Source: Fulvimarina manganoxydans (GTDB taxonomy: Bacteria > Pseudomonadota > Alphaproteobacteria > Rhizobiales > Rhizobiaceae). From it: DNA of 55,095 nucleotides. The notes under the pieces are model-generated. The model saw nothing but the letters and a program-made list of their open reading frames with translations. It ran no database searches and was not told the DNA's origin. The position numbers and the translations under genes are program-made. Shown one piece after another: positions 1 through 55,095 of this stretch; positions within the stretch are counted from its first letter, which is position 1; each line of letters opens with the position of its first letter. The stretch lies in assembly GCF_900176465.1 (NCBI RefSeq), contig NZ_FWXR01000028.1:1-55095 (forward strand), written 5' to 3'.

Positions 1-584
1 TCCGGTCCCCTCGTCCGACATTTTATCGCAGCCGAATAGGTCGAGGCGGGATCGTAGACAGGCCTCAGAGCACCGCTTTATCGAGCCGGATAAGAAACAT
101 GCGTCATATCGGCAATTCACGCCTGACAGCGATGAGTCCGGTCACATAGTCTCCAACCGCCAGCGCAAACGGGGAGCCCGTGGTCGCCAGCATTACCAAG
201 CGCGTCAGCCCGCATAAGCTGCGCCAATCCTTCACCCCGATCTCCTTGAGCCTGGCGCCTTCGTCCGGCATCTCGCTCCCATCCGCAAGACTTGGTGGAC
301 CGTCTACGCCAAGCCGCCCTTCGCCGGGCCGAAAACCTTCACCCAAGCTGCGGGTAAGCCCGTGGGCTACCGACTTCTGCGCTCGCACATAATTGGTCCG
401 TTCCGGTCGTCACCGCCGATAAGGCGTGATTGAAGGTTGTTGTCGGTCTCAGATTGATAGCCGAGCAACTTTGCCGAGAGAGCAAACTCAGGCGAAAGGA
501 CAGAAATCTGAGATCAGGCGGTTGGTTGTTCTCAATTGCAAGAAGGTGAAGCTGCCGTTCCGCTCCCCATCCGACGCTAATGAG
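1..584. other. no convincing gene
   Basis: Short open frames on both strands overlap one another here, and none gives a product I recognise or has a clear ribosome binding site. The stretch lies beyond a decayed IS6 remnant and looks like degraded sequence. Confidence 0.5.
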
Positions 585-785
585 AAGACTGTGACTGATC
601 GTCGAATAATCGCCGTCGAGGTCGCGTTCGGCAAATGGTGACTCCAGGCCCAAGCAACTGAGCGGATGGCGCGTTACGGCTCGCCAAACAAGCCAAGCCT
701 CCAACTGCCGGCCCTCGGAGTCGTTCTTTGACTGGCGCTTCAGCTTTTCGGCGATCGTTTTAGGATCACGGCGAGGCCTCCCTGT
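585..785 (-). pseudogene. IS6-family transposase remnant (N-terminal part)
   Basis: Read on the minus strand, about 60 codons match the N-terminal part of the IS6 transposase copy at 6562-7315: EKLKRQSK, then GRQLEAWLVWRAVT, then DYSTI. These line up with EKLRRASK, GRQFEAWLIVQAVT and DHSTI in that copy. A frameshift near 765 separates the first few codons from the rest, and similarity ends after the DYSTI segment, so the catalytic DDE region is missing. This is a dead fragment. It sits just left of the siderophore cassette (876-6484), and two more IS6 relics sit just right of it. Confidence 0.65.
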
Positions 786-875
786 GGCAGAGAGCCCGAA
801 AAGAGGCGACTAACGTCGCGAGAGCGCCAGGCTGAAATATTTGCGACGGATCCCCACACGTTTCGGAGAGGGAAT

Positions 876-1844
876 GTGAGAGACGAGCATCCGAGGGATG
901 TCACGCAGCAGCGGCTTTCGCGTCTGACGGGAAACGACCAGACGCGACCGGTTACGCTTCAGGTGGCAAATCCCTATAGTGTCATGGCTCGTGGCGATAT
1001 CGGAGCGGTCGAACTCGGCGTCGGGATCGGCCTCATGCGCGGCGTCATGAACGGGACGCGAACGCTTCGTGCGCATGCGGAGGCGCTGCCGGGCCTTCAG
1101 ATCGAGGGACGTCTTGCGGGTCACTCCACATCGCGCGAGCTGACGCCGCCACATCGAGGCGGAACGCTGGAAGCGGATCACCTCGCGGTCAATGGGTTTT
1201 CAGCCGGATCGCTTTGGGAGATCGAGATTCCGGCTCAATCCGTTGTCGAGACGGTGACCCTAACCTATTCGCCCGTCTTCATCGAAAATCTCGGTCAGGA
1301 CCGCACGGTCCATGCCCTGCGAAATCTGCTTGCCGAACAGAAGGGATTCGACCGACCGCTCTCCATGTCCGAGCGGTCTCGATTCCTTTGGCTGTTGGCT
1401 GCCGATCTCTCCGGCATTGCCGCAAAGATCGAGGCTCAGGCGTTTGCCCTGACGCTTCTGGCCTCTGTTCTGCACTATGTCGGGGATCCATCTGGCAGGG
1501 ACGGTTTAACGATCGCGGATAGGCAGATCGTCGATTTCGCGCGACAGATGATCGATGACCATCCCGCGCATTTGCCGCCCTTGAGCATCGCGGAGATTGC
1601 CCGTCGCTGCGGCTGCAACGAACAGAAGCTGAGACGCCGATTCAAGCACGAGGTCGGTCTGACCCTTTCCGCCTATGCCACCGCGCGCAGGGTGGAATGG
1701 GCACAGACACTTTTGCGCGCAGACCATCCCATCGCCCGGGTCGCACGCGAGGTCGGTTACGCGTCTCCGGAAGCGTTTGCATCGGCCTTTCGGCGCCTCG
1801 TCGGCCAATCGCCGCGGCAATGGCGGCGGGAAAGAGATGACTGA
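876..1844 (+). CDS. AraC-family regulator (PchR-like), probable siderophore-uptake activator
   Basis: 322 residues starting at a GTG. The last 100 residues or so (about 220-318) form the double helix-turn-helix of AraC regulators: the IAEIARRCGCNEQKLRRRF helix pair, then IARVAREVGYASPEAFASAF and a closing GQSPRQWR. The N-terminal 200 residues are poorly conserved, as is usual for the ligand-sensing half. The gene lies 113 bp upstream of a TonB-dependent receptor gene on the same strand, followed by an MFS permease and a siderophore reductase. Known PchR-type regulators bind an imported ferri-siderophore in the cytoplasm and switch on the matching receptor, so that role is inferred here from context. 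The start is uncertain: no strong ribosome binding site precedes the GTG. Confidence 0.8.
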   Translation: MRDEHPRDVTQQRLSRLTGNDQTRPVTLQVANPYSVMARGDIGAVELGVGIGLMRGVMNGTRTLRAHAEALPGLQIEGRLAGHSTSRELTPPHRGGTLEADHLAVNGFSAGSLWEIEIPAQSVVETVTLTYSPVFIENLGQDRTVHALRNLLAEQKGFDRPLSMSERSRFLWLLAADLSGIAAKIEAQAFALTLLASVLHYVGDPSGRDGLTIADRQIVDFARQMIDDHPAHLPPLSIAEIARRCGCNEQKLRRRFKHEVGLTLSAYATARRVEWAQTLLRADHPIARVAREVGYASPEAFASAFRRLVGQSPRQWRRERDD

Positions 1845-1921
1845 CGATTCGGAGCAGGTTTTTGTCAAAAGCGCGAAGATTATGACCGCGACGTTGCGCG
1901 CACCATGGGATATGAGAACCT

Positions 1922-1942
1922 GATAACAGGCATCATGTTATC
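1922..1942. promoter_or_regulatory. inverted repeat upstream of the receptor gene (operator candidate)
   Basis: GATAAC and GTTATC form a perfect 6-bp inverted repeat with a 9-bp spacer. It ends just before the GGGGGA ribosome binding site of the receptor gene that starts at 1958. The place suits control by the AraC regulator next door or by a Fur-type repressor; the sequence resembles a Fur box only loosely. It could also act as an RNA hairpin that masks the ribosome binding site. Confidence 0.4.
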
Positions 1943-1957
1943 GGGGGATGTGTTGAC

Positions 1958-4052
1958 ATGGACCGTGCAGCTCGGCGGTGTTCGCTCGTAGCCATTCTCG
2001 CGCTTGGGGTCGCTGAAATAGGGGCCCCTGGGAGCGCGGTTGCGCAAGAGGCGCAGACGATCGAACTCGATACGGTGATGGTGACGGGAGATCGGTTTGG
2101 TCGTCTCCTGTCGGATACCTATCAATCGGTGACCGTGATCGAAGCGACGACCGTCGAACGCGAGGCGATGCGCCCGCTCACCAGCCTCATCGCCGAAACG
2201 CCCAACGCCTATGTCCAGAGCCAGAGCGAGCTGCCGACGATCCGCGGCGTCCAGGGGGGTGGTGCCGGAGGACTCGCATCGGGCTTGACCACCGGCGCCC
2301 TTCCGCGCCTGCCTGTGATCGTCGACGGGATCGCCCGCGCCGCCAGCGTCCCGAACGGCAACTACGACACGCTTTGGGATGTCGAGCGCGTGGAGGTGTT
2401 GCGCGGCCCCCAGACGCTTCTGCGCGGTCGTAACGGCATCGCCGGCGCGGTGATCGTCGACACCTATGCGCCGAGCTTCACGCCGGAGGCGGCCTATCAG
2501 GCGGGCCTTTCCGTCAATCGGATCAACGGTCCGCAATATATCGCCAACGGCATGGTCTCGGGGCCGTTGACCGACAACATCGCCGGGCGTCTCACCGTGG
2601 AATATGCGGGCGGCGACGATCCGAGAGAGATCATCGGAGGCGAGGCCGACTTTATCACCGAATACGAAAAACTGCGTCTGCGCGGAAAGCTGCTTGGCGA
2701 GTTCGAAACGACGCTCGGGGGACTCACGATCGAGCTCTTGGGCGATTATCAGACAGGCCAGATCCCGCAGACCCGATCCAATGTCCTCGCTTCGTCGGTG
2801 TCGGGGCGCGATCTGGAGGATCGGGTGTTTGCGTTCAACGGGCCCGACCCGGGCCTTCGATACGGATGCCTTCACCATCGGCGGCAAAGCCTCGCTCGAT
2901 ATCGGCCTCGACGGGCGCCTGTCACTTCAGTCGAGCTATGTCAACGATCGCTATGAGAGCGTGAAGGAGCAGGTCTTTCCGAGCTTCTTCGACGTGGACG
3001 AGGACTTAATCGCCAATGAGCTCGTCTATGAATTCGGACCGAGTGGGCGCGTGAAGGCGGGAGAAGTGGCCGGCCTGGTCGGGCTCGGCTCGGAGGAAAG
3101 GCGGCAGGATGTGCGCCTGACCGGCACGCTGGCCACCACGATCGACGTCTCGACCTCGTCGCAATCCGCCTTCACGGATCTGCGCTATGGTTTGACCGAC
3201 AGCGTGTCGCTGCTCGGGGGTTTGCGCATCCAGCGGGTCGATGACGAGCGGGTCCAATCCTCCCGAGTCGGGCCCGTGTCGGGAGAAAGCCTTTACGATA
3301 AGGACGAAACCGTCCTTCTGCCGAGCCTCGGCGTCGCCTATGCGTTCGACGAGCTTCACAGTATCGGCGTCAGCCTGCGCCGTGGATACAATCCCGGCGG
3401 TGGCTCGGTCAATTTCTTCACCGGCCAACCCTACGTATACGATTCGGAGACCGTCTGGACCGCCGAAGCGACCTATCGCGGCCTGTTCTTCGACGAGCGC
3501 CTGTCGATCGGGCTCACCGGCTTCTACAACCTCCACGACAATCCGCAAGTCTATGGCGAGCAGGTGCCGGGCGACCGCCGCTCGCTCCAGATCGTCAATC
3601 AGGAACGTGGACGCTCCTACGGGCTGGAGCTTGAAGGCGCGCTGGAGGCGACCGATCGTTTGACGCTGACCGCCGGTCTCGGCCTGCTCCGCACGGAGAT
3701 CACCGAGGCCGATCCGCAAACGGCCCTCATCGAGGGCAATCGCTTCGGGCAGGACCCGAGCCTCACCGCCTCGATCGGCGGTGTGTGGACCGCTTACGAC
3801 TGGCTCTCGCTCGACGCCAAGCTGCGCTATGCCGCTTCCGCCTTCAACGACTTCAACAATGTCGCGGCGGACCGTCTGGACGCTTATGCCCTCGTGGACA
3901 TCGGCGCTACGGCGAAATTCGGCCATGTCGACCTTCGGGCCTATGTCAACAACGTCTTCGACGAGACCGCCGTGACCCGCCGCGTGACGGGCGGTTTCGT
4001 CGACGTGACAGACCCGCTGACCGCCGGCCTGACAATGACGGCGCGGTTCTGA
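1958..4052 (+). pseudogene. TonB-dependent siderophore receptor, one frameshift
   Basis: Outer-membrane receptor that would import a ferri-siderophore using TonB energy. The reading starts with a signal peptide (about residues 1-30, ending AVAQ), then a TonB-box-like stretch (DTVMVTG), a plug domain (about 45-165, with the VERVEVLRGPQTLLRGRN signature) and a 22-strand-type barrel ending in an aromatic residue (MTARF). Frame 2 carries the gene to about 2849, and the barrel continues in frame 3 from about 2850 (RAFDTDAFTIGG). One extra base in the CCCGACCCGGGCC run explains the shift. Joined, the product is about 697 residues, normal for the family. Apart from this shift both halves read cleanly, so it is either a recent mutation or a sequencing error in a GC homopolymer run. 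Confidence 0.85.
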
Positions 4053-4163
4053 CGATGAGACGCGATCGTGCAATCGGGCCTTATGGGCCCGCCTCTTTGG
4101 CCTTGCGTCGGATCATCCGGAAACCGGCTCGGTTTTTGCTCCAATGCTTGGGGCGGTGAGCAT

Positions 4164-5411
4164 ATGGCTATGAATGGCAGTGCTGCGATCGGAGCGCCGG
4201 AGCTTCCATGGTGGCGAGATCGACGCTTCATGTCGATCGCCGTCCTCTTCGTCATGCAGGGTCTGACGGGCCAATTCGTTATCCAGGCGGTGCCCGTCTT
4301 CCTGCGCTGGGCCGGGCAATCGCCCGCCTTGATCGGGCTCGTGTTCCTGTCCGCGCTTCCCTATGTCCTCCGATTCCTCTGGGCGCCTCTGGTCGATCGC
4401 TATGGAAGCCAAAGGCATGGTCGGCGGCGGGTCTGGGTTCTTGGAGCGCAGCTCGTCGTCCTGGCGATCCTCGGCGCAATGGCGCTTCTCGATCCGCGCG
4501 AGCAGCCCATCGGGATCATGATCCTCGCCGCCGGGCTGATGACGGTTCTCGGCACACAGTTGACGGCGGCGGGGGCCCTAGCCATCGAGCTCTTCGACAA
4601 GGCTCAATATCCCCGTCTCGCCGCCGTGCAGGCGGCGTCGGCGGGGCTCGCGGGCTTTCTCCTGGGGGCTGGCGTCCTCTTTGCCCTCAGCGATCTCGGC
4701 TGGCAGGCGAGCGTTCTCGGCGTTTTGTCCATCAGCGGACTGACGACCCTCCTCCTCTGGCCCGAGCCGTTGGACCAGGGGCGTTTAGGAGAGGGCAGAC
4801 GCCCCGGTTTCCTTGCGGCCTTCGCCCTGTTGCGCATCGCGTTGCTGCGGCGATTGCTGCTTGTGGCAGTGCTTTCCGGTTTCGGGGTGGCTCTGCCCTA
4901 TGGGCTGAAGCCGATCCTCCAAGTCGATGTCGGCCTCGACATCGCCGAGATCGGGCTTGTCGGGATCGTCGGCGGCAACGCCGTCGGTCTCTTGGCCGCC
5001 TTGTTCATGCGCCCTTTCGTGGAACGCTTTGGCGGCTATCGCTGCCTGGGTGCGCTAGCGCTTGCCGGAGCGGCCTTGGCAGGTATGATGTTCGCCGTCG
5101 TCGTTCTCGACGGGCTTTCCCTCTGGAATGTCGTGCTCTTCGTACTGACCGGCAATGCGCTCGCCTTCGCTTCATTTACGGCGGAACGGAGTCTCGCGAT
5201 GCCGCTCTGCGCCGGCGCCGAGACGGCGACGCGCTTTGCGACCTTTGTCAGCCTCGAAGGCGCGGCGGTTCTCAGCCTTGCCGCGCTCGGCACCGCGTTG
5301 AGCGGAGCGTTCGGGGCGCAGACGGTTTTCGCCCTGGCGACTGCGGGGTCTCTGGCCGGTGCGTTCTGGGCTTTCCGCTTAGGGGTAAGAGAGGGGAGCA
5401 AGGCGCCATGA
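4164..5411 (+). CDS. MFS permease, probable siderophore importer (RhtX/FptX-like)
   Basis: 415 residues, about 12 hydrophobic segments. I chose the ATG at 4164 because GGGGCGGTGAG lies just before it and the conserved first helix begins about 20 residues later; an in-frame codon at 4068 would add a non-membrane tail of 32 residues. The LVDRYGSQRHGRRRVWV loop between helices 2 and 3 is the typical MFS motif A region. Single-polypeptide permeases of this kind (RhtX for rhizobactin, FptX for pyochelin) carry the ferri-siderophore across the inner membrane in place of an ABC transporter. The substrate assignment rests on the neighbours: receptor upstream, siderophore reductase downstream with a 4-bp ATGA overlap. 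Confidence 0.75.
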   Translation: MAMNGSAAIGAPELPWWRDRRFMSIAVLFVMQGLTGQFVIQAVPVFLRWAGQSPALIGLVFLSALPYVLRFLWAPLVDRYGSQRHGRRRVWVLGAQLVVLAILGAMALLDPREQPIGIMILAAGLMTVLGTQLTAAGALAIELFDKAQYPRLAAVQAASAGLAGFLLGAGVLFALSDLGWQASVLGVLSISGLTTLLLWPEPLDQGRLGEGRRPGFLAAFALLRIALLRRLLLVAVLSGFGVALPYGLKPILQVDVGLDIAEIGLVGIVGGNAVGLLAALFMRPFVERFGGYRCLGALALAGAALAGMMFAVVVLDGLSLWNVVLFVLTGNALAFASFTAERSLAMPLCAGAETATRFATFVSLEGAAVLSLAALGTALSGAFGAQTVFALATAGSLAGAFWAFRLGVREGSKAP

Positions 5412-6484
5412 GCGAAAGGACAACCAGTCCGTTGGTCCGGGCAAGTGCGATCGTTCCTGCCGAATATGGGCGGCATGTTCGCGATTTCCTGCACCAGGAT
5501 CTCACCGAACACGAACTCGAAGCCGAGGATATGGGAGATGGCCGCCTTATCATTCGCCATGAGGGCTGCCTCATCGAACTGGATCTGTCCCCTTTGGACG
5601 AGTTGCGCATTCGCCTGACGGCACCAAGCGACAACGGACTCTTCTTTCTGAAGGAGGCTGCGGCGAAACATGCGTTGGAAGCGGCGCCCTCCCTGACGGA
5701 GAGTTTTGTCTGGTCGGACGCCGACACTGCGGGCATGCTGCCAACCAACTTCCGCGAATTGCGCCTTCTGCGCCGCCAGGAGGTCATGGCGGGCCTGATC
5801 CGCCTGACATTTGCCGCAAAAGACCTCGACCTCCTCAGCGATGACGGCCTCCATGTGAAGTTTTTGCTTCCCCCGAAACAGGACCGTGCGCCCTGTTGGC
5901 CAAAGACCCGGGCCAATGGACTTCCCGTCTGGCCGGAAGGCGAAGACGCACTGGCGATCCGCTATTACACGATCCGCAATCTCCGCCGATCGCAAGGCGA
6001 AATCGATATCGACGTCGTCATCCATCCAGGCGGCCGCGTCTCGGATTGGGCCATGCGGGCCGACCCCGGCGATCTGGCGGGCATGCTGGGCCCGGGTGGG
6101 GGCGGCATTCCCGGCGATGCATCCCATCTCCTCATTGCCGGAGACATGACGGCCATGCCCGCAATCGCTCGAATTCTCGAAACCATCGGATCCGACCGGG
6201 ATGGTACGGCTCTACTTCAATTGCCCGAAGGCGCTGACCCATCGGACTATCTTGCGCCCGGCAGGTTCGATGTCGAGACGGTTGCTTCCGCAGCCGGGCC
6301 TACGGGATTGATCGACCGCCTGACACAGAAGCTCCGTCGCGGCGACGTGGACCAGGCATGGTATGGCGGCGAAAAGCAAATCGCCCAGGACGCGCGCCGC
6401 CTCTTCAAGGCCTCGGGCCTCAAAGGAAGCCGGCAGCTTTCGGTCGCCTATTGGCAGAACGGCCGCCCCCTCGATGCGCGCTAA
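5408..6484 (+). CDS. siderophore-interacting protein (DUF2218 + FAD-binding SIP domain)
   Basis: 358 residues. Residues 1-95 form a DUF2218 domain (LIIRHEGCLIELDL), and residues 115-355 form a flavin reductase of the SIP family, with the FAD-binding segment AIRYYTIRN near residue 185 and HLLIAGDMTAMPAI in the nucleotide-binding half. Such cytoplasmic enzymes use NAD(P)H or ferredoxin to reduce Fe(III)-siderophore and release the iron. The start codon overlaps the permease stop (ATGA), which implies translational coupling. This fusion of DUF2218 to SIP is a known arrangement in proteobacteria. It completes an uptake-and-release cassette, but no siderophore synthesis genes are in the window, so the cell may use foreign siderophores. 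Confidence 0.88.
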   Translation: MSERTTSPLVRASAIVPAEYGRHVRDFLHQDLTEHELEAEDMGDGRLIIRHEGCLIELDLSPLDELRIRLTAPSDNGLFFLKEAAAKHALEAAPSLTESFVWSDADTAGMLPTNFRELRLLRRQEVMAGLIRLTFAAKDLDLLSDDGLHVKFLLPPKQDRAPCWPKTRANGLPVWPEGEDALAIRYYTIRNLRRSQGEIDIDVVIHPGGRVSDWAMRADPGDLAGMLGPGGGGIPGDASHLLIAGDMTAMPAIARILETIGSDRDGTALLQLPEGADPSDYLAPGRFDVETVASAAGPTGLIDRLTQKLRRGDVDQAWYGGEKQIAQDARRLFKASGLKGSRQLSVAYWQNGRPLDAR

Positions 6485-6506
6485 GAAGAGTCGAGGGGGC
6501 CGCAAC

Positions 6507-7398
6507 GGGCTTGTCGCAACTTTGGGCGCGGGTCGCAAAAGCCTTGTTTGGGCTCGAATCTTCAGGCTTTGTTAACCTTCTGCAGCCCGAAGATTTGTGC
6601 GACGAGATCATTCTGGGTGCGGACGGTCCACTCGGCTGCGAAGCCGAAGCCCTTCCTCAGCCAGAGCATCGCCTCCAACCCCTTGATCGTTCGTCGGGCG
6701 GTGTTGAATGAACGAAAGCCGCCGATGCGTGGCATCGCCTTCTTCACCCTGAAATGATCGCTCTCGATCCCCTGCTGGAGATGCTTGGTGACATGATGGA
6801 CGGGATCGGTCGGCAGAAGCCCTTCCTCGACAGCCGACCGTATTGCAATCGGGAACGGCGCCGCACCGTCGGTGCCGATCGTCGCCGGCGACAGGAGCGG
6901 TTCGTCTTTCAGCATCTTGCGGAAGAAGCGCTTCGCTGCATCGGCATCGCGCTTGGCCCTCAGCAGGAAGTCGATCGCGTTGCCGTGCTTGTCGATCGCA
7001 CGGTACAGATATCTCCATTGCCCGCGGATCTTCAACATAGGTCTCGTCGATCCGGATGGAGCCGCAATGGGGCCTGCGAAACCGGCGAAGACGCTTCTCG
7101 ATCAGCGGCGCATCAGCGAGAACCCAGCGATTGATAGTCGAATGATCGACCGCGAAGCCGCGCTCGGTGAACATTTCCTCAAGGTCCCGATAGCTGAGCG
7201 GATAGCGCAGAGACCATGTCACCGCCTGAACGATCAGCCACGCCTCGAACTGCCGACCTTTGAAATCGTCCTTCGACGCCCGCCTCAGCTTTTCGATGAT
7301 CGTGCTCAGGATCATGGCAAGGCTCTCCGTTGGTGAGAGGCCGAAAATTGACGAACACGGTCACCGAACCGTTAAACGGCCAAAGTTTGCGACAGCCC
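6507..7398 (-). mobile_element. IS6-family insertion sequence, copy A
   Basis: An 892-bp element bounded by imperfect terminal inverted repeats: GGGCTTGTCGCAACTTTGG at 6507 and, on the other strand, GGGCTGTCGCAAACTTTGG ending at 7398. The length and the GGGCTGTCGCAA-type ends fit IS6. It carries one transposase gene on the minus strand, broken by a frameshift. I found no 8-bp target duplication, which points to later rearrangement at one end. Confidence 0.75.
6562..7315 (-). pseudogene. IS6-family transposase (copy A), frameshifted
   Basis: Transposase of about 250 residues when the two frames are joined. The N-terminal part (7315 to about 7038) has the IS6 segments GRQFEAWLIVQAVTWSLRYP and TINRWV and the first catalytic Asp in RIDETYV. 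At about 7037 there is one extra T (GTTGAAG where the second copy has GTAAAG), and the rest continues in another frame: IRGQWRYLYRAIDKHG, then TDGAAP with the second Asp and the HVTKHLQQGIESDHFRVK region with the Glu. All DDE positions are present, so only the frameshift inactivates it. IS6 enzymes are not known to use programmed frameshifting. Confidence 0.85.
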
Positions 7399-7734
7399 CA
7401 TCAATCGTTGGGTCCTGACCTACGCGCCGCTGATCGAGAAGCGGCTGCGCCGGTTCCGCAAGCCACATTGTGGCCCATGCACGACATTGGCCGTATCGAC
7501 GAGACCTATGTAAAGATCCGCGGCTTTCGCTCGTTCAACACTACCCGACGAACCATCAGGGGGTTCGAAGCCATGCTCTGGTTGAGGAAGGGCTTCGGCT
7601 TCACCGGCGAGTGGACCGTTCACAGCCAGAACGATCTGGTCGCGCAGATCTTCGGGCTGCAAAAATTTAACAAAGCCTGAAAATCTCGGGTAATATGGGC
7701 GCTCGCGCCTCAGACAAAAAGTTGCGATAGGCCC
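7399..7734 (+). mobile_element. IS6-family element, copy B, truncated and internally deleted
   Basis: Directly abuts copy A in the opposite orientation. Only the right end is intact: an inverted repeat reading GGGCCTATCGCAACTTTTT on the minus strand ends at 7734. The left end is missing, and the coding part is a relic (see the next entry). The outer end interrupts a DUF427 gene. Confidence 0.7.
7404..7680 (+). pseudogene. IS6-family transposase fragment (copy B)
   Basis: The N-terminal half is gone. What remains begins with INRWVLTYAPLIEKRLRRF in one frame, shifts frame after the PHCG codons, continues with RIDETYVKIRG, and jumps straight to FRSFNTTRRTIRGFEAMLW and the normal C-terminus LQKFNKA. 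Compared with copy A, about 101 codons between KIRG and FRSFN are missing in frame, taking out two of the three catalytic residues. The junction has a 4-base shared sequence (GCGG), as expected for deletion by microhomology. Confidence 0.8.
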
Positions 7735-7736
7735 GA

Positions 7737-7963
7737 CGAGGACGTCCCAATAGGCCGCCGCGCCCTTCCATTCGCAGATGGAGCTTCCCGATGCTTGGCG
7801 GATGGCTGGTCTCGAGGGCGCGGACGGTGCGGCGGCTGTCGGCGATCCGGCGCCCACGATCCTCGATGACGATTTGAGCCGCCGTCCGCTCGGCGATGGC
7901 GGGCCTCGGAAACGACCAGACGCTCTCTTGGCCCGCGGACGTGGGTTCAGCTGTCGGTCTCAT
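7737..7963 (-). pseudogene. DUF427-domain protein, truncated by IS6 copy B
   Basis: The start ATG at 7963 overlaps the stop of the DCC-family gene upstream (ATGA), so the two formed an operon. The frame gives ESVWSFPRPAIAERTA and RTVRALETSHPP, the hallmarks of DUF427. After that, a deletion of about 20 codons with a frame change leads to SICEWKGAAAYWDVLVG, the conserved centre of the same domain, and the sequence then runs into the IS6 end at 7734. The C-terminal half is lost. The function of DUF427 is not well known. Confidence 0.75.
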
Positions 7964-8322
7964 ACGCGCTCCAAACGACGAACGAGCGATTGCAGCATGG
8001 GGCGTGCTCTGAGGAAGGCGCGATAGAGCCGGTCGAGCAAATCCAAGGCGCGCGGCCCGCGACAGACGAGCCCGAGCGGGCGAAGAAGCGGAATTGCCCG
8101 CCAGACGGCGGCAAAGGCTTCGGCGCCGCTCATCACCTTCCCATTCTCCTCGGCATGGAAGCGGGCGAGCAGCTCGCCCTTGTCGAGCGGGCAGGCTGCC
8201 GGCTCGGCCTGTTCGAGATTGACGAAACGGATCGCACCCCGGCGATCGAGGCGGCGCATCAGCGCAATCTCCCGTAGACATAAAGGGCACGACCCATCGT
8301 ACCAGACCGTCAGCTTTTGCAT
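7960..8322 (-). CDS. DCC-family thiol-disulfide oxidoreductase (DUF393)
   Basis: 120 residues with the family signature at the N-terminus: VWYDGSCPLCLREI, where D9, C12 and C15 give the D-x-x-C-P-L-C motif that names the family (a CxxC redox pair). The start at 8322 places this motif at the usual distance from Met; the same frame stays open upstream to 8571, but that extension is not conserved in character and is probably not translated. Members are small cytoplasmic redox proteins of poorly known partner. The gene is followed with a 4-bp overlap by a DUF427 gene that has been destroyed, so this protein now stands alone. Confidence 0.8.
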   Translation of the reverse strand: MQKLTVWYDGSCPLCLREIALMRRLDRRGAIRFVNLEQAEPAACPLDKGELLARFHAEENGKVMSGAEAFAAVWRAIPLLRPLGLVCRGPRALDLLDRLYRAFLRARPMLQSLVRRLERV

Positions 8323-8723
8323 CGGCTGAAGATGGTGCGCCGCGCGCGCAAAGTCGCGCCTCGCAACCTGCGGCACATCGCACCAGGGAAGTTGGATCGC
8401 GCCCCTTCCACACCGCAACAGTCGCTCATGTTCTCGCAATGGCTTCACGGCCAAAGGGAAAGGCTTTGGCCTCCCTCCTTCCGAGAAAGGTCGTCCATCC
8501 TTCCCGCCGACTGCCGCAAACCATCGCGAAAGACGCTCACAGGACGATGGCCGATCGAATGCCCCTGTCATTCAAGGCACTTGTCCGTCAGTACCTAAAC
8601 CATGAGTGGAGACAGAGCGGGTCCCCCGTTCTGCTGCTGGTCCAGGCCTCCGAAGACGAAAAATTCAGCTAACTCTTACTTCATATCATGCGTCCATCCT
8701 GTCGACTGCCGCGGGAGAACAGC
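8323..8723. other. intergenic region between divergent genes
   Basis: About 400 bp between the DCC gene (leftward) and the GGDEF-EAL gene (rightward). It should hold both promoters. No clear operator, terminator or small gene is visible; the open frames here look like chance. Confidence 0.4.
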
Positions 8724-10664
8724 ATGACCCTTGTAAAAAAGCTCCTTGACTGGCTGGCCCTGCGGTCTGTCGAACCGGGACTTGCCCAAGCACAGTATCG
8801 CCAGCTTCAACGTCAGATCCCACTTCTTTACGCCCTCCTCAGCGTGAATGCGGTGGCCGTTGCCTTCACCCATCACGGGACGGCACCCGTCTGGATGACT
8901 TTCTGGATTCCTGGGCTTCTCGTCGCAGTGAGCGCCATAAGGCTCTTGATGTGGCTCAGGAGCCCGTCTGCCCTCGTGACGGATATGGAGGCCCTGCGTC
9001 ACCTCCGGCGGACGACGATCCTCGGCGCGGTCATCTCGCTCGCCTATATCTGCTGGTCTTTGAAGATCGGCGAATACGGCAACGAGCACCAACAGGCTCA
9101 TGTCGCCATTTTCATCGCCATCACGGTCATCGGATGCATCTTCTGCCTCATGCATCTACCGCAGGCAGCCTTTACGGTGACCGCGATCGTCACCCTGCCC
9201 TATCTGGCCTATTACGTCTCCCCAGACGATGCGGTCTTTACGGCGGTCGGCTTGAACATCCTGCTCGTCACGCTCGTCATGATCCGCGTGCTGCTCAATA
9301 GTTTCGACGGCTTCAGCAAGCTGATCCGCACGCAGATCGAAACCGAACGCCTCAACAAGGAGATCACCAAGCTCGCTCATACCGATATGCTGACGGGGCT
9401 GCCGAACAGGCGCCTTTTCTTTTCAGAAGCCGATGCCAGCATCGGGCGATGCCGGCGCGAGGGGCGCCCGCTCGCTCTCGGCGTCATCGACCTCGATCGC
9501 TTCAAGGCGGCCAACGACACCTTCGGTCACCTGTTCGGAGACCAGCTTCTCGAAGCGGTCGGCGCGCGTCTGACCGAGGTTTTCGAGGGCCATGGTCTCG
9601 TCGCCCGTTTGGGCGGCGACGAATTCGGCTTCATCCTTGAGGCAGAGGAGAGCGTCGTCGCCGATCTTGCTGCCCGGGCGTGCCAGCGCCTTGCTGAGCC
9701 ATTCCTCCTGGAAGAGGTGCGGGTATCCATCGGCGCCTCCTGTGGCATCGCCTCGATCAGGGACATCCCTGGCAGCTCCCGCGCGCTCTATGACGGCGCC
9801 GATTATGCGCTCTATAAGAGCAAGAGCGAGCGCCGCGGCTTCGCAACGCTCTATTCGCCCGAGCACGAGCGGAGCATTCGCTCGGAGCGCGCCATCGAAG
9901 CCGCGCTTCAGGTTGCCGATCTTCAGAACGAGATGACCGTCCATCTCCAGCCGATCGCGAGCCTCAACGGGGACGCCGTCTGCGCCTTCGAGGCGCTGGC
10001 GCGCTGGACCAGCCCGCAGCTCGGCTCCGTGCGGCCGGACATCTTCATCCCGCTTGCCGAGCGCACCGGCATCATGCATCGCCTCACCCTGACTCTTCTC
10101 GAAAAGGCCCTGACCACTCTCAAGCACGTTCCGGGCGAGACCCGGCTCTCCTTCAATCTGTCGGCCCATGACATCACTTGCACCGAGACAATCGTCGCGA
10201 TCACATCCCTCGTGACGACATCGGGGATCGACCCCTCACGCCTCGTCCTGGAGCTGACGGAAACGGCGGTGGTTCGCGACTTCACCGCCGCGCAAGCCTC
10301 GATCCGGCTCCTGCGCGCCCTCGGGATCAAGATCGCGCTCGATGATTTCGGCACCGGTCAGTCGAGCCTCAGCTATCTGCGCCGCTTGCCGATCGACCTG
10401 GTGAAGATCGACAGGAGCTTTGTCGCCGGCGCCGAGGAGCCGAAAGGCCGTGACCTCCTTTGCGCGATCGTGGCGTTCTGCAAATCCATGGGCATGAAAT
10501 GCGTCGCGGAAGGGGTCGAGACCGCCTCGCAACTGCATTTGCTGCGATCGATCGGCTGCGACGAGTACCAAGGCTATCTCCTTGCCAAGCCCATGCCGAT
10601 CGATGAGTTGATGCTATGGGAGGACAGCCGCGTCCAACCGCAGTGGCTCAGCCGGTCGGCTTGA
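8724..10664 (+). CDS. membrane-bound GGDEF-EAL protein (cyclic di-GMP turnover)
   Basis: 646 residues. The ATG at 8724 follows GGGAGA and was preferred to an upstream in-frame codon at 8688. About six hydrophobic segments (residues 30-205) anchor an N-terminal sensor region. Next comes a GGDEF domain (about 230-390) with an intact RLGGDEFG active site (cyclase), then an EAL domain (about 405-640) with FEALARW and LDDFGTGQSSLSYLRRLPID, which include the metal-binding residues of an active phosphodiesterase. The RxxD inhibition site normally five residues before GGDEF is absent (EGHG there), so product feedback on the cyclase is unlikely. Which activity dominates cannot be told from sequence. 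No neighbour suggests the signal sensed. Confidence 0.9.
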   Translation: MTLVKKLLDWLALRSVEPGLAQAQYRQLQRQIPLLYALLSVNAVAVAFTHHGTAPVWMTFWIPGLLVAVSAIRLLMWLRSPSALVTDMEALRHLRRTTILGAVISLAYICWSLKIGEYGNEHQQAHVAIFIAITVIGCIFCLMHLPQAAFTVTAIVTLPYLAYYVSPDDAVFTAVGLNILLVTLVMIRVLLNSFDGFSKLIRTQIETERLNKEITKLAHTDMLTGLPNRRLFFSEADASIGRCRREGRPLALGVIDLDRFKAANDTFGHLFGDQLLEAVGARLTEVFEGHGLVARLGGDEFGFILEAEESVVADLAARACQRLAEPFLLEEVRVSIGASCGIASIRDIPGSSRALYDGADYALYKSKSERRGFATLYSPEHERSIRSERAIEAALQVADLQNEMTVHLQPIASLNGDAVCAFEALARWTSPQLGSVRPDIFIPLAERTGIMHRLTLTLLEKALTTLKHVPGETRLSFNLSAHDITCTETIVAITSLVTTSGIDPSRLVLELTETAVVRDFTAAQASIRLLRALGIKIALDDFGTGQSSLSYLRRLPIDLVKIDRSFVAGAEEPKGRDLLCAIVAFCKSMGMKCVAEGVETASQLHLLRSIGCDEYQGYLLAKPMPIDELMLWEDSRVQPQWLSRSA

Positions 10665-10761
10665 AAACCGGCCTGATGTCTGAGTGCGGAGCCCTGGATA
10701 GACGCCGTTCGGTGCAAGTGTTGCGCACGATGCGCGTCGACGACGCCGACCGCTGCATTCA

Positions 10762-10777
10762 GTTGACAGCTGCCAAC
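10762..10777. promoter_or_regulatory. parS centromere site 2
   Basis: GTTGACAGCTGCCAAC matches the repABC parS consensus GTTNNCNGCNNNNAAC. It differs by one base from the perfect palindrome inside repA at 13512-13527. It lies 100 bp downstream of the third gene of the replication cassette, so the two sites bracket the cassette. RepB is the expected ligand. Confidence 0.8.
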
Positions 10778-10834
10778 GCTCGGAAGCATCCACAATCCGC
10801 CCAAGCAAAAGCCGCACCGTCTCATTGAAGAAGG

Positions 10835-10850
10835 CGCTCAAGGGTGAGCG
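10835..10850. terminator. hairpin downstream of the rep cassette
   Basis: CGCTCA and TGAGCG form a perfect 6-bp stem with an AGGG loop, 28 bp after the stop of the last (leftward) rep gene. On the leftward strand the stem is followed by CCTTCTTC rather than a clean T-run, so it is at best a weak intrinsic terminator. Confidence 0.3.
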
Positions 10851-10877
10851 ATGTCGAATGGACGCCTTAGAGGGCGG

Positions 10878-11861
10878 TTAGCTGGGCCCTATGAGCGCCG
10901 CGCCGTGGTAATTCTCATGGGCATTTTGGAATCTATAAGAGGAATCATTATCGGTTTGGTTTTTGGATGACAGAACTGTCATACCCTTCTCATCTCGCAA
11001 CCCTGCAACCCGTACCGTCCTGCTCCCTGTCGCAAACGGCAGGAAGGGCTTTGCAAGGGCGCTTTCTCCCAGCCAGCGAGCAAGGCCCTTGGGTTCGGTG
11101 AAGAAGGGCATCACCGCTTCCGTGATCTCGATCACGAGGCCGGTGTGAAACCCCCTCGCTGTGCGCCGGATTTCGGTGACGATATAGCCGAAGCGTTCCA
11201 GATCGCCGAGATAGCGGCGGATCGTGCGGGTCGAGCGGCTCATGATCGCCGCAAGCGTTCCTTTAGCCGCTTCGGTGCGCCGTCCCTTGCCGCAGCGCGC
11301 GCGTAAGACGACGAGCAGGGCCCGTGCGCCCGGCGTCAGCCGATCGTCACGCAGCGCGGTCGTCGCCATCGGATTGGCATATTGGCGCGAGGCATTGGGC
11401 GCCGGGCGGCTGTGGCGCGGCCGGGCGACAGGCGGACGCGGAGCCCCCTTCCCCGAAGCGATCGGGCGTTGCGGCTTTTCCGGCTGCAGCGCGCCGATCT
11501 TGGCCGAGCGGCGCTGGGCCTCGGCAAAGGATATCAGTCCTTCGCGAAACTCGCGCCAGATCGCGGCCTTCGCCTCGAAGCTCGGCGCGGCCTGACGGCG
11601 CGCGGTCTCGGCGACCTCGATCGCGAAAAGGTCCGGCTCGCCGGTGCCCTCATGCGCCGGTCCGGCTGAAGCCATAGCGTCCGCGGCCGGTGAAAAACCC
11701 GCTCCTGCGAGACCCTGGCGCCTCGTCAAATCCGTCGAGGCCGCCGGGCTACGCGGTTCGATCGCAGCGCTCTTCAAGCCAAGCCCTATCGGCCGCTCGC
11801 CCCTCAAAATCGGGTCGAACGTTCCTCGTGCGCCAGGCGCACCTCTCCTGTCGTCCGTCAC
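10878..11861 (-). CDS. winged-helix protein in the repC position, candidate replication initiator
   Basis: 327 residues from a GTG at 11861 that has AAGGAAGG five bases upstream; the frame is open to a TTG at 11885, which has no such site. The first 165 residues are basic, proline-rich and probably disordered. Residues 165-260 read as a winged helix-turn-helix (LTPGARALLVVLRARC, then SRSTRTIRRYLGDLERFGYI). This does not look like RepC, which is about 400 residues and carries a different N-terminal winged helix (RP-C domain). Its position after repA and repB, with a counter-transcribed RNA just upstream, is exactly that of repC, so I infer a replication initiator or a replication control protein. 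The 3' end of the gene is unusually AT-rich. Confidence 0.6.
   Translation of the reverse strand: MTDDRRGAPGARGTFDPILRGERPIGLGLKSAAIEPRSPAASTDLTRRQGLAGAGFSPAADAMASAGPAHEGTGEPDLFAIEVAETARRQAAPSFEAKAAIWREFREGLISFAEAQRRSAKIGALQPEKPQRPIASGKGAPRPPVARPRHSRPAPNASRQYANPMATTALRDDRLTPGARALLVVLRARCGKGRRTEAAKGTLAAIMSRSTRTIRRYLGDLERFGYIVTEIRRTARGFHTGLVIEITEAVMPFFTEPKGLARWLGESALAKPFLPFATGSRTVRVAGLRDEKGMTVLSSKNQTDNDSSYRFQNAHENYHGAALIGPS
10905..10985. other. AT-rich tract at the end of the repC-position gene, oriV candidate
   Basis: About 80 bp with clearly more A and T than the surrounding sequence, encoding an Asn/Ser-rich tail. In repABC plasmids the origin of replication lies in an AT-rich part of repC, so this is the best origin candidate in the cassette. 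I see no iteron array. Confidence 0.35.
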
Positions 11862-11917
11862 GTCGTCCTTCCTTGCGCGAGGCAAACGAAGGCCGTGGCG
11901 GGAAACCGCATTTATCG

Positions 11918-11946
11918 TTGACGAGTGAGTCGGAAGAACCTAAGTC
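11918..11946 (+). promoter_or_regulatory. promoter of the counter-transcribed RNA
   Basis: TTGACG (11918-11923) and TAAGTC (11941-11946) with a 17-bp spacer form a good sigma-70-type promoter reading rightwards, against the rep operon, just upstream of a short terminated transcript. Confidence 0.6.
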
Positions 11947-11952
11947 AGAGGT

Positions 11953-12007
11953 GTCTAGTCTTTGAGAAGGTCCTGCAAGCGGCTCCCGCTTCGGGGCCTT
12001 TTTCTTT
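11953..12007 (+). ncRNA. antisense (counter-transcribed) RNA between repB and the repC-position gene
   Basis: A transcript of about 50 nt is predicted from the promoter at 11918-11946 to an intrinsic terminator ending in the T-run at 11999-12007. It lies in the 206-bp gap between repB and the third gene, antisense to the operon mRNA. In repABC replicons a small RNA of this size, place and orientation pairs with the mRNA leader and blocks repC translation, setting copy number and incompatibility. The same role is inferred here, although the third gene is not a typical repC. Confidence 0.6.
11969..12007 (+). terminator. intrinsic terminator of the antisense RNA
   Basis: The inner stem AAGCGG/CCGCTT (loop CTC) is extended by an outer stem GGTCC/GGGCC, and TTTTTCTTT follows. 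The inner stem is perfect, and the T-run starts right after the outer stem. Confidence 0.7.
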
Positions 12008-12067
12008 GCCTATGGCGTCTCCTGGCATTGTCGTTTCATGGGTGAAATCCGGACGGGGAGGGGCCTT

Positions 12068-13285
12068 TCAGCCGCCCGCATCCGCCTCTTCGTCCTCGCT
12101 TGGCGCTCTGTCTGCGGCGCCTTCGGCGAGGAACGTCTCATAGAGACCGGGCAAGCGGTCGGCGACGAAACGGGCGAAATCCGCCCCGTCATCGGTCGCA
12201 AAGGCAAGGCTCATGCGCTTCTTCTCCCCCCGCTTCATCACCGCAAGGGTGGCGCCACCTGCGCCTTTGACCGCTTCTTCACCTGCCCTCCCCGCGCTTG
12301 CTGCCGGCCCATGCATGCGTTTCAAAAGCGCGCGGAACCGGGCATCAGAATCGGCGATCGCGGAAAAGCTTTCGCGGGAGATGAATTCGAAGGCCCGATC
12401 GCTTGCGCCCCGGCGCATCATCAACTCGCCAAGCTCGCCCCAGCGCGGCCGCCCCACTTTGGGCGCCGGGCCGATGGCGGCGGCGATCGCCTGGGGAATT
12501 CGGCTTGCCACTTGAAGAAGGCGGGTGAGCTCGGTCTTGTCGACGCCGATCGCCGCCCCGATCGTCTCGCGGGAAAAGCCGGCGCCTTCGAGCCCCTTGG
12601 CGAAGAAGGCGCGCTCGATGAAGCTCAAGTCCCGGCGTTCGGCATTTTCGCGCCCCTGCGCGAGGATCAGCTCCTCGTCGCTCAAAGGGCGCACGATGGC
12701 GCGTACGCGAAGGCCGAGCTCGCGGGCCGCGCGCACCCGTCGATGACCATAGGCCGTCTCGTAATAGCCCTCGGCCCGTTTGGCCTCGTCGGCATGGGGC
12801 CGCAGAAGCACCGGCACGGTCTGACCACCAGCCGATATCGAGGCCTTCAGCGCCTCGAAGCCCGCATCGAGATCGCCCGAGCGCGACAGCCGGTCGGTGA
12901 CGGGGGAGGGGAGGATGAGATCGGGATCGACGAGCACCACGCGCCCACCCGTCGCCGCCTCCGCCCGCAGCGCCTTGGCGGCCTCCGCCTCGCGCGCCAT
13001 CTCGCCCCAGGACTGGCGCATGGCATTGATCGCTCCTGAGCGCACATGCTCGCCGGAGCGGGGGAGGGCGGTCGTGGTCGTCTCAGGGGAGGAGTCAGAC
13101 GCAGCATCCTCCGGCATGGCCAAGGCTGTCGCCTTCTCCGCGTTGTCCTGTAGGCTTGGGCTTGGCGCGGGCACGCCCTCTGCCGGTTTGCCAGAAGAGG
13201 CCGGCCCAGTCTCGGCGTCCGGCTCGCTCGCAGACGAAGAGCTACCCGAAAGAAGCGCCCGGAGGGCATCCTTGCGTTTTACCAT
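12068..13285 (-). CDS. repB: plasmid partition protein RepB (ParB family)
   Basis: 405 residues. The ATG at 13285 has AGGAGG eight bases upstream and opens with VKRKDALRALLSG, the usual basic start of RepB; a longer frame from 13330 lacks this. Residues 110-220 form the ParB nucleotide-binding region (PVLLRPH, then ETAYGHRRVRAARELGLRV, with the GHRR box). A central helix-turn-helix follows (SRETIGAAIGVDKTELTRLLQVA) that should bind parS. The N-terminal 90 residues are Ser/Glu/Pro-rich. It binds the two parS sites seen at 13512 and 10762 and works with RepA to place plasmid copies in daughter cells. The gap to repA is 181 bp, which is long for an operon of this kind. Confidence 0.92.
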   Translation of the reverse strand: MVKRKDALRALLSGSSSSASEPDAETGPASSGKPAEGVPAPSPSLQDNAEKATALAMPEDAASDSSPETTTTALPRSGEHVRSGAINAMRQSWGEMAREAEAAKALRAEAATGGRVVLVDPDLILPSPVTDRLSRSGDLDAGFEALKASISAGGQTVPVLLRPHADEAKRAEGYYETAYGHRRVRAARELGLRVRAIVRPLSDEELILAQGRENAERRDLSFIERAFFAKGLEGAGFSRETIGAAIGVDKTELTRLLQVASRIPQAIAAAIGPAPKVGRPRWGELGELMMRRGASDRAFEFISRESFSAIADSDARFRALLKRMHGPAASAGRAGEEAVKGAGGATLAVMKRGEKKRMSLAFATDDGADFARFVADRLPGLYETFLAEGAADRAPSEDEEADAGG

Positions 13286-13466
13286 GGCGAGGCCTCCTGT
13301 CCGCTCGATTCCCATTTCGTCCCCCAACACGGCGCCAAGAATGAGCCAATGCGTGGGGAGGGGGGAAATCTCGGATGGGATTTTTTTGGTCTTGAGACCC
13401 GGGCGATCGTCGCCGCACAGGGCTCATTCCTTGAGATAAAACGGATTTCCGCTCTTGCGCCCTCTC

Positions 13467-14708
13467 TCATGATCGCCCCCAGGCCGCCCGAAGCAGCGCT
13501 TCGATTTCCCCGTTGACAGCTGTCAACGACTCCATGGCTCGGTCATAGGTGCCGCGCGAAAAGTTCTCCCGGCCGACCTCGTAAAGGGTCTGTTTGGTGA
13601 GACCGGCATCGGACACGGCCGTCGATTTCAGCATGGCATTGGTCAGCACCCGCTCGCCGAACTGGGCGCGCAGAAAGCCGGTGATCTGGGCCTGCGGCCC
13701 GTCATGGGGCTCGTAGCGGGTGACGAGATAGCGCAGAAAATCGAAATTGAGCGAGGCGCCCGCCTCCCGCACGACGCTGAGGAGGTCGGCAGTCATGAAC
13801 AGGAACTGGCTCATGGAGGCGACATCCAGCATCTGCGGATGGACGGTGACGAGAACGGAGGTCGCGGCGCAGAGCGCACCGAGGGTCAGAAAGCCGAGCT
13901 GCGGCGGGCAGTCGATCACCACCACGTCGAAGTCCTCCGCCACCTCCTCGACCGCCGCCCCGAGCCGGGCAAAGAAGGGCATGTCGCCCGCCGTCCCATG
14001 TTCGGCGAGCTGGCGCGGCGTCGTGTGCTCGAATTCCTGAAGCTCCAGATTGCCCGGCACGAGGGAGAGCCCGTCGAAATAGGTGGGCCGGACGATCTCT
14101 TTCAGCGGGCGCCGCTGATCGTCATAGCGGATCGCGCCATAGAGCGTGTCGTTGCCGGTCAGATCGAGTTCCGGCTGATAGCCGAGAAGGGCGGAGAAGG
14201 AGGCCTGGGGATCGAGATCGATGCCAAGCGTGCGATAGCCTTCGAGCGCGAGATATTGGGCGAGATGGGCCGCCGTCGTGGTCTTGCCCGAGCCGCCCTT
14301 GAAATTGGTGACGGCGATGACCTGGAGATGCTCGCCGCGTTGAGGGTCGCGCCATTTCAGATATTGGCGCGCCTTGGCACCGCCGGCCTCGTGCTGGCCG
14401 GCGAGATGGGCGCGAAGGGCGTTGATCGTCTCCAGCGTATAGGAGCGCCGGCCATTGGCCTGGGTTTCGGGCTGCGGCCCGTCGCCGGACAAGGAGAGCT
14501 GGCGCAGATAGCCGTCGGAGACGCCGATCAGCTTGGCCGCCTCGCCGGAGGTGAAGGCCCGCAACGCCTTCTTGGCCGAGGGCGGAAACAGCCGCTCGCG
14601 CATGGCCGAGAGCTGGCTCGACAACAGCTCGGCATCCCTGGCAATCTGTTCGTCGGCCTGCGCCACCGGCCTCATCTCCGCAACCATGGGTCCTCGCGTC
14701 TCCTCCAT
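13467..14708 (-). CDS. repA: plasmid partition ATPase RepA (ParA family)
   Basis: 413 residues, normal for RepA. Residues 50-105 hold an N-terminal helix-turn-helix (TSGEAAKLIGVSDGYLRQLS), used in known RepA proteins for repression of their own operon. The Walker A motif FKGGSGKTT is at about 136-144, with the deviant lysine of ParA proteins; DLDPQASFSALLG follows, and VVVIDCPPQLG is the Walker B-like segment. The start at 14708 follows AGGATGGTCAGGG; a second ATG at 14687 is possible. A parS palindrome lies inside the 3' end of the coding sequence, spelling SLTAVN in the protein. Confidence 0.93.
   Translation of the reverse strand: MEETRGPMVAEMRPVAQADEQIARDAELLSSQLSAMRERLFPPSAKKALRAFTSGEAAKLIGVSDGYLRQLSLSGDGPQPETQANGRRSYTLETINALRAHLAGQHEAGGAKARQYLKWRDPQRGEHLQVIAVTNFKGGSGKTTTAAHLAQYLALEGYRTLGIDLDPQASFSALLGYQPELDLTGNDTLYGAIRYDDQRRPLKEIVRPTYFDGLSLVPGNLELQEFEHTTPRQLAEHGTAGDMPFFARLGAAVEEVAEDFDVVVIDCPPQLGFLTLGALCAATSVLVTVHPQMLDVASMSQFLFMTADLLSVVREAGASLNFDFLRYLVTRYEPHDGPQAQITGFLRAQFGERVLTNAMLKSTAVSDAGLTKQTLYEVGRENFSRGTYDRAMESLTAVNGEIEALLRAAWGRS
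13512..13527. promoter_or_regulatory. parS centromere site 1 (inside repA)
   Basis: GTTGACAGCTGTCAAC is a perfect 16-bp palindrome and fits the repABC parS consensus GTTNNCNGCNNNNAAC at every fixed position. It is embedded in the last 20 codons of repA. RepB is the expected ligand. Confidence 0.88.
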
Positions 14709-15208
14709 CCCTGACCATCCTGCGAAGCGCGGTATGCCGAAAAACCGGTACCCGCCCTTCGCCCGGCGCTCGTATTCTCCTCCGAGAATTCCGGCCCGCA
14801 GCTTCGTCTTGCGTCCGTTGTTACGCCTTCAAGATGGAGCGACGCTTGTTTTCCGTTAGCAGCGTTGGCAAAGCCGCCGAGTCGAGTCAAGTCGCTCGGC
14901 CTTAAGCGAGCCGCTCGGCGTGTTCAGATCGGCTCGGGCTGCCGGACGCTTCACGACCGGTCAAGGCTGGGCTTGGAGGCCACTTCGCCCGCTGGCGGAT
15001 CCCGGCCCTTTCGGCAGCATGAGAGGCTCGACGATCGGTCATCGATACCAGGCTAAGGAGTTTTAGAACCGTTACAGGTTTGCACCCGTCCGCTTCGGAC
15101 TAGCTCTTTTCCGAACATTCAAAGGATTTCCCCGCCAAGGGGTTAGCCCTGTTTTGATCAAGACGGGGGCGGGGCTTTTCGTGCCTTGCGCCACCTGTCC
15201 AGCAAGGG
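14709..15208. other. intergenic region upstream of repA and paoA
   Basis: About 500 bp between divergent repA (leftward) and paoA (rightward). It contains a dispersed repeat copy (14737-14771) and a small hairpin GTCCG-CTT-CGGAC at 15088-15100. Both operon promoters must be here, but no clear -35/-10 pair stands out. No small gene is evident. Confidence 0.4.
14737..14771 (-). repeat. dispersed palindromic repeat, family 1, copy 1
   Basis: On the minus strand it reads GAGCGCCGGGCGAAGGGCGG, then GTACCGGTTTTTCGG, closely matching the copy at 32161-32210 and, less so, 24315-24354. The GGGTACCGGTTTTTCG core is the most constant part. It lies about 30 bp upstream of repA. Confidence 0.6.
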
Positions 15209-15877
15209 ATGGAGATCATGGGCCATCATCGACCATCGAAGGGCAGAGAGGACGGGGGCGGCATGGCGGTCACCCGGCGGAGCTTTCTCGGCGGAACCGC
15301 GACCGCCGGCGCTTCGGCGCTCGCCGGCGTTGCCGGCGCGGCGCGCCAGGCGATTGCCCAGGAGGTGGACGATGCCGGCGGCGAGAGCGTCGATGTCAGC
15401 CTCGTCATCAATGGCGTCACCTATGAGCGCCGTCTCGACACGCGCACCAGCCTTCTCGACCTTCTGCGGGAGGAACTCGACCTCACCGGCACCAAGGTCG
15501 GCTGCAATCACGGCCAATGCGGCGCCTGCACCGTTCTGATGAACGGCACGCGCATCAATTCCTGTCTGACGCTCGCGGCCATGGCCGATGGCGCCCGCAT
15601 CACCACGATCGAAGGGGTGGCGAGCGCCGAGGGTGAGCTTCATCCGATGCAGGCGGCCTTTCTCGAACATGACGGCTTTCAATGCGGCTATTGCACGCCG
15701 GGCCAGATCGTCTCGGCGATCGGCTGCGTGAAGGAGGGCCATGCCACGAGCGAGGCCGAGATCCGCGAATATATGTCCGGAAATCTCTGCCGTTGCGGAG
15801 CCTATAAGGGCATTACCGAGGCCATCATGGAGGCCCGCGAGGCGACGCACTCAAGCGAAGTCGGAGGTCAGTCGTGA
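15209..15877 (+). CDS. paoA: aldehyde dehydrogenase iron-sulfur subunit PaoA, Tat-exported
   Basis: 222 residues. A twin-arginine signal (TRRSFLGG, about residues 22-29, with a hydrophobic stretch to about 50) marks export of a folded cofactor protein. Eight cysteines bind two [2Fe-2S] clusters: C99, C104, C107 and C119 in the plant-ferredoxin-like part, and C159, C162, C194 and C196 in the alpha-helical part (QCGYCTPGQ, LCRCGAYKGI). This is the layout of E. coli PaoA (YagT), the small subunit of the periplasmic PaoABC aldehyde oxidoreductase. The ATG at 15209 follows GCAAGGG; ATGs at 15218 and 15263 are alternatives. The stop overlaps the paoB GTG start by four bases. Confidence 0.9.
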   Translation: MEIMGHHRPSKGREDGGGMAVTRRSFLGGTATAGASALAGVAGAARQAIAQEVDDAGGESVDVSLVINGVTYERRLDTRTSLLDLLREELDLTGTKVGCNHGQCGACTVLMNGTRINSCLTLAAMADGARITTIEGVASAEGELHPMQAAFLEHDGFQCGYCTPGQIVSAIGCVKEGHATSEAEIREYMSGNLCRCGAYKGITEAIMEAREATHSSEVGGQS

Positions 15878-16908
15878 AGCCCTTCCGCTACCAAGCACCA
15901 AGCTCCGTCGATGCCGCCGTCGAGGCGGTCGAGCCCATGGGTGTCCCTGGCCAGGGCGGGGCGTTCCTTGCCGGCGGCACGACGCTGATCGACCTCATGA
16001 AGCTCAGTGTGGCCACGCCGCCAAGCGTCACCGACATCAAGAATCTGAGCCTCGACGGGATCGAGGAGGCCGATGGCGAGGTCCGCGTCGGCGCCCGGGT
16101 CACCATGGCCGAGGCCGCCAGCCATCCGATCTTTCTCGACCGCGCACCAGTTCTCTCCGACGCGCTCTGGAAGGCGGCGAGCCCGCAGCTGCGCAATGTG
16201 GCGACGCTCGGCGGAAACATCCTTCAGCGCACGCGCTGCCCCTATTTCCGCGACAATGTCAGCCCCTGCAACAAGCGCGATCCGGGCTCCGGCTGCGCGG
16301 CGATCGGCGGCATCAACCGCCTCCTCGCCGTGCTCGGCACGTCGGAAAGCTGCATCGCGACCTATGCCGGCGACTTCGCCAATGCGCTGATCCTGTTTGA
16401 TACGACGGTCGAGACCCATCGCGCCGCGGAAGGCCCGCGCCAGATCGAGCTTGAGGACCTGCATGTCCTGCCCGAGGATCACCCCGAGCGCGAGACGGTG
16501 CTTGCCGATGACGAGCTGATCACCGGCTATCGCTTTCGCCTGCCCGATTGGGCGCGCCGGTCGGTCTATGTGAAGGCGCGCGACCGGGAATCCTATGCCT
16601 TCGCGCTCGCCTCCGCCGCCGTCGCCCTCGATCTCGACGGCGAGACGATCCGCGAGGCGCGGATCGGTCTCGGTGGCGTCGCCACCGTGCCCTGGCGGGC
16701 GCGGGAGGCGGAAGACTTTCTGAAAGGCAAGACGGTGAGCGAGGAGACCGGGCTTCAAGCCGGGCGCATCGCCTTCGAAAGCGCCCAAGGCTACGAGCAC
16801 AACGCCTTCAAGATCCCGCTCGGGCGGCAGGTCGTCGCGAAAGCGATCTTCGATGCCGCGCGCAAGGATGTCTCCGGTTCCGCCGGACAGTCGGAAGGAG
16901 CCAACTGA
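15874..16908 (+). CDS. paoB: aldehyde dehydrogenase FAD subunit PaoB
   Basis: 344 residues, GTG start overlapping the paoA stop (GTGA). It belongs to the xanthine-dehydrogenase FAD-binding family: the FLAGGTTLIDLMKL segment near residue 31 is the FAD loop. An insert with C122, C132, C141 and C160 (TRCPYFRDNVSPCNKRD, GSGCAAIGG) matches the place where PaoB carries an extra [4Fe-4S] cluster, a trait that separates PaoABC from ordinary xanthine dehydrogenases. It passes electrons from the iron-sulfur clusters to the final acceptor. Confidence 0.9.
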   Translation: MKPFRYQAPSSVDAAVEAVEPMGVPGQGGAFLAGGTTLIDLMKLSVATPPSVTDIKNLSLDGIEEADGEVRVGARVTMAEAASHPIFLDRAPVLSDALWKAASPQLRNVATLGGNILQRTRCPYFRDNVSPCNKRDPGSGCAAIGGINRLLAVLGTSESCIATYAGDFANALILFDTTVETHRAAEGPRQIELEDLHVLPEDHPERETVLADDELITGYRFRLPDWARRSVYVKARDRESYAFALASAAVALDLDGETIREARIGLGGVATVPWRAREAEDFLKGKTVSEETGLQAGRIAFESAQGYEHNAFKIPLGRQVVAKAIFDAARKDVSGSAGQSEGAN

Positions 16909-19166
16909 TGGCCGACGACAGGATGACTTTCGAAGCAACGCCCACCATGGACATCGAGACCCAGGACAAGGTGGAAAGCGCCGAGCGCGCGGCCGAGAAC
17001 GGCAATGTCGGCGCGGCGCTGAGCCGGGTCGACGGGCCGCTCAAGGTGACCGGCCAGGCGCGCTATGCCGCCGACTTCGCCGTGCCCAATCCGCTCTATG
17101 CCCATCTCGTCATCTCGACGGTCGGCAAGGGACGCATCACCGCCATCAAGGACGAAGCGGCGCGCAAGGTGAAGGGCGTGCGCGCCATCTACAGCCATGC
17201 CAACAAGCTCGACAGCGGATCGGCGAAATTCTTCGCCGCCGGCGGCCAGGCCCAGCAGAGCTGGGAGCCCTTCGCCGAGCCGGATGTGCGCTTTTATGGC
17301 GAGACGGTGGGCCTCGTCGTCGCCGAAACGATCCTCGCCGCGCGGGAAGCGGCCGCCGCGCTCTCCTTCGACTATGAGACAAGCGATCCGGCCGCCGTCT
17401 TCGGGGCCGATGGCGTCGAGCGGCAGGATATGCCCGACAAGACGATCACCAAGGGCGACTTTACGAGCGCGTTCGAGGCCGCGCCGGTCAAGATCGCCTC
17501 GGATTACGAGACGGCGCCCAATGTCCACAACGCCATGGAGCTTTTCGCGACCACGGCCCATTGGGTGGGCGACAAGCTGACCGTCTATGTGCCGAGCCAG
17601 TGGGTGAAGGGGTTCCAGATCGGGCTTGCCGAGGAGCTCGGCATCGACGAAGCCAATATCGAAATCGTCTGCCCTTTTGTCGGCGGCGGCTTCGGCGGCA
17701 AGGGTTCGCTGTTCACCTGGGTCTCGCTGATCGCGGCCGCCTCGCGCGAGCTTGGCCGCCCGGTGAAGCTCTATGTCACCCGCGAACAGGGTTTCACCAC
17801 CGCCTCCTTCCGGGCCGAGACCCGGCAGCGGGTTCGCCTGGGGGCCGGCGAGGACGGCCGGTTTCAGGCGCTGGAACATGCCGGCGAAGAGCTGACCTCG
17901 CGGGCCGACAATTATTTCGTCAACGGTCAGGAAGCGACCGTGCGCATGTATCAGGCCGACGCGATCCGCACCGAGCTGGCCACCATTCACGCCGATCGCC
18001 AGACGCCGGGCTTCATGCGGGCCCCGGCTGAGACGCCCTATTTCTTCGGGTTGGAATCGGCCGTCGACGAGATCGCCCGCGAGCTCTCCATGGATCCGGT
18101 CGAACTCCGCATCAAGAACGACACCATGGTCGATCCGGTGGACGGCGTGCCCTACACCTCGCGCTCGCTGAAAGAGTGCTTCCGTCAGGGCGGCGAGGCT
18201 TTTGGCTGGTCGAACTATACGCCCGAAATCGGCTCGATGAACGAAGACGAATGGCTGATCGGCTGGGGCGTTGCGACCTCCACCTATCCGACGCAGATGT
18301 CGCCCTGCACGGTGCGCATCCATCTCGACGTGACCGGCGAGGCGCGGCTGCAGGTTGCAAGCCATGATCTCGGCACAGGCGCCTATACGGTGCTGACCCA
18401 GGCGGTGGCCGAGGAACTCGGCATCGAGCCCTCCCAGGTGCGGGTCGAACTCGGCGATTCCCGCCTGCCGCCCGGCACGATCGCCGGCGGCTCGATCACC
18501 ACCGCCTCCAACGTCTCGGCGATCATGATCGCCTGCGAGCGCATCCGCAATCGGCTCGGGATCGAGAAGGGTTCGGACACCGATCTTGCCGCCGCCTTCG
18601 ATCGCTTCGGCCAGGCGGGCATCGAGGAATACGCCGAATGGACGCCGCCCGGCGCCAAGAAGGACGCGCCGAAGACGCTCTATAACGGCAAGGTCAAGAT
18701 CGTCGGCGGACCGGAGGAGGATTATACCGCTTTCGCCTTCGGCGCGATCTTCTCCGAGGTGCGGATCAACAAATACACCCGCGAAATCCGGGTGCCGCGC
18801 ATGACCGGGGCCTTTGCCGCCGGGCGGATCATGAATGCCAAGACGGCCAAGAGCCAGTATCTCGGCGGCATGGTCTGGGGCATCGGCCACGCTCTGCACG
18901 AGGTCGCCGAGGTCGATCCGCGCACCGGTGCCTATATGAACGACAACATCTCCGAATATCTCGTGCCGGTGAATGCCGACGTTCCCAACATGGATGCGAT
19001 CATCGTGCCGGAGGTGGACGACAAGGTGAACCCCGCCGGCGTCAAGGGCATCGGCGAGATCGGCATTGTGGGTGTCGCCGCCTCGATCGCCAATGCGGTC
19101 CATCACGCAACGGGCAAGCGATTGCGCCGCATTCCCATCCGGCTCGACGATCTGGTCGACGTCTGA
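16908..19166 (+). CDS. paoC: aldehyde dehydrogenase molybdenum-cofactor subunit PaoC
   Basis: 752 residues; the ATG at 16908 overlaps the paoB stop (TGATG) and follows GGAAGGAG. This is the large catalytic subunit of the molybdenum hydroxylase family. GGGFGGKGS near residue 262 and FMRAPAETP near 369 contact the molybdopterin cofactor, and GIGEIGIVG holds the catalytic glutamate (Glu717). In E. coli PaoABC oxidises aromatic and other aldehydes to acids in the periplasm, probably for detoxification, and needs the chaperone PaoD for cofactor insertion; no paoD is in this window. No signal peptide here, as expected for a subunit carried out with the Tat-tagged PaoA. The aldehyde substrate is unknown. 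Confidence 0.9.
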   Translation: MADDRMTFEATPTMDIETQDKVESAERAAENGNVGAALSRVDGPLKVTGQARYAADFAVPNPLYAHLVISTVGKGRITAIKDEAARKVKGVRAIYSHANKLDSGSAKFFAAGGQAQQSWEPFAEPDVRFYGETVGLVVAETILAAREAAAALSFDYETSDPAAVFGADGVERQDMPDKTITKGDFTSAFEAAPVKIASDYETAPNVHNAMELFATTAHWVGDKLTVYVPSQWVKGFQIGLAEELGIDEANIEIVCPFVGGGFGGKGSLFTWVSLIAAASRELGRPVKLYVTREQGFTTASFRAETRQRVRLGAGEDGRFQALEHAGEELTSRADNYFVNGQEATVRMYQADAIRTELATIHADRQTPGFMRAPAETPYFFGLESAVDEIARELSMDPVELRIKNDTMVDPVDGVPYTSRSLKECFRQGGEAFGWSNYTPEIGSMNEDEWLIGWGVATSTYPTQMSPCTVRIHLDVTGEARLQVASHDLGTGAYTVLTQAVAEELGIEPSQVRVELGDSRLPPGTIAGGSITTASNVSAIMIACERIRNRLGIEKGSDTDLAAAFDRFGQAGIEEYAEWTPPGAKKDAPKTLYNGKVKIVGGPEEDYTAFAFGAIFSEVRINKYTREIRVPRMTGAFAAGRIMNAKTAKSQYLGGMVWGIGHALHEVAEVDPRTGAYMNDNISEYLVPVNADVPNMDAIIVPEVDDKVNPAGVKGIGEIGIVGVAASIANAVHHATGKRLRRIPIRLDDLVDV

Positions 19167-19204
19167 CCCGGACGGTCCAGACGAGCGTGATGACGCTTAA
19201 GGCT

Positions 19205-19226
19205 CGCGCCCCCAAAAAGGGGCGCG
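19205..19226 (+). terminator. hairpin after paoC
   Basis: CGCGCCCC and GGGGCGCG form a perfect 8-bp stem with a CAAAAA loop, starting 39 bp after the paoC stop. There is no T-run, so it may act as an mRNA-stabilising or weak termination structure. Confidence 0.45.
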
Positions 19227-19255
19227 GGTCGCTGGCCGTTCGGGGATGATACGGT

Positions 19256-19355
19256 CCCCGACTGACTCAATCGGGCTCGGTATCACAGCCCGCGCGGCGC
19301 CTGAGCGGCTTTAAGAATCCGCATTGCGAAGCGATCAGACGGATTTCGCATGAGA
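19256..19355 (+). repeat. dispersed intergenic repeat, family 2, copy 1
   Basis: About 100 bp. It begins with an imperfect hairpin CCCCGACTGACTCAATCGGG, then a GCCCGCGCGGCGCCTGAGCGG core, then TTTAAGAATCCGCATTGCGA. The same order is found at 24352-24452 (opposite strand) and 41300-41378. Confidence 0.6.
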
Positions 19356-19393
19356 GACGGCGAGGAAGAGCAACGGGACAGGAGTTCGCCACC

Positions 19394-20392
19394 ATGCCGA
19401 TCACCGAAGGACGGCCTTCAGAAAAGAAGAATATTTTCCTATTCCTAGCACGTGGCGCGATCGGAGCCGTTACGCTGAGCCTCGCTCTCGTCCTTGCGGG
19501 CGGCGCGGGCGCGCAGGAGGCGGGGGATCTCGACGCCTTGCGTGACAAGGCGTTGGCGCAGGTGAACGAAGACCGCGCCGCCCACGATCTGCCGCCCCTG
19601 ACGCTGGGCGATGCGCTGAACGCGGCGGCTCAGTCCCATGCCGAGGATATGGTGGAGAACGATTATTACGCCCATGTCTCGCCGTCGGGCGTCGGGCCTC
19701 AGGACCGTTACCTCGACCAAGGCGGGAGCCGCGCCAAGATCGTGCGGGAAAACATCGCCCGCTGCACCGGTTGCGATGTGCCGCCGGATACCGAGCGCGT
19801 CGAAGCCTTCGAGGAGGGCTGGATGAACAGCCCGCCCCATCGCGAGAATATACTCAGCCGGGGCCTGGAGCATTTCGGTTTCGGGATCGCGGGGGAGGCG
19901 GGCCAGATCTTCGCCGTCCAGACCTTCGCCGGGCCCGGCACCTCGCCGGAACTCGGGCCGGATGAGACGGCCGAACCGATCCTCGAGGCCGAGCGATCGA
20001 AGACGATGGTCGAGATGCTCAACCGGGCGCGCGAGCGCCAAGGACTGGACGGATTGGCCGCGAACGAAGCTCTGGCGGAGGCGGCCCGCGATCTCCTGCC
20101 GGGCGAGGACGCGGACCTTCTGGCACAGAACGGCCGGAGCGACATCTTCGCCAGTCTGCCCGACAGGGCGCACCGCGATTTTGGCGCCTTGCAGGTGACC
20201 TCGGCCGGGTGCGGCGGCTGCGGCGCCGACATCACCCATGCCGATCTGCGGCATTTCCGCGAGCAATGGCTCGACAACCCGCAATTTGCACCAATGATCC
20301 TGTCGGACCGTTTCGACGCCGCCGGCGCGGCCTTCGTCGCCGATGGCGAGGGCGCCAAGCGCGCCCTGCTTCTCCTCGGCGCCACGCGATAG
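19394..20392 (+). CDS. exported CAP (SCP/PR1)-domain protein
   Basis: 332 residues. Signal peptide about 1-41 (FLARGAIGAVTLSLALVLAG, cleavage after GAGAQ). Residues 45-185 form a CAP domain: ALRDKALAQVNEDRAAHDLP, the helix AAQSHAEDMVENDYYAHVSP with the conserved His, and EGWMNSPPHRENILS with the second His. About 150 residues follow with a weaker repeat of the same start (MVEMLNRARERQGLDGLAAN) but without the histidines, suggesting a degenerate second CAP domain. Two CxxC-like pairs (CTGC, CGGC) may form disulfides outside the cytoplasm. CAP proteins in bacteria have no settled function. The gene stands alone between paoC and an IS3 remnant. Confidence 0.8.
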   Translation: MPITEGRPSEKKNIFLFLARGAIGAVTLSLALVLAGGAGAQEAGDLDALRDKALAQVNEDRAAHDLPPLTLGDALNAAAQSHAEDMVENDYYAHVSPSGVGPQDRYLDQGGSRAKIVRENIARCTGCDVPPDTERVEAFEEGWMNSPPHRENILSRGLEHFGFGIAGEAGQIFAVQTFAGPGTSPELGPDETAEPILEAERSKTMVEMLNRARERQGLDGLAANEALAEAARDLLPGEDADLLAQNGRSDIFASLPDRAHRDFGALQVTSAGCGGCGADITHADLRHFREQWLDNPQFAPMILSDRFDAAGAAFVADGEGAKRALLLLGATR

Positions 20393-20543
20393 GGCAAGGG
20401 GCAAAGCACTCCGCCGAAAAGAGCCCGAAAACCGGTGGGTCCAATCACGCGGCCATATGGGCGCCGTCCCGATCTCCTTGGTCTGCCCCCACGAAAGTGG
20501 TCCTCCATGAAGTATGGTTTTGAGACCATCGGAGGACGAGAGC

Positions 20544-20822
20544 ATGCCGAACAAGAAGCACAAACCTGAAGAGATCGTCGCGAAGCTACGCCAGGTCGAT
20601 GTCCTGGTTTCGCAGGGCCGAAGCGTGGCGGAGGCGGTCCGCGCGATCGGCGTCACCCAGTTCACCTATTATCGCTGGCGCAAGGAGTACGGCGGTCTGA
20701 AGGGCAGTCAGGTGAAACGCCTGAAGGATCTGGAGAAGGAGAACGAGCGGCTGCTCAAAGCGGTTTCCGATCTCACACTCGAGAAGCTGATCCTCAGCGA
20801 GGCTGCGTCAGGAAACTTCTGA
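20544..20822 (+). CDS. IS3-family transposase OrfA
   Basis: 92 residues. Helix-turn-helix segment (EEIVAKLRQVDVLVSQGRSV, then AVRAIGVTQFTYYRWRKEYG) followed by a leucine-rich coiled coil (LKDLEKENERLLKAVSDLTL). Start ATG at 20544 follows GGAGGA at a normal distance. In active IS3 elements OrfA is joined to OrfB by a -1 frameshift near its end; OrfB here is broken, so no active transposase can be made. Confidence 0.88.
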   Translation: MPNKKHKPEEIVAKLRQVDVLVSQGRSVAEAVRAIGVTQFTYYRWRKEYGGLKGSQVKRLKDLEKENERLLKAVSDLTLEKLILSEAASGNF

Positions 20823-21620
20823 GCCCTTCCCGGCGCCGGCAGTGCGTCGACCATGTCGTCTCGAAGTTCGGCGTGTCGGAACGCATGGCGTGCCGGGTTC
20901 TCGGCCAGCATTGATCGACGCAGCGCAAGAAGTCGAGCGGGCGAGCCGACGAAGAGGCGTTGACTGCGGACATCATCCGGCTTGCCAACGAGTACGGCCG
21001 GTACGGCTACCGCCGGATCGCGGCCTTGCTGAAGAGCGAAGGCTGGACGGTGAATGTCAAACGCGTCGAGCGGATCTGGCGTCGGGAAGGGCTTAAGGTT
21101 CAGCAGAAGCAGCCGAAGAAAGGTCGGCTCTGGCTGAACGACGGATCGTGCGTCCGCCTGCGGCCAGAGTATACTGATCATGTCTGGTCCTACGACTTCG
21201 TCGAGAGCCGGACCCACGACGGAAGGAAGTTCCGCATGCTAAATGTCATCGACGAGTTCACCCGGGCATGTACGATCGAAAAATGGTCCTGAGTTCATCG
21301 CGAAAGCAGTCAGGGAATGGATCGTGGCCGTCGGTGCAAGGACAGCGTTCATCGAGCCTGGATGTCCATGGGAGAACGGCTATTGCGAGAGCTTCAATTC
21401 CAAGCTCCGTGACGAGCTTCTGAACGGTGAGATCTTCTACTCGCTCGCAGAAGCCAAGGTCGTGATCGAGAAGTGGCGACGCCACGACAACACGGCGCGT
21501 CCGCACTCATCGCTCGGCTACCGGCCACCCGCACCCCAGGCCGTGCAATGGCCAGCGCTGCTCAACGGACCGGCGTCGCCGGCTACGCCAACTGTGGCGC
21601 CGAGGCCAACCCTGCACTAA
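20816..21620 (+). pseudogene. IS3-family transposase OrfB, nonsense mutation and internal deletion
   Basis: The OrfB frame starts with LLSPSRRRQCVDHVVSKFGV and has RRIAALLKSEGW, then the first catalytic Asp in HVWSYDFVESRTHDGRKF. Two lesions kill it. A TGA at 20912-20914 replaces the usual CGA (Arg) codon. At about 21270 the segment between DEFTRACT and NGPEFIA, about 35 codons with the second Asp, is missing and the frame changes. The third catalytic residue (Glu, in CPWENGYCESF) and the C-terminus are intact. Confidence 0.85.
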
Positions 21621-21649
21621 GACTTACCTCGGGCCACCCGGTCGGGGCA

Positions 21650-21895
21650 GGCCAGGACATCATGCTGCTCGACGAGCCGACCAACCATCTCGACATCGCC
21701 ACCAAGCAGATGCTGGTCGAGGCCTTGTCGCGCTTCGAAGGTGCCATGCTCTTCGTCGGCCACGACCGCCATTTCCTGTCGGCCCTATCCAACCGCGTCC
21801 TGGAGCTGACCCCGGAGGGACCCCATCTCTATGGCGGCGGCTATCGCGAATATGTCGATCACACCGGCCAGGAGGCGCCCGGCCTGCGGAGCTGA
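21650..21895 (+). pseudogene. ABC-F ATPase, C-terminal fragment
   Basis: 82 codons running straight out of the IS3 right end, with the Walker B/D-loop signature IMLLDEPTNHLDIATKQML and the H-switch FVGHDRHFL followed by a normal-looking C-terminus and stop. These belong to the second ATPase domain of an ABC-F translation factor. No start codon remains and the other 450 or so residues are not found on the left side of the IS, so the insertion was followed by deletion or rearrangement. Confidence 0.85.
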
Positions 21896-22115
21896 AGCCT
21901 GTCTGCCGTTTGCTCCGGCTCACGAAGCCTATTTTCACCCGTGTTTGAGCCGCATTGCGCGATGGTGAGAGATCATGACCCATGGGGTCGAGGGGCGGGC
22001 GGATCGTCAGATCGCCGCCGAGCGCGGCGGCAGACATGATGCCGACAGGTTGCATGACTTTTCGGACAACATCGTGCCGCCAAACAAAGACGTATAGCGA
22101 AATCGCGAGTCCGAT

Positions 22116-23552
22116 CTATTGCATTTCACCCTCGACGACCTGCCGCAATGGCGGAACCGTCCAACGGTCGTCGATGACGGGCTCCCGCGGTTCATAGGTT
22201 CTAAAGATCGCTTCGAATTTGCCTTCCGGCGTCGGCACCCAAACCACATCCGATCGGCTCGGGCGGGTTCGCGACAGTTGAAGGACGATCGAACCGTCAG
22301 AGCGGCGGCGCAGATCGGACGATCCGGAATTGATGGAGTGCCGATCGATCGGCACCTTGAAGAAGAAAAGGCGACCATCGGCGTCGGGTTCGTAGACGCT
22401 GAGCGACCAGAAGGCGTCCACTGGCACGCCTTCGGGGGGGATCACCATCCGATAGGTTGCCGAGCCGGTCAGCGCCTTTCCCGAGGCGTCGGTTTCGGTG
22501 CGGAAATAGCGGGCATCCCGTGTCCGCAGGGCGCCAAACCCGATCAGGGCGATCGCCGCGCGGACCAGGTCGTTCTCGCCGTAATCGCCCAAGATTTTCG
22601 GCGGGGCATTCCATCCGGGCTTGTCCTGCGTTTTTGACAAGCCCTTGCGCAACACCGGCAAGGCGCGGGGCAACCAGGCGCGCCATGCGGCGCGAGCGCG
22701 GATGGACAAGCTGCTCCAGGCTTCGAGGCGTCCCGGCACGATCCCCTTATCGGTAAATTCGCGCGAACGCGCCACCTGAGGATGGCGGGGCGAACGTCCC
22801 AAGACCTCGTTGGTGAGCGCCAGGAAGCTGCGCGGATCCATCTCCGGCGGCGCCAGCGTCGTGAAAAGGCGCGGTTCCACATCACCATCGACGGGTTCGA
22901 CCGAAATGCCGGTCTGCACCTTGCGCGCTGCAGTCAGATCGTCGGCCCCGGCGACGAAGACGCGCGCCAGGAGCCAGGCATCGTTGGAGGGCATGCGAAT
23001 AATCGATGGTCCGTCCCGCACAGGGCTGTCCGGCCCAACGATCAGATAGGTGCCGCCGTTCTCCGCATGCGCGATCATGCGCTGATCGGTGAACATGTCC
23101 ATCAATGCGACGGACAGATATCGCCCGCCGCTATCCGGTAGCCTCACACGGACGGGTGTTCGCGACAATTCAAGCACAGCGGAGGTGTACAGAGTATCAT
23201 TGTTGGGGGCGGTGACGGACCGGATACGCTCGTCGGCAAGATCTCGGACATGGATATGGCGGTTGATCAGCACCTTCGCGCCGCCCGCCCGCCGTGCCGC
23301 ATCGGCCAGCGCGCTTTTTGAAACGAGCGTATCGCCAACACTGATCTGGCCTGACAGCGCCTGCATCGAGCGGGCAAATTCATAGGGGCCGAAAGCATAT
23401 AAAAAGGCGTCCGCGACCGTTTCGTCGAGCACTCCAGTCAGCTGCTCGTCGGTCGAATTCGGGTCGATCCGGTTGCCGCATGCGCCGAGCGTTACGATGG
23501 TGAGGACAGACAGCTTGTGGAGAGCGGCACGGCGGGTGATAAAGGCGCGCAT
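22116..23552 (-). CDS. DUF1254/DUF1214 lipoprotein
   Basis: 478 residues; ATG at 23552 after AAGGGA. The N-terminus (RRAALHKLSVLTIVTLGACG) ends in a lipobox-like LGAC, so it is probably a periplasmic lipoprotein. Residues 40-170 form the DUF1254 domain (NDTLYTSAVLELSRTPVRVR, with YLSVALMDMFTDQ), and residues 340-470 form DUF1214 (GVPVDAFWSLSVYEPDADGR, with KFEAIFRTYEPREP). The biochemical role of this pair of domains is not established. It faces a TetR gene across an 83-bp gap holding an operator-like palindrome, so it is likely repressed by that regulator. Confidence 0.8.
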   Translation of the reverse strand: MRAFITRRAALHKLSVLTIVTLGACGNRIDPNSTDEQLTGVLDETVADAFLYAFGPYEFARSMQALSGQISVGDTLVSKSALADAARRAGGAKVLINRHIHVRDLADERIRSVTAPNNDTLYTSAVLELSRTPVRVRLPDSGGRYLSVALMDMFTDQRMIAHAENGGTYLIVGPDSPVRDGPSIIRMPSNDAWLLARVFVAGADDLTAARKVQTGISVEPVDGDVEPRLFTTLAPPEMDPRSFLALTNEVLGRSPRHPQVARSREFTDKGIVPGRLEAWSSLSIRARAAWRAWLPRALPVLRKGLSKTQDKPGWNAPPKILGDYGENDLVRAAIALIGFGALRTRDARYFRTETDASGKALTGSATYRMVIPPEGVPVDAFWSLSVYEPDADGRLFFFKVPIDRHSINSGSSDLRRRSDGSIVLQLSRTRPSRSDVVWVPTPEGKFEAIFRTYEPREPVIDDRWTVPPLRQVVEGEMQ

Positions 23553-23600
23553 TGTCTTGGTCCCTTCAATCAGATCGCTGATGGCCGAAATGCCATAAAA

Positions 23601-23618
23601 TATGTTCGATCGTACATA
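23601..23618. promoter_or_regulatory. TetR operator candidate
   Basis: TATGTTCGATCGTACATA is an 18-bp palindrome with one mismatched pair, centred on CGATCG, in the gap between the divergent DUF1254 and TetR genes. Size, symmetry and place fit a TetR-dimer site controlling both. Confidence 0.6.
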
Positions 23619-23635
23619 TCCGCTTGGAGGTCAAG

Positions 23636-24301
23636 ATGAGTCAAGATGGCGATCCCTCTCGGCGAGGGCGTCGCGCGGCCGATGCTCAAGGGGGGCGCGA
23701 CGCGCTGATCCTTGCGGCAACGCGCTCTTTCGCGCACCATGGGTATGAAGCGGCGGGTCTTCGCGCGATCGCCGCGGCAGCGAAGGTCGCGCCCAATCTG
23801 GTTGCCGTGCATTTCGGCAATAAGGAGGGGTTGTGGCACGCCTGCGTCGAAGCTTTCGCGCAGATGCTGGAGCCGAAAATAGCTGCGCTCGCCGCCTTAT
23901 CGGAATATGAGGAGATGCGCCTGCGAGGCCGGCTGGAACTCGCAATCGGCATGACCGCGGCGCATTACGATCAGAACCCCGATCTGCGAGGCTTCATCGC
24001 CCGCGGCAGCCTAGAGCCGCCACCCCGGGGCGACATCATAGCCGAACGCCTGCTGCGGCCGCTGTTCGAGGCGGCACGACCGCTGATCCAGCAAGGGATC
24101 GACGCGAAACTCATCGCGATTACCGACCCGGCAGTGGTCTTCGTCATTTTGAACTCGGCCTTGAGTCAGCCGGATCGCATGGCTTCCGCGCTGGCAAGGT
24201 TGTCGCCGGATCAGCCGACCGAGACCGTTTCGGCAAGAATCGGCGAAGCTCTGACGCAACTCCTTTTGCGGCCACGCGATGCGGGTGAAAGGGAGCCGTA
24301 G
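23636..24301 (+). CDS. TetR-family regulator
   Basis: 221 residues. I chose the ATG at 23636 because GGAGG lies seven bases upstream; an ATG at 23624 precedes that site. Residues 20-70 form the TetR helix-turn-helix (ALILAATRSFAHHGYEAAGL, then VAVHFGNKEGLWHACVEAF). The C-terminal ligand domain has no recognisable subfamily mark. It probably represses itself and the divergent DUF1254 gene through the palindrome at 23601-23618. Confidence 0.88.
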   Translation: MSQDGDPSRRGRRAADAQGGRDALILAATRSFAHHGYEAAGLRAIAAAAKVAPNLVAVHFGNKEGLWHACVEAFAQMLEPKIAALAALSEYEEMRLRGRLELAIGMTAAHYDQNPDLRGFIARGSLEPPPRGDIIAERLLRPLFEAARPLIQQGIDAKLIAITDPAVVFVILNSALSQPDRMASALARLSPDQPTETVSARIGEALTQLLLRPRDAGEREP

Positions 24302-24314
24302 CCCCGCCGAGTTG

Positions 24315-24354
24315 GCGAAAAAACGGGATACCGGCTTTTCGACAACCCGGCGCG
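24315..24354 (+). repeat. dispersed palindromic repeat, family 1, copy 2
   Basis: GCGAAAAAACGGGATACCGG followed by CTTTTCGACAACCCGGCGCG. It aligns base for base with most of 32171-32210 and lies just after the TetR stop, directly followed by a family 2 repeat. Confidence 0.6.
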
Positions 24355-24452
24355 TCAGACGACATCCGTTCGATCGTTCTGCATTACGGATTTTTAAAGC
24401 TGCTCAAGCGCCGCGCGGGCTTTGATAGCGGGCCCGACTGAATCCGTCGGGC
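24352..24452 (-). repeat. dispersed intergenic repeat, family 2, copy 2
   Basis: Read on the minus strand: a strong hairpin GCCCGACGGATTCAGTCGGG, then AGCCCGCGCGGCGCTTGAGC, then TTTAAAAATCCGTAATGC, the same order as copy 1 at 19256-19355. It lies between the convergent ends of the TetR and aldolase genes. Confidence 0.6.
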
Positions 24453-24458
24453 AGCGTT

Positions 24459-25220
24459 TCACATCCATTCGGCCCTGCGCGCCATGGCCGAGCGGCGCAG
24501 GAGGCTGCTGTCCAGGTCGACGGCGATGAAGGTGGCGCCGGCCTCTCGGGCGTCTCTGAGGAAGTCCTGGTCGAGCGACAGGATGCCGGCGGGAACGGAG
24601 CGCTTCTTCAGCGTTCGGATACCGTCGAGGATCGCGGCCTTGACCTGTGGATGGGAGGGTTGGCCGGGATAGCCGAAGCTCGCGGCAAGGTCTGCCGGCC
24701 CAAAGAAGACGCCGTCGACGCCCTCGACGCTTGCGATGTCCTCAAGATGGTCCAGCGCCTCGCGCGTTTCGACCTGGAGGAGAAGACAGATCTCTTCATT
24801 GGCGCGCTTGGCATAGTCGGCGACGGCGCCATAGCGGGTGGCACGGGTGCTGCCGGAGACGCCGCGAATGCCCTTGGGCGGATAGGTGACAGCCGAGACG
24901 GCCGCGCGCGCTTCGTCCGCGTTCTGGATATAGGGGATCAGCAGCGTCTGCGCCCCGGCATCTAGAAGCTTCTTGATCTCGACCGGATTGTTCCAGCCGG
25001 GACGCACCACCGCCGTCACGGGATAGGGCGCGACCGCGCGCAGGAGCGCGATGACTTCGGGGGGACCGGAAGGGGAGTGTTCGGTGTCGAACATGATCCA
25101 GTCATAGCCGCAGCCGGCTAGAAGTTCGGCGACGGACGCGTCCGCGAAGGTGCTCCAAAGCCCAATCTGGGCCCGTCCCTCCTTGAGCGCCGCCTTGAAG
25201 ATGTTTGTCGGCAGGTCCAT
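24459..25220 (-). CDS. hpaI: HpaI/HpcH-family aldolase (4-hydroxy-2-oxoheptanedioate aldolase-like)
   Basis: 253 residues from ATG 25220. A metal-dependent class II aldolase of the HpcH/HpaI family: catalytic His48 in MFDTEHSP, Arg73 in VVRPGWNNPVEIK, and metal ligands Glu in LLQVETREALDHL and Asp in FFGPADLAAS. The classic reaction splits 4-hydroxy-2-oxoheptane-1,7-dioate into pyruvate and succinate semialdehyde, the last step of homoprotocatechuate degradation. The HpaH-like hydratase 40 bp upstream makes exactly that substrate. Relatives also act on other 2-oxo acids, so the true substrate is open. Last gene of a six-gene leftward operon. Confidence 0.82.
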   Translation of the reverse strand: MDLPTNIFKAALKEGRAQIGLWSTFADASVAELLAGCGYDWIMFDTEHSPSGPPEVIALLRAVAPYPVTAVVRPGWNNPVEIKKLLDAGAQTLLIPYIQNADEARAAVSAVTYPPKGIRGVSGSTRATRYGAVADYAKRANEEICLLLQVETREALDHLEDIASVEGVDGVFFGPADLAASFGYPGQPSHPQVKAAILDGIRTLKKRSVPAGILSLDQDFLRDAREAGATFIAVDLDSSLLRRSAMARRAEWM

Positions 25221-25260
25221 CAGCCTCGCTCCCATGGCTTTCGATCGATCATCCAGCGCC

Positions 25261-26043
25261 TCATTCGAACCCGACGCCAATCGAGCCGAGCGGCCCGAAA
25301 TCGGCGAAGATGACGTCGCCCGAGGCGATATCGACCGGCCGCGTGAAGGAGCCGCCGAGCACGATGTCGCCCTTCTTCAGTCCGCCGCCCAAGGGCGCCA
25401 GCTTGTTCACCAGCCAGGCGAGGCCCGCCGCGGGATGGCCCATCACGGCGGCCGAGACGCCCGATTCCTCGATGACCCCGTTCTGGGAGAGCGTTGCGGC
25501 GACCCAGCGCAGATCCACGTCGAAGGGGCGAATGGTGCGCCCTCCGAGAATGATCGCGCCGAAGGCGGCATTGTCGGCGATGGTGTCGACGATCTGTCGC
25601 GGCGTCTCGGTGCGATAGTCGATGACCTCCAGCGCGGGCTGGACGAATTCGGTGGCGCGCAACACGTCGTGGACCTGACAGCCCGCGCCGGCGAGATCCT
25701 CGCCCATGACGAAGGCGAGCTCCACCTCGAGCCGGGGCTTGATGAAGGTGCCGGCCTTGATGCGGGCCCCGTCATAATACAGCGCGTCGTCCAGGATGAC
25801 GCCGTAATCGGGCTCGGTCATCTTGGAGGCCTGCTGCATCGCGCGGCTGGTCAGGCCGATCTTACGGCCGACGATGGAAGCCCCTTGCGCGCTGCGCGCC
25901 TCGGCCCAGCGGCGCTGGACGTCATAGGCATCCTCGAGCGTCATGGCCGGCCATGTCCGCGAAGGCTGGGGACACACTTTCCGCGTCCGCTCCGCTTCGA
26001 GGATCGCCTCGGCGGCGCTCTGTCGTTCGGTCTCGCTCAACAT
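25261..26043 (-). CDS. hpaH: 2-oxohept-4-ene-1,7-dioate hydratase-like protein (HpaH/MhpD family)
   Basis: 260 residues, about the length of E. coli HpaH. Member of the fumarylacetoacetate hydrolase superfamily, hydratase branch: KIGLTSRAMQQASKMTEPDYG near residue 62 and the metal-binding LEVELAFVMGEDL near 105, then LGGRTIRPFDVDLRWV. It would add water to 2-oxohept-4-ene-1,7-dioate to give the substrate of the HpaI aldolase next to it. Seven bases separate it from the dioxygenase gene upstream. A related role on another 2-oxo-alkenoate cannot be excluded. Confidence 0.82.
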   Translation of the reverse strand: MLSETERQSAAEAILEAERTRKVCPQPSRTWPAMTLEDAYDVQRRWAEARSAQGASIVGRKIGLTSRAMQQASKMTEPDYGVILDDALYYDGARIKAGTFIKPRLEVELAFVMGEDLAGAGCQVHDVLRATEFVQPALEVIDYRTETPRQIVDTIADNAAFGAIILGGRTIRPFDVDLRWVAATLSQNGVIEESGVSAAVMGHPAAGLAWLVNKLAPLGGGLKKGDIVLGGSFTRPVDIASGDVIFADFGPLGSIGVGFE

Positions 26044-26050
26044 GGCGACC

Positions 26051-26944
26051 TCATTTGATCGGGGGGATCGGCAGGCGCGACGCGCCCGGCTCGAGCGTCA
26101 ATCTGTGTTCGAGGCTGTACCACTCGCCGATATCGCCCGCCGCCGGGTGCGGCTCGCTATGCTTGTCCAATTTGCCGATGAGGGCGGCGGTCACGCCGAA
26201 CTGGACGTCCGATGTCAGCGTCTCCGTCTCGTCCACATAGGTCTGGTTGATCAGCGTCTTGAACCCCGGCTTGTGGGCCAGGACATGGATATGGGCGGGG
26301 CGGTAGGGATGGCGGTTCTGCGCGTCGAGCAGCTTTCCGACGGTCGTATCGGTCGGGATCGGATAGCCGATGGGCTTGACAGAGGAAAAGCGCACGACGC
26401 CGTCCGGCCCGGTCAAAAACTTGCCGCGCAGATTGTATTCGGCCTGGCTCTCGTCCTGGTTCTCATAGAGCCCGACCGGGGAGGCGTGCCAGATGTCCAC
26501 CTCCAGTCCCTCGATCGGCTGACCTTGCTGGTCGACAAAGGTGAAATGACCGTCCAGCCGAGGGCCCGGCGTCGGCGAGCGCAGGATCGAGCCGCCATTT
26601 TCGGTGAGCGGCTGGTTCATCCGCCAGAAGGGGCCGAGCAGGGATTGCGTCGTCTCGGTGGCGCCGTGATCGCCATTGTTCAACAGGCAAACCAGGGTGG
26701 AGACCCCGAGCGAACCCGCCATCAACACGAATTCGTTGTGCCGCTCATCGGTCTGCTGCCCCATCGTGTTGAGGATCTTCGTCGCCTGCTGAAACTCTTC
26801 TTCCGTCAGGCCGACCTCGCGGATGAAGCCGTGCAAATGGGTGACGAGGCTGATCATGATCTCGCGCAGGCGCGGATCGGTGGTCTCTTCCATCACCTTC
26901 AGGACCGCCGGGGTCACCGCGGCCTCGTTCGCGATGATCGTCAT
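26051..26944 (-). CDS. intradiol ring-cleavage dioxygenase, hydroxyquinol 1,2-dioxygenase type
   Basis: 297 residues; ATG 26944 overlaps the aroQ stop (ATGA). The N-terminal 105 residues are the helical dimer domain of catechol/hydroxyquinol dioxygenases. The catalytic half has the non-heme Fe(III) ligands Tyr160 (VGLYENQD), Tyr194 (IGYPIPTD), His218 and His220 (YRPAHIHV). The wording RSPTPGP and [20 protein letters not shown] is typical of hydroxyquinol 1,2-dioxygenases, which open 1,2,4-trihydroxybenzene to maleylacetate, but catechol or a substituted catechol is possible. Its intradiol product would not feed the HpaH/HpaI enzymes encoded next, which belong to extradiol routes. Confidence 0.82.
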
Positions 26945-27405
26945 GCGGGGGCTCCCTCGATCGGGGCGGGCCGGGTCCATCCGAGCTGGCAGATGCGGCG
27001 CACGGCGGCGGCATAGCCCTCGGTCCCGAGCCCCGCGATCACGCCATCCGCCCGGTGCGAGACATAGGAATGATGGCGGAAGGCCTCGCGCTTATGGACC
27101 TGGCTGATATGGACCTCGATCACGGGCGGATCATAGGTGTTCAAGGCGTCGAGGATGGCAACGGAGGTGTGAGTGAACGCGGCTGGATTGATGACGATGC
27201 CGCAAGTGGTTTCCCGCGCCGCGTGGATCCAGTCGATGATCTGACCCTCGTGGTTCGATTGCTGCAACTCTATTGCGTAGCCCTCGGCGCAGGCGGCCCG
27301 GCAGATGCGCTCGACATCCGCCAGCGTCTCGCGGCCATAGGTCTCGGGCTGACGCTGGCCGAGAAGATTGAGGTTCGGCCCGTTCAGAACGAGGATCGTC
27401 TTCAT
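26941..27405 (-). CDS. aroQ: type II 3-dehydroquinate dehydratase
   Basis: 154 residues with all the marks of the small dodecameric Aro[18 protein letters not shown] with catalytic Tyr23, [22 protein letters not shown], and [17 protein letters not shown] with catalytic His99 and Arg110. It interconverts 3-dehydroquinate and 3-dehydroshikimate. Here it overlaps both neighbours by four bases inside a catabolic operon with a shikimate dehydrogenase across the divergent promoter, so it probably serves quinate/shikimate breakdown rather than aromatic amino acid synthesis. Confidence 0.92.
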
Positions 27406-28199
27406 TCCTGCACCTTTTTCAGTAGCGCCATGGTCGCCTGGTGGATCGCCCGTGCCCGCTCCAGCGGCGGCCGCGCGTCCAAGGTCGATGGCAGTTCGAT
27501 CGAGAGGACCGTGTGAGCCGGCAAGGCGCCGAGAAGATCGGCCAGCGGCAGGGCGCCCTCGCCTGGGATCAGCCGCTCGCCCCGCGCCTCGGTGATGAGG
27601 GCCTCGGTGCCGGTCGGGGCCCGATCCGGCGCGTCGCAGAGCTGCGCGGAGACGATGCGCTCCGGCGCCATGGCGGCGATCTCGGCGGGCGTTCCGCCGC
27701 AGCGACTATGATGCAGCGCGTCGACCAGATAGCCGGCATTGGCCGCGCCGCTCTCTTCGATCAGGTCGAGGCAGGCCTTGGGGCTGTCGATCCCGCGCCA
27801 GGCCATGCATTCGATGTCGACGCCAAGGCCGCGCTGGGCCGCGAGGTCGCAGAGTTGCGCGAAGCGTTCGGGCAGGCGCTCGAAGCGATCGGCGCAGGTG
27901 TTGATGCGCTCACCGCCCAAGGCCGCCGCCGCGTCCATCGCCGGGATCAGGGTCTCGGGTCGAAGATCTTCGTCGATCACCACGGTCTCGATATCGTAAA
28001 GGCCGATATCCTCGCCCGCCATGACGCGCTGAAGCTCTCTTTGCCCGGCCGCGTCCGGCAGCCAGTGAAGCGCGCCCGGCGCGACGGGATGAAAGCGAAG
28101 CCCGACGAAATTGAAACCGGCGGCGCGGGCAAGCCGCACCAGATCCGCCGGGGGCAGGGACAGAAAGGTGAAATGGCCGAGGCCGAGAGGACGGTTCAT
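27402..28199 (-). CDS. TIM-barrel sugar isomerase/epimerase-like protein, possible 3-dehydroshikimate dehydratase
   Basis: 265 residues; ATG 28199 overlaps the GntR stop (ATGA). Xylose-isomerase-like TIM barrel with metal-ligand candidates spaced as in the family: Glu in IETVVIDED, Glu in [10 protein letters not shown], His in [10 protein letters not shown] and Glu in SIELPSTLD. Bacterial 3-dehydroshikimate dehydratases (AsbF/QuiC type) share this fold and convert 3-dehydroshikimate to protocatechuate. Placed between aroQ and a regulator, with aroE divergent, that reaction would link quinate/shikimate to ring cleavage. The fold alone does not prove it; a sugar or inositol isomerase is an alternative. 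Confidence 0.7.
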
Positions 28200-28900
28200 G
28201 ACGCGTCCTTCGGCAGGGCGGCGGCGATGAGGTGCCGCAGATTGTTCGTCGAGCGCTCGATATGGCCCGTCAACAGGCTGGCCGCCCGATCCGCCTGGCG
28301 CGCCACGGCGGCCTCGGCGATGGCGGTGTGCTCCTCGATCACTTCGCGCTGAATCCGCACCGCCTTGAGATAGATATGGCGATATCGGTCGTTCATGCTG
28401 ACGAGCGAATGGTGGATTTTGAGAAGCAGCGGCATGTCGCAGCGCTTGATCAGGGTCAGGTGGAAGGCGTTGTTCGCGCTTTCCCACTCCGAAAGACTGC
28501 CGGGATCGCCCGGAATGCGGTCGGTCTTGTTCAGGCGATGCAGGGCGCCCATGACGTCCGCCTCCCAATCCAGCCCGCCATTCTCGATCGATTTGCGCAG
28601 AGCATAGGGTTCGAGCTCCACACGCAGCGCCGAGACCTCGTTGAGATTGGCGAGCGAGATCGGGGCGACCGTGTAGCCCTTCTGTGCCGCGACCTCGATC
28701 AAGCCTTCGGCGACGAGCCGGGTCACCGCCTCGCGCAAAGGCGACAGGCCCACATCCATCTGGGTGCGCAGGCTGTCGAGGTTCAGGCGCGAACCCGGCG
28801 CGAGCGTTCCATGCAGAATATCCTCACGCAGGACCGCCTCGATCCGATGGGCGATCGTCGCCTTGCCGGCAGGCCTTTGCAGCAGATCGAACACGCTCAT
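28196..28900 (-). CDS. GntR-family (FCD) regulator of the aromatic operon
   Basis: 234 residues from ATG 28900, preceded by GGGAGAAG. The N-terminal 80 residues are the GntR winged helix (IAHRIEAVLREDILHGTLAP, then LSPLREAVTRLVAEGLIEV). The rest is an all-helical FCD ligand domain with the three His/Asp-type metal-site residues likely in AFHLTLIK and IAEAAVARQADRAASLLTGH. First gene of the leftward six-gene operon and divergent from aroE, so it is likely an autoregulated repressor relieved by a pathway compound. Confidence 0.88.
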   Translation of the reverse strand: MSVFDLLQRPAGKATIAHRIEAVLREDILHGTLAPGSRLNLDSLRTQMDVGLSPLREAVTRLVAEGLIEVAAQKGYTVAPISLANLNEVSALRVELEPYALRKSIENGGLDWEADVMGALHRLNKTDRIPGDPGSLSEWESANNAFHLTLIKRCDMPLLLKIHHSLVSMNDRYRHIYLKAVRIQREVIEEHTAIAEAAVARQADRAASLLTGHIERSTNNLRHLIAAALPKDAS

Positions 28901-29342
28901 GAGCTTCTCCCGTGGAAGGAGGGATAGCGCCGGTGATGGATCGATGTAAAGCAGGCAAACAGATTTCTTACGCAAAAATCGATTTCTCTCGACGCATCGG
29001 CCGATCCGTCCTAACAGGGGCAAAGAGGGATCGGCCGCGCCATGGGAAGCGAGGACGGGCGAACCCCATCGGGAGGACGAAGAATGCGTTGTCAGATCAC
29101 CCGCCGCGCCAGGCCGGCAGCGCAAGCGGACCCGGACACCCCGGCGAGGGCCCTTCGCATGAGCGCTGCCGACAAGGGCGCGATCGCCCAACGCCGGACA
29201 GCGCTTTGCCGGCTGGCCGGGGCACTTGAAGCTGCCTGAAGCCGCCACGCGACACCCCAGCCGTTCGAGCTTGCCTTCGCCGAATGCCGCGCCCTTCGCG
29301 GCTTTGGCCAGGGCGGCCAAGGAAAGAGAAGGACCACCTCTA
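28901..29342. other. divergent control region between gntR and aroE
   Basis: 442 bp. The gntR-proximal 100 bp (28930-29000) is AT-richer than the rest and holds two similar segments AGATTTCTT and CGATTTCTC about 20 bp apart, possible operator half-sites. The remainder is open in several frames without a believable product. Confidence 0.4.
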
Positions 29343-30176
29343 GTGATCTCAGGCAAAACCCGCCTCATCGCCCATCTCGGCTATCCGACCGAGTCCTTTC
29401 GGGCCCCGATGATCTACAATCCCTATTTCGAGAAGCACGGCATCGATGCGGTCGTCGTGCCGATGGGCTGTAAGGCGGAGGACTATCCGGACTTCCTGCG
29501 ACTGACCTTCCGCCTCTCCAATATCCATGGCGCGCTGGTGACGATGCCGCACAAGGTCACGACCATGGCGCTCTTGGACGAGGCCAGCACCACGGCGCGC
29601 GTCGCCGGCTCATGCAATGCCGTCCGTCTCGGCTCCGACGGGCAACTGGTCGGCGATCAGTTCGACGGCGAGGGCTTCGTGCGGGGCGCTCTGCGAAAGG
29701 GGGCGGTGCTGACGGGTGCCCGGGTTCTTGTGGTGGGGTCTGGCGGCGTCGGCTCGGCGATCGCCGCCTCGCTCGCCGCGGCCGGGGTGGGCGAGCTGGC
29801 CGTCTTCGACAACCACCAATCCACGATGGACGCCTTCGCGGACCGGCTCAGCCAGCACTATCCCGCATTGACCGTATCCGCCGGCTCGAAGGACCCGGAC
29901 GGTTTCGACGTGGTGGTGAATGCGACGCCGCTCGGCATGGCCGAGGGCGATCCCTTGCCGATGGACGTCACCCGCATCGCGCCTTCGACCTTTGTCGGCG
30001 AGGTGGTGATGAAGCAGGAGATCACACCGTTCCTGGCCGCCGTCCGTGAACGCGGATGCGCCTTCCAGGTCGGCACGGACATGCTCTTCGAGCAGATCCC
30101 GGCCTATCTCGAATTCTTCGGCTTTCGCACGACAACCGCCGAGGAACTGCGGGCGGTGGCCCGGATCGCCTATTAG
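29343..30176 (+). CDS. aroE: shikimate dehydrogenase family protein (quinate/shikimate dehydrogenase)
   Basis: 277 residues from a GTG at 29343 with AAGGA about ten bases upstream; the frame is open further upstream but codes nothing typical. N-terminal substrate domain with HLGYPTESFRAPMIYN, where the usual Ser-x-Ser is replaced, and the catalytic Lys in VTMPHKVTTMALLD; NAD(P) domain with VVGSGGVGSAIAASLAAAG near residue 125, then VVNATPLGM. It oxidises shikimate (or quinate) in catabolic settings. The glycine-rich loop lacks a clear basic cluster after it (VFDNHQST), which suggests NAD rather than NADP, as in quinate/shikimate catabolic enzymes. Confidence 0.82.
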   Translation: MISGKTRLIAHLGYPTESFRAPMIYNPYFEKHGIDAVVVPMGCKAEDYPDFLRLTFRLSNIHGALVTMPHKVTTMALLDEASTTARVAGSCNAVRLGSDGQLVGDQFDGEGFVRGALRKGAVLTGARVLVVGSGGVGSAIAASLAAAGVGELAVFDNHQSTMDAFADRLSQHYPALTVSAGSKDPDGFDVVVNATPLGMAEGDPLPMDVTRIAPSTFVGEVVMKQEITPFLAAVRERGCAFQVGTDMLFEQIPAYLEFFGFRTTTAEELRAVARIAY

Positions 30177-30382
30177 ATTTCACGCGTCATTCCACCGATG
30201 ATCGCTGTGTCTGCGGGGCTTCAAGGTCAAAAGCGAACCCTCGGCAGTTCGTGATCCTTTCGCTCGAAGGAGGATCAAGAGCCGGAGATGGACGCTTGGG
30301 CTTCTTCACCGCGAGCAGAAGTGCCGCCTTCGATACGCTCAAGAGGACGCCTCGAGGCGCCCCCGCGATGTGTGAATTGGGT

Positions 30383-30401
30383 GGCGCCTAAAAGGGGCGC
30401 C
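30383..30401. terminator. hairpin between aroE and the nucleotidase gene
   Basis: GGCGCC, a TAAAAGG loop and GGCGCC form a strong stem in the 286-bp gap between convergent genes. It has no T-run on either side. The rest of the gap shows nothing else. Confidence 0.35.
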
Positions 30402-30462
30402 GACGGGGGCGAGCGGCCAACGGCCGTGACACGTCCGCCCCACGCCAATCCTTGGTCGGACC

Positions 30463-32064
30463 TCAGTTCGCCTCGGTGATGCGCCCGTCCGTATAGGGCT
30501 GATAGGGCGCGCTGTCCTTGGCGAGATAGTCGGCGACGACATCTTCGAGCGCCGGGCCGTAATCATAGGCGTCCGTGCCGTTTTCGGCAAAAACGGAATA
30601 GCCGTCGCCGCCCGAGCGCATGTAGTTGTTGGAGACGACGAGATAGGTCTTGTCCGGGTCGAGTGGCACGAATTCGCCCTTCTCGTCGACCATCACGTCA
30701 CCGATCCGGCTGCCCGGCTCGGCCGTTTTCGACCAAGTGTATTTCAGCCCTGCCACCTGCGGAAAGCGCCCAGCGCCCTCCTCGACCTGGCTGACACCGT
30801 TTTCCAGCGCCGCCTTCACGTCGGAGCCCTTCAGCTTGAAGGTCGAAAGCGTATTCTGGAAGGGCAGGACCGTCAGCACTTCGCCCATGGTGACATCGCC
30901 CTGATCGATCGAGGCGCGCAGGCCGCCGCCATTGACGATGGCGATTTCGGTGCCTTGATCCTTGACCCGGTCGAGCATGGCGTCGGCGACGAGATTGCCC
31001 ATCTCGCATTCGCCGGCCCGGCAGGTCTCGCGCGATCCGTCGATCGGCGCGGCGCTGGCGGCGACGACCTTCCTGCGGATCTCCTCGAGCGGCTTGCCAA
31101 GCTCGGCCACCCGCGACTTCAGCGTCGGGTCCTCGGCGATCGAGCCGTCCAGCAGGATCGGCTCGCCGCTGGCGGCGGTGACATTGCCGTCGTCGTCGAA
31201 GGTGACGTCCAGTTTGCCGAGATATTTGCCATAGGCATAGACCTGAACGATCGGCACCTCATGGCCGTCGGGGCCCTTCACCAAGGTCGGGTATGGGCCT
31301 TCGGCCTTATCGTCGGTGTTCGACAAAAGCGTGTGCGAGTGCCCGCCGACGATCACGTCGATGCCGGCGACTTCCCTGGCGATGCGCTGATCCACCGTGT
31401 AGCCGGAATGGCTGAGGACGATGATCTTGTCGACGCCCTGATCTTCAAGCGCCTTCACCTCGCGGCGGGTCGCCTCGACCGGGTCGGTGAATGTGATGGC
31501 CTTGCCGGGGCTGGAGAGTTCGGCATTGTCCTCGGGCGTCAGGCCGATAATGCCGATCTTCTCGCCCTTCTTTTCGATGATTGTGGTGGCTTCGACACCA
31601 TCGGCCAGCTGGGCCTCGCCGGACAGATCGGCATTGGCGAGGAGCAGGGGAACGTCCACCGCCTTGGCGAAGTTCGCCAGCACCTCCGGGCCATCGTCGA
31701 ATTCGTGATTGCCGACCGCCATGGCCTCATAGCCCATGGTGTTCATCATCTCGGCCGCCGCCTTGCCCTTGTAATAGCTGTAGAACAGCGAGCCCTGGAA
31801 CTGATCGCCGCCATCGAGAAGGATCGGGTTCTCGGCCGCTTCGCGCGCGGTTTCGATGGCGGTCAGAAGCCGGGCCGATCCGCCGAAACAGGCGTTCTCC
31901 GCTAGATCCTCTTCCCCGCAGGTCGAATCATATTTGTTGATCGGTTCGATGCGGGAGTGGATGTCGTTGGTGTGGAGGATGGTCAGCTTATATTCGGCCG
32001 CTGCGGGGAGCGTCGTCAGCGCTGTCAAGGCGAGCGCAGCGGCTGTCAAACGGGCATAGATCAT
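30463..32064 (-). CDS. periplasmic 5'-nucleotidase / UDP-sugar hydrolase family protein
   Basis: 533 residues from ATG 32064, with GAGGG eight bases upstream. Signal peptide about 1-22 (LTAAALALTALTTLPAAAE). The metallophosphatase domain (25-310) has all dimetal motifs: LHTNDIHSRIEP, GGDQFQGS, GNHEFDDG and GGHSHTLL. The C-terminal nucleotidase domain (340-520) has NGGGLRASIDQG and NNYMRSGGDGYSVF, the substrate-stacking region. Such enzymes release phosphate and nucleosides from external nucleotides. Cysteines at about 27-36 after the signal (STCGEEDLAENACFGG) suggest a disulfide. Transcribed alone. Confidence 0.9.
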   Translation of the reverse strand: MIYARLTAAALALTALTTLPAAAEYKLTILHTNDIHSRIEPINKYDSTCGEEDLAENACFGGSARLLTAIETAREAAENPILLDGGDQFQGSLFYSYYKGKAAAEMMNTMGYEAMAVGNHEFDDGPEVLANFAKAVDVPLLLANADLSGEAQLADGVEATTIIEKKGEKIGIIGLTPEDNAELSSPGKAITFTDPVEATRREVKALEDQGVDKIIVLSHSGYTVDQRIAREVAGIDVIVGGHSHTLLSNTDDKAEGPYPTLVKGPDGHEVPIVQVYAYGKYLGKLDVTFDDDGNVTAASGEPILLDGSIAEDPTLKSRVAELGKPLEEIRRKVVAASAAPIDGSRETCRAGECEMGNLVADAMLDRVKDQGTEIAIVNGGGLRASIDQGDVTMGEVLTVLPFQNTLSTFKLKGSDVKAALENGVSQVEEGAGRFPQVAGLKYTWSKTAEPGSRIGDVMVDEKGEFVPLDPDKTYLVVSNNYMRSGGDGYSVFAENGTDAYDYGPALEDVVADYLAKDSAPYQPYTDGRITEAN

Positions 32065-32160
32065 CACATATCCCTCGTCGATCGGCGGGGTAGAGGTCCC
32101 GGCATCCTGGCTCTTTGTAGCCTCCGCCCGAAGCAAACGGAATAGCGCTTGGCGCGCCGA

Positions 32161-32210
32161 GAGCGCCGGGGCGAAAAAGTGGGTACCGGTTTTTCGATCA
32201 ACCCGGCGCG
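32161..32210 (+). repeat. dispersed palindromic repeat, family 1, copy 3
   Basis: GAGCGCCGGGGCGAAAAAGT followed by GGGTACCGGTTTTTCGATCA and ACCCGGCGCG. Same element as at 24315-24354 and, inverted, 14737-14771. The stretch after it (32220-32290) repeats AGCGCCGAGCG and GGCGCTCTCGGCGCT and can fold on itself. Confidence 0.6.
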
Positions 32211-32376
32211 TTATCGAGGAATTAAAAAGCGCCGAGCGATCCTGATCTATCGCCCGGCGCTCTCGGCGCTCCAACTGGCTCCTCCGGTATGATCCGTCGG
32301 CGAGACGATGTGTGAAGGGCGCAGAATCCCCAGGTGAGCCTTCCGCAGACGCGAAGTTGGCAGCGAGCCCGAAAGG

Positions 32377-33660
32377 TCAGCGCCCGCTGAAAAGCCGCGT
32401 CGGAAGACCGTGGTTCACGGTCGCTCCGAGTTCGTACCAGGCGCCGCGAAGGCTGCGGAAGCGCTCTGAATGACGGGTCTGGACGGGGAGCGGGATGGCC
32501 TCGGGCCGGTTCTCAAGCAACGCCTCCGCGGCGGTGGTGCCGATGACGGTTCCCGGCGCGATGCCGCGCCCGGAATAGCCGAAGGCGGCATAGGCCGAGG
32601 GGCCGAATTCGATGAGTTTGGGAATGTGGTCGCTGGTCATGGCAATGAAGCCCTGCCACGCAAAGTCGAAGCTGAGGTCGCCGAACTCTGGAAAGATGCT
32701 CCGCAGTTTGCGGCGCGCCCAGTTTGCGTGGATCGGGGCGCCAAGCCCCGCCGCATTGCCGACCCCGCCGATGATCATCCGGCCTGCCTTGTCGAGCCGG
32801 AAGGAGGACATGACCAGCGCCGTGTCCCAGCATCCCTCGCCGCCGGCAAGAACGCGTTCACGCATCGCGGGACTGAGCGGTTCTGTGGCGAACTGGCTGT
32901 AGCCGACCTTCACATAGTGCGGGGTCTCGATCCCCATGAGCTCGCGATGATAGGCATTGGTTGCCAGAAGCAGCGCCTTCGCCGTCACCCTGTGGCCGTT
33001 GGCATGGACGATCCAGACGCCATCGCCGCGCTCGATGCGGGTCACCGGCGAGGCGACATGGAGCCGCGTACCCGCCTCGACGGCCGCGCGGGCAAGCCCG
33101 GTGGCATAGGCGCGGGGCTGGATGGTCCCGGCGCGCGGATCGAGAAGCGCGCCGTGAAAGGCTTGGCTCCCCGTTCGCTTGGCGGTTTCGGCGGCATCGA
33201 TGAGCCGAAGCGGCGCGCCGATCCGGTTGCCCTGCCGGCAGCGTTTTTCAAGTTCCGCAAAACCGGCGGGGGAATGGGCGAGATGAAGCGTGCCGCCCCG
33301 CGTCGCCTCGCAATCGATGCCGTAAGTCTCGATCCGCTCGAAGACGGTGCGCGGCCCTTCGCCGAGCGCCGACAGAAGGCGGCTCCCCGCCGCCTCGCCC
33401 ATGGCCGAGATGACATCCTCCGGCGGCAGCCAGAGGCCGGCATTGACGAGGCCGACATTGCGGCCCGACCCGCCATAGGAGACGGTTTCAGCCTCCAGGA
33501 GAACCACGGAGGCCCCGCGCCGCGAGGCTTCGAGCGAGGCGGAACTGCCCGTGAACCCGGCGCCGATCACAACGAGATCGGCTTGCGTATCGGCGGCGAG
33601 AGGCCGGCTCTCCACACGCTCGCGGCAGGAATCGGTCCAGAGGTTCTTCGTGGCGCTCAT
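32377..33660 (-). CDS. DAO-family FAD oxidoreductase, possible L-pipecolate oxidase
   Basis: 427 residues. The FAD-binding GAGFTG motif sits at about 33 (LVVIGAGFTGSSASLEASRR) with the acidic end of the fold in VVLLEAETVSYGGSGRN. The C-terminal RGIAPGTVIGTTAAEALL closes the FAD site. Length and domain plan match AmaA, the L-pipecolate oxidase of Pseudomonas putida (about 428 residues), and gamma-glutamylputrescine oxidase-like enzymes. The start overlaps the aminotransferase stop by four bases, and amaB and hglS lie upstream on the same strand, which favours a lysine-pathway substrate such as pipecolate. Sequence alone cannot separate the amine and imino-acid oxidases of this group. Confidence 0.65.
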   Translation of the reverse strand: MSATKNLWTDSCRERVESRPLAADTQADLVVIGAGFTGSSASLEASRRGASVVLLEAETVSYGGSGRNVGLVNAGLWLPPEDVISAMGEAAGSRLLSALGEGPRTVFERIETYGIDCEATRGGTLHLAHSPAGFAELEKRCRQGNRIGAPLRLIDAAETAKRTGSQAFHGALLDPRAGTIQPRAYATGLARAAVEAGTRLHVASPVTRIERGDGVWIVHANGHRVTAKALLLATNAYHRELMGIETPHYVKVGYSQFATEPLSPAMRERVLAGGEGCWDTALVMSSFRLDKAGRMIIGGVGNAAGLGAPIHANWARRKLRSIFPEFGDLSFDFAWQGFIAMTSDHIPKLIEFGPSAYAAFGYSGRGIAPGTVIGTTAAEALLENRPEAIPLPVQTRHSERFRSLRGAWYELGATVNHGLPTRLFSGR

Positions 33661-34877
33661 GAACAGGACTCCGCGACCGGGCTCTCCTCGCCTGCCGGCT
33701 CAGGCGGACGCGACAGGAACCGTTCCAGCCGATCAAGCCCCGCTTCGAGATTGGCCTGCGAATAGGCGAAGGACAGCCGCAAATGGCCGGGAAGCCCGAA
33801 GGCCCGGCCCGGCACCAGCGCGAGGCCTTGCGTCTCGAGCAGCGACGTACAGAATTCCGCGCAGGTCGCAAGGCCCTTGGCGGCCATCGCGCCGGTCACG
33901 TCGGGAAACACGTAGAAGGCGCCATCCGGCACCGGGCAGGTGATGCCCGGCATGGCGTTCAGCCGCGAGACGACGAGATCGCGGCGATCCCGCAGGATGG
34001 CGAGACGTTCGGCGAGAAGCTCCTGCGGACCCGAGAGCGCCGCGACGGCCGCCGCCTGGGAGATCGAGGAGGCGCCGGAGGTGATCTGACCCTGCACCGC
34101 ACCGAGGGCGGCAATCATGTCGGTCGGGCCGATGCCCCAGCCGATGCGCCAGCCGGTCATCGCATAGGCTTTGGAGACGCCGTTGACGATCAGCATGCGA
34201 TCGGACAGCTCGGGCACGACCTCGCGCATCGACGCGAAATCGGTGAAGCTCAAATGATCGTAGATCTCGTCGACCAGCACCATCACATGGGGATGGCGCT
34301 TAAGAACGCCCGCCAGCGCGCGCAGCTCGTCGCGCGAATAGATCGCCCCGGTGGGGTTGGAGGGCGAGTTGAGCATCACCCAGCGCGTGCGCGGGGTAAT
34401 CGCGGCGTCCAGCCGTTCGGGCGTGATGCGAAAGCCCGCCTCCATGGTGCAGGGAACGACGACGGGATTACCGCCGGCCAGCGCCACGATGTCGGAATAG
34501 CTCGTCCAGTAGGGCGCCGGCATGACCACTTCGTCGCCGGGATCGAGGCTTGCGAGCATCGCATTGGCGAGCACCTGCTTGGCGCCGGTCGAGACGATGA
34601 CATTCGCCCGGCCGACACCATTCTGGCTGGCGATGAGGTCGCGCAGTTCGGGCGTTCCGAGGGTCGCGGGATATTTCGTGCGGCCCGCGAGCGCCGCCTG
34701 ATGGGCGGCTTCGACCACATGGGGCGGCGTCGGGAAATCGGGTTCGCCCGTCGACAGTGCGACGATGTCGGCGCCCTCCGCCCGGAGCGAAGCCGCCCGC
34801 TCGGTGATCTGGACGATCTCGGAAATCTCCAGGGAGGCGATGCGCGCTGATCGTCTGAACGCTTGCGATGCTGTCAT
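33657..34877 (-). CDS. class I/II aminotransferase, possible 2-aminoadipate aminotransferase
   Basis: 406 residues, PLP fold type I. STGEPDFPTPPHV near residue 42, SPSNPTGAIYSRDEL near 171, VDEIYDHLSF near 202, and the PLP-binding Lys236 in VSKAYAMTGWRIGWGIG. This is the aspartate aminotransferase Ib subgroup, which covers several amino donors. Between amaB (makes 2-aminoadipate) and hglS (uses 2-oxoadipate), the missing step is exactly a 2-aminoadipate transamination, so that role is inferred. It lies 123 bp downstream of amaB and is coupled to the FAD oxidoreductase gene that follows. Confidence 0.82.
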   Translation of the reverse strand: MTASQAFRRSARIASLEISEIVQITERAASLRAEGADIVALSTGEPDFPTPPHVVEAAHQAALAGRTKYPATLGTPELRDLIASQNGVGRANVIVSTGAKQVLANAMLASLDPGDEVVMPAPYWTSYSDIVALAGGNPVVVPCTMEAGFRITPERLDAAITPRTRWVMLNSPSNPTGAIYSRDELRALAGVLKRHPHVMVLVDEIYDHLSFTDFASMREVVPELSDRMLIVNGVSKAYAMTGWRIGWGIGPTDMIAALGAVQGQITSGASSISQAAAVAALSGPQELLAERLAILRDRRDLVVSRLNAMPGITCPVPDGAFYVFPDVTGAMAAKGLATCAEFCTSLLETQGLALVPGRAFGLPGHLRLSFAYSQANLEAGLDRLERFLSRPPEPAGEESPVAESCS

Positions 34878-35000
34878 GCCGTCCTCCCCTAGCGATAATC
34901 AATGCCATGTCTTGAGAGGATCGGGCGACCTGTCGGCCGCCCGATCACGATGAGCCTTGGTAAGGCGCCGGACGAAGCCCACGCCTCACCCCTTCTCGCT

Positions 35001-36521
35001 TCAGCCGATATCGAAGCTGACGCCCTGGGCAAGGGGCAGTTCGCGCGAATAGTTGATGGTGTTGGTCGCGCGGCGCATATAGGCGCGCCAGGCGTCCGAT
35101 CCGCTCTCGCGGCCGCCGCCGGTCTCCTTCTCGCCGCCGAAAGCGCCGCCGATCTCGGCGCCGGACGTGCCGATATTCACATTGGCGATGCCGCAATCGG
35201 AGCCGCGCGCCGACAGGAAGGTCTCCATTTCGCGCAGATCGGTCGTGAAGATCGAGGAGGAGAGACCGCCGCCCACATCATTGTGCTGTTCGATCGCCTC
35301 GTCGAAGTCCGAATATTTCATCACATAGAGGATCGGCGCGAAGGTCTCGCGGGTCACCGGGCCGGTCTGGGACGGCATTTCGACGATGGCGGGCTTCACA
35401 TAATAGGCCGTATCCGGCCCCACATCCTGCCGCTCGCCGCCATGAACCGTGCCGCCCGCTTCCTTCGCCTCGTTAAGCGCCTCGACCATGCCGTCAAAGG
35501 CGGCCTTGTCGATGAGTGGTCCGACCAGCGCGTTCGTTTCCAGCGGATTGCCGACGCTGACCGAGGCATAGGCCTTCTTCAAAGCGGGCACGATCTGGTC
35601 GTAGATGCTTTCATGGACGAAGAGGCGGCGCGTCGTGGTGCAGCGCTGGCCGGCGGTGCCCATGGCGCCGAAGGCGACGGCGCGCAGCGTCATGTCGAGA
35701 TCGGCCGAGGGGCAGACGATGCCGGCATTGTTGCCGCCGAGTTCGAGGATCGAGCGGCCGAAACGTTCCGCGACCTTCGGCCCGACGATGCGGCCCATCC
35801 TTGTGGAGCCTGTGGCCGAGATCAGCGCGACCGCCTCGCTCGTCACCAGCGCTTCGCCGAGTTCCGGCCCGCCGACCAGCACTTGGCTGAGACCCTCGGG
35901 CGCATCCTCGCCGAAGCGGGCGAGGGCGCGCTCCAGCACGGCCTGACAGGCGAGGGCGGTGAGCGGGGTTTTCTCGGACGGCTTCCAGATCACCGGATCG
36001 CCGCAGACGAGCGCAAGGGCCGAGTTCCAGGCCCAGGGCGCGCAGGGGAAGTTGAAGGCGGTGATGATGCCGACGACACCCAGCGGATGCCAGGTTTCCA
36101 TCATCCGGTGGCCCGGACGCTCGGTAGCGATGGTGAGGCCGTAGAGCTGGCGCGAGAGGCCGACCGCGAAATCGCAGATGTCGATCATCTCCTGCACTTC
36201 GCCGAGACCTTCCGAGGGCGACTTGCCGGCCTCGATCGAGACCATCCGGCCGAGGTCTTCCTTCGACTTGCGCAGCTCCTCGCCGAACAGGCGAACGAGC
36301 TCGCCCCGGCGCGGCGCGGGCACCAGACGCCATTGGCGGAAGGCTTGCTTTGCGGTGCGGATCATCGCCTTTGCGTCATCGGCCGAATGGGTGGCGAGGC
36401 TCGCCACCGCTTCGCCGGTGAGCGGAGAGACGACCGTCAGGCTTCCTGCGTCGAGGGACGCGGTGACGCCGCAGGCTTCCATGGTGGCGCGGGTCGTGCT
36501 CGCGAGAGAATTCGTCGACAT
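35001..36521 (-). CDS. amaB: L-aminoadipate-semialdehyde / piperideine-6-carboxylate dehydrogenase (ALDH7)
   Basis: 506 residues, the length of ALDH7 (antiquitin) enzymes. Catalytic Glu260 (ILELGGNNAG) and Cys294 (GTAGQRCTTTRR) are present, as are FNFPCAPWAWNSALALVCGD and VIWKPSEKTPLTALACQ. The family-typical GGEKETGGGRESGSDAWRAY near the end includes residues that bind the alpha-amino-carboxylate. It oxidises 2-aminoadipate 6-semialdehyde, in equilibrium with piperideine-6-carboxylate, to 2-aminoadipate with NAD. The 26-bp gap to hglS implies cotranscription. Confidence 0.9.
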   Translation of the reverse strand: MSTNSLASTTRATMEACGVTASLDAGSLTVVSPLTGEAVASLATHSADDAKAMIRTAKQAFRQWRLVPAPRRGELVRLFGEELRKSKEDLGRMVSIEAGKSPSEGLGEVQEMIDICDFAVGLSRQLYGLTIATERPGHRMMETWHPLGVVGIITAFNFPCAPWAWNSALALVCGDPVIWKPSEKTPLTALACQAVLERALARFGEDAPEGLSQVLVGGPELGEALVTSEAVALISATGSTRMGRIVGPKVAERFGRSILELGGNNAGIVCPSADLDMTLRAVAFGAMGTAGQRCTTTRRLFVHESIYDQIVPALKKAYASVSVGNPLETNALVGPLIDKAAFDGMVEALNEAKEAGGTVHGGERQDVGPDTAYYVKPAIVEMPSQTGPVTRETFAPILYVMKYSDFDEAIEQHNDVGGGLSSSIFTTDLREMETFLSARGSDCGIANVNIGTSGAEIGGAFGGEKETGGGRESGSDAWRAYMRRATNTINYSRELPLAQGVSFDIG

Positions 36522-36547
36522 GATCGGGTCCTTTTCGTGAATTTCGT

Positions 36548-37927
36548 TCAGGCCGCGCGGCGCGAGAGTTCGGCGCGTGCGCGGGCGAGCGAGGCGGCTT
36601 CGGCCTCGGCGTAAAGCTGGTGAAGATCGGTGACGGGCGCCCCGAGATCGGCCTCGAAGCGTTCGCGGTTCGGATTGGCCGAATAGGATTTCGCCGCGCC
36701 GTCGCCGAGATTGGACTGGAAGATCCCCGCCGCCGAGACGGGCAGGAAATCCTCATAGGTGATCGGATCGGCCCGCAGCACGCCCGCCGCGACGAGATCG
36801 GCGGCACTGCCGCCAAGGTCGATGTCGCCCGCCCGGCCCGTCGGGGCATAGCGGAAATAGCCGAGCCCCTCGGTCCTGAGCGTCTCGAGATCGTCGGGGA
36901 ATTCGGCGAAGACTTGCGCAAGCGCAGCGTTGTATTCGCTTGCATTGGAGCCGTCGGCGGCGGGCGTCACGCGGGCGCGCGTCTCACTCAGAAGCCGGTC
37001 ATAGAGCGCCTGGCCCTTTGGCGTCAGTGCGAGGCCCCGCTGTTCGATCTCGCCGAAGCGGGCAGTGTGGCGGCCTTGCGAGTCCCCGTCTTCCAGAAAA
37101 GCGACCGGCTCTTCCAGCGCCTTGAACGAGGTCTGGCGCAACAGGATCGGAACGCGCCGCGAGGGCGGCCCCTCGACCACGGCCTTGGGCGTGATCCCTT
37201 CTTCGGGCATCCGGTCCTGAACCGTATCGATATCGAGGGTGCGGGGCGTTAGATGGTTGATGTGCGGGCCCTTGAAGGCAACCACGTCGGCCACGAGCCG
37301 GTGCGCGTCGTGCAGGCGGCGATAGAGGGCGGCGGTGACATTGGCCTCTTCGTGCCAGCGGAAGGTTTCGAGCGCCTCGTTGACGAAGGCCTCTGCATCG
37401 GCCTCGTCGAGACCGCCGGCTTGCTCGGCCTTTTCGATGAGTGCGAGGCAGCCGGGCGTGAAGATCTGCCGGGCGTCCAGCACCTTGGTTGCCTCGGCGC
37501 GAAGCGCTTCATCCTCGATGAGGTCGAGCCTGAGAAGCGAGGTGAAGACCCGGAACGGATTGGCGGAAAGGGAGGCGGGATCGACCGGGCGGAAGGCGGT
37601 GGAATGGACCGGCACGCCGGCGACCGACAGATCGTAATAGCCGACCGGAACCATGCCCATCACGGCAAAGAGCCGGCGCATGGTGGCGAGCTCGGCCGCC
37701 GTGCCGAGCCGGATGGCGCCGTGGCGCTCCTCATTGATGCGATCGAGTTCGTCCGTCGCCGCCAGCCGCTCCTTCTTAGCCGGATCAGCGGCGAGCGTCT
37801 CCGCGTTCACCGCCTCGACGAGGTTTGTCAGCGTTCCATAGGCCGGAACCTCGGTGCGATACATCGTCGACATGGCGCGGGCGAAGCGGGCGCGGATGCT
37901 ATCGGGCGAAAGCTGAGCATGGGTCAT
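36548..37927 (-). CDS. hglS: 2-oxoadipate dioxygenase/decarboxylase HglS (DUF1338)
   Basis: 459 residues, full length for the YdcJ/HglS family. The metal-site histidine in NEERHGAIRLGT (His69) and the KGPHINHLTPRTLDID segment with the second His are present, and GYYDLSVAGVPVHSTAFRP is typical. HglS is a vicinal-oxygen-chelate-like Fe(II) enzyme that converts 2-oxoadipate to D-2-hydroxyglutarate, known from P. putida lysine breakdown. First gene of the leftward operon hglS-amaB-aminotransferase-oxidase; the sequence of enzymes supports the assignment. The enzyme that would oxidise D-2-hydroxyglutarate is not in the window. Confidence 0.88.
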   Translation of the reverse strand: MTHAQLSPDSIRARFARAMSTMYRTEVPAYGTLTNLVEAVNAETLAADPAKKERLAATDELDRINEERHGAIRLGTAAELATMRRLFAVMGMVPVGYYDLSVAGVPVHSTAFRPVDPASLSANPFRVFTSLLRLDLIEDEALRAEATKVLDARQIFTPGCLALIEKAEQAGGLDEADAEAFVNEALETFRWHEEANVTAALYRRLHDAHRLVADVVAFKGPHINHLTPRTLDIDTVQDRMPEEGITPKAVVEGPPSRRVPILLRQTSFKALEEPVAFLEDGDSQGRHTARFGEIEQRGLALTPKGQALYDRLLSETRARVTPAADGSNASEYNAALAQVFAEFPDDLETLRTEGLGYFRYAPTGRAGDIDLGGSAADLVAAGVLRADPITYEDFLPVSAAGIFQSNLGDGAAKSYSANPNRERFEADLGAPVTDLHQLYAEAEAASLARARAELSRRAA

Positions 37928-38099
37928 CGAAACGGGATCGCTGGCTGTTCAAGGTCGGGGCGAGCCTAACGACCATCCGCGCCTTCGAGCCAGCGACGGA
38001 TCGGACTACCCCCATTCCCGGTGCGCATGGCAACCCGCCGCGACACGTCTTGACGATACTGCTAGAAGAGACTTTCCGACGGGGAGGACAGGAACCACC

Positions 38100-38999
38100 A
38101 TGCTCGAACGCCGCAATCTGCCGGACATGCGGATGCTGCAAACCTTCGAGGCCGCGGCGCGCCACGGCAATTTCACCCGTGCCGCCGACGAGCTCGCCCT
38201 GACCCAGAGCGCGGTCAGCCGTCAGGTCCGCGAGCTCGAAGCGCAGATCGGCATCGAGCTTTTCGACCGTGTTCCGGGCAAGGTCGTCGTCACGCGGGAA
38301 GGCGAACGGTTCTTGAAGGAGATCGAGCGTCTCTTGAGCATGGCAGAGACGACGATGCGCCATGCGCGGGCGACGGCGCCCGGCACGCAACTCCTTGCCA
38401 TCAACGCGCTTCCGACCTTCGCCGTCCGCTGGCTCCTGCCGCGTCTGCCGAAATATGTCTCGGACCATCCAGGAACGACCTTCGACCTGACCACGCGGCG
38501 GGACATCTTCGATTTTTCCAAAGTTCAATGCGATCTCGCCATCCATTACGGACAGCCCAACTGGCCGGGCGCGACCTGCACCTATCTATGCAGCGAGATC
38601 GTGCTTCCCGTCGCCGGCGGCGCCCTGTCGAAGGGGCGGCTCGACAAGCCGGAAGATCTTCAGGATGCGCCGAAAGTGCATGTGAGCGAGCGCCCGACCC
38701 TCTGGTCCGACTGGTTCACGGCCATGGGCCTGGACATTCCAAGTCCCCGAAACGGGCACTGGTTCGATCAGTTCTCCCTGACGATCGAGGCGGCCAAGGC
38801 CGGGCTCGGCTATGCCCTCCTGCCGCGCTATCTCATCGAAGCCGAATTGGCGTCCGGGGCGCTCAAGGTCGTGCTCGATTCCCCCCATTCGACCGAACAG
38901 GCCTATTACATCGTCACCCCCGAAGGACGCGGCGCCATCGCCGACGCCTTTCGCGCCTGGCTCCTCTCCCAAGTCAGCTTCAGGCCGCTTGCCTCGTAA
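38100..38999 (+). CDS. LysR-family regulator (GcvA-like), divergent from hglS
   Basis: 299 residues. N-terminal helix-turn-helix MLQTFEAAARHGNFTRAADE, then LTQSAVSRQVRELEAQIG; the effector domain has INALPTFAVRWLLPRLPKY, typical of the GcvA subgroup. ATG 38100 follows GGAGGACAGGAACCACC. It is 172 bp from the divergent hglS start, the usual position for a LysR activator of the adjacent operon; the effector is probably a lysine-pathway intermediate. I could not single out a clear T-N11-A site. Confidence 0.88.
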   Translation: MLERRNLPDMRMLQTFEAAARHGNFTRAADELALTQSAVSRQVRELEAQIGIELFDRVPGKVVVTREGERFLKEIERLLSMAETTMRHARATAPGTQLLAINALPTFAVRWLLPRLPKYVSDHPGTTFDLTTRRDIFDFSKVQCDLAIHYGQPNWPGATCTYLCSEIVLPVAGGALSKGRLDKPEDLQDAPKVHVSERPTLWSDWFTAMGLDIPSPRNGHWFDQFSLTIEAAKAGLGYALLPRYLIEAELASGALKVVLDSPHSTEQAYYIVTPEGRGAIADAFRAWLLSQVSFRPLAS

Positions 39000-39296
39000 A
39001 TGCCCGAGCCGTGCGCTCGCGGCGGGCTGTTTTCTAGGGCTGGGCGGGCGGCATTCATCCACTTCCAGAGGAAGTCTAGTCGGTCCCCGCGATGGAGACG
39101 ATGTGCCGCCATCCGACCCGATGGCAGCCAGCGATCTGTTTTTCCAGGCGGTGAGATCGCCTTCAGCGCGATCGTTTCCTGGCGCCGTCTCGAGACTCTT
39201 GCCGTGCTCAGGCGACCCGGACGTTCGCGAGAGCGAGGCGATCGAGTGCATTTCAGGGGCGTGACGGCAGGCGAATGGGCCGCCCCTTTAACTCTT

Positions 39297-40400
39297 TCAG
39301 CCTGTCAGACCAACTTGCGACGCGCTCGGATCATAGTATCGGCCGAAGCGATTGGCGAGAAAATCCGACAGGGCGATTTCTTCCTGCCGCACAAAGCCTC
39401 GCTGTGGAAGCCGCCCTTCGGCCAGAAGGTCGAGGACTCCGGTAACGCCCGCCGCGGTCGTGATCTGGATCGCGCTCATCAGCCGACCAGCAACGACCCC
39501 GGCATATATTTTATTGGCATATGTATCCTGCAGATAGCGTCCGTCTCGCCAGCCGCAAACGGTGACGAACACGACCACGACGTCCTGCATCGTCGTTGGC
39601 AGCGCATGCTCGAAGAGGTCCTTCAAGACGTCGCGCCGGTTCTTAAGGTTGAAGTCGTTCAGCAATGCCTTGATGATCGCCTGGTGACCTGGATAACGGA
39701 TCGTGCGGTAGTTCATCGTCCGCACCCGGCCCTCCAGCGTCTTGGCGAAGGTTCCCAGGCCGCCGGATGTGTTGAACGCCTCATAAGTCACGCCGTCGAG
39801 CGAGAATTCTTCGCGCTCTTCCATCGCAGGCACCGTGATGAGGCGTCCTTCCACGATCGCCTCACAGGGCTCGATATATTCGTTGATGAGCCCGTCCGTG
39901 CTCCAGGTGAGATTGTAGTTGAGAGCGTTGGACGGATATTGCGGCAGCGCGCCGACACGCATGCGCACCGAATCGAGGGTGTCGAAGCGGGCCGCGAGAT
40001 CATTAGCGACGATCGAAATGAAGCCGGGCGCAAGGCCGCATTGGGGAATGAAGGTGCTCTCGGCCCCTTCAGCCAAGGCCTCCACGATGCGCGTGGTCGC
40101 AACATCTTCGGTCAGGTCGAGATAGTGGACGCCGGCCAATCGCGCAGCCTCAGCTATCCGGCCCGTCAGATGGAAGGGAGCGGCCGAAAGCACCGCGAAG
40201 TGGCCACGCAAAGCCTCGACGACCGCGTCCTGATTGAGGATGTCGAGCGCCAGCGTGTCGATCGCCGGATGCTTGTCCAGTTTGGCGAGTTGCTCGGCGC
40301 TACGGTCCGCGACGCTTACGCGCCAGTCGCCCGTCGCCGCCAGCATCAGCGCGATCGCACCACCGATCTTACCGGCTCCAATCACCACGACGCTCTTCAT
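39297..40400 (-). CDS. saccharopine dehydrogenase-family enzyme, probable L-lysine 6-dehydrogenase
   Basis: 367 residues. Rossmann start VVVIGAGKIGGAIALMLAAT. The later conserved blocks NYNLTWSTDGLINEY, EAFNTSGGLGTFAK and MNYRTIRYPGHQAI correspond closely to those I recall in L-lysine 6-dehydrogenase of Geobacillus, which deaminates the lysine side chain to aminoadipate semialdehyde with NAD. That product is the substrate of AmaB encoded 2.8 kb away. A saccharopine dehydrogenase acting on saccharopine is the alternative, but no saccharopine-forming partner is nearby. Divergent from an Lrp regulator with a shared AT-rich control region. Confidence 0.75.
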   Translation of the reverse strand: MKSVVVIGAGKIGGAIALMLAATGDWRVSVADRSAEQLAKLDKHPAIDTLALDILNQDAVVEALRGHFAVLSAAPFHLTGRIAEAARLAGVHYLDLTEDVATTRIVEALAEGAESTFIPQCGLAPGFISIVANDLAARFDTLDSVRMRVGALPQYPSNALNYNLTWSTDGLINEYIEPCEAIVEGRLITVPAMEEREEFSLDGVTYEAFNTSGGLGTFAKTLEGRVRTMNYRTIRYPGHQAIIKALLNDFNLKNRRDVLKDLFEHALPTTMQDVVVVFVTVCGWRDGRYLQDTYANKIYAGVVAGRLMSAIQITTAAGVTGVLDLLAEGRLPQRGFVRQEEIALSDFLANRFGRYYDPSASQVGLTG

Positions 40401-40485
40401 GCCATTCTCCAGCTGTTTTGATCACATGAAGGCAGTATAAAGGCAGACTTTTCGGATCGTAGCGTCTTTTCGATCAGATCAGTGA

Positions 40486-40505
40486 GTTTGATTTAGCAAA
40501 TCAAC
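40486..40505. promoter_or_regulatory. Lrp-type operator candidate
   Basis: GTTTGATTTAGCAAATCAAC contains the perfect inverted repeat TGATTT-AGC-AAATCA with partial extension on both sides. It is in the AT-rich 132-bp gap between the lysine dehydrogenase-like gene and the divergent Lrp gene, 27 bp before the Lrp start. Confidence 0.55.
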
Positions 40506-40532
40506 GAGGCAATTAGACAAAGTGACGGTTTT

Positions 40533-40964
40533 ATGGAACTGACGGTCAAGGATCGGGAACTGCTTGCCGTGTTGAGCGAGGATGCGCGGCTCCCCGTCGC
40601 CGCTCTCGCCAAGCGCCTGGGCGTGTCGCGCAGCACCGCTCAGGCGCGGTTGGAACGGCTCGAGCGGATCGGGGTGATCGTCGGCTATGGCGTGCGCCTG
40701 TCCGACGCCTATGCATCCAGCCTCGTACGGGCGCAGATACTCATCACCCTCGCGCCCAAGGCGCTCGAGAAGGTGACCGAGGCGATCGGGCGGATCGAGG
40801 CGGTTACCGAATTGCACTCGATCAGCGGTGCCTTCGATCTCATCGCCATGGTCGCCTCGCCTTCGATCACCGAGCTCGACCGGCGAATCGACGAGATCGG
40901 TGCGATCGAGGGCGTCGAGCGCACCCTATCCTCCATCATACTGAGCACGCGGATCGCGCGATGA
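40533..40964 (+). CDS. Lrp/AsnC-family regulator
   Basis: 143 residues. Helix-turn-helix LSEDARLPVAALAKRLGVSR with STAQARLERLERIGVI, then a RAM ligand domain (ITELDRRIDEIGAIEGVERT). Lrp proteins that sit divergent to an amino acid catabolic gene usually sense that amino acid and activate the gene; lysine is the obvious candidate here. A palindrome at 40486-40505 is the likely binding site. Confidence 0.9.
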   Translation: MELTVKDRELLAVLSEDARLPVAALAKRLGVSRSTAQARLERLERIGVIVGYGVRLSDAYASSLVRAQILITLAPKALEKVTEAIGRIEAVTELHSISGAFDLIAMVASPSITELDRRIDEIGAIEGVERTLSSIILSTRIAR

Positions 40965-41467
40965 CGAGGTGATGGAGAGAACGAGCATGCGCCACTCGGG
41001 CACGCTTCATCGGCTGACCGTGGGGAGGAGGATACTTTAAATCGGAATAGGCTGATGACGAAGCGTTGCTTCGGCCCATCCGCGGCTCTGGCTATGCTCG
41101 ATGCGAGTTTTCAGGGAGCCGTATCATGACAAACATGTCCTTCGTCTCGCAGGTCGATGCGGCGACGAGGCGTGCCGGCCCATGCAAAGAGGAAAACACG
41201 GGCGAAACGTCTGATACGAACCACGAGCGAGAAACTCGGAGAAGAGCGTCTCGTCTTTCCGTAAACTGCGGACTATGCCGCCTCATGTCGCCAACTATAG
41301 GCTTTGGTATAGCGCGAGCGGCGCTTGAGCGCTTTAAAGATCCGTATCGCGAAGCGATCAAGCGAAATTCGTATGAGCGGAGGGCCGAACGAGAATCGAC
41401 GAAATGGGCCGATACTCGTCCGGCGATTTGGGAGCGGACCGCCGATCCTTATGGATCGCAGTTCGCT
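40965..41467. other. intergenic region with a family 2 repeat
   Basis: 503 bp between the convergent Lrp gene and the giant RTX protein gene. It contains the repeat at 41300-41378. No gene or terminator is convincing elsewhere. Confidence 0.4.
41300..41378 (+). repeat. dispersed intergenic repeat, family 2, copy 3
   Basis: AGCGCGAGCGGCGCTTGAGC, then GCTTTAAAGATCCGTATCGC and GAAGCGATCAAGCGAAATTC. Aligns with 19256-19355 without the leading hairpin, 90 bp beyond the 3' end of the RTX gene. Confidence 0.6.
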
Positions 41468-44400
41468 TCAGATCAGGAACTGCCAGGCTTCGGCCCCGAG
41501 GCTGTGATCGGTCTTCATTTCGAGCGAATGGGCGAACCGGTCGGCGATGTCCTTGAGGCTCATGCCCTCGTCGAGCGCCTGCTGCCAGAAGTCGAAGCCC
41601 GCCCTGTCCGAATTCCGATCGAACAGCACCTCGTAGAGAAGCTCCAGGCTCGCCTCGCCATTCGGCCCGAAATGGGTGAAGCCCTGGGCTTGTGCCTCCT
41701 CTGAGGCGAAAACGTCGAGCATGACGTCTCCAGCGCTGCCGCCATCGGCCAGGCGCTTGGTCCAGAACTGGACGCCGGCGAGATCGCCCTGGCGGCCGAA
41801 GAGTTGCTGATAGAGCCCTGCCACCAGGGAGAGATCGTCCTCATAAGACAGCTCGATCGTCTTGTCGGCGAAGGTGATCGTCTCGACATTGACCAAAGTG
41901 TCGACATCGGTCGGATCGGACAGGGAGCGCACCGTCACCACGGCATGATCCCGGGTGATCTCGTAACCGGCGGCCTGGCCCTCATAGGTGACCGTGTCAT
42001 GGTCGCGGCCGCCATGGATCAGATCGGCGCCCTCGCCGCCGAACATGGTGTCGTTGCCCCCCTCGCCGAACAGCCGGTCGTCACCGCCCTCGGAGCCGAC
42101 GATGTCGTCACCGCCGCCGCCATGCAGTTCGTCGTCGTCCGCGCCGAGCACGATCCTCTGCGCCCCGTCGTCGGCGAAGATGATCTGGGCGCCGGCGCCA
42201 CCGGTCAGAGAGACATTGCCGACCACGGCCGCGAAGCTGATGTCGTTGAGCTCCAGAACGGTTCCGGCGGGCAGGTTCGAGCTATCGATCACGATCGCGG
42301 TCGCCGTCGTGGCATCGCCGTCTCCCGGACCGCTGATGACCAGCGGAACATTCGGATCGGCGCCTTCGGCGATCGTCGGGGTGATGGTCAGGACCGCCAG
42401 CGGCTTGTCTGCCGGCAAGGCACTCAGAAAGCCCTTTCCGCCCCCCGTCAGCGCCGTCTGGACGTCGGAGCCCTCGGCGGTGTGGGCCTTGATCTGAGCG
42501 ATCAGCCCGTCGAGGCCGGTCGCCACCGTTTGCGCAGCGCCCGTGCCGGACGCCGTCATGCCGACGCCGGTCGGCACCTTGACGCTGATCAGCGGCGTCT
42601 CGCCCGTTTTCACCAGCGGGATATCGGCAAGAGCATTGCCGCCGACCGATTCCTGCCGATCCGCCTTGACGGTCGGAATAGTCGTCGTGGTGACGGTTCC
42701 GCCATTCGCGCCGGTCTTCGTTTCGGTCTGAACGGACACGCCATCGACCGTATCGGTCTTCGTGTCGCCGGTACCCCCGCCGCCGGAGCTCGGCGCCTGG
42801 GTGGTGTTTGTCACCACCTTGTCGACGAAACTTGCGAGGTCGTTGCCCGCAAGATCCTGGATCACGCCGTTCGCGTCGTCGGCGCTCGTCAGATCGGTAT
42901 AACTGACAGTCACCTTCTGCCCGGCGGAGACCGGGGAGGCAAGGGTCAGGGTCGCGATCTTGGTCAAGGCATCGATAGCCACCGTATCGATAATAGCGGG
43001 CTTGTCCCCGACCTTCACGGAGAAGACCTTCGCTGCAGGCGCGCCGCTATCCAAGCCCCCGCTATCGGCGAGGGTGATCGTCAGGGTTTTCCCATCGACC
43101 TTCATGGCCGACATGGTGGGCGTCGTGGTGTCGAGCGCATAGGCATGGCTGTAGACGGTTGCGTCGTTTCCGGCGGTGTCGGAGACCTTCACCTTCAGCG
43201 TGCCGGAACCGATCAGCGTCTGGCCGACGAGCGACCAGTTTTTCTGGGCGATATCACATGCGGCGGTGGCCCATGTCTTGCCGTCGTCAAGCGAGACCTG
43301 GACCTTTTCTCCGCTCGCCAGATTGGCCGAGAGCGTGCCGCTGATCGTCTGATTGGCCGTCTGGGTGACGAAGTCCTTATCGGACGAACCGGTATCGGCC
43401 GAAAAACTCGCCGCCGCGATCGTCGTCGTCGGCGCCGTGGTGTCGATCGCGATCGCCTTGTTGGCGCCGAGGGAGGTCGTGCTGCCGGGTATTGCGAGCG
43501 TCAGATTTGCGTTCAAGCCGCCGGCGTCCTGAATGGAACCGCCATTGAGCACGAGCGCGGCCGTGCCAAGATAATCCAGATCCGAGCTCGTATCACCGTC
43601 TTGGACTTTGTAGACGAAGGTCAGCGTGTCGGTTCCCGAACCGCTGACATAATCGACCACCCGGTCTGTCGTCCCGGTTTCGAGCTTGAGATTCGGCGTG
43701 CCGCTCACATTGACGACTTTGGAGAACTGGACCTGGATCGAGATGTCGTCGCCGACCTTATAGGCGCCATTGGCGGTGGAGGACGTCACGCCCGTCACCT
43801 TCGGCGGTGCATCCAATGTGATCAACGTGTCCGCGCCGCCATTCGTGGACGTCACTGCAAAAATGGCGTCGGCAAGGTTCGGTGCGTTGAGCGTCACTTC
43901 GGGCGTGGTGAAGTCGGTGGCGTCGGTATCGATCTCGATCTTTGTGTCGGAACCGGTGCCAGTGACACGAATGTTCGCGGCCGTGAGCGACGTGATGCCG
44001 GTAAGCTGTATGGCGTCGCCGGCTTCCAGATCGGTGATGGTATCGCCGTTCAAATCCGAGACGCTGCCGGCGAAGACGTCGTCGCCCGCGCCGCCGGTAA
44101 GGGTGTCTGCGCCAGCGCCGCCGGCAATGGTGTCGTCGCCCGCACCGCCTTTGATATTATCGACGCCGGCGCTGCCGATGACGGTCATGCCGCCGCCGGT
44201 GATTTCGTCAAGATCTACGGAGTTACTCTCTATGATAGATAATGTATCTTTAGACAGATCAATGGTTCGCAAACCCTGCGCATAGGCTTTGGCATTGAAC
44301 GACAACGACACCGGGGACGAGGTGGAACTTAGGGCGATCCGCTCTATTCCACTGATCCGGCTGGACCAGTCGATGTTCGACCCGAAGATGAAACCGTTCG

Positions 44401-46918
44401 GTGCGATGAAGCTTAGCAACAGAGTGTCAGTACCTTCGCCACCATCAATGGTGTCAATGAAGGTGTTGTTCGCACTGTCAGACAACTCGTAAGATGCATA
44501 GATAAAAGTGTCTTCGCCCTTGCCGCCGATCAACGTATCGGCGCCGCTGCCGCCGGTGATCCTGTCGTTGCCGTCGCCGCCGGCGAGGGTGTCAGCGCCA
44601 ATATAGCCTTTTATGTCATCGTCGCTGCTGGTGCCGGTGATCGCCGTCCCGCTGGTATTGCTGGTGGTCAGAAGCCCGGTGTCGTTGGCGCTGCGCGTCA
44701 TCCCGCTAGCGTCGAGCTTGCCCCCCGAAGCGGTCAGCGTGTAGCCGGCCAGGGTCAGCGTGCCGCCGGAGCTTTCCAGCGTGCCGATGGTCTCGTTGTT
44801 GCCCAGAACCAGCGTACCGCCCGCGACCATCACCGCGCCGCTGTCGGCAAGCGCGCTGCCGCCATTCAGCGTCAACGTGCCAGCATTCAGCGTCGTGCCG
44901 CCGGTATAGGTGTTGGCGCCCGACAACACCAACGCGCCGGCACCTTCCTTGACCAACGATCCGGTGCCGGAGATCGGGGCGCTGATGGTGATCGTCTGAT
45001 CGGCGTAGTCGGTGATCGTCGCTGTGCCGGCGAGCGTCAGACCGCCGCCATATTCTCCCGCAATGGTCAGCGTCTTGGCGCCAGAGGAAAAATTGCGAAT
45101 TTCGTCGCCGTCGCCCCAAGACGGTGCGTCGACGTTCAGCGCAAGGGTGGTTCCCGTCGCTATTGCGTCAAGATAGATGATGTCATGGGTGTCTTGAGCC
45201 GCGCCGCGAGCCAGCGCCTCGCGCAGGGAGAAACCATCTGCAGCATCGAATTCTGCGTCGTCGCCCGTTTGGGTCACATAAATATTCGAACTGGTGACCT
45301 TTACGTCGGCGGTCGTCGCCGTTGTGCCGTCATTAAGGCTGAAGCGAATATTCGCATCGCCCAAAGGCGTGGTGTTGGCGTAGGCGATATGCTGGATGAC
45401 CTCCTGAACCAGCGAGGTCGTGGCATTGGCGTTGAAGGAAATCGTCAGGACGCCGTTCGTCTTGTCGACCGTGGCGAAAGTCGTTCCGTCGGATTTCAAG
45501 TCGCTGCCGTCGACGGAAAAAAGGTCGCTACTGGCGAAGCTGAAGAGATCGTTGACATTCGCATCGGCGCCGACGAGAGGCGTAAAGCGCTGGACCGTCA
45601 GCGTCCCGTTGTTCCAGTTGCCATTGGTGCCGGAGAGATCGTTCTCCGGATCCGATGCGGTCGCCAAAGGGGCAAGGATCGTGCTCGCGCCTGTCGCAAG
45701 CGCCACCGTGTTGGCGGTTCCTTGACCATCGCCGTTCAGGTCAAGAACCGGTGCGGTGTTGGAAGGGGGCGCGAACGTCACGATGCTGTCGATAAAAAGG
45801 TCAGCGCCCAATTGATTGCCGCTCTCGAGAGCGGCGTTGTTGTATGCGGAGTCTGAGGGATGCTTTATGCGCTGTAACGTGAAGCTTGTCACGCCGGTCC
45901 AGTTGACATCGACTTTTGCCGCGCCCTGGTTGATATCCTCGATCGCGAAACTGACCGCCGAGTTCTCCCCTCCGGTCGGGGTCAGAACGTAATATTCCTT
46001 TTTGGCCTCCGTATCGCCATAGGCCGTTCCAGCGATCAAGGATATGATGTTGGTGGCCGATGAGAAGGTGACCGTTAGCGTGGTCACTTCAGCACTTGAG
46101 TCGCCGTCATAGTTGGTTGCAACGAAATCGGTTGAGCCACCGAAACCGCCATAGTCTGCAGCCTGGACATCGTTGACGTTGGAAGAGACCGTGGCGGTAA
46201 TACCGTCGATCGTCTGTGAAAGGGTTTTGCGATCGTCGGCATTTCCTGTGGATACCGTTCCGTCAGCATCGTTGAATGAAAAAGTGATATTCGGCTGCGA
46301 CAAGGTACCCGTAAAGCCAGCAGAAGGCAGCTCACGCGAAATCAACGTGTCAGACACGGTTCCCACAATGGCCTCGAGCAGCCAGTCGCCGCCCGCAACC
46401 TTCGCGCCGGTCAAATCATCCGATGCCGCGACATCCGCTCCGGTCGCCGCCGCGAGATCACGAATGAAGGCGATGCCCTTGTCTCCCGCCGCCACATCGC
46501 AACCATAAAGCAGAAGGTCGCCGTCAGCCGTCAGGGCCTGGCCGAGCGTCGCGAGATCGGCCTCTCGCCCCGCCAGTTCGGCATCGGTCAGCGTCACGCT
46601 GCCAAGCTGCAGCGCACCCTGGCTGCCATGGCTGACAATGTGGATCGCCTCATAGCCGGAATGGATTTTCGCCCATTCGGCCATTTGGGTGAGCCCGTCC
46701 CGGGCGGCGTCGAGCAACACGATCTCGGCGCTCGGAGACACCCCGGCGGCCAGGGTCTGCCAATCGGCGATGTTCGTCTCGATGAACACCACTTCGCGCG
46801 CGCCGGTCGCTTCCGTGCCGCCGGCACCGGCAACGCCCGGCATGTTGCCACCATCAGCCTCGTTCCCAAGCGCCCTGCCGCCAGCCCCCAAGAAGACCTG
46901 CTCGCCCAATGCATTCAT
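41468..46918 (-). CDS. giant secreted RTX protein with DUF4347 head and DUF4214 tail
   Basis: 1816 residues. There is no N-terminal signal peptide, as expected for a type I secretion substrate. Residues 40-205 form a DUF4347 domain (VVFIETNIADWQTLAAG, IHIVSHGSQGALQLGS, LLLYGCDVAAGDKG). About 670-740 is a passenger-associated beta-helix repeat (NTYTGGTTLNAGTLTLNGGS). RTX calcium-binding nonapeptide blocks lie at about 770-810 (GGDGNDRITGGSGADTLIGG), 915-950 and 1585-1650 (GGGGDDIVGSEGGDDRLFGE). Between them are Ig/SwmB-like cohesion domains (1040-1300). The last 125 residues are DUF4214 (LYQQLFGRQGDLAGVQFWTK). Likely a surface adhesin or S-layer-like protein. No transporter genes are adjacent. 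Ser/Thr/Asp/Gly-rich composition. Confidence 0.85.
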   Translation of the reverse strand: MNALGEQVFLGAGGRALGNEADGGNMPGVAGAGGTEATGAREVVFIETNIADWQTLAAGVSPSAEIVLLDAARDGLTQMAEWAKIHSGYEAIHIVSHGSQGALQLGSVTLTDAELAGREADLATLGQALTADGDLLLYGCDVAAGDKGIAFIRDLAAATGADVAASDDLTGAKVAGGDWLLEAIVGTVSDTLISRELPSAGFTGTLSQPNITFSFNDADGTVSTGNADDRKTLSQTIDGITATVSSNVNDVQAADYGGFGGSTDFVATNYDGDSSAEVTTLTVTFSSATNIISLIAGTAYGDTEAKKEYYVLTPTGGENSAVSFAIEDINQGAAKVDVNWTGVTSFTLQRIKHPSDSAYNNAALESGNQLGADLFIDSIVTFAPPSNTAPVLDLNGDGQGTANTVALATGASTILAPLATASDPENDLSGTNGNWNNGTLTVQRFTPLVGADANVNDLFSFASSDLFSVDGSDLKSDGTTFATVDKTNGVLTISFNANATTSLVQEVIQHIAYANTTPLGDANIRFSLNDGTTATTADVKVTSSNIYVTQTGDDAEFDAADGFSLREALARGAAQDTHDIIYLDAIATGTTLALNVDAPSWGDGDEIRNFSSGAKTLTIAGEYGGGLTLAGTATITDYADQTITISAPISGTGSLVKEGAGALVLSGANTYTGGTTLNAGTLTLNGGSALADSGAVMVAGGTLVLGNNETIGTLESSGGTLTLAGYTLTASGGKLDASGMTRSANDTGLLTTSNTSGTAITGTSSDDDIKGYIGADTLAGGDGNDRITGGSGADTLIGGKGEDTFIYASYELSDSANNTFIDTIDGGEGTDTLLLSFIAPNGFIFGSNIDWSSRISGIERIALSSTSSPVSLSFNAKAYAQGLRTIDLSKDTLSIIESNSVDLDEITGGGMTVIGSAGVDNIKGGAGDDTIAGGAGADTLTGGAGDDVFAGSVSDLNGDTITDLEAGDAIQLTGITSLTAANIRVTGTGSDTKIEIDTDATDFTTPEVTLNAPNLADAIFAVTSTNGGADTLITLDAPPKVTGVTSSTANGAYKVGDDISIQVQFSKVVNVSGTPNLKLETGTTDRVVDYVSGSGTDTLTFVYKVQDGDTSSDLDYLGTAALVLNGGSIQDAGGLNANLTLAIPGSTTSLGANKAIAIDTTAPTTTIAAASFSADTGSSDKDFVTQTANQTISGTLSANLASGEKVQVSLDDGKTWATAACDIAQKNWSLVGQTLIGSGTLKVKVSDTAGNDATVYSHAYALDTTTPTMSAMKVDGKTLTITLADSGGLDSGAPAAKVFSVKVGDKPAIIDTVAIDALTKIATLTLASPVSAGQKVTVSYTDLTSADDANGVIQDLAGNDLASFVDKVVTNTTQAPSSGGGGTGDTKTDTVDGVSVQTETKTGANGGTVTTTTIPTVKADRQESVGGNALADIPLVKTGETPLISVKVPTGVGMTASGTGAAQTVATGLDGLIAQIKAHTAEGSDVQTALTGGGKGFLSALPADKPLAVLTITPTIAEGADPNVPLVISGPGDGDATTATAIVIDSSNLPAGTVLELNDISFAAVVGNVSLTGGAGAQIIFADDGAQRIVLGADDDELHGGGGDDIVGSEGGDDRLFGEGGNDTMFGGEGADLIHGGRDHDTVTYEGQAAGYEITRDHAVVTVRSLSDPTDVDTLVNVETITFADKTIELSYEDDLSLVAGLYQQLFGRQGDLAGVQFWTKRLADGGSAGDVMLDVFASEEAQAQGFTHFGPNGEASLELLYEVLFDRNSDRAGFDFWQQALDEGMSLKDIADRFAHSLEMKTDHSLGAEAWQFLI

Positions 46919-47533
46919 CCTTTCACCAGCTATCCCCAGAGCCTCGGGCCTTCGACTTTGATCGCCCGTCTCTTTCGGCCATTTGCAAGTGATAGTGCGG
47001 CAACGCGAGGCGTTGTGTTCATCTGCTCACCCAGGCGATCGAGCTCTATGCTTCAAAGCTTGCAGGTGACTGATCGCATTCATCCCTTAACATCTTGCGG
47101 GTTGAACACGCGGATCTCCGTCAATTCGCTCTGCCGAGTTTCCCGCCAAGCATTGCCCCAGCGAAACGCACCGTGCGGATCGCGCTGAAGCTGGTCGTCC
47201 CTGCTCTGCCTGACCTTGGAACACGCCCATCTGCGCGAATAGGAAACAAGCGACCGGAGCGCCCGATCCCCTGCATCAAAAAGGGGCAACGCAATATCAA
47301 GCATGCGCTAAAGCTTTATAGGCTGATTTCAGCGCGTTTTTCGACGAGATGCGCTAAACCGGTCGAATTCGCTCGCCAGCCGACCAGCAGAGTTTAACCT
47401 CTCGCAGAACGGCAGCGCTTGCCCGGTGCGATTTCGGCTCACCCCGCGAGCCGGCGTGCTTCCGGCAGCGGAGCGGCCAAGCCTTCTGTCTCGTTCCGCG
47501 GAAGGCTTCCTGTGCGTCGTGAATTTCTGCGGT
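46919..47533. other. intergenic region upstream of the RTX gene
   Basis: 615 bp. It should contain the promoter of the leftward RTX gene. The part around 47290-47345 is AT-rich, with GCGCT and AGCGC flanking an ATAGGCTGATTT segment. No open frame gives a recognisable product. Confidence 0.4.
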
Positions 47534-48259
47534 TCAGTCGGCGAAGGTTTCAAGGCCGCCTTGTCCCGGCGTCGTGTCGTCGACCGGGCCAACGGTCGAG
47601 GCGGCCCAATGCTCCGCCACGATCTCCCGAATGCCTTGGCCATAAGGGCCATCCCACCACCAGCCGAGTTCGGTCAAAGCCGCCAGCCAGCCGATCGGCG
47701 TCGCGCCTTCCTGCACGACGCGTGTGATGGCGACGTCCTCGATCAGGCGGCTGTTGGTCGATGAGACGTCGACGACGACATAGACATTGTATCCCGCATG
47801 CAGAAGATCGAGCGCCGTGTGCGTCGTGCAATTGTCGATGGAAATGCCCCCGATGAGAACATTCGTCCGTCCGCTCTCGCGCAGCCATTCGGCCATCTCG
47901 GCCGTGTATCCCGACATGGTGTGGCGCGGAAAACGTCTGACGTCATAGCTCACGTGATCGGTGATCTCGGGCAGCATGGTGCCGTAATAATCGTTCTCGG
48001 TGCCGAGGATCGCCGTCGGCATCTTGAAGAGCGGGTTGAACTTCGCAAAGGCCTCGATGTTGTTCTTGTAGACTGCGCCAGGCATCGTGTTCATCAGATT
48101 ATCGAGGCCGGTCGTGTAGTCGACATAGACGAGCACGGTGTTGTCGGGCGTCAGGCGTTCGGCCGGTCCGCGCTGAACGGCCATGTCGGCTTGTACATCG
48201 GCGAACGCCATGGTCGGTATCAGCGCGAACAGGGCGGCAAGAAGCAGTCCTCGCATCAT
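47534..48259 (-). CDS. exported isochorismatase-fold (YcaC-like) hydrolase
   Basis: 241 residues from ATG 48259 (AAAGGA six bases upstream). Signal peptide about 1-20 (GLLLAALFALIPTMAFA). The fold has the nucleophile Cys144 (GGISIDNCTTHTALDLL) and Asp47 (VYVDYTTG); the third catalytic position, normally a lysine, falls in VRRFPRHTMSG and looks like arginine. GATPIGWLAALTELGW is typical of the YcaC subgroup. Most isochorismatase-like hydrolases are cytoplasmic, so export is unusual. It follows the exported alpha/beta hydrolase with a 95-bp gap on the same strand. Substrate unknown. Confidence 0.8.
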   Translation of the reverse strand: MMRGLLLAALFALIPTMAFADVQADMAVQRGPAERLTPDNTVLVYVDYTTGLDNLMNTMPGAVYKNNIEAFAKFNPLFKMPTAILGTENDYYGTMLPEITDHVSYDVRRFPRHTMSGYTAEMAEWLRESGRTNVLIGGISIDNCTTHTALDLLHAGYNVYVVVDVSSTNSRLIEDVAITRVVQEGATPIGWLAALTELGWWWDGPYGQGIREIVAEHWAASTVGPVDDTTPGQGGLETFAD

Positions 48260-48354
48260 GCATATCCTTTGCTGGGTTGCTGATCGGTCCTGACCACGAC
48301 CGAACCGGACAGGCCCTCCCGCCCAAGGCTCGATGCGCGTCAACGCATTTCTCA

Positions 48355-49281
48355 TCACTGCGCCCGTTCCAGCTCGTCAAAGAAGGCTTCGAGCTCCGTT
48401 GCCAGGAAGTCTGGAACCTCCTCGGGAAGCAGGTGCCCCGCCCCGGGAATGACCCCGCCGCGCGCATCATCGGTGATCATCTCGAACTGACTGTGGGTGA
48501 TGGGAATGCCGTATTCGCCGCCCCATGCCATCATCGGCACGTCGATCCCCGCATCGCCGAGTGCGCGGAGCTGGCGAGCGGTTTCGAAAGTCGCGCGATA
48601 CCAGCCGACCGAGCCCGAAATTCCGTTCTCGGTCTTCAGACCGGCGGCATAGACGGCGCGATCCTCAGCGGTGACGGCGTCGGGGTTCGGGGCGTGCATC
48701 AAAGGCAGGAACCAATCGACGAATTCCTGCTCCTTGCCCGCGACGAGGATTTCGATCAGCCCCGGCGCGCTGTTGAAGCCGAAATGCCAGTAGCCGCCGT
48801 AAGTCTCCTCGCGATAGACGGTGAACTGGTCGAGATTGTAGCCCACGAGCGGCTCGTCCAGATAGGTCATGCTGAGCGCCGTCTCGGGATATGTGCCCGC
48901 AAAGGCGAGGCTGACGAGCGCCCCCATGTCATGACCCACCACATGGGCTGTCTCGATGCCGAAATGATCCAGAAGCCCATGCATGTCGGCCGCGAGATTG
49001 ACCGCGTCATAGCCGTCGTCGGGTTTGTCCGACATGCCATGCCCGCGCATGTCGGGGACGATGACGAAACGTTCTTGCGCCAATTGCGGCGCGAGAGCCC
49101 GCCACGAATGGGATGTTCCCATCCATCCATGCATGAGGATCACCGCCGGATCGGAGGATTGCCCGAAGGTCTTGACGTTGAGCTCGATCCCGTTCGTCGC
49201 GATGCGCGTCTCGGCGTCCTCAGCGCTCGCCGCAAGGGGAAAGAGCACCATTGCGGCGAGCGTAGAAAGAGCTTTTCGCAT
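48355..49281 (-). CDS. exported alpha/beta hydrolase with aspartate nucleophile
   Basis: 308 residues from ATG 49281; signal peptide about 1-20 (LSTLAAMVLFPLAASA). Oxyanion-hole segment LMHGWMGTSHSW near residue 50 and nucleophile elbow VVGHDMGALVSL with Asp118 in place of serine, the pattern of epoxide hydrolases and haloalkane/haloacetate dehalogenases. The acid/base His is in PGAGHLLPEEVPDF near the C-terminus. A periplasmic epoxide hydrolase or dehalogenase is therefore more likely than an esterase. Divergent from a LysR gene that probably regulates it together with the isochorismatase-fold gene. Confidence 0.82.
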   Translation of the reverse strand: MRKALSTLAAMVLFPLAASAEDAETRIATNGIELNVKTFGQSSDPAVILMHGWMGTSHSWRALAPQLAQERFVIVPDMRGHGMSDKPDDGYDAVNLAADMHGLLDHFGIETAHVVGHDMGALVSLAFAGTYPETALSMTYLDEPLVGYNLDQFTVYREETYGGYWHFGFNSAPGLIEILVAGKEQEFVDWFLPLMHAPNPDAVTAEDRAVYAAGLKTENGISGSVGWYRATFETARQLRALGDAGIDVPMMAWGGEYGIPITHSQFEMITDDARGGVIPGAGHLLPEEVPDFLATELEAFFDELERAQ

Positions 49282-49375
49282 GACTGTCTCCAACCGGGGG
49301 CGAGCATCAGCAACGCTCTTCGAGCATCGCCCTATCCATGATCTCTGCTTCACTGCACTTCAGATGAGGTGCATC

Positions 49376-49423
49376 ATGAATGGGACAATGCAGTAAATTC
49401 GGGACCGCCGTCCCATGAATGGA
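49376..49423. promoter_or_regulatory. inverted and direct repeats in the divergent LysR/hydrolase region
   Basis: ATGGGAC (about 49380) and GTCCCAT (about 49410) form a 7-bp inverted repeat about 24 bp apart, and CATGAATGG occurs twice. The pair lies between the hydrolase gene and the LysR gene, so it may bind the regulator, though the spacing is wider than usual. Confidence 0.35.
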
Positions 49424-49428
49424 ACGCC

Positions 49429-50331
49429 ATGGATCTCAATCTGATCAGAACCTTCGTGAGCGTCTGCGAAGCGGGCAGCGTCACGGTCGCCGCCCGAAGG
49501 CTGAAGCAGCCGAAATCGACCATCAGTCGGCATCTTGCCCGGCTGGAGGAGGAACTCGACGTGATGCTCCTGCAGCGCTCGAGCTCCGGCATTGCTCTCA
49601 GCGCAGAGGGACGGAGGCTCTATGAGCAGACGCGGGAGTCCATTCATCTCCTCGAGCCGCTCGGCCGCCGCGCGACGAGCTTGCCCCCCTCGGGGCATAT
49701 TCGCATCGCGGCGCCGCGATATTTCGCGCGGGGTCCGTTGACGGACGTCATTCGTGATTTCATGCGCGAATGTCCGGACGTCTCGATCGAGCTTCGCTCG
49801 GAGAACCGGCTGGCGGAGACGGATGGTTCGGATGTCGACGTGCAGATCGTGGCCGGCCCGATGCGCGAAATCGGCGGCGAGGTTACCCAGCTCGGTCATC
49901 GGGAAGCGCGCCTCTTCGGGGCTCCGACCCTGTTCGGGGCAGACGGTCCTCCCAGGACAGCGGCTTGCCTTTCAGGCGTCGACTTCCTGTCCAGTTGCGG
50001 GACGAGCGGTGTTCCTCAGCGACTATCGCTCACGTCGGACAAGGGCCAGACCATGACGATCGCGCCGACGACGCGGCTCGTGACAAACGAACTGAGCCTG
50101 CTTCTGGACGCCGCGCGCGACGGGCTCGGCATAGTCGCCCTTCCCGAATTCGTGGGCGAAAGGGAAGTCGAAGCGGGAAGGCTCGTGCCGATCCTGCCGG
50201 GCTACTGGACGGACCGCTTCATGGTCTCGATGGCCTTGCTCTCGGGGAGAAAGAACCCTGCCGCCAGACGCTTTGCCGATTTCGCAATGGCGCGACTGGA
50301 ACGCCGGGCTTCGGACAACATCATGCTCTAG
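49429..50331 (+). CDS. LysR-family regulator (divergent from the exported hydrolase)
   Basis: 300 residues. I chose the ATG at 49429 because the helix-turn-helix then begins at the normal position (LIRTFVSVCEAGSVTVAARR, KSTISRHLARLEEEL). The effector domain has HIRIAAPRYFARGPLTDVIR and AARDGLGIVALPEFVGE, typical of the AaeR/CrgA-like group. Its stop overlaps the end of the next, convergent LysR gene by four bases. Likely controls the exported hydrolase operon. Confidence 0.88.
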   Translation: MDLNLIRTFVSVCEAGSVTVAARRLKQPKSTISRHLARLEEELDVMLLQRSSSGIALSAEGRRLYEQTRESIHLLEPLGRRATSLPPSGHIRIAAPRYFARGPLTDVIRDFMRECPDVSIELRSENRLAETDGSDVDVQIVAGPMREIGGEVTQLGHREARLFGAPTLFGADGPPRTAACLSGVDFLSSCGTSGVPQRLSLTSDKGQTMTIAPTTRLVTNELSLLLDAARDGLGIVALPEFVGEREVEAGRLVPILPGYWTDRFMVSMALLSGRKNPAARRFADFAMARLERRASDNIML

Positions 50332-51245
50332 AACTCGAAGCCCTCCCTGTCCGCTAAAAAGGCTTCGAAGAAATCGGTGAAGGTCGCGACCAGGGGTGGG
50401 AGCGCCTCATAGGGGGGATAGTAGAGGGACAGCCAGAGCGGCGGCGCAGACCAACCGGGAAGGACTTCCTCAACCTCCCCGCTCTTCAGCCCGCGCGCCA
50501 CGATGAAATCCGGGAGTACCGCGAAGCCGGCCCCGGCTTTGACCATCGAATACAGGAAATCCCCGTTGTTCGAATGGATCCCCGAACGCGTCTTGAGGGT
50601 CCGCTTCATTCCGTTCCTTGAAAAACGCCAGGTCTCCAATTCGCTTCCCGGGCCGTAGGAGAGGCACAGGCTCGGATCGAGCCCGTCCGGGTCTTTGGGC
50701 CGCGCATGATGATCGAAGACGCTTTCCGCGGCGACGACCCGGCGCGGGACTTCGCAGATCTTGCGCCAGATCGGGGACTTGTCGCGCGGTGGTTCCGAGA
50801 TCCGTATCGCCAGATCGCCCTCCTCGGCGACGATATCGACCAGCCTGTCGGTGAGCCGGACGACCAGATCGATCTCGGGATAGGAGCGCCTGAAGCTGCT
50901 TACGAGGCCCGGCAGAAGCCGCAGGCCGAAGGACATCGGCGCATTGATCGAAAGCCTGCCGCGATGCGGCTGCATGTCACGCTCCAACTCTTGGCGGATC
51001 TGATCGAACGCCTCGACGACCGGCCGATAGCGCGCCGCGACGATGGCACCCGCCGAGGTCAGCGAGACCTGACGCGTCGTTCGAAGCAGCAATTGCTGAC
51101 CGAGATCCTGTTCGAGTCGGGCCACGACGCGGGTGACGGAGGCCGGCGTCATGCGCAGCGACTTGGCCGCCGCGGCGAAACTCCGTTGGGCAGCAACCTC
51201 CAGAAAGACGCGGATCGGCTTGATCTCCTTCATGGCCGTTTCCAT
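50328..51245 (-). CDS. LysR-family regulator of the XapX/isochorismatase/amidohydrolase cluster
   Basis: 305 residues from ATG 51245; ATG 51233 is nearly as good. Helix-turn-helix IRVFLEVAAQRSFAAAAKSL then TPASVTRVVARLEQDLGQQL; the effector domain has RGRLSINAPMSFGLRLLPGL. It is divergent from the rightward cluster starting at 51434, across a 188-bp gap, which makes it the likely regulator of that cluster. The gap starts AT-rich (51255-51300). Confidence 0.87.
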   Translation of the reverse strand: METAMKEIKPIRVFLEVAAQRSFAAAAKSLRMTPASVTRVVARLEQDLGQQLLLRTTRQVSLTSAGAIVAARYRPVVEAFDQIRQELERDMQPHRGRLSINAPMSFGLRLLPGLVSSFRRSYPEIDLVVRLTDRLVDIVAEEGDLAIRISEPPRDKSPIWRKICEVPRRVVAAESVFDHHARPKDPDGLDPSLCLSYGPGSELETWRFSRNGMKRTLKTRSGIHSNNGDFLYSMVKAGAGFAVLPDFIVARGLKSGEVEEVLPGWSAPPLWLSLYYPPYEALPPLVATFTDFFEAFLADREGFEF

Positions 51246-51433
51246 TGCTCTCATTGCAATAATGAATGAAGAAAAACTATCATTAAAGACAACGACCGAA
51301 CATCCTATTCTCACCTGCAACGATCATCGTCCTCGCGGGAGAGCCCGATGCCAAGGCAGGTCGATCGGCTGACGCCCTCTGACGTTCCGGCCACCGAAAT
51401 GCGTCCCGCAGCCTGTGCCGCGGAGACAAGCCC

Positions 51434-51697
51434 ATGAGCTGGACGCCCTATCTCGTTTCGCTCGCCATCGGCATTCTCGTCGGCGTGATCTACGGGGCCG
51501 TTCAGGTCCGCTCGCCTGCCCCGCCGATCATCGCACTCCTCGGATTGCTGGGCATGCTCGCCGGCGAGGCGGCCGTACAATGGCTGCGCGGTCATGGCGA
51601 TGTCGTGGCGAGCGCCATGCATCTGAAATCCTTCGCCATATCCCGGCACAGCGCGCCGGACCCGAAAGCACCCCCTCCCTCCCACTCGGACATTTGA
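51434..51697 (+). CDS. XapX-domain (DUF1427) membrane protein
   Basis: 87 residues. Two hydrophobic helices (YLVSLAIGILVGVIYGAVQV and PPIIALLGLLGMLAGEAAV) with the short loop RSPAPPI between them, the XapX signature. XapX proteins are small inner-membrane proteins often found next to isochorismatase-fold and amidohydrolase genes; their function is not known. ATG 51434 follows GGAGACAAGCCC. Eighteen bases separate it from the next gene. Confidence 0.82.
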   Translation: MSWTPYLVSLAIGILVGVIYGAVQVRSPAPPIIALLGLLGMLAGEAAVQWLRGHGDVVASAMHLKSFAISRHSAPDPKAPPPSHSDI

Positions 51698-51715
51698 CCC
51701 CCACGGAGCCAACCG

Positions 51716-52405
51716 ATGTCGAAGCTCGATGTTCTGACCCCGCAAAACAGCCAGTTGATCTTCATCGATCACCAGCCGCAAATGGCGTTCGGCGTCCAGT
51801 CGATCGACCGCCAGACCCTGAAGAACAACACGGTGGCGCTGGCCAAGGCGGGCAAGATCTTCGCCATTCCCACCATCATCACCACGGTCGAGACACAGAG
51901 CTTCTCGGGCCACACCTATCCCGAACTCCTCGACGTTGTCCCCGACGCCCCGCTTCTGGAACGCAGCTCGATGAATTCCTGGGACGACCAGAAAGTCCGC
52001 GACGCGCTCGCCAAAGGCGCGGCGGAGGGGCGCAAGAAGATCATCGTCTCGGGTCTGTGGACCGAGGTCTGCAACCTCACCTTCGCTCTCAGTTGCATGG
52101 CGGATACCGATTACGAGATCTACATGGTCGCCGACGCCTCCGGGGGCACCTCGGCAGACGCGCATAAATACGCCATGGATCGCATGGTGCAGGCGGGCGT
52201 GATCCCGGTGACCTGGCAGCAGGTTCTTCTCGAGTGGCAGCGCGACTGGGCGCGCAAGACGACCTATGACGCCGTGATCGGGCTCGTTCAGGAGCATTCC
52301 GGCGCCTATGGCATGGGCGTCGATTACGCCTTCACCATGGTCCACAAGGGCGCAAGCCGTACCCATCATCACGGCCAGACGCTCGCCCCTCAGGGCGCGG
52401 TCTGA
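51716..52405 (+). CDS. isochorismatase-fold hydrolase (YcaC-like)
   Basis: 229 residues, cytoplasmic (no signal). Catalytic Asp18 in LIFIDHQPQMAFG and nucleophile Cys119 in VSGLWTEVCNLTFAL; LLERSSMNSWDDQKV matches the YcaC loop that carries the third residue. The C-terminal extension is histidine-rich (RTHHHGQT). YcaC itself has no settled substrate. Its partners here (XapX, amidohydrolase, MFS) form a recurrent neighbourhood that suggests hydrolysis of an amide or imide compound taken from outside. Confidence 0.87.
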   Translation: MSKLDVLTPQNSQLIFIDHQPQMAFGVQSIDRQTLKNNTVALAKAGKIFAIPTIITTVETQSFSGHTYPELLDVVPDAPLLERSSMNSWDDQKVRDALAKGAAEGRKKIIVSGLWTEVCNLTFALSCMADTDYEIYMVADASGGTSADAHKYAMDRMVQAGVIPVTWQQVLLEWQRDWARKTTYDAVIGLVQEHSGAYGMGVDYAFTMVHKGASRTHHHGQTLAPQGAV

Positions 52406-52520
52406 GGCCGGCCCGCACCGCCCGCGCGGCGAGCGGGCGGTGCCTTTTCCCCAACAGGAACGACAGCCTTGTCCGGCCGCGCGTCTCGCGCACGGCCCGC
52501 CGCGTCTTGAGGAGCGCCCC

Positions 52521-54239
52521 ATGACGACCGCCGATCTGATCCTGATGAATGGCAAGGTCACGACGATGGATCCGGCCCGCCCCGAAGCGGCGGCCATCGC
52601 CGTGACGGGCGGGCTGATTCAGGCAGTTGGCCCGGATGCCGACATCATGGCCTATCAAAGTCCCGAGACGCGGGTGATCGATCTTCGCGGCCAGCGGGTG
52701 ATTCCCGGGCTGATTGACAGCCACACCCATATCATCCGCCAGGGCAACAATTTCGCTATGGAGCTGCGCTGGGATCGCGTGCCCTCGCTGGCCGACGGGC
52801 TCAGAATGCTCAAAGAGCAGGCCGAACGCACGCCCGCCGGACAATGGATCCGCGTCGTTGGCGGCTGGTCGGCCGATCAGTTCGCCGAGCGCCGCCTGCC
52901 GACGATCGACGAGATCAACGCCGTCTCGCCGGACGTGCCCGTCTATGTGCTGCATCTTTACGACCGGGCATGGCTAAACCAGGCGGCGCTGCGGGCGCTC
53001 GGGATCGACAGCCATTATTACGAGCCCTTCGTTTCCGGCCGTCTGGAGCGAGACGATGACGGCAAGCCGACCGGACTGGCGCTGGCGCGGCCCAATGCGC
53101 AGCCGCTTTACGCGCTTCTCGACGTGGCGCCGAAGCTCGATTTCGAGCAGCAGCTTCTGTCCACCAAGCACTATTTCCGCGCCCTCAACGCCCTCGGTCT
53201 CACCTCGGCGCTCGATTGCGCCGGCGGCTTCCTCAACTATCCCGACGATTACGGCGTGATCAGCGCGCTCAACCGGCGCGACGAACAGACCGTGCGCATC
53301 GGCTATCAGCTCTTCGCGCAGCGTCCCGGCTTCGAGCTCGACGATTTCCGGCGCTGGAACGATCTGGTGAAGCCGGATGCGGGGGACGATTTTCTGAAAT
53401 GCGTCGGTGCCGGCGAGATGCTGGTGGCCTCGGCCTACGATTTCGAGGATTTTTCCTATCCGCGCCCGACGCTTGCCCCGCGTATGGAAAGCGATCTGAG
53501 GCCGGTACTGGAGTTCCTGTTCCAGAACCGCTGGCCGATCCGCTTCCACTGCACCTATGAGGAGAGCGCCCATCGCCTGCTCAAGCTGGTCGAGGACGTC
53601 GGACGGGATCAGGGCCTCGACGAGTTGAACTGGATCTTCGACCATGGCGAGACCATCTCGCCCGCCACCATGGACTGGATCGCGCGGCTCGGTGGCGGCA
53701 TCAGCTATCAGAACCGGATCGCCTTTCAGGCAAGCGCCTATGAGGCGCGCTACGGCACGGATGCGCTTCGCCATGTCATGCCGGTGAAGAAGATGATGGC
53801 CGCCGGCGTGCCGCTGGCCGCCGGCACCGATGCGACGCGGGTTTCCTCCTACAATCCGTGGCTGGCGATCCACTGGGCCGTCTCCGGCAAGGGCCGCGGC
53901 GGCGACGTGATCTGGGCGGAAGATAATCGTCTCAGCCGGCACGACGCGCTTCGCCACTGGACAGTGGAGGGGGCCTGGTTCAGCCGCGACACCGGCCGCA
54001 AAGGCCAGATCAAGCCGGGCCAGATGGCCGATCTCGCCGTCCTCGATCGCGACTATTTCACCATCCCCGAGGACGACATCGCCGATATCGAGGCCGATCT
54101 GACCCTTCTCGGCGGCAAGATCGTCTTCGCGAAGGCGGCCTTCGCGGCCCATGCGCCCGCGCCGCTCGCCTTCCTGCCCGACTGGTCGCCCGTGCCCTTA
54201 TTCGGGGCGCCGGGCGCTGCGCCGAAACAGGCGGCCTGA
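52521..54239 (+). CDS. YtcJ-type amidohydrolase
   Basis: 572 residues. ATG 52521 follows GAGGAGC; the frame is open upstream but that part overlaps the preceding gene. Amidohydrolase superfamily, with the metal-binding His68 and His70 in PGLIDSHTHIIRQG, the segments FHCTYEESAHRLL and FDHGETISP, and the catalytic Asp in PLAAGTDATRVSSYNPW. The C-terminal GQIKPGQMADLAVLDRDYF closes the metal barrel's small domain. YtcJ-like enzymes split C-N bonds of amides or cyclic amides; the actual substrate is unknown. Confidence 0.87.
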   Translation: MTTADLILMNGKVTTMDPARPEAAAIAVTGGLIQAVGPDADIMAYQSPETRVIDLRGQRVIPGLIDSHTHIIRQGNNFAMELRWDRVPSLADGLRMLKEQAERTPAGQWIRVVGGWSADQFAERRLPTIDEINAVSPDVPVYVLHLYDRAWLNQAALRALGIDSHYYEPFVSGRLERDDDGKPTGLALARPNAQPLYALLDVAPKLDFEQQLLSTKHYFRALNALGLTSALDCAGGFLNYPDDYGVISALNRRDEQTVRIGYQLFAQRPGFELDDFRRWNDLVKPDAGDDFLKCVGAGEMLVASAYDFEDFSYPRPTLAPRMESDLRPVLEFLFQNRWPIRFHCTYEESAHRLLKLVEDVGRDQGLDELNWIFDHGETISPATMDWIARLGGGISYQNRIAFQASAYEARYGTDALRHVMPVKKMMAAGVPLAAGTDATRVSSYNPWLAIHWAVSGKGRGGDVIWAEDNRLSRHDALRHWTVEGAWFSRDTGRKGQIKPGQMADLAVLDRDYFTIPEDDIADIEADLTLLGGKIVFAKAAFAAHAPAPLAFLPDWSPVPLFGAPGAAPKQAA

Positions 54240-54325
54240 TCGCTCGCCAACACTGCCGCCTCCGAAAGTCGTCGCCGCCCCTCACCGAGGTGATCCCGCC
54301 GGGCGTTGCGCCATGAAGAGAAGCC

Positions 54326-55095
54326 ATGACCGAACCTCACCACCAGGACGATAAGCTTGCCAAGGCGCGCACCATCGGCGCTTTCGCGCCTTTCGGACAT
54401 CGCGCCTTCGCCCTGTTGTGGACGGCCACGCTGATTTCCAACATCGGCACATGGATGCACGATGTGGGGGCGGGATGGCTGATGACCACGCTCGATCCGA
54501 GCCCCGCCGTCGTGACCCTGGTGCAAGCCGCGACCACCCTGCCGGTGTTTCTGTTCGGCCTCTTGGCAGGTGCTTTGGCGGACCGGCTCGACAAGCGGCG
54601 CATGCTGATCGCGATCAATTCGGGCCTCTTCCTGGTCGTCGCCTGTCTCGCCTTTCTAGTCTGGCTGGGAGAGATGACGCCGCTCCTGCTCATCGTCTTC
54701 ACCCTCATCATCGGCACGGGCGCTGCCTTCATGGCGCCGGCCTGGCAGGCGGTCGTGCCGCAGCTCGTCCCGCGCGAAGCGCTGAAACCCGCCATCGCGC
54801 TGAATTCCATGGGTATCAATATCAGCCGGGCGATCGGCCCTGCCCTCGCCGGCGTCCTGATCGCCGGCATCGGCCTCGCAGCGCCCTTCGCGCTCAATGC
54901 CGCAAGCTTCCTCGTGATCATCGCCGCCCTGTTGATGTGGCGGCCGGAGCCGCGGCCTCTGCGACAGCCGGCAGGCTCCATCCTTTCGGAAATGGCGATG
55001 GGCCTGCGCCATGTGCGCCACAACGCTGCGATGCTGGCGACACTGGTGCGGGCGCTGGCCTTCTTCCTTTTCGCCTCGGCGGTCTGGTCCCTCCT
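54326..55095 (+). CDS. MFS transporter, EntS/DUF894-like (cut by window end)
   Basis: 256 complete codons visible; the gene continues past the window end. It starts with ATG 54326 after GAAGAGAAGCC. The first helices (HRAFALLWTATLISNIGTWM, LLAGALADRLDKRRMLIAIN) carry the MFS motif A between helices 2 and 3, and WQAVVPQLVPREALKPAIAL is typical of the enterobactin-exporter-like MFS group (DUF894). It follows the amidohydrolase by 86 bp on the same strand and probably exports or imports the compound handled by this cluster. Confidence 0.85.
   Translation, partial: MTEPHHQDDKLAKARTIGAFAPFGHRAFALLWTATLISNIGTWMHDVGAGWLMTTLDPSPAVVTLVQAATTLPVFLFGLLAGALADRLDKRRMLIAINSGLFLVVACLAFLVWLGEMTPLLLIVFTLIIGTGAAFMAPAWQAVVPQLVPREALKPAIALNSMGINISRAIGPALAGVLIAGIGLAAPFALNAASFLVIIAALLMWRPEPRPLRQPAGSILSEMAMGLRHVRHNAAMLATLVRALAFFLFASAVWSL

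Follow-up and report, generated by a model that had tools for sequence, protein, structure and literature searches.

The third gene of a repABC-like cassette in Fulvimarina manganoxydans probably encodes the replication initiator of a low-copy plasmid locus, controlled by an antisense RNA of the repC type. We call its product RepX here; a cassette of this kind with another protein in third place points to a way of controlling plasmid replication that has not been described. The window analyzed is a stretch of 55,095 nucleotides (contig NZ_FWXR01000028.1). Judged from its sequence, the locus would provide both replication and partition of the plasmid, with segregation by RepA, RepB and two parS sites. 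The initiator role is proposed because the gene sits in the repC position and has a repC-type leader, RepX and RP-C exclude each other, and four other initiator families are absent. The features of the locus are as follows.

10762 to 10777, unstranded: parS GTTGACAGCTGCCAAC, about 100 bp beyond the RepX stop
10878 to 11861, minus strand: RepX gene in the repC position, 327 aa, probable replication initiator
10900 to 10999, unstranded: A+T-rich 3' end of RepX (43% GC vs 65% GC for the gene), candidate part of oriV
10968 to 10981, unstranded: palindrome TGACAGAACTGTCA, present once in the window, candidate initiator-binding site
11862 to 12009, minus strand: RepX mRNA leader, homologous to the repC leader (leader alignment and covariance model)
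11918 to 11946, plus strand: putative ctRNA promoter TTGACG, 17-nt spacer, TAAGTC (by eye)
11950 to 12005, plus strand: antisense RNA (ctRNA) with terminator hairpin GGCTCCCGCTTCGGGGCC and T-run, both ends predicted from sequence
12068 to 13330, minus strand: repB, ParB-type centromere-binding protein, GTG ORF of 420 aa (TIGR03454, E 4.5e-95; PF07506, 3.8e-24)
13467 to 14708, minus strand: repA, ParA-type partition ATPase, 413 aa (TIGR03453, E 2.8e-188, 625.6 bits)
13512 to 13527, unstranded: parS GTTGACAGCTGTCAAC, inside the 3' end of repA

The profile matches of RepA and RepB bear out their initial annotation as repABC members, with the true start of repB probably at an ATG near 13285. Both parS sites were recovered as well, with two matches (at most two mismatches) in 55 kb against 0.01 expected. 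In three further loci (L028, L029 and L037) parS likewise lies 140-270 bp beyond RepX. Other recognized genes of the window encode largely metabolic, regulatory or surface proteins.

RepX starts at a GTG (11861) preceded by the ribosome-binding site AAGGAAG, a start position common to its relatives, which agrees with the 327 residues first assigned to it. Alignment and structure models give a low-confidence head followed by two helices and a winged helix. The only Pfam matches are HTH_36 (PF13730; 1.9e-5, just below the family cut-off, at residues 182-235 numbered from the TTG of the longer ORF) and HTH_11 (0.0013). RP-C (PF03428) did not match RepX up to E 10, in line with the earlier claim that no RP-C initiator occupies the repC position, and NCBIfam returned a single match at E 0.25. 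Among the PHROGs, the ‘replication initiation protein’ family phrog_270 matches at 7e-7, over the winged helix only; by sequence this domain resembles replication-initiation families. The full-length AlphaFold model is poor (pLDDT 48.9). The long disordered head described in the initial annotation has a counterpart in residues 1-82 (pLDDT <50), which fits disorder but, within so poor a model, is no proof of it. The core was modeled better (pLDDT 70), and Foldseek with this core returned generic winged helices (E ≤0.001 in 3 of 1793 matches), MarR-type regulators making up most of the 50 matches listed; a transcription-factor role for RepX therefore also fits. A sequence search against solved structures gave none at E ≤0.001; the best of the three matches listed was a riboflavin kinase at E 0.035.

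The antisense RNA claimed earlier was found in the right place, between repB and the third gene, and on the right strand: RF00489 (Rfam ctRNA_p42d) matches 11965-12009 on the plus strand with 23.1 bits (E 0.12; Rfam threshold 50). The ctRNA region has a fold z of -2.7 and is conserved across the 16 aligned loci. Bacterial promoters are read against a hexamer consensus, and the TTGAC of the putative ctRNA promoter recognized in this way is invariant in all 16. By eye, the leader also contains a short attenuator-like hairpin, GCGGTTTCCCGC, at 11898-11909. A conserved leader of about 150 nt, with antisense-RNA promoter and terminator, accompanies 17 of the 19 RepX loci; the alignment of 16 has a mean column identity of 78%, and one more (L071) scores 126.6 bits with a covariance model built from RepX leaders alone. 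Of 13 RepX loci searched with RF00489, 11 match it in the leader, their 22.9-32.5 bits staying short of the curated 50-bit threshold. The RepX covariance model found no leader at the Maritalea locus (L006) or in genome G051 (L038), nor at two loci with distant RepX matches (L073 and L074; genomes G122 and G356). A distant match in G047 was an unrelated enzyme by eye and was dropped. Applied to 25 RP-C loci, the same model recovers the repB-repC leader in 10, in the correct register and on the antisense strand (best E 3.7e-5), and gives no in-register leader in the other 15. The sequences of antisense RNA and leader are conserved; the attenuation mechanism we infer by homology.

The shared gene position and homologous leader are also what would be seen if RepX were a very diverged RepC that lost its C-terminal domain, escapes the profiles and acts like RepC. 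In both proteins a winged helix is followed by an A+T-rich coding stretch, and the recognition helices of their HTH domains align (SRSTRTIRRYLGDLERFGYI with GMADATLRRHLSALIDAGLI). However, hhalign of 18 RepX against 16 RepC sequences gives a probability of 29% over only 28 columns, as any shared helix-turn-helix might; the PHROGs initiators outscore RepC, RP-C does not match RepX up to E 10, and the A+T-rich stretch is in mid-gene in 16 of 16 RepC genes but terminal in RepX. We regard such descent as possible but doubtful. It concerns descent and the initiator reading concerns function, so that the two overlap. The proposal of a replicon class with a replaced initiator accordingly holds in part: a recurring RepC-less class is found, but ‘replaced’ is unproven because RepX may still be a very diverged RepC (hhalign 29%).

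The A+T-rich 3' end of RepX and the palindrome within it are as would be expected for an origin inside the gene. The palindrome TGACAGAACTGTCA is kept at the same codons in relatives, its exact form being absent from 5 of the 16 RepX loci; synonymous-codon conservation in the RepX tail is 0.80 vs 0.38 expected (core 0.51). The statistic for the palindrome was chosen post hoc and spans six codon columns. GC skew in five closed RepX plasmids did not mark RepX as the origin. Significant skew amplitude occurs in pAU20b alone (P 0.014), with extremes at 114 and 302 kb and RepX at 3 kb; its minimum is a flat stretch of about 0-155 kb, with RepX inside. In pAU20c the extreme nearest to RepX, 11.5 kb away, is a maximum, not a minimum, and both extremes of the Jiella plasmid are more than 40 kb from RepX. 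Skew minima near RepX in the Maritalea plasmid (7.9 kb) and pAU20g (1.5 kb) are of non-significant amplitude.

We found 19 distinct RepX loci, with Fulvimarina, Jiella, Aurantimonas, Aureimonas and Maritalea as named hosts. RepX follows repA-repB, diverges from it or occurs without it, and recurs beside unrelated partition genes. The original framing as a repAB cassette thus describes the repA-repB-RepX order correctly but is too narrow, as RepX with its antisense-RNA leader is also found without repAB. RepA loci above the family cut-off were counted in 61 genomes including that of F. manganoxydans: 43 of the 55 loci have RP-C (within 4 kb), seven have RepX, none has both and five have neither. 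RepX lies within 2 kb of all seven RepA loci in the four genomes of this set that bear RepX; three of the five loci with neither gene were examined and contain no RepX and no worthwhile leader match. Six plasmid records hold six RepX places, one per replicon, and three genomes (G000, G002 and G022) have two or three copies each, on separate contigs. The cassette might instead be a decayed or integrated remnant, its repAB retained for stability on a contig that is not an independent replicon. The window contig does end without an overlap that would prove circularity, and its other recognized genes are of the kinds mentioned above; against this, the ORFs, parS and leader are intact, the closed circular plasmid pAU20b bears the repA-repB-RepX unit and five other closed plasmids bear RepX. 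We consider this reading very improbable.

The true repC elsewhere that had been set beforehand as contrary evidence was not found, with no RP-C match at E 0.001 in the F. manganoxydans genome (54 contigs, 98% completeness). RP-C, Rep_3 and DnaA likewise match none of the six closed RepX plasmids and RPA matches one (pAU20e), which leaves five without any of these four initiators. The suggested Rep_3 check (PF01051) was negative in all seven genomes or records, and RPA (PF10134) was absent from the F. manganoxydans genome, pAU20e being the only positive of the seven. Bac_DnaA (PF00308) matches neither the window contig nor the six plasmids; in the F. manganoxydans genome it matches a 505-aa frame on contig C14, probably dnaA, and contig C29, by eye an IstB-like IS helper. 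No initiator family was detected in the 39 other window ORFs scanned. Plasmid pAU20e carries a full RPA initiator beside RepX, so that RepX is not always the sole candidate; pAU20g contains a primase/polymerase gene. RepX could accordingly be a copy-number or transcription regulator, with the real initiator an unrecognized gene elsewhere on each plasmid, as its MarR-like winged helix, the RPA initiator of pAU20e and the GC skew would allow. We hold this unlikely, given the mutual exclusion of RepX and RP-C at repAB loci, the repC-type antisense-RNA control, the lack of the four families on every closed plasmid but pAU20e and of any initiator family among the 39 ORFs, and the pairing of RepX with unrelated partition genes.

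As an initiator, RepX would bind within the A+T-rich stretch that ends its own gene, on the TGACA-N4-TGTCA palindrome or close by, and strand opening would take place at this site. The antisense RNA of about 55 nt against the RepX leader would set the amount of RepX through attenuation of the kind found in repABC and repC plasmids, and this amount would in turn determine plasmid copy number and incompatibility. Together, RepX and leader would be a movable unit, combined in some places with repAB and in others with different ParA systems.

Co-resident plasmids were compared for core protein, leader flank and ctRNA head. The identities are 93/91/54% for contigs C3/C4 of G002, 91/90/61% for C10/C17 of G022, 89/89/85% for pAU20b/c and 83/95/80% for pAU20e/g, compared with 85/99/93% for J. 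avicenniae and J. pacifica, which are not co-resident. Divergence lies mainly in the ctRNA head in two of the four close co-resident pairs, and over all pairs ctRNA-head identity is not lower in co-residents (mean 0.61, 13 pairs) than in others (0.55, 107 pairs). Being mixed and post hoc, this signature was kept out of the main evidence. A fuller account, which we put a little short of even, is that these plasmids form a new replicon type: a winged-helix initiator without kinship to RepC took over the repC attenuator, has its origin inside its own gene, moves as a module between partition systems and, where near-identical initiators are co-resident, avoids incompatibility mainly via ctRNA-head divergence.

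The locus resembles repABC of the Rhizobium etli p42d type in gene order (repA, repB, third gene), in having parS and an antisense RNA encoded in the gap after repB, and in a homologous leader and an A+T-rich stretch inside the third gene. Unlike the third gene there, that of RepX does not match the RP-C profile and carries its A+T-rich stretch at the gene end; the protein is shorter and has a long head at its N terminus. RepC offers a precedent: according to PMC3155836 it is sufficient for replication, and oriV lies inside repC. The repAB-less RepX loci resemble repC plasmids without repAB (pRmeGR4a; the pSmeLPU88b repC module), but RepC is the initiator of those and RepX has no RP-C match; excerpts of PMC10194956 and PMC2783167 indicate that initiator gene and ctRNA suffice without repAB in repC-family plasmids. 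The Rhodobacterales types (DnaA-like, RepA, RepB, RepQ, RepY and RepW) are told apart by replicase in the sections of PMC9025767 consulted, and a RepX type would be too; these sections equate the last three with IncQ-like, RepL (PF05732) and Rep_1 (PF01446) and mention no repC-type ctRNA leader for these types. In contrast to them, the RPA, Rep_3 and DnaA profiles match nothing on the window contig, and IncQ-like, RepL and Rep_1 are not among the Pfam matches of RepX. The phage replication initiation proteins (phrog_270) share the winged-helix domain, but the match is limited to it. An open-access literature search, mostly of titles and the beginnings of abstracts, returned no description of a RepX replicon class.

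According to extracts of PMC2783167, repABC plasmids are possibly the commonest in Alphaproteobacteria, and the initiator is the basis of replicon classification in the consulted sections of PMC9025767. A cassette with everything except RepC would uncouple control element and initiator. It would suggest that an antisense-RNA attenuator can persist even when the protein under its control has changed past recognition, and RepX would supply a replicon type for plasmids untyped in PLSDB, where all but one of the six closed RepX plasmids lack a type.

The cassette reads on the minus strand in the order repA, repB, gap, third gene, the product of the latter being referred to as RepX:

13467-14708, minus strand: repA (TIGR03453, E 2.8e-188, above the NCBIfam equivalog cut-off)
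12068-13330, minus strand: repB (TIGR03454, E 4.5e-95, above the NCBIfam equivalog cut-off)
10878-11861, minus strand: third gene (RepX), separated from repB by a gap of about 200 bp
13512: parS, within the 3' end of repA
10762: parS, directly past RepX

RepA and RepB are clear repABC members, as initially annotated, and the gene order and the parS sites (two found versus 0.01 expected by chance) are in place as well. The third gene was described as non-RepC, which agrees with its profile matches in Pfam, being helix-turn-helix domains only (HTH_36, E 1.9e-5). A true repC elsewhere was also considered, and the RepC initiator profile RP-C has no match at E 0.001 in the assembly, which is 98% complete (4.82 Mb in 54 contigs). 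No initiator family was matched in 39 further ORFs of the window (Pfam, E 1e-4), a scan that excluded many short ORFs and the stretch 15209-19166, which on inspection looks like a molybdenum dehydrogenase cluster. Elsewhere in the window, a TonB-dependent receptor (1958-4052) spans two overlapping frames and looks frameshifted, since the Plug lies in one frame and the barrel in the next. A large protein, probably secreted or located at the surface, is encoded at 41468-46918 (1816 aa; DUF4347, RTX calcium-binding repeats and DUF4214).

The conserved core of RepX comprises residues ~95-276 and contains RDDRLTP-like and RS.R-I-RY motifs. AlphaFold models a winged helix, as proposed, and is confident in this core only; the head, annotated as long and disordered, is of low confidence. 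The nearest PHROG to the winged helix is phrog_270 ‘replication initiation protein’ (7e-7), which also matches RepX of Maritalea (5e-7) and of genome G051 (1.4e-6) and, more weakly (0.006), that of plasmid pAU20b and contig G022:C10. Foldseek finds a generic winged helix, mostly MarR-type among the matches listed.

RepX was found by tblastn at a single place on each of six closed plasmids, from Aureimonas sp. AU20 (four), Jiella pelagia and Maritalea (one each). A single-protein search of 121 genomes including its own (up to 17 candidates scored per genome) matched at least six; the G047 match was dropped as a chance hit on reading its ORF, leaving at least five genomes with at least ten places. 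GTDB contigs contributed seven loci (Fulvimarina pelagi, a Fulvimarina MAG, two contigs of Jiella pacifica, Jiella avicenniae, Aurantimonas and again the J. pelagia plasmid) and IMG/VR one contig. The family looks narrow, because the class-wide sample of 385 genomes (up to six candidates scored per genome) yielded matches in at least three, its own genome among them. With near-identical records counted once and two weak matches of this sample left out, there are 19 distinct loci. A second RepX with a full leader is present in the same genome (L030, 8729-9616, on the 152-kb contig G000:C29), a few kb from ORFs that by eye resemble a conjugative relaxase (1318 aa) and a TraD-like coupling protein; elsewhere, this contig has ORFs resembling copper-resistance and cytochrome oxidase genes. 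The ‘viral’ IMG/VR contig (L071) has RepX with its leader, together with a ParA-like ORF that closely resembles the one on the 28-kb plasmid pAU20g (L040), and therefore represents a plasmid, or a phage-plasmid lineage using RepX.

In the arrangement comparison (headed ARRANGEMENTS), RepX comes after repA-repB at seven distinct loci (the window, pAU20b, J. avicenniae, J. pacifica NODE_33, G002:C1, G022:C10 and G022:C9). At another four (F. pelagi, the near-identical group L024-L027, G002:C3 and G022:C17) RepX and repAB are divergent, and the fetched flanks contain no repAB in pAU20c, pAU20e, pAU20g, Maritalea, G000:C29, G002:C4, G051:C26 and L071. The unit is thus RepX rather than repAB-RepX. 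G002:C4, pAU20e, pAU20g and L071 have a nearby ORF with a ParA-like Walker motif. The 61 genomes compared contain 55 RepA loci above the family cut-off, of which 43 are within 4 kb of RP-C, seven have RepX, none has both and five have neither. In the four RepX-bearing genomes of this set, RepX adjoins all seven RepA loci (gaps of 555-1870 bp), and RP-C has no match in these genomes (G000, G001, G002 and G022). A relative, L139 (G028:C19), contains 14 parS-like palindromes between repA and repB (7758-9626; 0.02 expected), consisting of GTTGTCAGCTGACAAC and near variants with up to two mismatches; neither RP-C nor RepX was found there.

The ~150 nt ahead of the RepX start, its leader, align well in 16 loci with or without repAB (mean column identity 78%). 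The antisense strand of the leader shows an invariant TTGAC -35 box, which in the window has a -10-like box 17 nt after it, then a variable head and an intrinsic terminator (GGCTCCCGCTTCGGGGCC and then T). The annotated antisense RNA is matched in the leader by Rfam ctRNA_p42d in 11 of 13 sources, below the curated cut-off of 50 (22.9-32.5 bits); nothing else in these sources matches this model (E up to 2). All five antisense RNAs folded, out of 16, are more stable than shuffles (z -2.7 to -3.1). The window RNA (11950-12005) fits the 55-59 nt given for repABC ctRNAs in PMC10194956. A covariance model built from RepX leaders alone (R1) was run on 25 RP-C loci, with rough E-values. Ten match at full length on the antisense strand, the match ending at the repC start (L057, 3.7e-5; L063, 8.6e-4; L053, 0.005; L041, L052, L054, L062 and L042, 0.01-0.05; L049, 0.41; L069, 1.5). 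Three matches of comparable score have the wrong place or strand (L048, 0.024; L047, 0.042; L066, 0.56), and the remainder are weaker. R1 finds the leader in L071 (126.6 bits) and none in Maritalea (L006), G051 (L038) and the loci of weak hits in G122 and G356 (L073, L074). By these matches, RepX and repC have related leaders. The top-scoring RP-C leader (26.3 bits) belongs to the repABC locus L057/L140 (G024:C3), a possible intermediate.

According to PMC3155836, RepC of R. etli p42d is both necessary and sufficient for replication, with oriV situated within or near an A+T-rich stretch inside repC. The final ~100 bp of RepX have 43% GC versus ~65% for the gene and contain the palindrome TGACA-N4-TGTCA, a single copy in the 55-kb window; 11 of 16 loci have it once, at the same codons, and five have variants off the exact pattern. 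Synonymous-codon identity at conserved amino acids is 0.80 over the six columns of this tail and 0.51 over the 86 columns of the core, with 0.38 expected for each (resampling P 0.0002, the region having been picked after being seen). In 16 RepC genes the A+T peak is mid-gene, so that their layout and that of RepX are similar but not identical. GC skew does not locate the origin at RepX. pAU20b (amplitude P 0.014) has its extremes at 114 and 302 kb and RepX at 3 kb, though the minimum is a flat stretch that includes RepX. Amplitudes are not significant in Jiella (extremes at 139 and 71 kb, RepX at 30 kb) and pAU20c (maximum 11.5 kb from RepX); pAU20g and Maritalea have minima close to RepX, likewise without significance. 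RP-C, Rep_3 and DnaA each match none of the six closed plasmids; RPA matches one, pAU20e, also the only one with a PLSDB replicon type. Alternative initiators are kept for pAU20e and pAU20g, because the former has a second initiator and the latter a primase/polymerase.

The initial annotation envisaged a replicon class with a replaced initiator. Its first half stands, as a recurring class without RP-C (RepX at 19 loci), of which we found no description in the open-access library searched. For the second half, the alternative is extreme divergence from RepC; hhalign aligns RepX with RepC at 29% over 28 columns, from which neither membership nor exclusion follows, and we lean towards replacement. 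A role as putative replication initiator is the best explanation of RepX and, on comparative grounds, a rather probable one. The RepX cassette recurs as a variant of the repABC architecture that lacks RP-C and has another winged-helix protein under a repC-type antisense-RNA leader.
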